Shown: piece by piece, positions 1-33,267 of the stretch | Layout: each line of letters begins with the position of its first letter | Numbering within the stretch: position 1 is the first letter of the stretch | NCBI GenBank assembly: GCA_013373325.1 | Contig: JABXIA010000212.1 | Span: forward strand, 1 to 33,267 | Origin: Paracoccaceae bacterium | Lineage (GTDB): Bacteria > Pseudomonadota > Alphaproteobacteria > Rhodobacterales > Rhodobacteraceae | DNA: 33,267 nt | Direction of reading: 5' to 3' | Position numbers and translations under genes: made by a program | Notes under the pieces: generated by a model | Seen by the model: the letters and a program-made list of their open reading frames with translations, nothing else | Told to the model about the DNA's origin: nothing | Databases searched by the model: none

Positions 1-1
1 C

Positions 2-286
2 GGCTCAGAATACCTCTGGCCGGGCCGATTTCACGATCGTCTGCACATCTCAACGCGGCAGTACGCCCGTCTCGTGCGGGACTGGGTGAGGTCCATCGGG
101 CTGGATTCCACATCCTATGGGACGCATTCCATGCGCCGGACGAAGGTGGCGCATATCTACAGAAAGACTGGCAACCTGCGGGCCGTTCAGCTCCTGCTCG
201 GACATACCAAGATGGACAGCACCGTCCGCTATCTCGGCGTCGAGCTGGAGGATGCTCTCGAAATCTCCGAAAGCGTGGAGATTTGA
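2..286 (+). CDS. Tyrosine recombinase/phage integrase, C-terminal part (5' end outside window)
   Basis: The reading frame is open from the window edge to the stop, so the N-terminal part lies upstream. The visible 94 residues are the end of a tyrosine recombinase catalytic domain. THSMRRTK carries the HxxR pair, LLGHTKMDSTVRYLG carries the second conserved histidine (GH), and the RYLG tyrosine is the expected nucleophile. Proteins of this family cut and rejoin DNA at attachment sites of phages, integrons or genomic islands. The catalytic end looks intact; whether the whole gene is intact cannot be judged. Together with the transposase remnant downstream it suggests the edge of an island or a recombination-prone junction. 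No attachment site could be recognised. Confidence 0.85.
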   Translation, partial: GSEYLWPGRFHDRLHISTRQYARLVRDWVRSIGLDSTSYGTHSMRRTKVAHIYRKTGNLRAVQLLLGHTKMDSTVRYLGVELEDALEISESVEI

Positions 287-726
287 AGAATTTGGGCCGC
301 TTGCAAAGGCGGCCCAAAGAATACATCCGAAGGTTGTTGCCGATGCTACAGTCGCAACCCGCTTTCCAGACATTTGCCAAAGAAGCGAGCACAGAACTCT
401 GACACTCTGAACAGAAACTGGGGACTCACCTCAAATGTGGCAAAGGGCCGTTTCAAAACCCAAATGTGGATTGTCTGCTAGCATTGGGCATTTGACGCCT
501 TAATAAAGTTTCAGGTTTTCACCAGCGTGTTCGACTAAATCCTTTCCTCGACTAGGATAATATTTCGGACGTGGTAGACAGTTACTTATGAACATTAGTC
601 GTGCCAAAATCTTCCTCTGGACCTCCAATAAGCTCTTCAAGTTAGCGGAGGCGCTGCGCCGAAGAGCCGCATCTCGCAAAGGGCCAGCGAAATTCGTCGA
701 TCTTGCCCCTACCGATGAGGCAGACT
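287..726. other. Region without a convincing gene between integrase end and IS remnant
   Basis: About 440 bp, visibly more AT-rich around 480-600 than its surroundings. The only start-to-stop frame with some appeal on the plus strand is a 46-codon ORF at 588-728 (begins MNISRAKIF, basic, ends PTDEAD). It has no clear ribosome binding site and no family I recognise, so I do not call it a gene. No tRNA or terminator was recognised. Confidence 0.5.
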
Positions 727-760
727 GACCTGCCCCCCGCGAAATCCCTCACCATGATGT

Positions 761-999
761 AGAGGCGGCTACCGCCGGATTGGCGTGTTGCTTGAGCGCA
801 AGGCATGAGAATGAACCACAAGAAACTGTATCGGTTCTACCGGGAAGAAGGGCTGTCAGTGAAGCGGCGGCGCGGCCGCAAGCGGGCCCGCGGATCTCGC
901 ACACCGATGCCGGAGGCTGCGTATCCCAATGCGCGCTGGTCGCTGGACTTCCTGGCTGACAGCTTCGGCCCATCCCGGAAATTCCGCATCCTGGCGGTG
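761..999 (+). pseudogene. IS3-family transposase (OrfB) remnant, frameshifted and truncated
   Basis: Translated segments match the N-terminal part of IS3-family OrfB: a YRRIGVLLERK stretch in the frame of position 761, then MNHKKLYRFYREEGLSVKRR and PNARWSLDFLADSF, FRILAV in the frame of position 805. The two parts are joined only if one base is restored in the run near 800-803, so a one-base deletion has broken the frame. Homology stops after FRILAV at 999, just where the DDE catalytic core should continue. The sequence at 727-742 (TGACCTGCCCCCC...) resembles an IS3-type terminal repeat, which would imply an internal deletion between the end and the OrfB fragment; this is tentative. No matching right end is present before the kinase gene at 1062. 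The element cannot transpose by itself. Confidence 0.8.
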
Positions 1000-1061
1000 A
1001 AAAGATCGGGCGGGATTACCCCCTACGTCTGTGATGCCTGCTGCCTTGCCTGCGAGCCGTT

Positions 1062-2015
1062 TCATTTGTGAATTCCTTTCCTAGCCAGGTACTGTCGTGC
1101 CAGCACACGGGCGGTTCCGATGAACCGCTGGTTGCGGCCTTTGGATCCGGGCTCATCCATTCGGGTGATGATCCAGCCCGCATATGTTGCCGACCTCAGC
1201 ACCAGGAACAGGTCAAGTGCAGTCAAGTCAATCACCCGAACTGACAGATAGCCGGCGATCAGCGCGGCGCGCAGCGCCGGGTAGTCGGCCTCCTGCATGT
1301 TTCTGAGCAGCGTGGTGGCCAAATCGAAAAGGCGGAAGCCAAAGCCGCTGTCGTCGAAATCGATCAGCTGCAGCTTGCCGCCGTCTGCCATGATGTTTTC
1401 GCGCACGAGATCCGCGTGGATAAGCCCGAAGTCCAGAGTAGATTCCAGCTGCTGCAGTTCGGCATCAGCTTCGCTGCGCAGGGCAAGAAACAGTGAACGG
1501 TCTTCTGTTGTGAGGCCGGGGTTATCCCAGAACCGGCCCCAGAGCGGGTTGGCACCAAGCAGACCTTTCCGGTCCCAGGACCAGCGACTGAAACCCTTCG
1601 GCGGAGTCCAGCGGTCGGAGACTGAGTGCAGCCGGGCCATTTCGCGGCCGATGCCAAAAAACAGGCCAGTGCGATTACCTGTGTTCAAACCACCGCCTGT
1701 CCGGCCGATCGGGGCACCGGATAGCCAGGTAAGCACATCCGCCTGCAATCCGCCGGCTTTATGCAGGAACTCTCCTGAGGGTGAGGTGACTGGGGCCGGG
1801 ACACGCAGGCCGCCCTCTGCTGCGGAGTTCATCCATTGCAGCTCCGACCACAGTTCTGCATCGGTCCGGTAGCCTGGGCGGTGCAGGCGCAGCGCATATG
1901 ACTTGCCGCTGTGGTCCAACCGGTAGACCTGGTTTTCACGGGTGGCTATCAGGCTGGCACCTGCGCCCTCCATTCCCCAGAGCGCCAGAGCTTCCTTTAC
2001 TGCCGTCGCGCTCAT
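1062..2015 (-). CDS. APH/choline-kinase-fold small-molecule phosphotransferase
   Basis: A 317-residue kinase of the aminoglycoside phosphotransferase/RdoA-like superfamily. The N-lobe is marked by ENQVYRL and YALRLHRPGY (residues 27-50). The catalytic loop HADLVREN has H200, D202 and N207, and the metal-binding LIDFDDSG lies at 218-224. Members phosphorylate hydroxyl groups of small molecules such as homoserine, choline, hydroxylysine or aminoglycosides. The start overlaps the stop of the preceding class III PLP gene by 4 bp (ATGA), implying translational coupling. It is the last gene of an eight-gene operon. Inference: it makes the phosphorylated substrate used by the neighbouring PLP enzyme, as hydroxylysine kinase does for PHYKPL. 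Antibiotic resistance is unlikely given the catabolic context. The transposase remnant ends about 60 bp beyond its stop. Confidence 0.88.
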   Translation of the reverse strand: MSATAVKEALALWGMEGAGASLIATRENQVYRLDHSGKSYALRLHRPGYRTDAELWSELQWMNSAAEGGLRVPAPVTSPSGEFLHKAGGLQADVLTWLSGAPIGRTGGGLNTGNRTGLFFGIGREMARLHSVSDRWTPPKGFSRWSWDRKGLLGANPLWGRFWDNPGLTTEDRSLFLALRSEADAELQQLESTLDFGLIHADLVRENIMADGGKLQLIDFDDSGFGFRLFDLATTLLRNMQEADYPALRAALIAGYLSVRVIDLTALDLFLVLRSATYAGWIITRMDEPGSKGRNQRFIGTARVLARQYLARKGIHK

Positions 2016-3307
2016 GGTTGCACCGGCGTTTCAGCCAGAACCTCGTCCAGCGTGTCGAACAACAGGTCCGCATTTTCCTTGGAGAACGGCATCGGCGGGC
2101 GAATTTTCAGGGTGTTTTTATGGCGGCCCAGCTTGGAGTGGATGATGCCGCGGTGGCGCATGGCGTTGATCACCCGGTCGGTGTAGGCAATCGCCGGTTC
2201 CTTGGAGGCGCGGTCCAGGACCATCTCGGCGCCAAACACCATGCCGGAGCCGCGAACATCGCCAATGAAGTCATACTTCTCCTGCAGCGTTTCCAGCCGT
2301 GCCCGGGCATGGACGCCGACGGCTTCCGCATGTGCGAGCAGCTTCTGGTCTTCGATCTCTTCCAGCACTGCTTTTGCCGCAGCACAGGACACCGGGTTGC
2401 CGCCGAAGGTGTTGAAATAGCGGTAGCCGGAGCGGAAGGTCTTGAGGATTTCTCTGCGGGTGACGACGCCACCAACCGGGTGGCCATTGGCCATTGGCTT
2501 GCCCAGTGTCATCACATCCGGCACCACGCCCATCTTCTGATGCGCCCACATATGGGTGCCGGTGCGGCCGAAGCCGGACTGTACCTCATCGCAGATCAAG
2601 AGACCGCCGGCCCGGCGCACCACCTCCGCCGTGGGCTTCAGCCAGCCTTCGGGGTGGTTCGGAAACCCTTCGTTAAGGAAGAAGGGGCAGATCACCAGCG
2701 CGGCAAAGCCGGTGCCGGCCTCTTCATGCGCGGCAATCTGCTCCGCTACGGCAGCGGCGAATCTGTTGCCGTCCGGGTCTGGATTGCGGTAGCTGTCAGG
2801 GGCTTCGGCAAAGCGGAAATACTGTTCCAGCCCGAAGCCGACGGTTGGAGGGTTGGAGCAGCTGAGCTGGCTGACCAGCGCGGTGTTGCCGTGATAGGTC
2901 GCGTCGGTGGCCACGATGCCACGCTTGCCGGTTATTGCTTCTGCCATGCGCAGGGCAATGTCGTTGGCCTCTGAACCGGTGCAGGTTAGAATGGCCGTGT
3001 CGAGCGAGGCATCCATGGTCGCAGTCAGCTTCTCCGCATAGTCCAGAATGCCGTCGTGCAAATAGCGCGTGTGGGTGTTGAGGGTCGCCGCCTGACGGCA
3101 GATCGCCTCCACCACTCGCGGGTTGCAATGGCCCACATGCGGCACGTTGTTGTAGCAGTCCAGATACTTGCGTCCGTCGGCGTCCCACAGCCAGACGCCT
3201 TGGCCCTTCACGATATGCAGCGGTTCGTCATAGAAGGTCGAGACATTCGGCCCCAAAAGCCGGGCGCGCCGTTTGATGAGATCCTGAGATCCGGCAGACA
3301 GAGTCAT
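2012..3307 (-). CDS. Class III PLP enzyme, AGXT2L1/PHYKPL (ammonia/phosphate lyase)-like
   Basis: A 431-residue fold-type I PLP enzyme. The cofactor lysine is K270 in MTLGKPMANG, preceded by LLICDEVQSGFGR with the PLP-binding aspartate D240. Several blocks resemble the human AGXT2L1 (ethanolamine-phosphate phospho-lyase) and PHYKPL (phosphohydroxylysine lyase) subgroup as I recall it more than ordinary transaminases: YLDCYNNVPHVGHCNP, LNTHTRYLHD, GKPMANGHPVGGVV and YFNTFGGNPVSCA. Those enzymes release phosphate and ammonia from phosphorylated amino alcohols to give aldehydes. Gene order supports this: a small-molecule kinase overlaps its 3' end and an aldehyde dehydrogenase lies 15 bp upstream. 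A plain omega-aminotransferase remains possible because the subgroup was judged by eye. Confidence 0.85.
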   Translation of the reverse strand: MTLSAGSQDLIKRRARLLGPNVSTFYDEPLHIVKGQGVWLWDADGRKYLDCYNNVPHVGHCNPRVVEAICRQAATLNTHTRYLHDGILDYAEKLTATMDASLDTAILTCTGSEANDIALRMAEAITGKRGIVATDATYHGNTALVSQLSCSNPPTVGFGLEQYFRFAEAPDSYRNPDPDGNRFAAAVAEQIAAHEEAGTGFAALVICPFFLNEGFPNHPEGWLKPTAEVVRRAGGLLICDEVQSGFGRTGTHMWAHQKMGVVPDVMTLGKPMANGHPVGGVVTRREILKTFRSGYRYFNTFGGNPVSCAAAKAVLEEIEDQKLLAHAEAVGVHARARLETLQEKYDFIGDVRGSGMVFGAEMVLDRASKEPAIAYTDRVINAMRHRGIIHSKLGRHKNTLKIRPPMPFSKENADLLFDTLDEVLAETPVQP

Positions 3308-3322
3308 GGCGTTTCCTCGGGT

Positions 3323-4810
3323 TTACAGCTGAATCCATGCAGATTTCAGGTCGGAGTATTTCTCCAGGGCGTGCAGGGACTTGTCATGGCCGTTGCCGGA
3401 CTGCTTGACGCCGCCGAGGGGCACGGTCAGGTCGGAACCGCCGTAAGTGTTCACATGCACGATGCCGGCACGGATACCTGCTACCATCCTGTGCGCCCGG
3501 CTGAGGTTTGCGGTCCAGACCCCGGCAGAGAGGCCGTAAGTGGTGGCATTGGCCAGGCGGATGGCTTCTTCTTCATTCTTGAAGGTGGTGACGGCCAGCA
3601 CAGGACCGAACACCTCATTCTGGAACAGATTGTCCTGCGGTTTTACGCCCGCCATGATGGTCGGCTGCATGTAGAAACCACCGGTTTCCTGCAGGATGCG
3701 CTTGCCGCCGCTGCGCAGTTCGGCGCCCTCGGCCTCGGCGCGGGCGGCGAACTCCAGGTTGGCCTCCAGCTCAGCCAGCGAATGCACCGCACCAATCTGG
3801 CTGGACAGATCCAGCGGATCGCCGACCCGGAAGGCCTCAGCATGGCGGGCCATTTCGGCGACGAACTCTTCGGCGATGTCCTCCTGCACCAGGAGCCGTG
3901 AGCCGGCCACGCACACCTGGCCTGAATTGCGGAAGATGCCCGCGGCGGAAATCTTGGCCGTCTCGGCTAGGTCGGGTGCATCACTAAAGATGATATTGGG
4001 GGATTTGCCGCCCAGCTCCAGATAGCAGCGCTTGAGGTTGGAGCGGGCCGAATATTCCAGCAGCCGCCGCCCGGTGGCGCCGGAGCCGGTGAAAACCATG
4101 ATGTCCACATCCATGCTGAGCGCCAGGGTCTCACCCACCACGCTTCCCTTGCCGGTGACCACGTTGAAGACGCCGGGCGGCAAACCGGCTTCAACCGCAA
4201 GTTCGGCGACCTTCAGCAAGCTGAGCGAGGCGCTTTCGGCAGGTTTCAGGACAACTGAATTGCCTGCCGCCAGTGCCGGGGCGATTTTCCAGGAGCCGAT
4301 CATCAGAGGGAAGTTCCAGGGCACGATGGCACCGACCACACCGACCGGCGCGTGATGCACCATGGCCAGCACACTCTCCGCCGTGGGTGCGATTTGTCCA
4401 TAGACCTTGTCGATCGCCTCGCCGTAGTAGCGGAATGTGGCGGCGGCAGAGAGCGCCTCGGCCTTGATCGCCATGGTGATTTCGGTGCCATTGTCGCGCA
4501 CCCCAAGAACCGCCAGTTCCAGAGCCCGCTCCTCGATCAGATCACCCAGCTTCATCAGCACTTTCTTGCGGGCGGCGGGGGCCATGCGGGACCAGTGCCC
4601 GGCCTCAAAAGAGGCCCTTGCAGAGGCGATGGCACGCTCCATGTCGGCAGGTGTTCCTTCTGCCAAGCTGCCAAATGGCTTGCCGTCGATCGGGGAAATC
4701 ACCTCCAGAGTGCCGCCGGTCAAGGAAGCCTGTTGCTCGCCATCGATGAAATGGCCCTGGACCGGCACCTCCAGCTGGCGGAGGGCGTTGATATCGTTCT
4801 GGTTTAGCAT
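3323..4810 (-). CDS. NAD(P)-dependent aldehyde dehydrogenase
   Basis: Aldehyde dehydrogenase superfamily, 495 residues, oxidising an aldehyde to a carboxylate with NAD(P). Visible motifs in order are GAIVPWNFPLM, the Rossmann region FTGSGATGRR, ELGGKSPNIIF with the general-base glutamate near residue 265, NSGQVCVAGSR with the catalytic cysteine near 300, and NEVFGPVLAV. The frame is open upstream to 4885, but the ATG at 4810 is preferred. It follows an AGGGGT ribosome binding site, lies 4 bp after the tctA stop and gives the usual family length. The closest general resemblance is to betaine-aldehyde/aminobutyraldehyde type enzymes, which does not fix the substrate. Inference: it oxidises the aldehyde released by the neighbouring PLP lyase-like enzyme. 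Confidence 0.92.
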   Translation of the reverse strand: MLNQNDINALRQLEVPVQGHFIDGEQQASLTGGTLEVISPIDGKPFGSLAEGTPADMERAIASARASFEAGHWSRMAPAARKKVLMKLGDLIEERALELAVLGVRDNGTEITMAIKAEALSAAATFRYYGEAIDKVYGQIAPTAESVLAMVHHAPVGVVGAIVPWNFPLMIGSWKIAPALAAGNSVVLKPAESASLSLLKVAELAVEAGLPPGVFNVVTGKGSVVGETLALSMDVDIMVFTGSGATGRRLLEYSARSNLKRCYLELGGKSPNIIFSDAPDLAETAKISAAGIFRNSGQVCVAGSRLLVQEDIAEEFVAEMARHAEAFRVGDPLDLSSQIGAVHSLAELEANLEFAARAEAEGAELRSGGKRILQETGGFYMQPTIMAGVKPQDNLFQNEVFGPVLAVTTFKNEEEAIRLANATTYGLSAGVWTANLSRAHRMVAGIRAGIVHVNTYGGSDLTVPLGGVKQSGNGHDKSLHALEKYSDLKSAWIQL

Positions 4811-4814
4811 GCTG

Positions 4815-6341
4815 TTACCCCTGCTGGCTGGAATGCTCGTAGTCCGGCCCGAGCGGCTCCGGATTTTGCTTGGCCTTCTGCTCAAGGATCAAGGTGCGGA
4901 TGTGAAGCACCACGATTCCGATGATCATCACAAAGATGATTGCGGCGATGGGGCGGCTGATGAAATCGATGGGGGTTTTCACCGCTGCCATCGCGGCCCG
5001 CAGCTTGACTTCCATGATGCCGCCCAGGACCATGCCGAGGATGATCGGCACAATCGGCAGGTTCAGCCGTTTGAGGATCAGTCCCAGCACGCCGAAGCCT
5101 GCGGCAATGGCGCAATCGGTGATCGAGTTGCGCAGCGAGTAGACGCCGATGAAGGACAGAGTCAGGATCATCATGCCGAGGAAGCGGGTCGGGATTTGGA
5201 TGATCTTCAGCAGCAGGTTGGTGGAGAAAAGCAGGAAGACCAGCACGATCACGTTGAGCAGGATCAGCGCCAGATAGAGCGCCATCACGAAGTCCAGCTG
5301 GGTTTCGAAGAGCTGCGGACCGGGGATCACGTTGTGAACATAGAATACCGACAGCATCATCGCGGTCAGCGCTTCGCCGGGGATGCCAAGCGCTAGGAGC
5401 GGTATCATTGCCGCACCTGGGACCGCGTTGTTTGCGGCTTCAGATGCGACAAGACCTTCGGGAGAGCCGTTGCCGAAGGCGTCCGGGTTTTTCGAGGTTT
5501 TCTGAGCGTAGGTATAGGAAAGGAACTGTGCTGTGAATTCACCGACGCCGGGGATCATGCCCATCAGCACACCGAGGGAGGAAGAGATGGTGGCGATGCG
5601 CTTGAACCCCAGCAGCTCCTTAACGCCTGCAAACATGTTGCCCTGCACGTTGGCGTCTTGGGGGGCGTGATCCTTTTCGACCAGCAGCAGGAAGGCCTGG
5701 CTGAGGGCAAACAGCCCCAGCACCACGACGATGAGGTCAAAGCCGGAGGACAGCCAGCTTTGATCGAAGGTGAAGCGTTTGGTGTATTTGACCGGTTCCA
5801 GCCCGACGGTGTTCAGGAAGATGCCGAAACAGGCCAGCATGCCAGCAGCAAATGTCTGGCCACGGTGCGCCACGACCACCAGCAGAATGCCCATGAAGGC
5901 GGCAAGGAAGATCTCGCGGCTGCCGAAATGCGGGGCGATCAGCGCCAGCAGCGGTGCCAGTAAGATCAAGCAGATGACTGAGAAGATGCCGCCGAAGAAA
6001 GACGCTGTGTACGCCAGAGAGAGCGCCCGGTGGCCCTCTTTACGCCTGGTCATTGGATAGCCGTCGTAGGTGGTCAGCGCATTGACCGGCGTTCCCGGGG
6101 TATTGATCAGGATGGCCGGGATCGCGCCGCCGTACATCGAGCTGCCGTAGATCCCCAAAAGCAGGGTCAGTCCGACGATGGGCTCGAAGGCAAAGGTCGC
6201 GGGCAGCAGGATGGCAATGGCAACCGCAGGCCCGACACCTGGCAGGGCTCCGATGATGACGCCGCCGATGGAGCCGATGACCAGTGCGGCAAAGACGTCC
6301 CACTGAGCGAGGATTTGGAATCCGGAGAGAAGAGTGTCCAT
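4815..6341 (-). CDS. TTT transporter large permease, TctA family
   Basis: A 508-residue, strongly hydrophobic inner-membrane protein of the tripartite tricarboxylate transporter family, with about twelve membrane segments. The N-terminal GALPGVGPAVAIAILLP and the internal repeat GAAMIPLLALGIPG are the hallmark glycine/proline motifs of TctA. It forms the secondary-active permease with TctB and receives ligand from the periplasmic TctC. The start is 7 bp after the tctB stop, and the aldehyde dehydrogenase starts 4 bp after its own stop. Family ligands are usually carboxylates (citrate, tartrate, aromatic acids), but substrate cannot be read from the permease. Its place inside the operon implies import of the compound catabolised by the flanking enzymes. 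Confidence 0.95.
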   Translation of the reverse strand: MDTLLSGFQILAQWDVFAALVIGSIGGVIIGALPGVGPAVAIAILLPATFAFEPIVGLTLLLGIYGSSMYGGAIPAILINTPGTPVNALTTYDGYPMTRRKEGHRALSLAYTASFFGGIFSVICLILLAPLLALIAPHFGSREIFLAAFMGILLVVVAHRGQTFAAGMLACFGIFLNTVGLEPVKYTKRFTFDQSWLSSGFDLIVVVLGLFALSQAFLLLVEKDHAPQDANVQGNMFAGVKELLGFKRIATISSSLGVLMGMIPGVGEFTAQFLSYTYAQKTSKNPDAFGNGSPEGLVASEAANNAVPGAAMIPLLALGIPGEALTAMMLSVFYVHNVIPGPQLFETQLDFVMALYLALILLNVIVLVFLLFSTNLLLKIIQIPTRFLGMMILTLSFIGVYSLRNSITDCAIAAGFGVLGLILKRLNLPIVPIILGMVLGGIMEVKLRAAMAAVKTPIDFISRPIAAIIFVMIIGIVVLHIRTLILEQKAKQNPEPLGPDYEHSSQQG

Positions 6342-6348
6342 AGCGTCC

Positions 6349-6888
6349 TCAAAGGTAAGTCAGCGCAAAAGCGCGCAGCGCATCGGGCAAATGCTGGTAG
6401 ATTTCGCCTGCGGGAATTTTGACCTGTAGAAAACCCCGAAAGATCAGCGCTATGCAGGTGGCAAACAGTGCGGCAAGCGCAAGGTGTTGCGGGCGGCGGA
6501 AGCCTGCGCGCAAGATTATGAAAACGGCAAAGAGTATGGTTGACGGCAAGTAGCCGGCGAGAGGGACAATGGCGACATAAGCCAGGAAGTAGAGGACGTA
6601 TTCAAGCGATCGCAGCCAGAACAAGACTTCCTTCAGCCGACCGTAAATGCGCGGTGACACCATTGAGCCCAGCAGGTGAAAGGCCCCGAAGATCACCATT
6701 CCCCAGACCGCAATGCTGGGCCATAGCGACGGCTGGCCGAACCATTTGGTGCGTTTCACCCATTTGGTCTGCTCGCCCAGCTGACTCAGCAAAAACAGCG
6801 CGAATAGCAGGAAAATAATGGCAAAAACCAGATCGCCGGGCCGCCGGTAGCGCTGAAACAGTTCCTGAAAATACTTGATACGTGTCAT
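6349..6888 (-). CDS. TTT transporter small permease, TctB family
   Basis: A 179-residue membrane protein with four predicted hydrophobic segments: LVFAIIFLLFALFLL, the stretch around WPSIAVWGMVIFGAFHLL, YVLYFLAYVAIVPLAGYLPS and HLALAALFATCIALIFRGF. This is the usual layout of the poorly conserved TctB subunit. The frame extends to 6942, but the ATG at 6888 follows a GGAGGAGGAC ribosome binding site and gives a normal length. It lies between tctC (60 bp gap) and tctA (7 bp gap). The family call depends mostly on this context. Confidence 0.9.
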   Translation of the reverse strand: MTRIKYFQELFQRYRRPGDLVFAIIFLLFALFLLSQLGEQTKWVKRTKWFGQPSLWPSIAVWGMVIFGAFHLLGSMVSPRIYGRLKEVLFWLRSLEYVLYFLAYVAIVPLAGYLPSTILFAVFIILRAGFRRPQHLALAALFATCIALIFRGFLQVKIPAGEIYQHLPDALRAFALTYL

Positions 6889-6948
6889 CGCAGCGTCCTC
6901 CTCCTGCCGCGGCGGATGCCGGGGCGCAATGATGCGCCCCAAGCGGTC

Positions 6949-7878
6949 TTATTCGCCGACCAGCGCGTTGATCTCGGCTAGATCGGTGATGTCTTTCTCG
7001 ATCTGCTGTGAAGAACTCTCTGCATCCTTCCAATAGAGCAGCACGCCGGTTTCCTTCATCAGGTTAATCGCCGCTTCGGTTTCCAGCGTGGCCTTGGCAG
7101 CGGCCGCGATCTTCTCGCGCGCATCTGCCGGTGTGTCCTTGTGCACAAACAGTCCGTTCCACAGCGACAGCTCCAGTCCCGGAACAACTTCGGCCATGGT
7201 CGGCACATCCGGGGTAAGCGCGGTGCGCTCGGATCCGATGCTGGCCAGGATCTTGATGCTGTCCATGCAGGGCAGCAGGGTCTGCAAGGTGCCATTCACA
7301 ACGTCGACGTCTCCCGAGGCCAGAACGTTGCAGTCAAGCAGGTCGTAGGCGGCTTCACTGGTGAAATCGAAGCCGGATTTGATAGCGGCGGCGAAAGTCA
7401 CCTTGGTCGGCGCCAGGAAAGAGCCATAGTGGCCCAGAGAGACGTCATTTTCCGCGCCATAGGCCGACAGCTCCTCCCAGGTGTCATAAGGTTTGTCCGC
7501 CAAGGTTGCGACCACAAACGGATAGGTCAGGAAAATGCCGACCGGATCAAACGGGTTGGGGGCCAGTTCCGGGATGCCGATTTCGGGCCCAACCACCGGC
7601 ACCCCGATCACGAAAGACCCAACGGTGTAGCCATCTGCCGGTGCGTTTGCCACTTCAACGGCACCGGGGAACGGGCCGCCGCCGCCGCCCGGCTTGTTCA
7701 CCACCGCTGCAGGAACCCCGTACATCTCCTGGAACTTGTCGGCGATCATCCGGGTCAGCACATCTTCCAGGTCACCCGGCGGCCAGGGCACCACGAAAGA
7801 GACCGGCTTTTCCGGATATTCCGCCATGGCGGCCGTGGCGCTGAGCACGGCAGCAATAGCTGCAAGTTTGAGTTTCAT
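6949..7878 (-). CDS. TTT transporter periplasmic binding protein, TctC family
   Basis: A 309-residue periplasmic solute receptor. The signal peptide MKLKLAAIAAVLSATAAMA is followed by YPEKPVSFVVPWPPGD, the classic start of mature TctC/Bug proteins, and then VVNKPGGGGG. It captures a ligand in the periplasm and hands it to TctAB. The frame is open to 7932, but the ATG at 7878 sits behind GGGAGGAAAC and begins exactly at the signal peptide. Two cysteines (DLLDCNV and LLPCMDS) may form a disulfide. The first-encoded transport subunit follows the UPF0261 gene by 31 bp. Confidence 0.94.
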   Translation of the reverse strand: MKLKLAAIAAVLSATAAMAEYPEKPVSFVVPWPPGDLEDVLTRMIADKFQEMYGVPAAVVNKPGGGGGPFPGAVEVANAPADGYTVGSFVIGVPVVGPEIGIPELAPNPFDPVGIFLTYPFVVATLADKPYDTWEELSAYGAENDVSLGHYGSFLAPTKVTFAAAIKSGFDFTSEAAYDLLDCNVLASGDVDVVNGTLQTLLPCMDSIKILASIGSERTALTPDVPTMAEVVPGLELSLWNGLFVHKDTPADAREKIAAAAKATLETEAAINLMKETGVLLYWKDAESSSQQIEKDITDLAEINALVGE

Positions 7879-7909
7879 AGTTTCCTCCCTTTTGAATATA
7901 TTCTGTTGG

Positions 7910-9151
7910 TCACGCCTTGCCCGGCATGACAATTCCTTCCGCTACCCAGCGGTCCAGGATTTCAAGTGCCGTTCGGGTGAAGTCAGGGTCGTTGATATGC
8001 GCCTCCAGCTCCGTCGCCTGGACAGAGGGGGAAACGGTTGCACTCAGTTCAGTGGTGAAAGCCTCCAGCCCCTCCGGATCGTGGCAATCGCCGCCTGGGC
8101 GGTCCCACTCCTCAATCCCGCCCTTTGGAATGATCAGATGCGTGGGAGCCTTGCTCTCGCCAATCCGCCGGTTCAGCTCACGGGCGATGCCGCGGCGTTC
8201 CTCGGCGTTGTAGAAGGTGTTTTTGACCAGTTTGTTGTGGGTGTGAATCGGTCGTCCCTGGAACTGCGCCGGGATCTCCTGCCAGCCGGCAAAGTCGATC
8301 AGGTCCATACAGCCAGGCGCAACGATCTGCGGGATGCCTGCACGGCCTGCCGACAGATGGCGGTCGCGGCCAGCGTTAACCACCGAACCGGCCATCAGGT
8401 TGCCCAGCTCGCAGCCAGCGAAATCCATCACGCAGACAAAGCCGTTCTGCGCTGCGATCTGCTCAAAGGCCATGCCGCCCATGCCCATCGCATGGAACAC
8501 TGCCACCTCGTAGCCGCGCTGCTCCAGCTCCGGTTTTAGGGTCTTGATGTATTTGAGGCAGGAGGTGCCAAGGGAAGTGACGCCGATCACCGGCCTGCCG
8601 CTGACCGCAGGTTCAGCTGCCCGTGCTGCGCCCAGCACCGCGCCCGCCGCCTGGGCAAGAGAAGATCGGCAAATGCTGTTCAGCCCGTACAGGCCACCGG
8701 CCCAAAGTATCATCTGGATATCCGGCGACAGACGTTCCGCCGGGATCAATGCCGAGAAGGAAACTGTGGAGACAACATATTTCGGCAAACCGACCGGCAG
8801 CGCCTGGCAGACGTCCAGGGCCAGGTCGGTGCCCATGGTGCCGCCCAGAATGATAACCCCGTCGATGCCGCCGTCACGTTGCAGCGCCAGCGCCAGCTCA
8901 CATGCGCCAGCCGACATGATGTTCATCGCCACATGCTCGCTGCCGCTTTCAATCGCGGCCTGGATCGAACTGCCGCCAGCCTTAGCCACGGCATGCTTGG
9001 AGAAATCCGTGGGCTTGTCCGGGTCGCCCAGCACGCTTACGTCCAGTGTCAGCGCACCACCGCCCAAGGCTCGGATTTTTTGCGCCAGAAATTCCAGCTC
9101 GGCGTTCTTGGTGTCGTAGGTGCCAATGACCAGTATGACCTTGTCAGCCAT
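7910..9151 (-). CDS. UPF0261 / Tm-1-like ATP-binding domain protein
   Basis: A 413-residue protein of the UPF0261 family, recognised from the N-terminus VILVIGTYDTKNAELEFLAQKI and from GVTSLGTSC, the central cysteine segment and the C-terminal LIIPKGGIEEWDRPGG. The family name comes from the tomato Tm-1 resistance protein, whose N-terminal domain binds ATP. The biochemical function in bacteria is not established as far as I know. In many genomes, and in the plant fusion protein, this domain is paired with a TIM-barrel (phosphoenolpyruvate hydrolase-like) partner, and none is present here. The ATG follows GGAGGGAGGAC and lies 25 bp after the FAD dehydrogenase stop. Its position in a catabolic operon suggests an enzymatic role in this pathway. 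Confidence 0.92.
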   Translation of the reverse strand: MADKVILVIGTYDTKNAELEFLAQKIRALGGGALTLDVSVLGDPDKPTDFSKHAVAKAGGSSIQAAIESGSEHVAMNIMSAGACELALALQRDGGIDGVIILGGTMGTDLALDVCQALPVGLPKYVVSTVSFSALIPAERLSPDIQMILWAGGLYGLNSICRSSLAQAAGAVLGAARAAEPAVSGRPVIGVTSLGTSCLKYIKTLKPELEQRGYEVAVFHAMGMGGMAFEQIAAQNGFVCVMDFAGCELGNLMAGSVVNAGRDRHLSAGRAGIPQIVAPGCMDLIDFAGWQEIPAQFQGRPIHTHNKLVKNTFYNAEERRGIARELNRRIGESKAPTHLIIPKGGIEEWDRPGGDCHDPEGLEAFTTELSATVSPSVQATELEAHINDPDFTRTALEILDRWVAEGIVMPGKA

Positions 9152-9176
9152 GGTGTCCTCCCTCCTGCTGATGGTT

Positions 9177-11639
9177 TCAGCCCCGCATGATTTCGCCCTT
9201 GGGATCGTAGTATGGCGTCAGCTGTACTTTGAGGGGGTGCATTTTGCCTGCAATCTGCACCTCAAATCCACCTTCATCGATCCAGGTTTTGCTGACCCCG
9301 CCGTCTCGGTTCAGGCTGGCCAGACCGACCATTGCCTGCAGCCGGAAACCCCAATTGCCAGAAGTCACATGCCCCACTATCCCGCCATCCTTCCACACAG
9401 GCTCGTTGTGGATGAGATAGGGCCCGTCCTTGGCGCCGACACTTTCGGCAATGCAGGAGACGGTCCTGTTTTGCGTCGACGGGCCGTCATTTTTCTGCGC
9501 GGCCAGCCTGGCCTTGCCGAGGAAGCTGTCCTCCTTGTCAAGCGCCACTGCGAAACCGAGACCGGTTTCAAAGGGCGTGTCATCCTCACCGATGTCGTGG
9601 CCGAAATGGCGGAAGCCTTTCTCCAGGCGGCAAGCATTCATCGCAAACATGCCCATGTGGCGCAGGCCCAGGGGTTCCCCGGCGTCCATCAGCGCCTCGT
9701 AGACGCCGATGGTGAATTCGGTTGGCATCATCAGTTCATAGCCCAGCTCGCCCAGGAACGAGCGCCGGATGGCCCAGCCGCGGGCATAGCCCATGTCGAT
9801 CTCCTGCGCCGCGCCAAAGGGGAAGGCTTCGTTCGATAGGTTATCACCCGAGATTGCAGATAGGATCTTGCGCGACTTCGGTCCGTGGATGGAGATCAGG
9901 CCATAGGCGGAGGTGGCGTCGAAGATCTCGAACCGCCAATCCGGATCGGCGTGGTCGCGGATCCAGGCCTGATCCCGGATCTGGCTAGGGTGGCCGGAGA
10001 TCACCATGAAACACTCCGGAGCCGTGCGGGTGATGGTGACATCTGCCTCAATGCCTCCGCGGGAATTCAGGAACTGGGTGTAGACTGAGGTGCCGGTTGC
10101 CACGTCTATCTCTGCGCCGCAGATGCGGTTCAGGGCGCGCACTGCATCCGGTCCTTGAACCTGGATCTTGGCATACATCGACTGGTCGATCAGAACTGCC
10201 GCGTCCCGTGCTGCCAGGCATTCCGATTGGACATAAGGCGACCAGTCCTTCCACCGCAGGTTCGGCTCTTCGTTCCAGCCCCGTTGGTCCGGGTCGTAAT
10301 ACATCGGCACTTCCCAGCCGATCCGTTCAGCAAAGGTCGCACCAGCGGCCCTCAGGCGGTCATGCAATGGCACCCGCCGCACACCACGGGCGCTGCGGAT
10401 CTGGCGGCCTGCCCAGGAGACGCCGTAGTGAAAACCCACTGATTCCGCGCTGCGGTCACGGTTGTACCTGGTGTTGCGCTGGAATGGATGCGCCCGGCGT
10501 GCCAGCATCGGCCCCATCCCGCGCGACGGCTCGCCATCGGACATCCATTCCGCCATCGTCAACCCGACTCCGCCGGAGTTCAGAATGCCGTTGGAATTCA
10601 TGCCGGCAGCGACAAACAGGCCCTTGATCTCGCTGGTTGGGCCCAGGTAGGGGCGGCCATCAGGCGTGAAGCTTTCGGGGCCGTTGAAGAAGGTCTGAAT
10701 GCCCATGCCGCCCAAGGCAGGCATTCTTTCGAACATCTTCTCCAGGTTGGGCTCCACATGCATCATGTCAAAGGGCAGTTCGTCGAATTCGAATTCTTCG
10801 GGGATACCCTCAGCGCCATAGGGCTTACCAAGATTTTCGAAGGCGCCGATCAATAGCTTGCCGGTGTCTTCCTTCCAGTAAGTGCGTTCTTCAGCGATGT
10901 TCAGGATTGGCTGATCCTTCGGCAGCCCTTCCAACGGTTCCGTCACGATATAGAAATGCTCGGTCGCGTGCAGAGGAACGGTGACACCATGCGCCTTTGC
11001 AAACAGATGGCTCCACATGCCACCCGCCAGCAGCACCTTTTCAGTTGCAATTACACCTTTGTCAGTTTCCACTCCGGCAATTTTGCCACCGCGGATGATT
11101 AACTGCGTTACCTTGGTGTTTTCGCACAGCTGTGCACCTAGAGACTTTGCGCCCTTGATCATGGCAACAGTCACATCCAGCGGGTTCACTTGGCCGTTGG
11201 AGGGCACAAAGAAAGCGGACTTCACATCCGCGGTTTCGATCCAGGGCCACTTCTCCTGCAATTCCTCGCGGGACAGCAAAAGACTTTCGATCCCCATGCG
11301 GACGGCGTGGTCATGGCTGCGCAGCAGTTGTTCGTGCCGCACCTCGCCAATCGCCAGATTGATGGTTCCATTCGGCTTGTAGCCGGTGGCCTGACCGGTT
11401 TCCTCCTCCAGCTCGCGGAACAGGCGGGTAGTATATTTGCCCAGCTCGGTCTGGGCGGTGCTGTCGCGCAGCTGGCCGACGATACCGGCCGCGTGCCAGG
11501 TGGTGCCGCTGGCAACCTTACGCCGCTCGACCAGAACAGCAGGCACACCCCGCTTCGCCAGGTGGTACAGCGTCGAGACACCGATGATACCGCCGCCGAT
11601 GATCACCACAGGGGCTCTTCCCGGAAGTTTGTGATCCAT
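9177..11639 (-). CDS. FAD-dependent dehydrogenase with C-terminal GcvT domain (dimethylglycine/sarcosine dehydrogenase-like)
   Basis: An 820-residue two-part enzyme. Residues 10-40 hold the FAD Rossmann motif VVIIGGGIIGVSTLYHLA and the acidic end VLVER. SGTTWHAAG carries H49, the covalent FAD attachment histidine in the dimethylglycine/sarcosine dehydrogenase family. From about 430 the protein continues as a GcvT (aminomethyltransferase, folate-binding) region, with GLISIHGPKSRKIL and YELMMPTEF. Such enzymes oxidise N-methyl amines and pass the one-carbon unit to tetrahydrofolate. ATG 11639 is used because the codon before it is only a TTG and AAGGAA lies 7 nt upstream. It is the first gene of the operon, 153 bp after the IclR stop. 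The exact amine substrate cannot be read. Confidence 0.9.
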   Translation of the reverse strand: MDHKLPGRAPVVIIGGGIIGVSTLYHLAKRGVPAVLVERRKVASGTTWHAAGIVGQLRDSTAQTELGKYTTRLFRELEEETGQATGYKPNGTINLAIGEVRHEQLLRSHDHAVRMGIESLLLSREELQEKWPWIETADVKSAFFVPSNGQVNPLDVTVAMIKGAKSLGAQLCENTKVTQLIIRGGKIAGVETDKGVIATEKVLLAGGMWSHLFAKAHGVTVPLHATEHFYIVTEPLEGLPKDQPILNIAEERTYWKEDTGKLLIGAFENLGKPYGAEGIPEEFEFDELPFDMMHVEPNLEKMFERMPALGGMGIQTFFNGPESFTPDGRPYLGPTSEIKGLFVAAGMNSNGILNSGGVGLTMAEWMSDGEPSRGMGPMLARRAHPFQRNTRYNRDRSAESVGFHYGVSWAGRQIRSARGVRRVPLHDRLRAAGATFAERIGWEVPMYYDPDQRGWNEEPNLRWKDWSPYVQSECLAARDAAVLIDQSMYAKIQVQGPDAVRALNRICGAEIDVATGTSVYTQFLNSRGGIEADVTITRTAPECFMVISGHPSQIRDQAWIRDHADPDWRFEIFDATSAYGLISIHGPKSRKILSAISGDNLSNEAFPFGAAQEIDMGYARGWAIRRSFLGELGYELMMPTEFTIGVYEALMDAGEPLGLRHMGMFAMNACRLEKGFRHFGHDIGEDDTPFETGLGFAVALDKEDSFLGKARLAAQKNDGPSTQNRTVSCIAESVGAKDGPYLIHNEPVWKDGGIVGHVTSGNWGFRLQAMVGLASLNRDGGVSKTWIDEGGFEVQIAGKMHPLKVQLTPYYDPKGEIMRG

Positions 11640-11767
11640 CAAATCGTTCCTTCAGCCCGCTGGTGCAGGCGATCCGCAGGTTTCAGACTGGGAGCCGAGA
11701 GGCGCCAAGGAGAGCAGGTTTCAGCCGTCCAGATGCAGATCTTGTGGCAGAAAGATTCGATTCACAG

Positions 11768-11802
11768 AAATTTTTCGCACCAAAGGTGCGTTTATTGCAC
11801 TT
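11768..11802 (-). promoter_or_regulatory. Predicted IclR operator A, upstream of the catabolic operon
   Basis: The perfect inverted repeat CGCACC-AAA-GGTGCG (11776-11790) is followed after six bases by a third half site, GCAC, and flanked by AAATTTTT. Nearly the same arrangement occurs at 12660-12694, upstream of the IclR gene. The site overlaps the last codons of iclR and lies 129-163 bp upstream of the FAD dehydrogenase start. Assignment to this IclR protein is inferred from position and duplication. Confidence 0.7.
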
Positions 11803-12571
11803 CTCGTGAGGCTGGACTGTGCGGCGACGGTGCTCCGGTCAAAGCGGTCTCCAACTGCCGGATAGCCGCCCCCAGCAAAGCTGCCAGTTCCGCTTGTCGG
11901 GCGGCATCCAGGTTCAGGTCGGGAACCGCAATCGCTATGGTGCCTGCCGGATCCTTGCCATCGGTGAAAAACGGCATCGCCACGCTGGCGACCCCGATCT
12001 CAACGGTGTTGCGGGCGCACGAATAGCCGCGGATCCGAGTTTCACGGAGCACATCTCTCAGTTCTGCTTCATCTGTCACAGTGAAGCGCGTCAGTTTCTC
12101 ACGTTTCAGATTCAGCAACCGCTCCCGGGTGTCGTCAGAACAGAATGCCAGAAACGCCAGTCCGGAAGAGGAAGAGTGGTAAGGGTAGGTTTCTGCAGGC
12201 TGAAGATTTATCACATTGCCCCGTGCAGGCAGCGTGAACGACGCAGTCCCCAAGCCGACTGCGCCAGGAATGCCGACATGCACGGTTTCATTTGCCTGCG
12301 CGGACAGCCACTGTGTCACGACTTGGGTTGCCTTCACCATCGGTACTGTGGCCTCGCGCAAGCGCGCCAGCGACAGGAAAGCGTGGCCCAACCGGTATTT
12401 CCGGGTTTCCGGATTCTGCTCAATGAAACCGTGCTTGATGAGAGACAGAAGCAACCGGCGTGTCACGGCTTTGTCTTGATCCGTGGCACGGGCCAAGTCA
12501 TTCAAACCGATTTCAAGATTCTCCAGCGAAAACTGGCGCAGCAGAAACATCGCTTTGTCCACAGTTTTCAT
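11792..12571 (-). CDS. IclR-family transcriptional regulator
   Basis: A 259-residue regulator with the IclR layout. The N-terminal winged helix-turn-helix covers residues 1-65 (KAMFLLRQFS, IGLNDLARAT, KAVTRRLLLSLIKHGFIEQN, KYRLG). The effector-binding domain follows, with HSSSSGLAFLAF, RGYSCARNTVEIGVASVAMPFF and a conserved cysteine in that segment. Members bind a small-molecule effector and repress or activate adjacent catabolic genes. The ATG follows GGAGGT. It lies in the same orientation as, and directly upstream of, the eight-gene operon. Two matching candidate operators flank it, suggesting both autoregulation and control of the operon. Confidence 0.93.
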   Translation of the reverse strand: MKTVDKAMFLLRQFSLENLEIGLNDLARATDQDKAVTRRLLLSLIKHGFIEQNPETRKYRLGHAFLSLARLREATVPMVKATQVVTQWLSAQANETVHVGIPGAVGLGTASFTLPARGNVINLQPAETYPYHSSSSGLAFLAFCSDDTRERLLNLKREKLTRFTVTDEAELRDVLRETRIRGYSCARNTVEIGVASVAMPFFTDGKDPAGTIAIAVPDLNLDAARQAELAALLGAAIRQLETALTGAPSPHSPASREVQ

Positions 12572-12659
12572 TGGACCTCCATCGTGCAGTTCGGTTCAGC
12601 ATGTTTGGCTGGAGCCAAGCTGTGGCTGCAAAAGTACCACATGGCAGAGGTGGATGCCG

Positions 12660-12694
12660 AAATTTCCGCACTCTAGGTGCGCTTAAAGCACCTT
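12660..12694 (-). promoter_or_regulatory. Predicted IclR operator B, upstream of iclR
   Basis: AAATTT, CGCAC-TCTA-GGTGCG (12667-12681), six bases, then GCACC. The spacing and flanking AAATTT match operator A. The last two half sites here also form GGTGC-N7-GCACC. It lies 89-123 bp before the iclR start and about 110 bp before the RpoE promoter on the other strand, so autoregulation of iclR is the simplest reading. Confidence 0.7.
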
Positions 12695-12804
12695 TTTAAT
12701 TGCATCCTGCAAGGCGTCTCGGCGTAGCGCCTTTCGCAACCCGTCATCTGCTGCTGGGAATGGCTTGGATGCACAGCAAAATCCCCCCAAATTTTTCTGC
12801 ACGG

Positions 12805-12834
12805 TGATCCGGCTTCACCATCGGTACGTAACCA
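12805..12834 (+). promoter_or_regulatory. RpoE (ECF11-type) promoter of rpoE-chrR
   Basis: TGATCC (12805-12810), 18 bp, TAACCA (12829-12834). TGATCC is the known -35 element of the Rhodobacter RpoE singlet-oxygen sigma factor, which transcribes its own gene. The same element and spacing recur at two further places in this module. Transcription would start near 12840-12842, at or just after the annotated ATG. Confidence 0.75.
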
Positions 12835-12838
12835 GACT

Positions 12839-13468
12839 ATGGTGACACTGAACTTGGATAGGCCGCCGGAAGAAACAATTGTGCTTCGGGCAATCCCTGA
12901 GGACAATGCAGCTGTGCCCAAAGATCAGTCGTTTTCGCAACTTACCCTTTGGCTCCTTGCCGTGCGCGATCAGCGTGACAGGGGGGCATTCGCGGAAATG
13001 TTTGATTATTTGGCGCCGCGGCTGAAGGGATTTGTCATCCGGTGCGGTGCGAGACCCGCGCTGGCGGAAGAAATAGTCCAAGACGTGATGCTTACCATTT
13101 GGCGCAAGTCGGCGCTGTTTGATCCGCACAGGGCGCAGGCCACGGCTTGGATTTATCAGATCGCCCGCAACCGTCATATCGACATTGTCCGCAAGGAAAG
13201 CCGGCCCGTGCCGGATGAACTGGTAGAAGACTCCTGCGCTGAGCCAGATGCGAGCCAGATCCTGGCTTTGGAGCAGGAAGCGGAGCAGTTGAAACATGCC
13301 ATTGCGCAGCTGCATCCCGATCAGAAAGAGATGATCGTAAAGGCCTACATGGGTGATCTGACGCATCAGGAAATCAGCAGTCAGACCGGTCTGCCTCTAG
13401 GAACTGTAAAATCGCGCATCCGCCTGGGACTCGGGCGGCTGCGCAAGGAACTAAAAGGATTGCGTTAA
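12839..13468 (+). CDS. rpoE: ECF sigma factor RpoE (singlet-oxygen/photo-oxidative stress type)
   Basis: A 209-residue ECF sigma factor. Region 2 covers FAEMFDYLAPRLKGFVIRCGA, LAEEIVQDVMLTIWRK and TAWIYQIARNRHIDIVRKES. Region 4 covers YMGDLTHQEISSQTGLPLGTVKSRIRLGLGRLRKEL. It directs RNA polymerase to stress promoters and is held inactive by the ChrR protein encoded immediately downstream (stop and start adjacent). The ATG at 12839 is only about 4 bp after the predicted -10 element. The in-frame GTG at 12881, behind GGAAGAAAC, may therefore be the true start and would remove 14 poorly conserved residues. The ChrR partner and TGATCC promoters make the ECF11 assignment strong. Confidence 0.92.
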   Translation: MVTLNLDRPPEETIVLRAIPEDNAAVPKDQSFSQLTLWLLAVRDQRDRGAFAEMFDYLAPRLKGFVIRCGARPALAEEIVQDVMLTIWRKSALFDPHRAQATAWIYQIARNRHIDIVRKESRPVPDELVEDSCAEPDASQILALEQEAEQLKHAIAQLHPDQKEMIVKAYMGDLTHQEISSQTGLPLGTVKSRIRLGLGRLRKELKGLR

Positions 13469-14104
13469 ATGCCTGCAATCACCCACCACATCCCCGATGA
13501 AATGATTGTTGCTTATGTATCGGGCAGCCTGCCGCACGCCTTTTCCATGGTTGTTGCGTCCCACTTGTCCTATTGCCGCGGCTGCCAGGCTTCGCTTGGC
13601 GCGCATCGGGCTGCCGGCGGAGCGCTGCTTGAGACAGGGGAGGGCGTGGCAGTTGATACAGGCCTGAAATCGAAGGTGCTGGCCGCGCTTGATGCGCCTG
13701 TTGTGCCAGAACCGGTCTACGAGGCAAAAGGGATCTACCCGGGCCCTGTCATACAGAGCCTGAAGGGAAGGCCGCCGCGCTGGAAGACTCTCGGAATGGG
13801 CGTGAAGCAGGACATTCTGTTTGAAGACAGCGAAGGGTCTGCCCGTTTGCTGTTCATCCCGGCCGGGCAGGCGGTGCCTGATCACAGCCACAATGGCCTG
13901 GAGCTTACACTGGTTCTTCAGGGGAGCTTCAGCGATGAGACCGGGCAATTTGGTGTCGGCGATGTCGAAATAGGTGACGAGAACCTGGAACATACTCCGG
14001 TTGCAGATGCCGGCGATCCGTGCATCTGCTTGGCAGCCACCGACGCGCCGCTTAGATTCAGGGCTTTCATGCCGCGTCTGCTGCAGCCGTTGTTCCGGAT
14101 TTGA
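13469..14104 (+). CDS. chrR: Zinc/cupin anti-sigma factor ChrR
   Basis: A 211-residue cytoplasmic anti-sigma factor. The N-terminal zinc site is H7 (or H6), H32, C36 and C39 (HLSYCRGC), matching H6/H31/C35/C38 of Rhodobacter ChrR. The C-terminal cupin has HSHNGLE with H139, H141 and E145, plus H175, with the same spacing as the second metal site of ChrR. Known role: the N-terminal domain binds RpoE, and the cupin is required for release in response to singlet oxygen. The gene starts immediately after the rpoE stop, so both are co-transcribed from the autoregulated promoter. All metal ligands are present. Confidence 0.93.
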   Translation: MPAITHHIPDEMIVAYVSGSLPHAFSMVVASHLSYCRGCQASLGAHRAAGGALLETGEGVAVDTGLKSKVLAALDAPVVPEPVYEAKGIYPGPVIQSLKGRPPRWKTLGMGVKQDILFEDSEGSARLLFIPAGQAVPDHSHNGLELTLVLQGSFSDETGQFGVGDVEIGDENLEHTPVADAGDPCICLAATDAPLRFRAFMPRLLQPLFRI

Positions 14105-14117
14105 GATGTAATTCAAG

Positions 14118-14140
14118 GAGGCGCACAGGGTGCCCGCCTC
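14118..14140. terminator. Hairpin between convergent chrR and SDR genes
   Basis: GAGGCG (14118-14123) pairs with CGCCTC (14135-14140), with an inner CAC/GTG pairing. It occupies the 36-bp gap between two convergent genes, so it may terminate both. The following T tract is poor, so the call is tentative. Confidence 0.4.
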
Positions 14141-14866
14141 TCATTTCCCGCGGTACACGATCAAGTCGGGAAGCAGACCAAGAGCCTTGATTGCGAAGGA
14201 GAAGGGGCGCGGGAAGTCCGTTCGGAAGCGGCGTGTCCGCATCGCTGCAACCACATGGCGGGCGGCATCATCCGGCTCAAGCAGCTGTGGCATCCGGAAG
14301 CTGTTTTTGTCCGTAAGCCGGGTTTTGATGAAGCCAGGATTGACCAGGCGGACGGTTACGCCGCTTCCTTTCAGGTCGTAGCGCATGGTTTCTGCCAAGC
14401 TTATCAAAGCCGCCTTGCTGGCGCCGTAGCCGATTGATGCCGGCAAGCCCCGGTAACCTGCCAGAGAGCCGACGAGGGTGATATCCCCGCGCCTTTGCCT
14501 GACAAAGCCGGGCACGACTTCACCTAAAACGCGCAGCGCGCCTGTGAAATTCACATCGCTCATCTGGAGCACGGCGCCGCTGTCCCAATCCTGTGTCCGC
14601 ATCGGTTCGTAGGCGCCTGCGTTGTAAATCACACCATCCAGCGGTCCAGCGGCACGCGCGGCCTCTGCAACCGCGTATGTATCTGTCACATCCAAAGGCA
14701 GTGCTGTCGCATGGCGCAGTTCTTGGGTCAGCTCCTGCAGTGCATCTTCTGAGCGTGCCGACAAGATCAGCCTGGCCTCCTCTCGGTCCAGCTGGCGTGC
14801 GACCTCACGGCCCAGCCCGTGGCTCGCCCCGACCAGCCAAAAGGTTTTGCCTGCAAATCGCGTCAT
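14141..14866 (-). CDS. Short-chain dehydrogenase/reductase (SDR)
   Basis: A 241-residue classical SDR. The cofactor site is WLVGASHGLGREVA near residues 10-25, the NAG motif lies in GVIYNAGAYEP, the catalytic serine is in LVGSLAGYRG and the YxxxK is YGASK. It reduces or oxidises a carbonyl/alcohol with NAD(P)H; the substrate is unknown. The start overlaps the DUF1365 stop by 4 bp, so the two are translationally coupled. Both lie behind a predicted RpoE promoter. An SDR accompanies the lipid genes of the Rhodobacter RpoE regulon, which suggests a role in fatty-acid modification (inference). Confidence 0.9.
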   Translation of the reverse strand: MTRFAGKTFWLVGASHGLGREVARQLDREEARLILSARSEDALQELTQELRHATALPLDVTDTYAVAEAARAAGPLDGVIYNAGAYEPMRTQDWDSGAVLQMSDVNFTGALRVLGEVVPGFVRQRRGDITLVGSLAGYRGLPASIGYGASKAALISLAETMRYDLKGSGVTVRLVNPGFIKTRLTDKNSFRMPQLLEPDDAARHVVAAMRTRRFRTDFPRPFSFAIKALGLLPDLIVYRGK

Positions 14867-15633
14867 GCCTTCTTCCCCGAAAACGTTGCGCTGTCGGAAA
14901 TCAGGGGTTCCGGCGGTTTTGGCTTCTTCAGGAACGGTGCGCGTTTGATCCAGAGCTTGAGTGCCTGCCAGTAAATCAGTGCGACCACACGCGCTGCCCC
15001 GAGCGGCCTGCGCAGGGCAGCACGCAGCAGCCCGCCAGAAGTGACGGGGCGACGCAGTCCGTTCAGCGTCGCCAGCACCCCTTCTTGGCCATTGGTATAA
15101 GAAATCCGGATGTTGAAGGCTTCATTCGTCATCCCGAAGTTGAAGCTGTAGCGGCCTGCCACCTGCTGGAACGGAGAGACATGCATCAGCTTGTCCGCCT
15201 CTATCACATCGCTGCGCGTGATCGGGCGGAAATCCGGGTGCGCCGCGAAATAGCAGTGCCGGTGGCCGAAGGTGTTGTTTACCTCGGCAATGAAGGCGCG
15301 GGGGCTGCCGTCCTTCTCAGCGATCCAGAAACTGACCGGGTTGAAATGGAACCACAGGAAACTGGGCTGGGTCAGCAGCAGCAGCCGCGCACCCTTTAAG
15401 GGAAAGCCGCGCCGCTCCAGCTCCTCGCGGAACCAGGCAACGCCGTAGCCGCTGCCGCGCGGGCCGCCGTGGCGGCGGTCGTGGATCGAAAACAGATTGA
15501 ACCGATTGCGCGACAGGAGCGGCGGTGCACCATGCGTCAGATCTGTCAGAATGTAGTCGACGCCGTATCGGAAGGCGTTTTTCAAACGACCACTGCGGGC
15601 GTGAAAGGTCTGGGCTGCCACATGTTCAATCAT
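14863..15633 (-). CDS. DUF1365 family protein (RpoE regulon, lipid modification)
   Basis: A 256-residue protein of the DUF1365 family, recognised from FHARSGRLKNAFRYGVDYIL, LSRNRFNLFSIHDRRHGG, LLTQPSFLWFHFNPVSFW and FGHRHCYF. The family is regularly encoded beside amine-oxidase-like and cyclopropane-synthase-like genes and is implicated in cyclopropane or furan fatty-acid formation; its biochemistry is not settled. The frame is open to 15846. Starts at 15642 and 15633 are candidates; 15633 gives MIEHVAAQTF, the N-terminus I expect for the family. It also lies where transcription from the predicted RpoE promoter should begin, so the mRNA could be nearly leaderless. A GGAGGG at 13 nt before ATG 15642 favours the other start if the promoter call is wrong. 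Confidence 0.88.
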   Translation of the reverse strand: MIEHVAAQTFHARSGRLKNAFRYGVDYILTDLTHGAPPLLSRNRFNLFSIHDRRHGGPRGSGYGVAWFREELERRGFPLKGARLLLLTQPSFLWFHFNPVSFWIAEKDGSPRAFIAEVNNTFGHRHCYFAAHPDFRPITRSDVIEADKLMHVSPFQQVAGRYSFNFGMTNEAFNIRISYTNGQEGVLATLNGLRRPVTSGGLLRAALRRPLGAARVVALIYWQALKLWIKRAPFLKKPKPPEPLISDSATFSGKKA

Positions 15634-15637
15634 GAAT

Positions 15638-15667
15638 GGCATACGCCTGCTTTGCCCTCCTGGATCA
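15638..15667 (-). promoter_or_regulatory. Candidate RpoE promoter for DUF1365-SDR operon
   Basis: On the minus strand TGATCC (15667-15662), 18 bp, TATGCC (15643-15638). Spacing is identical to the rpoE promoter. The expected transcription start near 15631-15633 coincides with the second ATG of the DUF1365 gene. Confidence 0.55.
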
Positions 15668-15696
15668 CCTTCTTTGCAGTTTTTTCGCGAATGGGG

Positions 15697-15726
15697 TGAT
15701 CCGGTTTCTTGCTTGCGGCGTATCCG
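15697..15726 (+). promoter_or_regulatory. RpoE promoter for the amine oxidase-cfa-photolyase operon
   Basis: TGATCC (15697-15702), 18 bp, TATCCG (15721-15726), giving a start near 15733 and a short leader before ATG 15756. It lies back to back with the minus-strand candidate promoter, with 29 bp between the two TGATCC boxes. Confidence 0.7.
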
Positions 15727-15755
15727 ATCCAAACAACAGCAAGGAAAACAGTCAG

Positions 15756-17105
15756 ATGCTGGATCAGACGCAGGGACGCCGCCGCAGGATTGCCATCGCT
15801 GGCGGTGGGATATCGGGGCTATCCGCAGCCTATTATCTGTCTGCATTCCATGACGTGACCCTGTTTGAAGCTGCCCCCAAGTTGGGCGGCCATGCTCGCA
15901 CGGTCCTGGCGGGGCGGAACGGTGACCAGCCTGTCGACACCGGGTTCATCGTGTTCAACTATGCTACCTACCCCTATCTTACACGGTTGTTCCGCGAGCT
16001 GGACGTGCCGGTCATCAAGAGCGACATGAGCTTTTGCGCCACTATTGATGACGGGCGGCTGGAATACGGGCTGAACAGCCTGAGCTCGCTGACCGCCCAG
16101 AAACGCAATCTGCTGCGCCCGCAATTTCACGGCATGATCGCGGATATCCTGCGGTTTGGAAAACAGGCCGAGGCTGCCGCTACCGATGACGAAAAGACAA
16201 TAGGCGAGTTGGTAGAGGAACTTGGCCTCGGCAGCTGGTTCCGCAATCACTACCTGATGCCGATGTGCGGCGCGATCTGGTCGACCCCGGCTGCCGAAGT
16301 GGACGCCTTCCCGGCAAAATCCCTGGTCCGGTTCTTTCGCAACCACGCGCTGCTGGCCGGAACCGGCAAGCACCAGTGGTGGACGGTCAAGGGCGGCAGC
16401 ATTGAATATGTGCGCCGCCTGGAGGCAGCGCTGCATGCGCGCGGTTGCTCAATCCGCACATCCAGCCCGGTTCAAAGCGTTGAGCGTCTGCAGAAGGGTG
16501 TGCTCGTTAAGGCTCAGGGTGAACGCCCTCGCCGTTTCGACGAACTCATCCTCGCATGCCATTCCGATCAGGCGCTGGCGATACTGGGCGCGGATGCCCG
16601 GCCTGCTGAGGCCGTGGCGCTGGGCGCAATCCGATATCAGCCGAATACTGCTGTCTTGCACTGCGACGCCGGGCAGATGCCGAAGCGGCGCAACTGCTGG
16701 TCCAGCTGGGCCTATCGCAGCCAAGAGGGCAGGGTTGGGGTCACCTATTGGATGAACCGTCTGCAAAACATCCCGGACAGCGATCCGCTGTTTGTGACAC
16801 TGAATCCTACTCAGCCCATTCCGGCGGACAAGGTGTACGACCAAGTGGAGTTCTCACACCCTGTTTTCGATAAGGCCGCCTTGCGCGCCCAGCGACAGAT
16901 TCGGGCTATGCAGGGCCAGAACAGCACTTGGTTTGCCGGCGCTTACAACCGTCACGGTTTCCATGAAGACGGTATCGCGAGTGCCATGCGAATTGTTCGT
17001 ATGATGACACCCCTCACTTTTCAGACGGCCAAAGGAACAGACCATGGCATTGACAGACAAAGCGCTGCAGTCGGAATTTCTGAAAACCTGCGCGCGAGTG
17101 CGTGA
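15756..17105 (+). CDS. FAD-dependent amine-oxidase-like protein (fatty-acid desaturase/UfaD-like candidate)
   Basis: A 449-residue flavoprotein of the NAD/FAD-dependent amine oxidase superfamily (COG2907 type). RIAIAGGGISGLSAAYYLS near residues 10-30 binds FAD, followed by VTLFEAAPKLGGHART. Further blocks are DTGFIVFNYATYPYLTRLFREL and HQWWTVKGGSIEYVRRLEAAL. The start at 15756 follows AAGGAAA and gives an N-terminus directly before the FAD motif; an upstream in-frame ATG at 15636 lies inside the divergent promoter region. In Rhodobacter such genes belong to the RpoE regulon, and a UfaD desaturase makes methylated dienoic chains for furan fatty acids. That link is inference here. Its 3' end overlaps the next gene by 62 bp. 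Confidence 0.87.
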   Translation: MLDQTQGRRRRIAIAGGGISGLSAAYYLSAFHDVTLFEAAPKLGGHARTVLAGRNGDQPVDTGFIVFNYATYPYLTRLFRELDVPVIKSDMSFCATIDDGRLEYGLNSLSSLTAQKRNLLRPQFHGMIADILRFGKQAEAAATDDEKTIGELVEELGLGSWFRNHYLMPMCGAIWSTPAAEVDAFPAKSLVRFFRNHALLAGTGKHQWWTVKGGSIEYVRRLEAALHARGCSIRTSSPVQSVERLQKGVLVKAQGERPRRFDELILACHSDQALAILGADARPAEAVALGAIRYQPNTAVLHCDAGQMPKRRNCWSSWAYRSQEGRVGVTYWMNRLQNIPDSDPLFVTLNPTQPIPADKVYDQVEFSHPVFDKAALRAQRQIRAMQGQNSTWFAGAYNRHGFHEDGIASAMRIVRMMTPLTFQTAKGTDHGIDRQSAAVGISENLRASA

Positions 17106-18201
17106 TGGACGACTGACTTTGCGCACCCCGGATGGTGCACGCTATGACTTCGGCGAAACGGGTCCTGAGGCCGAAATGCAGATAAACGACTGGGCTGCCG
17201 TTTCTGCGATGGCTGCGCACGGCCAGGTCGGTCTGGGCGAAGCCTATGTGCAAGGTTTGTGGGACTCTCCGAACATTGAGGGGCTGATGCAGCTGGCGAT
17301 GCGCAACCGGGATCACCTGGGCAGCTATGATCAGGCCAGCCCGCTGAACCGCGCCAAGTTCCGCATCGTCGACACCCTGCTTCGTTCCAATTCCAAGCGC
17401 GGCGCCCGTAAGAACATTCGCGCGCATTACGACGTCGGCAATGAATTCTATCAGTTATGGCTGGATGATGGGATGACGTACTCCTCCGGCCTTTTCGGTA
17501 CAGAGGGCGATGACCTGGCGCAGGCGCAGACCCGCAAGAACGCCCGCATCCTGTCGCGGCTGGGGGATGGCGAACGGGTGCTGGAAATAGGCTGCGGCTG
17601 GGGCGGGTTTGCCGAGCAGGCCAGTACTGAGGGCCGCGATGTGACCGGCGTCACCATTTCGCGCAACCAGCACAGCTATGCCGAAGGCCGCCTGGACGGA
17701 CGCGCTGATATCCAGCTCCGCGATTACCGCGACATCGACGGCAAATTCGAAAACATCGTTTCCATCGAGATGATCGAGGCGGTTGGAGAGCGTTACTGGC
17801 CGGGCTATTTTGCCAAGCTCAAACACAGTTTGGCCGAAGGCGGCCGGGTGCTGCTGCAAGCGATCACAGTGCGCGACGATTACTTCTCAACCTACCGCAC
17901 CTCCTCTGACTATATCCGCCAGTATGTCTTTCCCGGCGGTATGCTGCTTTCCGATCAAGTGATCGCTCAGCAGGCAAAGTCTGCGGGGCTGCAGGTCACG
18001 GACAATTTCGCTTTCGGCCAGGATTATGCCAGAACCTGCCGGATCTGGGCGCAGCGCTTGACGGCGCAGAAACGCCGGATCGCGGAACTGGGCTATGGCG
18101 AGGCGTTCTTCCGCAACTGGCAGTATTATCTGGAAATTTGCGCCGCCTCCTTTGCAATTGGTCACACCGATGTTGTGCAGGTGGAGCTGGCTCATGCGTA
18201 A
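17044..18201 (+). CDS. cfaA: Cyclopropane-fatty-acyl-phospholipid synthase family methyltransferase
   Basis: A 385-residue SAM-dependent enzyme acting on unsaturated chains of membrane phospholipids. Diagnostic blocks are RAHYDVGNEFYQLWLDDGMTY, the SAM-binding VLEIGCGWGGFAEQAS near residues 178-193, ENIVSIEMIEAVGERYWPGYF and YIRQYVFPGGMLLSD. The ATG follows AAAGGAAC and lies inside the end of the amine oxidase gene (62 bp overlap). cfaA is a known RpoE target in Rhodobacter sphaeroides, and a related methylase (UfaM) makes 11-methyl fatty acids, the first furan-fatty-acid step. The sequence alone does not decide between cyclopropanation and methylation, so the symbol is provisional. Confidence 0.88.
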   Translation: MALTDKALQSEFLKTCARVRDGRLTLRTPDGARYDFGETGPEAEMQINDWAAVSAMAAHGQVGLGEAYVQGLWDSPNIEGLMQLAMRNRDHLGSYDQASPLNRAKFRIVDTLLRSNSKRGARKNIRAHYDVGNEFYQLWLDDGMTYSSGLFGTEGDDLAQAQTRKNARILSRLGDGERVLEIGCGWGGFAEQASTEGRDVTGVTISRNQHSYAEGRLDGRADIQLRDYRDIDGKFENIVSIEMIEAVGERYWPGYFAKLKHSLAEGGRVLLQAITVRDDYFSTYRTSSDYIRQYVFPGGMLLSDQVIAQQAKSAGLQVTDNFAFGQDYARTCRIWAQRLTAQKRRIAELGYGEAFFRNWQYYLEICAASFAIGHTDVVQVELAHA

Positions 18202-18685
18202 GATGCTCCTGACCTTGTCCCTGCTGACTGTGCCCGTTGCAGGTTTAAGCTCTCCGGTGCAGTCATTGCTGCCGGGTGCGGAACAGCGTGGTTCGGCCAC
18301 TTTCCGGTTATTCGGCTTGCCGGTCTATCAGGCCCGGCTGTTCACACAGAATGCTGCGCCGTTAGACTGGACGCGGGACTTCGGGATCGAACTCACCTAT
18401 CAGCGGCGGCTGAGCCAAGATAACTTGGTGGAAGCCACCCTGGCGGAGATGCAGCGTCTAGGGCACAGCGTTCCGAACCGCGCCCGGTTTGAGGCCTGTT
18501 TCCAAGCTGTCTCCCCCGGCGACCGTTATCTGGCCGTCAGCCAAGGTCCGGACAGGATGAAGTTCCTGCGCAACGGCCGTACTGTCTGCACCCTCAGCCA
18601 GCCGGGCATCAAGCGCGGCTTCATGTCGATATTTGTCGGCGCAAACACCCGCTCGGCCCGGTTCACCCGCGCGCTTCTGGGCTGA
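18194..18685 (+). CDS. Chalcone-isomerase-like secreted protein
   Basis: A 163-residue protein with a signal peptide (MRKMLLTLSLLTVPVAGLSS) and a chalcone-isomerase-fold domain: GSATFRLFGLPVYQARLF, FGIELTYQRRLSQDNLVEATLAEM and the C-terminal GFMSIFVGANTRS. Bacterial members of this group are not known to isomerise chalcones; fold relatives bind fatty acids. The frame extends upstream, but ATG 18194 begins at the signal peptide and overlaps the cfa stop by 8 bp. Placement between lipid-modifying enzymes suggests handling of modified acyl chains in the periplasm (inference). Confidence 0.8.
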   Translation: MRKMLLTLSLLTVPVAGLSSPVQSLLPGAEQRGSATFRLFGLPVYQARLFTQNAAPLDWTRDFGIELTYQRRLSQDNLVEATLAEMQRLGHSVPNRARFEACFQAVSPGDRYLAVSQGPDRMKFLRNGRTVCTLSQPGIKRGFMSIFVGANTRSARFTRALLG

Positions 18686-18687
18686 GG

Positions 18688-19914
18688 ATGCTGTACCCCC
18701 GCGTCAGTCTCTACGCGATGATGCTCGCCTCGGCGGGGATCCCGCTTTATGTACACCTGCCGCAGTTTGCCTCGGTGAATTTGGGGATCGGCCTGGGGGC
18801 GCTGGGCGCCATCCTGCTGGTGATCCGTCTGTTCGATCTGATTCAGGACCCGCTGATCGGCTGGGCTATCGACCGTTGGCCCGGGGCGCAGCTTTGGTTC
18901 GCGCTGGCGGCGGCGGGCGGTCTGGCCGTTGGATTTCCGCTGCTGTTCGGCCTGACGTCGGGCCCGCTAGCGGTGCCTAAGCTGGTCTTGGTCCTGCTGC
19001 TGCTGTTTTCGGCTTACAGCCTTGGCATGATCCTGCTCTATGGCCGCAGCGCCACGCTGGCCAAGCAATCCACTCCGCGCGAGCTGATGACGCTGGCCGC
19101 CTTCCGCGAAGCGGGCATGCTCAGCGGCGTGATCTTCGCCGCCATCGTGCCGGCGGTCCTGGTGGCGCTCGGAGCTGCGGGCCAGGGCTATGCGGCCTTT
19201 GGCCTGACCCTCGGCGGCTTTGCCCTTTTCACCGCTGCGGCCACCCGGCCCATGTGGAAGCGCCCGGCGGTCACCGGGCAGCCGCTGTCGGCGATGTCTC
19301 TGACCCAGGCCGGTGCGGTGCGCCTGCTGTCTCTGGCTGTGATCAACAGCCTGCCGGTGGCGCTGACCTCAACCCTGTTCCTGTTCTTTGTCGAGGACCG
19401 GCTGAACCTTCCCGCCTATGCAGGGCCGTTGCTGGTGCTGTTTTTTCTGTGCGCCGGGCTCAGTGTGCCGCTGTGGGCACGCCTTGGCCAGCGGATCGGG
19501 GCGAAACAGACGCTGCTGATCGCAATGCCGCTGGCCATTGCCAGCTTTGCCGGCGCGGCCTTTCTTGGACCGGGCAGCCTGCTGGGCTTTGCGGTGATCT
19601 GCGCGGTATCGGGCGCCACCCTTGGCGCCGACATGGTGCTGCTGCCCGCCATGTTCAGCATTGCGCTGACCCGCGCGGGCCTCAATGCCTCCGCTGCTTT
19701 CGGGATCTGGTCCTTCGCTGGTAAACTGGCCTTGGCGCTTGCCGCCGCTCTGGCGCTGCCGTTGCTGGAACAGCAAGGATATCAGCCCGGAACAAAAAAC
19801 AGCCCGCAAGCGCTTTTCGCACTAAGCCTGTCCTACGCCGTGCTGCCCTGCGTCTTAAAAACCGCTGCCTTCGCCTTTGCCCTTACCCTGCCATCAGAAA
19901 GAGCAACACAATGA
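18688..19914 (+). CDS. GPH/MFS_2-type major facilitator transporter
   Basis: A 408-residue integral membrane protein with about twelve hydrophobic segments. It is recognised as the glycoside-pentoside-hexuronide:cation symporter branch from LFDLIQDPLIGWAIDRWPGAQ near residues 50-70 and from SAYSLGMILLYGRSATLAKQ. Related transporters sit with the lipid genes in Rhodobacter RpoE operons; substrate is unknown and might be a lipid or precursor rather than a sugar. It starts 2 bp after the chalcone-isomerase-like gene, and its stop overlaps the next start by 4 bp. Confidence 0.88.
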   Translation: MLYPRVSLYAMMLASAGIPLYVHLPQFASVNLGIGLGALGAILLVIRLFDLIQDPLIGWAIDRWPGAQLWFALAAAGGLAVGFPLLFGLTSGPLAVPKLVLVLLLLFSAYSLGMILLYGRSATLAKQSTPRELMTLAAFREAGMLSGVIFAAIVPAVLVALGAAGQGYAAFGLTLGGFALFTAAATRPMWKRPAVTGQPLSAMSLTQAGAVRLLSLAVINSLPVALTSTLFLFFVEDRLNLPAYAGPLLVLFFLCAGLSVPLWARLGQRIGAKQTLLIAMPLAIASFAGAAFLGPGSLLGFAVICAVSGATLGADMVLLPAMFSIALTRAGLNASAAFGIWSFAGKLALALAAALALPLLEQQGYQPGTKNSPQALFALSLSYAVLPCVLKTAAFAFALTLPSERATQ

Positions 19915-20459
19915 AACTCCTTATCATCTGCCTCGTGATCGCTCTTCTTGTAATGATTGCGAAAACATATGTGTTCAGCTTCCGCTTTCAGTCGCCGCAG
20001 GACTATGCGGGCAGCGGCCCGCAGTTTGTTCTGACTGAGCACTTGTCCGGCGAGATTTTGTCCGAGGGGGTGGTTTTTGGCCCAACAGGCAAGATGACAA
20101 GCAGCTTTACCGCCCGGATGGTTGGAAAGTGGGAGGGTGATACGGGCACGCTCACTGAGGAATTCACCTTCTCCAATGGTGCCACCCAAAGCCGCAAATG
20201 GCAGCTCAAGCTGGGCGCCGGGAATACCTTCACGGCGACGGCAGATGATCTGGACGGTGTTGCACAGGGGGTTGTGTCCGGTTCAACTGTGCGGCTGACC
20301 TACAACATCATCCTGCCCGAAAACTCTGGCGGACATACGCTCCAGGCGACCGATTGGCTTTACCTCACAGCTAATGGGGTGATCATCAACAAATCGGAAA
20401 TGCGCAAGTTCGGCCTTAAGGCGGCGGAGCTGGTCGCGACCATGCGGCCGGCTGACTAG
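19911..20459 (+). CDS. DUF3833 family membrane-anchored protein
   Basis: A 182-residue protein with one N-terminal hydrophobic segment (LLIICLVIALLVMIA), followed by a domain of the DUF3833 family. Features are FSFRFQSPQDYAGSGPQFVLTEHLSGEI, GVVFGPTGKMTSSFTARMVGKWEG and the C-terminal TDWLYLTANGVIINKSEMRKFG. Function is unknown; a lipocalin-like beta structure is a guess. The start overlaps the transporter stop (ATGA). It is a regular companion of the RpoE-controlled lipid genes, so a role with the outer or inner membrane is plausible. Confidence 0.82.
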   Translation: MKLLIICLVIALLVMIAKTYVFSFRFQSPQDYAGSGPQFVLTEHLSGEILSEGVVFGPTGKMTSSFTARMVGKWEGDTGTLTEEFTFSNGATQSRKWQLKLGAGNTFTATADDLDGVAQGVVSGSTVRLTYNIILPENSGGHTLQATDWLYLTANGVIINKSEMRKFGLKAAELVATMRPAD

Positions 20460-20477
20460 ACTGACTGGTTACCTGTG

Positions 20478-22034
20478 ATGTCAGCCCAAGAAACTCAGCC
20501 AGAAGTACGCAATCTTATCCTCATTTTAGGCGATCAGCTCTGCAGGAACATAGCTTCGCTTCAAGGGGCTGACCGAGACCATGACGTCATCCTGATGGCC
20601 GAAGTGCCGGAAGAGGCAGGCTACGTCAGGCACCACAAGAAGAAGATTGCGTTTCTGTTTTCGGCGATGCGTCATTTCGCGCGAGAGCTTGAGGAGGACG
20701 GTTGGAAAGTCCGCTATTCTAAGCTGGATGACCCCGAAAACGCTGGCAGTTTAACCGGGGAGATTGAGCGGGCGCGTGAAGTTTTCAAATTTGTTCGTGC
20801 GGTGGTCACAGAACCTGGAGAATACAGGCTGAAGTCTGCACTTGCTGACTGGGCTGAAGCAACTGGTGCTGTCCTGGATTTTTGCCAGGACAGCCGGTTT
20901 CTGTGCTCTCGTGAACGGTTCCAAATTTGGGCAGAAGGGCGCAAGCAGTTGCGCATGGAATACTTCTACCGGGAAATGCGACGCGAAACCGGGCTGCTTA
21001 TGGATGGGGATCAGCCGGAAGGCGGCAAGTGGAATTTCGACCACGACAACCGTAAGCCCGCGAAGGGAGGGGTGTCCCTGCCGCACCCGCCGGAAACCCG
21101 CCCTGATGCCATTACCGAGGAAGTTCTGGACTTGGTGGAAGCACGATTCAGCGGCCATTTCGGTACTTTGCGGCCGTTCTGGTTTGCGGTCACGCGGGAG
21201 GGCGCGCTGCAGGCCTTGGCAGAGTTCGCGGAAAAGGCGCTCCCCGCTTTTGGTGACTACGAGGACGCGATGCTGCAAGGGGAGCGGTTTCTCTTTCATT
21301 CCGTTCTGTCGCATTACATCAATGCAGGGCTGCTGGATGCATTGGAGGTCTGCCGCCGGGTGGAGCGGGCGTACTACGAAGGTGAGGCCCCGCTGAATGC
21401 GGCAGAGGGATTCATCCGCCAGATCATCGGCTGGCGCGAATACGTGCGCGGGATCTACTGGCTCAATATGCCTGGATACACAGAGAAGAATTTCTTTGGG
21501 GCCACCCGCCCGCTGCCGGAGTTTTACTGGACTGGCGAGACTGAAATGGCCTGCCTTTCGGCTGCCATTACTCAGACCCGGGAAGAGGCTTATGCGCACC
21601 ACATCCAGCGCCTGATGGTGACGGGAAACTTTGCCATGCTAGCGGGTGTTGACCCTCGCGAAGTGCATGAATGGTACCTCGCGGTTTATGCTGACGCTTA
21701 TGAGTGGGTCGAGGCGCCGAATGTGATCGGCATGAGCCAGTTTGCCGATGGGGGGCTGCTGGGGTCGAAACCCTATGCTGCCAGCGGCAACTACATAAAC
21801 AAGATGTCAGATCATTGCGCAGGCTGCAGCTACGATGTGAAACGCAAGACTGGCAAAGGCGCTTGCCCCTTCAATTCGTTGTACTGGGATTTCCTGGTGC
21901 GCAACGCTGATAAGTTGCGCGAAAATCCCCGCCTTCGCCAAGCTTACCGGACTTGGGGCAGGATGAGCACTGAACGGCAAGACGCCTATTTGGAAACAGC
22001 CCGGCAGGTTTTGGAACGGTATTTCTGGGACTAG
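20478..22034 (+). CDS. Iron-sulfur bacterial cryptochrome/(6-4) photolyase (FeS-BCP, CryB/PhrB type)
   Basis: A 518-residue photolyase-related flavoprotein. It opens with NLILILGDQL and contains the FAD-domain blocks GFIRQIIGWREYVRGIYWLN, LMVTGNFAMLAGVDPREVHEWYLAVYADAYEWVEAPN and SASGNYINKMSDH-type sequence. Four cysteines, C359, C447, C450 and C463, have the same spacing (88, 3, 13) as the [4Fe-4S] ligands of Agrobacterium PhrB. Members repair (6-4) photoproducts or act as light regulators (CryB of Rhodobacter). The ATG at 20478 is preferred to the adjacent GTG at 20475; no strong ribosome binding site is seen. It follows DUF3833 by 18 bp, so it is probably the last gene of the RpoE operon. 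Confidence 0.9.
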   Translation: MSAQETQPEVRNLILILGDQLCRNIASLQGADRDHDVILMAEVPEEAGYVRHHKKKIAFLFSAMRHFARELEEDGWKVRYSKLDDPENAGSLTGEIERAREVFKFVRAVVTEPGEYRLKSALADWAEATGAVLDFCQDSRFLCSRERFQIWAEGRKQLRMEYFYREMRRETGLLMDGDQPEGGKWNFDHDNRKPAKGGVSLPHPPETRPDAITEEVLDLVEARFSGHFGTLRPFWFAVTREGALQALAEFAEKALPAFGDYEDAMLQGERFLFHSVLSHYINAGLLDALEVCRRVERAYYEGEAPLNAAEGFIRQIIGWREYVRGIYWLNMPGYTEKNFFGATRPLPEFYWTGETEMACLSAAITQTREEAYAHHIQRLMVTGNFAMLAGVDPREVHEWYLAVYADAYEWVEAPNVIGMSQFADGGLLGSKPYAASGNYINKMSDHCAGCSYDVKRKTGKGACPFNSLYWDFLVRNADKLRENPRLRQAYRTWGRMSTERQDAYLETARQVLERYFWD

Positions 22035-22202
22035 TTCTTCCCGACCATATTTTGGTTCAGGCGCCGTTAAACGAACCGCGCGGCAATTGCCAGATCAGCG
22101 CTTCTGAGCAGTGCAGTTCTCAAGCCTTTACCACACGGCTACCGGCCTATGTGAATTGCCAAAGTTTTCAGCCAAATAGCGCAGCTTGCCGAAAGGCGCA
22201 GG

Positions 22203-22242
22203 GGCCCTTGCCTTCAGCAATCGAGATCATCAGGCAAGGGCC
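22203..22242. terminator. Long perfect hairpin in convergent gap (photolyase / DDAH)
   Basis: GGCCCTTGCC (22203-22212) is exactly complementary to GGCAAGGGCC (22233-22242), with a 20-nt loop. It lies in the 227-bp gap between two convergent genes, where a two-way terminator is expected. No T run follows on either strand, so it is a weak intrinsic terminator at best. Nothing else was recognised in this gap. Confidence 0.45.
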
Positions 22243-22261
22243 GCGGCCGAAAGGTCTGCGA

Positions 22262-23044
22262 TCAGAACCGCAGCGACAGGCAGGACATGCCGCCGTCCAG
22301 TTTGGCACAGTCGGTGTTATCGATCTCGACGATCTCGTATCCTGACTTGTCCAGCATTTCGGCGGTACGGGGAAAACCCCCGGCCATCAGCACCAGGTTG
22401 TTGAAGCGGATGGCATTGGCGGCGGCTTCTTCTCCATCAGCCACATGCAGCACCCGATAGCCTTCGAAACAACCGGAAGCATCAAGGCGCTTGGTCGACA
22501 GAATCGTCTCAGCATCCATCAGTGAGCAGTCGGTTTTGAAATGCAGCACGCCCTCGGGGGTGAAAACTTCTCGCAAAGAGTGGCCCCATTCGGCGGCAAT
22601 TTCTGCCAGTTCAGCCACGCCTTCTTCATCGGTGCGGTCGGAGCGGCCGACCAGAATCTCCTTGCCGGTCACCAGAATGTCGCCGCCCTCGATATGGCCG
22701 GGGCCAGTGATTTCACGGACGTCATCGTAGCAGGCGCGCAAAGTGGGGGCCATTTCTGCCACCTCACCCAGTCGAGACGGCGCGCCGGGACGCATCAGGA
22801 TCGCCCCTTGCGGCAAGCAAAGGGCCGTGTCCTCGACGAACTGGGCATCGGGGAAAGCCTCCAGCGGATCCAGTTCAATCACCTCGGCGCCGGTGCTGCG
22901 CAGGGCAGCGACATAGGCAGCGTGGGCAGCCAGCATGCTGTCGAGGCTGGGGTTGCCGATATTCTCGGCGCGCAGGCCCTTGGCGATGGTGGAGGCGGGG
23001 CGGCGGGTGATGGCGCGGGTGAACTCGAAGGTTGGGTTTCGCAT
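22262..23044 (-). CDS. ddaH: N(G),N(G)-dimethylarginine dimethylaminohydrolase (DDAH)
   Basis: A 260-residue enzyme of the guanidino-group modifying superfamily that hydrolyses methylated arginine to citrulline and methylamine or dimethylamine. The catalytic triad is visible: E119 in GHIEGGDIL, H168 in LHFKTD and C255 in the C-terminal GGMSCLSLRF. The 49- and 87-residue spacings are close to those of Pseudomonas aeruginosa DDAH. The frame is open far upstream (to 23509), but ATG 23044 follows AGGAG, lies 4 bp after the decarboxylase stop and gives the family length. It is the last gene of an operon with an AruH-like aminotransferase and an AruI-like decarboxylase. A different guanidine hydrolase of the same superfamily is the alternative. 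Confidence 0.9.
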   Translation of the reverse strand: MRNPTFEFTRAITRRPASTIAKGLRAENIGNPSLDSMLAAHAAYVAALRSTGAEVIELDPLEAFPDAQFVEDTALCLPQGAILMRPGAPSRLGEVAEMAPTLRACYDDVREITGPGHIEGGDILVTGKEILVGRSDRTDEEGVAELAEIAAEWGHSLREVFTPEGVLHFKTDCSLMDAETILSTKRLDASGCFEGYRVLHVADGEEAAANAIRFNNLVLMAGGFPRTAEMLDKSGYEIVEIDNTDCAKLDGGMSCLSLRF

Positions 23045-23048
23045 GGGG

Positions 23049-24653
23049 TTACTCCTGGACCGGAACGGATCCGGTGACGTCGATTTCGAGGATGGATGGG
23101 GTGCCGCGTTGGGTTGCTTCCCGTAGCGCGGCGGCAATTGCCTGCGGTTCCATCGGCACGCGGGTGTAAGGGATGCCGAAAGAGGCGGCGGCGGGGCCGA
23201 ACTCCGGCGGTGTGGGGTCGCAGCCGACCACGGGGACATCCACGGCGGCCATCGAGGTTGCGATTTCGCCATAACCGCGGTTGTTCCAGAGCACGAAGGT
23301 GATGGGCAGGTTTTCGTCCACGGCGGCCATGATCTCCGGAAGCGAGAATTGGGCACCGCCGTCGCCGGCAATGCAGATAACATGGGCCGAGGGATCGGCA
23401 ACCGCAGCGCCGATTGCGGCGGGGATGCCATAGCCGAGTGCGCCATAGCCGGTAGCGGCATTGAACCAGCCTCCGGCGCGGTCGTGGTCATAGTATAGAT
23501 TGCCGGCATAGATCGGCTGGGTGGAATCGCCGATCATCAGGGCGTTCGGCACTGCGTCGCGCATGGCGTTCAGCACCTCGACCTGCTGGCGGTAGTTCGG
23601 GCCGATCTCCTCATGCGCGGCGGCTCGGGTTCGATTCGCGCGCTGGGCGCCCTGGCTTTGCTTGGGCGCAGCAGGCAGGGCTGCGAGCAGCGCGGCAGTA
23701 GCCTCGCCGGCGCGGGCGTGGATGGCGAGGCCTGTCTCGTGTCGGGCCAGCTGTTCGGCGCAGATGTCGACCCGGATCAGTCCGGCCATGGCCGCCATGC
23801 TGCCGGTTGCATACATGTCGTGGTCGGTCGGCCCGAGTTCGGTTCCCAGTGCCAGCACGCAATCGGCGTCTTGGATCAGCTCCCGGACCGCTTGCAGGCT
23901 GGGGCTTGCGGGAACGGTCAGCGGATGGCCGTGCATCAGCCCGCGGGCGTTGACGGTTTGCACCACAGGCGCGTCGAGGCGTTCGGCCAGGGCCTGCAAG
24001 GTCGCGCATGCGCACTTGGTACCCCCGCCAGCGAGGATGACAACTTTGGTAGCCCGTGACAGGCAGGCCGCTGCCTTGGCAATTTGGCCGCTGTCGAGCG
24101 GCGGCTGAGTGGAAGCCGGGGCGGGGAAGCCTTCCTGCGATGCTGTGCCGGCCACGTCCAGCGGGATCTGGATGTGGGTGGGGCCGGGGCGGCCGGCGGC
24201 AAAGGGGGCAAAGGCGCGGTCCAGCGCGGCCTCCAGCTCATCGGGCCGGGCAACGTGTTCTGAGGCCAGCGCCACGGTCCTGGCCAGCGCGTGCTGGTCG
24301 GGCAATTCGTGCAGATGTCCGTGCCCCTTGCCCAGAGTTGCACTGGCATTAACGCCGGACACGACCAGCATTGGCACCGAATCCGCGCGGGCCTGGGCCA
24401 TCGGGGTCAGCGTGTTCGTCAGGCCTGGGCCGGTGATGACAAAGGCCACGCCCGGCTGGCCGGAGACCCGTGCATAACCGTCAGCCATGAAGCCTGCGCC
24501 TTGTTCGTGGCGGGGGGTGACATGACGGATGCCAGAGGCGGCCAGGCCGCGATAGAGCTCAACGGTGTGCACGCCGGGGATGCCGAACACGCAGGTGACG
24601 TTGCGTGCCTTCAGCCCGGCAACCAGGGCTTCGCCAACGGTTTTCGTGGTCAT
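23049..24653 (-). CDS. Thiamine-diphosphate enzyme, AruI-like 5-guanidino-2-oxopentanoate decarboxylase
   Basis: A 534-residue acetolactate-synthase-like ThDP enzyme. The catalytic glutamate is E50 in TPRHEQGAGFMADGYAR. The central domain carries LAGGGTKCA, and the C-terminal ThDP/Mg site is GDGGAQFSLPEI followed by WNNRGYGEI. In the arginine transaminase pathway AruI decarboxylates 2-ketoarginine to 4-guanidinobutyraldehyde. The assignment rests on the adjacent AruH-like aminotransferase (4-bp ATGA overlap) and DDAH; the superfamily call itself is firm. Acetolactate synthase is less likely, as no small regulatory subunit is adjacent. Confidence 0.87.
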   Translation of the reverse strand: MTTKTVGEALVAGLKARNVTCVFGIPGVHTVELYRGLAASGIRHVTPRHEQGAGFMADGYARVSGQPGVAFVITGPGLTNTLTPMAQARADSVPMLVVSGVNASATLGKGHGHLHELPDQHALARTVALASEHVARPDELEAALDRAFAPFAAGRPGPTHIQIPLDVAGTASQEGFPAPASTQPPLDSGQIAKAAACLSRATKVVILAGGGTKCACATLQALAERLDAPVVQTVNARGLMHGHPLTVPASPSLQAVRELIQDADCVLALGTELGPTDHDMYATGSMAAMAGLIRVDICAEQLARHETGLAIHARAGEATAALLAALPAAPKQSQGAQRANRTRAAAHEEIGPNYRQQVEVLNAMRDAVPNALMIGDSTQPIYAGNLYYDHDRAGGWFNAATGYGALGYGIPAAIGAAVADPSAHVICIAGDGGAQFSLPEIMAAVDENLPITFVLWNNRGYGEIATSMAAVDVPVVGCDPTPPEFGPAAASFGIPYTRVPMEPQAIAAALREATQRGTPSILEIDVTGSVPVQE

Positions 24654-25834
24654 GCGGCGCCTCTTGCTTTGCGGTTTGCGTGGGCGGCGATCCGGTTGAG
24701 GGCGGTGGTAAAACTGTTGTCGTCGATGGTGAGGGCGACCCGCACCCAGTTACGAAGGCCGTCGCCGAATGCGGAACCTGGCATTACCGCAACGCCGCTG
24801 TCCAGCAGGTCCCAGCAATAGGCGTCGCCGTCCATCCCGGTGGCGGAGACGTCGATCAGAGCAAACATGCCGGCTTCGGGCCGGTGGACGCGCAGGCGGC
24901 TCTCAGCGTGCAGGCGTTGTTCCAGCAGGGCGGCGCGGGCGGCAAAGCGGGCGGCCATCCCGGCGGCGACGGAAGAGCCCTCGCGCACCGCCTTTTCGGT
25001 CATGTCGGCGATAAAGGGCTGGTTGCCGAACAGCATGGTTTCCGAGACCGGCAGCAGGGCTGCACAGAAGTTTGCAGGCCCGGCGCACCAGCCGCTGCGG
25101 AAGCCCGGCGCGGCGTGCGATTTGGAAATCGAGGAGACTGCGATCACCCGCTCCGCCAGGGCCGGATCGGAGAGAGGGGAGACAAATTCCGCGCCCTCAA
25201 AGACCAGGTGCTCATAAACTTCGTCGGAGATGATCCAGAGATCGTGTTTCACCGCCAGCTCACCGATTTCCCGCAGGTCCTGCGGTGTCAGGATGGCGCC
25301 GGTCGGGTTGTGCGGGGTCGTCAGCAGGATGGCGCGGCTGCGCGGGGTGATGCGGGCGGCGATGTCGCTGGCCTGCATCCGGAAACCGGCTTCGGGCCGC
25401 AGCGGCACCGGCACCATGCCGGCGCCGGACGCGCGGATCACGCCTTCGTAGGTGGCATACATCGGGTCGCCGACCAGCACCTCTGTGCCGGGTTCGGCCA
25501 CGCCTTGCAGCACAGCATACAGCGCGGTCTGGGTGCCGGGAAAGCAGAGGATGTTTTCCGGCCCGAAATCCCGCCCGCGGGTGGCGGTATAGGCCTTGGC
25601 CAGAGCAGCGCGCAGATGCGCCTCGCCGCGGCCGTCGGAATACCCGGTGCGGCCCGCATGCATGGATTGCGTTGCGGCCTCGACTAGTTCCGGCGGGGTT
25701 GGCACGTCTGGTTCGCCGATGGTCATCTCCACCAGGTCGGCGCCGGCTGCTGCCAGTTGCCGTGCCCTTGCGTGCACTTCCCATTTGCCGCCGCCAAGCC
25801 CGGCCAGCCGTTCGGTGATTGCTGTCAGCCTCAT
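24650..25834 (-). CDS. Class I/II aminotransferase, AruH (arginine:pyruvate)-like
   Basis: A 394-residue PLP aminotransferase with fold-type I motifs: GEPDVPTPPEL, PHNPTGAILT, DLWIISDEVYEHLVF and the PLP lysine K238 in SSISKSHAAPGFRSGW. Several blocks resemble Pseudomonas AruH as I remember it, notably ALYAVLQGVAEPGTEVLVGDPMYATYE, VPVPLRPEAGFRMQASDIAARITPRSRA and the SKSHA lysine segment. AruH converts arginine to 2-ketoarginine, which the next gene would decarboxylate. AGGAGG precedes the start, which overlaps the tetR stop by one base (TGATG). A different basic or N-methylated amino acid could be the physiological substrate. Confidence 0.87.
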   Translation of the reverse strand: MRLTAITERLAGLGGGKWEVHARARQLAAAGADLVEMTIGEPDVPTPPELVEAATQSMHAGRTGYSDGRGEAHLRAALAKAYTATRGRDFGPENILCFPGTQTALYAVLQGVAEPGTEVLVGDPMYATYEGVIRASGAGMVPVPLRPEAGFRMQASDIAARITPRSRAILLTTPHNPTGAILTPQDLREIGELAVKHDLWIISDEVYEHLVFEGAEFVSPLSDPALAERVIAVSSISKSHAAPGFRSGWCAGPANFCAALLPVSETMLFGNQPFIADMTEKAVREGSSVAAGMAARFAARAALLEQRLHAESRLRVHRPEAGMFALIDVSATGMDGDAYCWDLLDSGVAVMPGSAFGDGLRNWVRVALTIDDNSFTTALNRIAAHANRKARGAA

Positions 25835-26475
25835 CAGGTTTCAGCCTCCTGCTCCAAATCCAATCCAGTAATGGCGGCAACCGACTGCCGTCCGATTTCA
25901 ACCAGTTCACCAGCGGCGAAGGCATCCGGCAGGGCGCCGCCCTCCAGCCACAGCCCGTCGATCACCGCGTTGCAGGCAATCGCCAGCTGGCGCAGCCGTG
26001 CCGCCGGGGCGGGGTGCCCGGCCTCTTCCAGCGCGGCGGCGATCAGCGCCTCCAGCCGGTCGCGGAAGTAGGCGTAGGTGCGCTGGTGGGTTTCCTTCAT
26101 CTGCGGATCGTTCTGCACCTTGTTGAGGAAGCTGGCCCAGAGCGCCAGCGCACGCGGATCGACCACCGGCGGGGTCAGCGAGCCATCGACAAAAGCCCTG
26201 AGACGCGCCCGGGCACTGCCTGCCGCTGCCCCGGGTGCAAAGGTCAGGTCTGTCATCTGGTTCATATGGTGTTCATAGGCTGCGATGATCAGCTCCTCCT
26301 TGGAACTGAAGTAATGCCGGATCAGCCCCTGAGTGACATCGGCGCGCTGGGCGATTCCTCGCACCGTGGCTCCGCGCACGCCATTCTCAGCTACCAGTTC
26401 CAATGTGGCGAGAATCAGCGCTTCCTTCCGGGCCTCGGCGGGTTCGCGTTTGAATTTGCGGCGCTCGTCGGTCAC
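25834..26475 (-). CDS. TetR-family transcriptional regulator
   Basis: A 213-residue TetR/AcrR regulator. The N-terminal helix-turn-helix covers residues 15-60 (ALILATLELVAENGVRGATVRGIAQRADVTQGLIRHYFSSKEEL). The C-terminal ligand-binding part resembles the BetI group (LWASFLNKVQNDPQM, LAIACNAVIDGLWLEGGAL). The start is GTG at 26475, behind CAGGAG. It is the first gene of the aruH-aruI-ddaH operon and divergent from the amino-acid ABC transporter. It probably responds to arginine, a methylarginine or an intermediate and binds the inverted repeat in the 98-bp shared promoter region. Confidence 0.92.
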   Translation of the reverse strand: MTDERRKFKREPAEARKEALILATLELVAENGVRGATVRGIAQRADVTQGLIRHYFSSKEELIIAAYEHHMNQMTDLTFAPGAAAGSARARLRAFVDGSLTPPVVDPRALALWASFLNKVQNDPQMKETHQRTYAYFRDRLEALIAAALEEAGHPAPAARLRQLAIACNAVIDGLWLEGGALPDAFAAGELVEIGRQSVAAITGLDLEQEAET

Positions 26476-26505
26476 CTCAGCTCCTGATTTTTGTGCTGGC
26501 GGAGA

Positions 26506-26525
26506 AATTATACACTTGCATAATT
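26506..26525. promoter_or_regulatory. Inverted repeat, candidate TetR operator in divergent promoter
   Basis: AATTAT (26506-26511), 8 bp, ATAATT (26520-26525). It is AT-rich within a GC-rich setting, lies between the divergent tetR and ABC ATPase genes, and overlaps TATAC/TAATTA -10-like sequences. Operator function is inferred from position. Confidence 0.5.
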
Positions 26526-26573
26526 ACGCGAGTCGCGGCTTACTGCAATCAGAAAATTCGGGAAGACGGAAAG

Positions 26574-27371
26574 ATGGACTCAGCCGCAGCCACCGCATCA
26601 GCTTTGGAGACAGATACGCGCCGGGAGGCGATCCGGGTCGAGGATCTGCACAAGTCGTTCGGCAATCTGGAAGTGCTGAAGGGTGTTGATCTGACCGCGC
26701 AACAAGGTGATGTGGTGGCCATCATTGGCGGCTCCGGATCCGGCAAGTCCACCATGCTGCGCTGCATCAATTTCCTGGAGACGCCGAGCTCTGGAAAAAT
26801 CGTGATCGGCGGCGAGGAAGTGGCGATGCGGGGCGACGGCAGTCCGGCCAATCAGAGGCAGATTGAACGCATCCGGACCAAGCTGGCGATGGTGTTCCAG
26901 CAGTTCAACCTGTGGACCCATCGGACGCTGCTGGAAAACGTGATCGAGGTGCCGGTGCATGTGCTGAAGGTGCCCAAGGCCAAGGCCATCGCGCGGGCGC
27001 TCGAACTGCTGAACCGGGTGGGGCTGGGCGGCAAGGAGGACACCTATCCTGCCTATCTGTCCGGCGGGCAGCAGCAGCGGGCGGCGATTGCCCGGGCGCT
27101 GGCGGTGGATCCGTCGGCGATGCTGTTTGACGAGCCGACCTCGGCGCTGGACCCGGAACTGGTGGGCGAGGTGCTGACGGTGATCCGCGACCTAGCTGCT
27201 GAGGGGCGCACCATGCTGCTGGTCACCCACGAGATGAAGTTCGCGCGCGAAGTCGCGAACCACGTTGTCTACCTGTACCAGGGCCGCATCGAAGAGCAGG
27301 GGCCGCCTGCTGAGGTCTTTGGCAACCCGCAATCAGAGAGGCTGAAGCAATTTCTAAGCTCGGTCGCCTGA
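26574..27371 (+). CDS. Polar amino-acid ABC transporter ATPase
   Basis: A 265-residue ATPase of the HisP/OccP/GlnQ group. Walker A is GGSGSGKST (residues 52-60), the Q-loop lies in MVFQQFNLWTHRTLLENV, the signature is LSGGQQQR near 161-168, and Walker B is AMLFDEPTSALDPEL with the LLVTHEM switch histidine. FNLWTHRTLLENV is typical of basic amino-acid/opine importers. ATG 26574 is chosen over the longer frame (26493) because it follows GGAAAG and precedes a normal N-terminus. It powers the importer formed with the following three genes. Confidence 0.94.
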   Translation: MDSAAATASALETDTRREAIRVEDLHKSFGNLEVLKGVDLTAQQGDVVAIIGGSGSGKSTMLRCINFLETPSSGKIVIGGEEVAMRGDGSPANQRQIERIRTKLAMVFQQFNLWTHRTLLENVIEVPVHVLKVPKAKAIARALELLNRVGLGGKEDTYPAYLSGGQQQRAAIARALAVDPSAMLFDEPTSALDPELVGEVLTVIRDLAAEGRTMLLVTHEMKFAREVANHVVYLYQGRIEEQGPPAEVFGNPQSERLKQFLSSVA

Positions 27372-27410
27372 TCCACTACCACCAAAATAATAACCAACTG
27401 GGAGACTAAG

Positions 27411-28175
27411 ATGAAACTGAAAGCATTGCTTGCCGCGGCCACTGCGGCTGCTGCTCTGACCGCCGGTGCCGCGGCTGCGGAACAGGTTAAGATCGGTATT
27501 GCCGCCGAACCTTATCCGCCGTTTGCCTCGCTCGACAGCTCCGGCAACTGGGTCGGCTGGGAGGTCGAGGTGATCGGCGCGGTCTGCGCCGCGGCTGAGT
27601 TGGACTGCGTGATCACGCCGGTGGCTTGGGACGGCATCATCCCGTCGCTGACCGGGCAGCAGATCGACGCCATCATGGCCTCTATGTCGATCACCGAAGA
27701 GCGGATGAAGACCATTGATTTCTCTGATCCCTACTACAACACCCCCGCGGTGATCGTAGCGGACAAGTCGATGGATATTGACGCAACCCCGGAATCGCTG
27801 GCAGGCAAGATAGTCGGTATTCAGGCTTCCACCATTCACCAGGCCTATGCGCAGGAATACTTCAAGGATGCCGAGCTGAAGGTCTACCAGACCCAGGATG
27901 AAGCCAACCAGGACCTGTTTGCGGGACGCATCGACGCGACCCAAGCGGACAGCATCGCGATGGCGGATTTCGTCGGCTCCGACACCGGCAGCTGCTGCGA
28001 GATCAAGGGCGCGGTGGCAGATGATCCGGCGATCCTGGGCCGTGGTGTAGGCGCAGGCGTGCGCAAGGGTGACGACGCGCTGCGCGAAGCACTGAACAAG
28101 GGCATCGCGGCGATCCTGGCCGACGGCACCCACGAGAAGATCACCGCCAAATATTTCACCACCAGCATCTACTAA
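27411..28175 (+). CDS. Periplasmic amino-acid-binding protein (SBP family 3)
   Basis: A 254-residue secreted receptor. The signal peptide runs to AAAAEQ. The SBP_bac_3 pattern follows: VKIGIAAEPYPPFASLDSSGNWVGWEVEVIGAVC, WDGIIPSLTGQQIDAIMASMSITEERMKTIDFSDPYYNTPA and LAGKIVGIQASTIHQAY. Relatives bind arginine, lysine, histidine or octopine. An unusual adjacent cysteine pair occurs in DTGSCCEIKG. The ATG follows GGGAGACTAAG. With an arginine/methylarginine catabolic operon divergent to it, a guanidino amino acid is the likely ligand (inference). Confidence 0.93.
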   Translation: MKLKALLAAATAAAALTAGAAAAEQVKIGIAAEPYPPFASLDSSGNWVGWEVEVIGAVCAAAELDCVITPVAWDGIIPSLTGQQIDAIMASMSITEERMKTIDFSDPYYNTPAVIVADKSMDIDATPESLAGKIVGIQASTIHQAYAQEYFKDAELKVYQTQDEANQDLFAGRIDATQADSIAMADFVGSDTGSCCEIKGAVADDPAILGRGVGAGVRKGDDALREALNKGIAAILADGTHEKITAKYFTTSIY

Positions 28176-28184
28176 GGTGCTGCC

Positions 28185-28931
28185 GTGACCGGACTGTTCG
28201 AACTACTGGGCCTCGGCGCCAGCGCAGAGCTGCTGTCGCTGTCAGGCTGGGGCGGCAACCTCTTGCGAGGGCTTGCCAACTCCCTGCAGATCGCCTTTGG
28301 CGCCTTTGGGCTGGGGTTGGTGATCGGGCTGTTCGGGGCCTACGGTAAACTCTACGGCGGGAAGGTCACGCGTGATCTTCTCGCCATTTACACCACGGTG
28401 ATCCGGGCGGTGCCGGAACTGGTGCTGATCCTGATCCTCTACTACGTCGGCAGCGATATCATAAATAAGATCTCCGAAGCCATGGGCGGCGGCCGGGTTG
28501 AGATCAACGGCGTCGCGGCCGGCATCTGGGTGCTGGGCGTGGTGCAAGGGGCCTATGCCACCGAAGTGCTGCGCGGCGCTATCCAGGCGGTCCCCGTCGG
28601 CCAGATCGAGGCGGCGAAATCCTATGGCATGCCTGCCTTTATGATCATGCGCCGGGTGACGATTCCGGCGATGATGAGCTTCGCGGTGCCGGGGCTGGCA
28701 AACTTGTGGCTGATCGCCACCAAGGACACTGCCCTGCTGGCCGTGGTCGGTTTCAATGAGCTGACGCTGGAAACCCGCCAGGCGGCAAGCAGCACGCGGG
28801 CCTATTTCACCTTCTTCCTGGCCGCCGGGTTCCTGTACCTGATGGTGACGCTGTGCTCCGGTGCGGTTTTTGCCCGGATTGAGAAATGGGCGCGGCGCGG
28901 GCAGCCTTCACTGAAGGGGGGCACGTCATGA
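28185..28931 (+). CDS. ABC transporter permease, HisM/HisQ family (first)
   Basis: A 248-residue inner-membrane permease with GTG start 28185 behind AAGGTG, 9 bp after the binding-protein stop. The N-terminal LLRGLANSLQIAFGAFGLGLVIGL is typical of polar amino-acid permeases. The EAA loop appears as GQIEAAKSYGMPAFMIMRRVTIPAM. It pairs with the next permease; the stop overlaps that start by 4 bp (ATGA). Confidence 0.93.
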   Translation: MTGLFELLGLGASAELLSLSGWGGNLLRGLANSLQIAFGAFGLGLVIGLFGAYGKLYGGKVTRDLLAIYTTVIRAVPELVLILILYYVGSDIINKISEAMGGGRVEINGVAAGIWVLGVVQGAYATEVLRGAIQAVPVGQIEAAKSYGMPAFMIMRRVTIPAMMSFAVPGLANLWLIATKDTALLAVVGFNELTLETRQAASSTRAYFTFFLAAGFLYLMVTLCSGAVFARIEKWARRGQPSLKGGTS

Positions 28932-29689
28932 CTGGTTTAAAGGAGCTGATGCAGCCGCACCGTATCGTCATGATGCTGATCTTTGCGGCGCTGGTGATCT
29001 GGTGCGCGGTTTCGCTGCGCTGGGACTGGCTTCCGAAATATGCGCCACTGGCGCTGGAAGGGTTGTGGACGACGATCTGGATCTTGGCGGTATCCCTTGT
29101 CATCGGGTTCCTGCTGGCAGTGCCGCTGGGGTTGGCCCAGGCCGTGGGGCCTTGGTACCTGTCCATTCCGGCCCGCACATTCTGCACCATCATCCGCGGC
29201 ACGCCTTTGCTGTTGCAGATTTGGCTGCTGTACTACGGGCTGGGCTCGCTGTTTCCTCAGTTTCCCTGGATCCGCTCTTCCGAACTGTGGCCGTACCTGC
29301 GCCAGGCCTGGCCTTATGCGGTGCTGGCGCTGTCTCTGTCTTATGCGGGCTATGAAGGCGAAGTGATGCGGGGCGCATTCTCGGGGGTAGCCAAGGGGCA
29401 GCTTGAGGCCGCGAAGTCCTTTGGCATGCCGCGGTTCACCATGTTCCGCCGGATCTGGTTGCCGCAGGCGATCCGCAATGTGCTGCCGACTTTGGGCGGA
29501 GAAACCATCCTGCAGCTGAAGGCAACGCCGCTGGTGGCGACGATCACGGTGATGGAAATCTATGCGGTCTCCTCGCGCGTGCGGGCTGATACATTTATCG
29601 TCTATGAGCCGCTTTTGCTGTTGGCGCTGGTCTATATGGCGATTGCCGGCGTGATTGCCCTAGCCTTCCGGAGGTTGGAGAAAGGCTGA
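28928..29689 (+). CDS. ABC transporter permease, HisM/HisQ family (second)
   Basis: A 253-residue permease of the same family. Features are ALEGLWTTIWILAVSLVIGFLLAVPLGLA, FCTIIRGTPLLLQIWLLYYGL and the EAA loop GQLEAAKSFGMPRFTMFRRIWLPQAI. The frame extends to 28886, but ATG 28928 overlaps the preceding stop by 4 bp and starts just before the first membrane region. It completes a four-gene importer transcribed away from the tetR operon. Confidence 0.93.
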   Translation: MTGLKELMQPHRIVMMLIFAALVIWCAVSLRWDWLPKYAPLALEGLWTTIWILAVSLVIGFLLAVPLGLAQAVGPWYLSIPARTFCTIIRGTPLLLQIWLLYYGLGSLFPQFPWIRSSELWPYLRQAWPYAVLALSLSYAGYEGEVMRGAFSGVAKGQLEAAKSFGMPRFTMFRRIWLPQAIRNVLPTLGGETILQLKATPLVATITVMEIYAVSSRVRADTFIVYEPLLLLALVYMAIAGVIALAFRRLEKG

Positions 29690-29722
29690 AATGACGGGTG
29701 TTTAGCCCACATTCCGAGTCAG

Positions 29723-29744
29723 AGAAATTTGGCCCGGAATTTCT
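29723..29744. terminator. Inverted repeat downstream of ABC operon
   Basis: AGAAATT (29723-29729), 8 bp, AATTTCT (29738-29744), 34 bp after the last permease stop. It may terminate the transporter operon or be a protein site for the following nos promoter; there is no clear T run. Confidence 0.35.
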
Positions 29745-29751
29745 GATTTAT

Positions 29752-29765
29752 CTGACATACATCAA
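29752..29765 (+). promoter_or_regulatory. Candidate FNR/Nnr-type box before the nos genes
   Basis: CTGAC-ATAC-ATCAA differs by one base from the TTGAC-N4-ATCAA form of CRP/FNR-family boxes, which control denitrification genes. It lies 63 bp before the start of the gene ahead of nosR. Function is inferred from sequence and position. Confidence 0.5.
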
Positions 29766-29827
29766 ATAACGGCTCTGAAGTTCCCTCTAGTGTCGGCGGC
29801 AAATGCAGCAAGAGAATCTTGTAACAT

Positions 29828-30292
29828 ATGCCGCGCATCGTTTTCATATCCCCTGCTTGCCGCGCCGGCCTGTTCCGGCGGCTGGCGGGGCTGTGCGCGG
29901 TATTCATGCTGGTGCTGCAGGTGGCCTTTCCCGGTGCGGGGCAGGCTGCTGCCGGCGGTGAATGGATCGAGATCTGCGGTGAGTTTGGCATAGTGGAAAT
30001 CCAGGTCTCTGATGGAGGCAGTGGAGAGAGGCAGGACTGCCCGAAATGCAGTACCTGCGCGCTGTGTGCGGCTGAAACCGGGGCCGGTTCTGTCACCTTC
30101 CTGCACTCCGGCATCCGCCAGGCGGCAGATTTCGCCGTGCTTTTGCCTGTTGGCACGGCGCTGCAGCCAAACCCGGCGCAATACTGGCACGTCGGCCGCG
30201 GGCCTCCGTTGGTCACAGAGATAGAATCCGAATGCGCATTCCGCGCATCCGTGGCAGCCACTCAAGAAAAAGGAGAGGCGCCATGGTCCTGA
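29828..30292 (+). CDS. Small secreted/membrane protein with CX2CX2CX2C motif, upstream of nosR
   Basis: A 154-residue protein I do not recognise with certainty; it may be related to DUF2946-type proteins. A hydrophobic segment near residues 18-42 (LAGLCAVFMLVLQVAFPGAGQAAA) looks like a signal peptide or anchor. Four cysteines at 71, 74, 77 and 80 (CPKCSTCALC) could bind copper, zinc or an iron-sulfur centre. The C-terminal half has no obvious motif. The gene overlaps the nosR start by 10 bp, so it is co-transcribed with nosR and nosZ. Such a motif could serve metal delivery to N2O reductase, but that is inference. The ribosome binding site is weak. Confidence 0.7.
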   Translation: MPRIVFISPACRAGLFRRLAGLCAVFMLVLQVAFPGAGQAAAGGEWIEICGEFGIVEIQVSDGGSGERQDCPKCSTCALCAAETGAGSVTFLHSGIRQAADFAVLLPVGTALQPNPAQYWHVGRGPPLVTEIESECAFRASVAATQEKGEAPWS

Positions 30293-32472
30293 CACGCGCC
30301 TTCCAGGGCTGGCTGACAGCCCTTGCAATGACATTCGCCGCCCTTTTTGCTGCGGCGGCAGAGGCAGACAGCCTCGACTCTTTCCTGACAGAACTAACAC
30401 CTGCAGACCTGGTTCCCGGCGCCGAGGCGTTTGGCCCGGTGCGCAGCGATGTGCCAGTGGCGCCGGTGCTGAAGGCGGGTGAGACGGTTGCCTATGCTTT
30501 CCTAACCTCCGATTTCGTCGGCACCACCGGTTACAGCGGCAAGCCGATCCATGTGGTGGCTGCAATTGACACCGATGCGGTTCTGACAGGCGTTAAGCTG
30601 GTCAAGCACTCCGAACCGATTGTGCTGATCGGCATCCCGAACTCCAAGATGGTCAAGCTAACCGAAAGCTATGCCGGGTTGGATCTGAAGGCTGAGGCAG
30701 CAGCGGGCGGTGATGCTCATGACCTCGACATCATCTCAGGCGCGACGGTGACGATTATGGTGATCGACGACAGCCTGGTGCGGGCAGGCATCAAGGTGGC
30801 TCGCGCGCTGGGTCTGGGCGGTCTGTCACCGGTACAGGCGGACGGGCCGACACGCGAGGTCGACATGGCGCGCGAAGAAGTTTCGGACTGGACCACGCTG
30901 GCGGGCGACGGGTCCGTGCGGCGGATGACGCTGGACGTGGGCCAGGTCAACGCGGCATTTGAGGCCACCGGCGACCAGCGCGCCATCAAGCGGCCGGAGC
31001 CGGGCGCGCCGGACGGCACTTTTATCGACATGCATATGGCGCTGGTTTCTGTTCCCTCCATCGGCAAGTCGCTGCTGGGCGAGGCGGAGTACCGGAACCT
31101 GCAATCCTGGCTGAAGGAGGGCGAGCAGGCCATTCTGGTGCTGGGGCGCGGCAGCTACAGCTTCAAGGGCTCGGGCTATGTGCGGGGCGGCATCTTCGAC
31201 CGCATCCAGCTGATTCAGGGCGATGCCTCGGTGCGGTTCTTTGACAAGCAGCACAAACGGCTTGGGGCGCTGGCAACGGCTGACAGCCCGAGCTTCACCG
31301 AACTGGACCTGTTCAAGATCCCGGCGGATGCGGAGTTCGATCCGGCTGAGCCGTTCCGCCTGCAACTGCTGGTGCAGCGGTCCGTAGGGGCGCTGGAGCG
31401 GACGTTCCTGACCTTTGACCTGGGTTACAAGCTGCCCGAGCAGTACCTGCTGCCCGCCGCGCCTGCGCCCAAAGTGGTGGAGGATGAGACCGGCGAAGCA
31501 GCCGCAAAGGCCGCGCTGTGGCAGCGGATCTGGAAGGACCGCACGCTGGAAATCGGTGTGCTGGGGGTGATGCTGCTGGTGCTGACAGGGGTGTTCTTCT
31601 TCCAGTTCCAGGCGACTGCCAATGCGCGTCTCTTTTACTGGTTCCGTATTGGATACCTGACCGTCACCCTGGTTTTCCTGGGCTGGTACGCCAATGCGCA
31701 GCTGAGCGTGGTGAACCTGATGGCGCTGGCAGGGTCTTTGCGCAGCGGGTTTTCCTGGGATGCGTTTCTGCTGGATCCGCTGGTTTTCATTCAGTGGTTT
31801 GCCGTTGCCGCCGCACTTCTGTTCTGGGGCCGGGGCGCCTATTGCGGCTGGCTGTGCCCGTTCGGCGCGCTGCAGGAGCTGACCAACAAGATCGCGCGTG
31901 CCTTCAAGGTGCCGCAGATCACCCTGCCGTGGGGCCTGCATGAGCGCCTGTGGCCTGCGAAATACATGATCTTCCTCGGTCTGTTCGGCCTTTCGATGGT
32001 ATCGATCCCGCTGGCCGAAACCTATGCCGAGGTGGAGCCGTTCAAGACCGCGATCATCCTGAAATTCGTGCGCGACTGGCCGTTTGTGGTCTTTGCCGTG
32101 CTGCTGCTGCTGGCCGGGCTGTTCATCGAACGCTTCTATTGCCGCTACCTGTGCCCGCTGGGCGCGGCGCTGGCGATCCCGGCGCGGGTGCGGATGTTTG
32201 ACTGGCTGCGCCGCTACAAGGAATGCGGCAGCCCCTGTCAGACCTGTGCCAACGAGTGCCCCGTTCAGGCCATCCACCCGACCGGTGAGATCAACCCGAA
32301 CGAATGTGTGAACTGCCTGCATTGCCAGGTTCTGTACCAATCCGAAGCCAAATGCCCGGTTGTGATCAAACAGCTGAAACGCCGGGCCAAGACCGGCAGC
32401 CCGGCCCCGGACGTCACTCTGGGCCGCCCGCCTGCCAATCACCCCAACGCGAACAGGACAAAAGTTTCCTGA
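30283..32472 (+). CDS. nosR: NosR, membrane flavo-iron-sulfur protein for N2O reduction
   Basis: A 729-residue protein required for nosZ expression and electron supply to N2O reductase. A signal segment is followed by a periplasmic FMN-binding domain with DIISGATVT; the threonine near residue 155 is the expected covalent FMN site. Membrane segments begin near 423. Two CxxxCP motifs, YCGWLCPFG near 520 and YCRYLCPLG near 620, occur in the polytopic part. The C-terminal ferredoxin region has [13 protein letters not shown] and [18 protein letters not shown] for two [4Fe-4S] clusters. ATG 30283 follows AAAAGGAG; an upstream in-frame start at 30232 lies inside the preceding gene. nosZ starts 11 bp downstream. 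Confidence 0.95.
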
Positions 32473-32483
32473 AGGAGGACGTT

Positions 32484-33267
32484 ATGTCTGAAGAACTGAA
32501 AAACAAACTGCCCGTCACCCGCCGCGGCCTTCTGGGGGCCACTGCCTCCGGCGCCGTTCTGGCGGCCGCCGGTGCGGGCTCTGCACTGCTGGGTGCAAAG
32601 CCCGCACAGGCTGCTGGTTTCGGCCTGGAGCCGGGCGAGCTGGATGAATACTACGGCTTCTGGTCGTCGGGCCAGACCGGCGAACTGCGTATCATGGGCG
32701 TGCCGTCCATGCGCGAGCTGATGCGGGTGCCGGTGTTCAACCGCTGCTCTGCCACCGGCTGGGGCCAGACTAATGAGTCCCTGAAAATCCTGACCGAAGG
32801 CCTGCTGCCCGAGACCAAGGAATTCCTGGCCGCCAACGGCAAGGTCACCTATGACAACGGCGATTTGCACCACCCGCACATGTCGTTCACCGACGGCACC
32901 TATGACGGCCGCTACCTGTTCATGAACGACAAGGCCAATACCCGCGTTGCCCGGGTGCGCTGCGACGTGATGAAATGCGACAAGATCATCGAGATCCCCA
33001 ACGCCAAGGACATCCACGGTCTGCGCCCGCAGAAGTTCCCGCGCACCGGCTATGTCTTTGCCAACGGCGAGCATGAGGCGCCGCTGGTCAATGACGGCCA
33101 GATCCTGGACGATCCGTCGCAATACGTGAACATCTTCTCCGCCATCGACGGCGACACCATGGAAGTCGCCTGGCAGGTGATCGTCTCGGGCAACCTGGAC
33201 AACACTGACTGCGATTATCAGGGCAAATACGCTTTCTCGACCTCGTACAACTCGGAAATGGGCATGA
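32484..33267 (+). CDS. nosZ: Nitrous-oxide reductase NosZ, N-terminal part (3' end outside window)
   Basis: The first 261 codons of the copper enzyme that reduces N2O to N2 in the periplasm. The start follows GAAGGAGGAC. The N-terminus carries a Tat signal ([13 protein letters not shown], then a hydrophobic stretch ending near PAQAAG), as in clade I enzymes that are exported folded. The mature part shows [24 protein letters not shown] and [33 protein letters not shown], where the DLHHPH histidines are ligands of the CuZ centre. The CuA domain lies beyond the window. No frameshift is seen in the visible part. Confidence 0.96.

What the first reader, a model, noticed from the sequence alone, without database searches (positions are those of the whole stretch)
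1062..4810. Kinase, phospho-lyase-like PLP enzyme and aldehyde dehydrogenase: a possible amino-alcohol degradation cassette
An APH-fold kinase overlaps by 4 bp a class III PLP enzyme whose blocks (YLDCYNNVPHVGHCNP, LNTHTRYLHD, GKPMANGHP, YFNTFGGNPVSCA) look like AGXT2L1/PHYKPL, followed in the operon by an aldehyde dehydrogenase. In animals, hydroxylysine kinase plus PHYKPL convert hydroxylysine to aminoadipate semialdehyde, and AGXT2L1 acts on phosphoethanolamine. The bacterial trio could use the same chemistry (phosphorylate, eliminate phosphate and ammonia, oxidise) on an unknown substrate.
Basis: partly seen in the sequence, partly recalled or inferred. Interest (0 to 1): 0.72.

Follow-up and report, generated by a model that had tools for sequence, protein, structure and literature searches.

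The report
Phosphorylate-and-cleave pathway for aromatic amino alcohols
Three adjacent bacterial genes look like a kinase, a phosphate-and-ammonia-removing enzyme and an aldehyde oxidiser, and the company their relatives keep suggests that they break down aromatic amino alcohols such as octopamine or noradrenaline rather than ethanolamine.

Summary
The trio is real: APH kinase 1062-2015, class III PLP enzyme 2012-3307 (4-bp ATGA overlap), aldehyde dehydrogenase 3323-4810, the last genes of a minus-strand run that begins with an IclR regulator (11792-12571). The PLP enzyme belongs with phospho-lyases (5G4I, A1RDF1; human ETNPPL 6TOR), not transaminases, by sequence, tree, fold and lyase-specific residues. 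The kinase's best solved match is an aminopropanol kinase (6EF6). New here is a likely substrate class. Relatives of the pair lie beside homoprotocatechuate (hpa) genes in 29 of 80 loci scanned, also around A1RDF1 itself, and in single cases beside phenylacetate genes or tyramine oxidase; in one genome they sit inside an hpa gene run. Proposed route: aryl-CH(OH)-CH2-NH2 is phosphorylated, cleaved to an arylacetaldehyde, oxidised to an arylacetate, then ring-cleaved. Against: in this genome the hpa marker is on another contig, most relatives have no hpa pair nearby, and A1RDF1's reported activity (recalled) is on phosphoethanolamine. New variant of a known kind; substrate class about 0.7 likely.

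The parts
1062..2015 (-). APH-fold kinase, predicted amino-alcohol (arylethanolamine) O-kinase
   Evidence: Pfam APH 1.1e-29; motifs HADLVRENIM at 200 and IDFDD at 218; AF2 pLDDT 95.2; Foldseek top 6ef6 aminopropanol kinase 2.0e-17; far below homoserine kinase cut-offs of NCBIfam (53.7 bits, cut-off 271)
2012..3307 (-). class III PLP enzyme, predicted O-phospho-arylethanolamine phospho-lyase (phosphate and ammonia released)
   Evidence: 5g4i 1.7e-113, 6tor 2.8e-99; lyase residues N53 N54 Q243 R403 and catalytic K270 D240 H139; tree; AF2/Foldseek
3323..4810 (-). aldehyde dehydrogenase (PuuC/KauB-like), predicted arylacetaldehyde oxidation
   Evidence: Aldedh 8.6e-159; PRK09847 PuuC 542.6 bits, below its 850 cut-off; best solved entries 5iuu and 6b4r KauB; relative of at least 55% identity near the PLP gene in 57 of 80 loci
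4815..6341 (-). TctA, large permease of tripartite tricarboxylate transporter
   Evidence: Pfam TctA 1.5e-130; near the PLP gene in 33 of 80 loci
6349..6888 (-). TctB (ATG start at 6888 chosen)
   Evidence: Pfam TctB 1.1e-10; start checked
6949..7878 (-). TctC, solute-binding protein (ATG start at 7878 chosen)
   Evidence: Pfam TctC 1.3e-19; start checked
7910..9151 (-). UPF0261 / Tm-1-like protein, role unknown, recurrent partner
   Evidence: Pfam UPF0261 N and C domains; near the PLP gene in 58 of 80 loci
9177..11642 (-). DAO + GCV_T fusion, dimethylglycine-dehydrogenase-like; predicted N-demethylase
   Evidence: DAO 4.6e-69, GCV_T 1.4e-68; 5l46 dimethylglycine dehydrogenase 1.1e-114; orthologue (60% identity or more) in 8 of 80 loci
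11792..12571 (-). IclR-family regulator
   Evidence: HTH_IclR and IclR_C; IclR match near the PLP gene in 59 of 80 loci

Best explanation
A catabolic cassette for 2-amino-1-arylethanols (phenylethanolamine, octopamine, noradrenaline; N-methylated forms such as synephrine or adrenaline after demethylation by the DAO-GCV_T protein). Step 1: the kinase puts ATP phosphate on the beta-hydroxyl. Step 2: the PLP lyase forms an aldimine with the primary amine, abstracts the proton next to it, expels phosphate, and the enamine hydrolyses to an arylacetaldehyde plus ammonia, with no amino acceptor. Step 3: the ALDH oxidises this to 4-hydroxyphenylacetate or 3,4-dihydroxyphenylacetate, which the homoprotocatechuate meta-cleavage (hpa) pathway, whose genes lie elsewhere in this genome, degrades. 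Gene identities, order, clade and linkage are shown; every reaction and substrate is inferred.
For: (a) Lyase, not transaminase. (b) Kinase nearest to aminopropanol kinase, another CH(OH)-CH2-NH2 substrate (substrate as in the entry title). (c) Linkage: at least 2 hpa meta-cleavage genes in the held flanks of 29 of 80 genome-contig loci, 24 of the 55 with full 10-kb flanks. (d) The same company across distant branches of one 111-row clade: A1RDF1 itself beside hpaE, a putative hydratase of the hpa type, HpaI and feaB on pTC2, Sphingobium, Granulosicoccaceae and Chromatiales by record title, rhizobia and roseobacters; hpa label in 38 of 111 clade rows, 0 of 26 other lyase rows. (e) Other arylacetate routes beside the pair: paaABCDE/paaZ in Mesorhizobium AR07, tyramine oxidase plus ALDH in Phyllobacterium. 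(f) One tight gene run hpaE-D-G-H-I-lyase-kinase-MarR-HpaB in L128. (g) Profiles: HpaE in 26 of 31 same-family genomes with lyase identity of 60% or more (own genome excluded) against 49 of 167 with none; class sample 6 of 6 against 11 of 380, Fisher 2.8e-9.
Against: No hpa gene was recognised in the window; HpaE is on another contig (C223), and hpa is common in the genus (HpaE over cut-off in 19 of 21 same-genus genomes), so co-occurrence there says little. 51 of 80 loci lack a pair of hpa genes in their flanks, some perhaps because the contig ends. Lyases of 53-59% identity show HpaE at background (15 of 47). A1RDF1 is reported active on phosphoethanolamine (recalled; paper not held), which fits an aliphatic substrate. 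TctABC systems are known for carboxylates, not amines (recalled). HpaB was not found in 6 of 6 Leisingera genomes tested (E up to 1e-20) nor in G307, so a 4-hydroxyphenyl substrate would need another hydroxylase there. AT2, HAD and UPF0261 partners are unexplained. The paa and tyramine oxidase contexts are one locus each of 143 searched.
Confidence: 0.7

Rival explanations
1. Aliphatic amino-alcohol pathway: the same three steps on ethanolamine or 1-aminopropan-2-ol, giving acetaldehyde or propionaldehyde and then acetate or propionate.
For: The closest solved lyases include one titled O-phosphoethanolamine phospho-lyase (6TOR) and A1RDF1, reported on phosphoethanolamine (recalled); the closest solved kinase is an aminopropanol kinase; the ALDH is of a broad PuuC/KauB type.
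Against: Does not explain recurrent hpa linkage, the L128 gene run, or the paa and tyramine oxidase contexts. The lyases outside the clade (0 of 26 rows hpa-labelled), often with the kinase gene first and a GntR gene near (for example), fit this rival better.
Confidence: 0.17
2. Beta-hydroxy aromatic amino acids (arylserines, such as dihydroxyphenylserine) or N-acyl arylethanolamines are the imported substrate, converted first to the arylethanolamine, for example by the aromatic amino acid decarboxylase in hpa clusters; the trio then works as above.
For: A DOPA-decarboxylase-like gene lies in the flanks of 13 of 80 loci (best solved match 7xin 1.7e-112) and in the G013 hpa cluster; TctABC would suit an acid; an amidase gene lies about 6 kb from the Phyllobacterium pair.
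Against: The decarboxylase could equally serve DOPA or tyrosine; no decarboxylase or amidase was recognised in the window's own run.
Confidence: 0.08
3. Hydroxylysine-type pathway as in animals (hydroxylysine kinase plus PHYKPL), giving aminoadipate semialdehyde.
Against: The recurrent neighbours that I identified include aromatic-acid genes; lysine-catabolism genes were not searched for as such.
Confidence: 0.02
4. Ordinary transaminase with an unrelated kinase gene beside it.
For: Records annotate relatives as aminotransferase (several as aspartate aminotransferase family protein) and some kinases as homoserine kinase.
Against: Tree, residues and fold place it with lyases; the kinase adjacency is conserved in 94 of 98 loci.
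Confidence: 0.03

Closest known systems
A1RDF1 phospholyase of Paenarthrobacter aurescens TC1 (PDB 5G4I/5G4J)
   Same: Best sequence and fold match; same 111-row clade, same N141 and E213; kinase and ALDH genes close by and an hpa context on pTC2
   Different: 45% identity; kinase gene on the opposite strand and TetR beside it; published on phosphoethanolamine (recalled)
Human ETNPPL (PDB 6TOR), ethanolamine-phosphate phospho-lyase
   Same: N53, N54, Q243 and the PLP lysine; fold
   Different: H and G in place of N141 and E213, K in place of R403; joins the fused PRK06148-type paralogue in the tree, a join flagged as a possible long-branch effect
Microcompartment-associated aminopropanol kinase (PDB 6EF6)
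   Same: Top kinase match by sequence and fold; substrate type CH(OH)-CH2-NH2 per entry title
   Different: 26% identity in the fold alignment; no microcompartment shell family among the window ORFs scanned
Bacterial amino-alcohol kinase / amino-alcohol O-phosphate phospho-lyase pathway (Erwinia, Pseudomonas; 1970s biochemistry, recalled)
   Same: Same three-step logic
   Different: Aliphatic substrates; no genes assigned there, to my recollection
Synephrine dehydratase, EC 4.2.1.88, Arthrobacter synephrinum (recalled)
   Same: Same net conversion of a beta-hydroxy phenolic amine to an arylacetaldehyde
   Different: Described as one enzyme acting on a secondary amine; no gene known to me
PbfA, 1-hydroxy-2-aminoethylphosphonate ammonia-lyase (passages of PMC8154272 seen)
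   Same: Class III PLP lyase found by gene context
   Different: Acts on an unphosphorylated beta-hydroxy amine; its model gives 213.6 bits against a 525 cut-off for the window enzyme

Membership tests
Class III PLP phospho-lyases (ETNPPL/PHYKPL/A1RDF1) | Fold type I class III PLP enzyme with PLP lysine, Asp and stacking His | tested here: met
   Aminotran_3 6.4e-79; K270, D240, H139; roles of these residues recalled
Class III PLP phospho-lyases (ETNPPL/PHYKPL/A1RDF1) | Groups with known lyases apart from aminotransferases | tested here: met
   137 lyase rows against 6 aminotransferases, SH-aLRT 99; Foldseek order. PHYKPL itself was not in the tree
Class III PLP phospho-lyases (ETNPPL/PHYKPL/A1RDF1) | Residues shared by the lyases and not by aminotransferases | tested here: met
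   N53 and Q243 in 137 of 137 lyase rows and 0 of 6 aminotransferases; N54 137 of 137 and 1 of 6; position 403 R in 136 and K in 1 (ETNPPL), neither in the 6
Class III PLP phospho-lyases (ETNPPL/PHYKPL/A1RDF1) | Releases phosphate and ammonia from a phosphorylated amino alcohol | not testable with these tools
   needs assay
ETNPPL orthologue (ethanolamine-phosphate specific) | Shares residues around the active site with human ETNPPL | tested here: inconclusive
   Core shared; N141/E213 differ from H/G; no structure with an aryl ligand to judge by
APH amino-alcohol kinases | HxDxxxxN and DxD catalytic motifs, APH fold | tested here: met
APH amino-alcohol kinases | Phosphorylates an amino alcohol | not testable with these tools
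   needs assay
Homoserine kinase (ThrB alternative form) | NCBIfam equivalog cut-off | tested here: not met
   53.7 of 271 bits and 37.8 of 255.9 bits
Homoprotocatechuate-linked catabolic unit | hpa meta-cleavage genes adjacent | tested here: not met
   None recognised in the window ORFs scanned; HpaE on contig C223 of the same genome. Met, by the 2-gene criterion, in 29 of 80 related loci
Aminopropanol microcompartment (RMM) locus | BMC shell protein genes | tested here: not met
   No shell family among the window ORFs scanned (not every small or overlapping ORF was scanned)

The most novel reading that the evidence does not exclude
A previously unassigned phosphorylation-elimination route by which bacteria open catecholamines and related arylethanolamines (noradrenaline, adrenaline, octopamine, synephrine). 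In Leisingera, where HpaB was not found, catechol-type substrates would be favoured, with the DAO-GCV_T protein removing N-methyl groups first. It would mean that A1RDF1, the bacterial phospholyase of known structure, has an arylethanolamine phosphate as its natural substrate.
Probability: 0.5. Interest if true: 0.78.

Novelty: new variant of a known kind. Interest (0 to 1): 0.66.

Why it matters
Bacteria have long been known (recalled; [quoted passage not shown] This pair is a concrete candidate, testable with two purified enzymes. It would correct many aspartate-aminotransferase and homoserine-kinase labels, give a physiological substrate to A1RDF1, and let microbial breakdown of invertebrate and vertebrate stress amines be read from genomes.

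Tried and rejected
Rejected readings: ordinary transaminase; homoserine kinase; hydroxylysine route (no supporting neighbour seen in the clade; not searched for as such). A first tree and residue table contained two aminotransferase rows translated from the wrong strand; I found this from their abnormal branches and redid both correctly, checked. Only searches are used for the tree and residues. I first took the 162-aa ORF in L128 for HpaC; Pfam shows a MarR regulator. Paper searches for octopamine, synephrine, noradrenaline or phenylethanolamine degradation and for bacterial phospho-lyases: I saw listings only, most of them capped (for example 10 of 1,112 papers, 20 of 75), and no title or abstract start shown assigns this pair. 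The library is open-licence only, so this is weak evidence of absence. Passages of three papers were read. The PLP AlphaFold model was made without the first Met, so its numbering is one lower; it has weak stretches at model residues 53-55 and 270-273, next to the active site, so I did not argue from pocket shape. Promoter and terminator scans: 3 and 15 found, 3.5 and 11.3 expected from shuffles. In the class sample 0 of 42 genomes with only low-identity lyases (53% or less) had HpaE, but in the phylum sample 8 of 36 did, similar to 5 of 31 controls without the lyase; the second figure is the safer one.

Rows dropped before counts: loci L105 and L127 from the trees (same places as L025 and L020); the kinase stretch of L100 from alignment A3, because its translation holds a stop. 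L026/L108 and L102/L132 are identical pairs left in the tree.


Full report
WHAT IS THERE. The window (33,267 bases) is a whole contig, C121, of an unnamed draft genome. The nearest PLP relative in genome contigs, 98% identical, is on a Leisingera sp. SS27 contig, and a same-genus genome, G006, has a contig of the same length, with its match at the same place, as a Leisingera methylohalidivorans plasmid, so the source is most likely Leisingera (inference). On the minus strand lie IclR 11792-12571, DAO-GCV_T 9177-11642, UPF0261 7910-9151, TctC 6949-7878, TctB 6349-6888, TctA 4815-6341, ALDH 3323-4810, PLP enzyme 2012-3307 and APH kinase 1062-2015. Kinase and PLP genes share ATGA. The same IclR-to-kinase block is seen in L105-L109. 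In the genus it is an accessory trait: the lyase at 74% identity or more is in 7 of 21 same-genus genomes, own included.

WHAT THE ENZYMES ARE. PLP enzyme: phmmer against solved structures gives 5g4i (1.7e-113) and 6tor human ETNPPL (2.8e-99), then dialkylglycine decarboxylase at 4.4e-54. NCBIfam's best models are PRK06148 and PRK06149, 972 to 1015 positions long, matched in their last part and below cut-off. The AlphaFold2 model (pLDDT 83.6) matches 5g4i (4.5e-44) and 6tor (1.9e-38) before 1z3z (1.9e-32). In a tree of 143 rows, 137 lyase rows part from 6 aminotransferases (SH-aLRT 99), and a 111-row clade (97) holds the window, A1RDF1 and the paa- and tyramine-oxidase-linked copies. In this clade N141 and E213 are invariant (111 of 111 each); among the 26 other lyases N141 occurs in 3 and E213 in 0; ETNPPL has H and G. 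The human and fused rows join on long branches and that join is flagged as unsafe. PHYKPL was not included.

Kinase: APH fold with HADLVRENIM and IDFDD motifs, far below the homoserine kinase cut-offs. Model pLDDT 95.2; best solved match 6ef6 by sequence (4e-29) and fold (2.0e-17, titled microcompartment-associated aminopropanol kinase). ALDH: broad, PuuC/KauB-like. DAO-GCV_T: nearest to dimethylglycine dehydrogenase and oxidase, so an N-demethylase is a fair guess.

THE NEIGHBOURS OF THE RELATIVES. I viewed 25 plasmid stretches, chosen by me from hit lists, not at random. Of the 14 whose lyase falls in the 111-row clade, 8 show hpa catabolic genes: Ruegeria THAF33, Pseudosulfitobacter, Phaeobacter porticola, Shinella, Agrobacterium, P. 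aurescens pTC2, Sphingobium, Ruegeria AD91A; 1 shows phenylacetate genes, 1 tyramine oxidase, 1 hpaR only, and 3 none of these (L. methylohalidivorans, R. pomeroyi, Paracoccus). Of the 11 outside the clade, 10 carry annotation and 0 show hpa genes (43 is unannotated); the Azospirillum one has gentisate-pathway genes 5 to 9 kb away.

Around them, with reference proteins and tblastn at set identity thresholds, at least 2 hpa meta-cleavage genes were found in 29 of 80 loci and 24 of 55 with full flanks; kinase 77 of 80, ALDH 57, UPF0261 58, IclR 59, a second class III aminotransferase 54, HAD hydrolase 37, TctA 33, APC permease 20, aromatic amino acid decarboxylase 13, DAO-GCV_T 8. Of the 111 clade rows 38 carry the hpa label, of the 26 others none; the human row has no flank, the fused row and L113 only short ones, and L154, L155, L157 and L159 were labelled from their annotation.

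The linkage holds at the edges of the clade. A1RDF1, the enzyme of 5G4I, is AAur_pTC20101 on pTC2, with hpaE, a putative hydratase of the hpa type, putative HpaI, succinate-semialdehyde dehydrogenase, phenylacetaldehyde dehydrogenase, an APH kinase labelled homoserine kinase, an amino acid permease and an ALDH around it. The paper of another Arthrobacter genome remarks that A. aurescens TC1 appears specialised for a broad variety of amines (passage of PMC3534580). The Sphingobium lyase lies about 5.7 to 8.4 kb from hpcB, hpcD and hpaR. In Mesorhizobium AR07 permease, lyase and kinase genes sit directly before paaX and the phenylacetate genes; in Phyllobacterium zundukense they sit beside tyramine oxidase and an ALDH. 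PaaA and tyramine oxidase were each found in 1 of 143 loci searched.

PROFILE TESTS. Marker: HpaE, TIGR02299 over its cut-off. Family sample of 246 genomes (245 genera): HpaE in 27 of 32 genomes with lyase identity of 60% or more (26 of 31 without the own genome; Fisher against all others 1.1e-8), 15 of 47 at 53-59%, 49 of 167 with no lyase at E 1e-130; 13 lyase copies lie within 20 kb of HpaE, 11 of them among the 29 copies of 60% or more in HpaE-bearing genomes, 2 among 15 at 53-59%. Class sample of 387: 6 of 6 at 60% or more (own excluded) against 11 of 380. Phylum sample: 7 of 8 at 60% or more (own excluded), 2 of 4 at 55-59%, 8 of 36 below 54%, and 5 of 31 controls without a lyase at E 1e-100. 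The samples overlap, and related genomes are not independent, so the p values are guides. The 53-59% group shows no excess and may act on something else.

INTERPRETATION. Established knowledge (recalled): phospho-lyases of this kind convert R-CH(O-phosphate)-CH2-NH2 to R-CH2-CHO, phosphate and ammonia. If R is an aryl group the product is an arylacetaldehyde, the ALDH makes an arylacetate, and hpa or paa genes take it on. That one change of substrate explains hpa, paa, tyramine oxidase, HpaB and decarboxylase neighbours together; ethanolamine or aminopropanol explains none of them. In Leisingera the hpa marker is in the genome but unlinked (HpaE over cut-off in 19 of 21 same-genus genomes), and HpaB was not found in 6 of 6 genomes tested, which favours catechol-type substrates unless another hydroxylase serves. 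The PLP mechanism needs a primary amine, so N-methyl compounds would need the DAO-GCV_T step first; this is a prediction.

LIMITS. No activity is shown. A1RDF1's published activity on phosphoethanolamine is recalled; its paper is not held. 51 of 80 loci show no hpa pair of genes in their flanks. The TctABC transporter, the second aminotransferase, the HAD protein and UPF0261 have no firm place in the scheme. Confidence: phospho-lyase type chemistry on some amino alcohol about 0.87; aryl substrate class about 0.7; catecholamines specifically about 0.5.

Noticed in passing
window 7910-9151: UPF0261/Tm-1-like protein of unknown function is one of the most constant partners of the lyase-kinase pair (58 of 80 loci): a lead to a function for that family.
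   Followed up: partly
L018:7163-8515, L024:9956-10606: A second class III aminotransferase (PRK07481, over its cut-off) and a HAD-IA hydrolase recur beside the pair (54 and 37 of 80 loci); the aminotransferase could serve dopamine or tyramine.
   Followed up: partly
window 12839-22034: ECF-type sigma factor and ChrR-like cupin followed by SDR, DUF1365, a FAD amine-oxidase-like ORF, cyclopropane synthase, MFS, DUF3833 and a photolyase-related protein: looks like an RpoE-ChrR singlet-oxygen regulon (function recalled).
   Followed up: no
window 22262-29689: Dimethylargininase-like domain (below cut-off, residues 163-415 of a 415-aa ORF), TPP enzyme, class I/II aminotransferase, TetR and an amino-acid-type ABC transporter: possible arginine-derivative catabolism cluster.
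   Followed up: no
window 1-402: Open frame about 47% identical to a tyrosine recombinase of a Phaeobacter plasmid (no Pfam match), just beyond the kinase end of the cassette: possible mobile-element edge.
   Followed up: no
L119, L120, L121, L155: Enterobacterial plasmids (Pantoea, Rahnella, Klebsiella, E. coli) carry a second kind of kinase-lyase pair, kinase first, without hpa genes in the stretch shown: probably another amino-alcohol substrate.
   Followed up: partly
L157:8895-20857: In Chelatococcus CO-6 a kinase-lyase pair lies beside ectoine/hydroxyectoine catabolism genes.
   Followed up: no
G000:C187:37347-38603: The same genome holds a paralogue (38% identity) in a 1031-aa frame, PRK06148-like fusion by length; all 21 same-genus genomes have such a match in a frame of about 1000 aa.
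   Followed up: no
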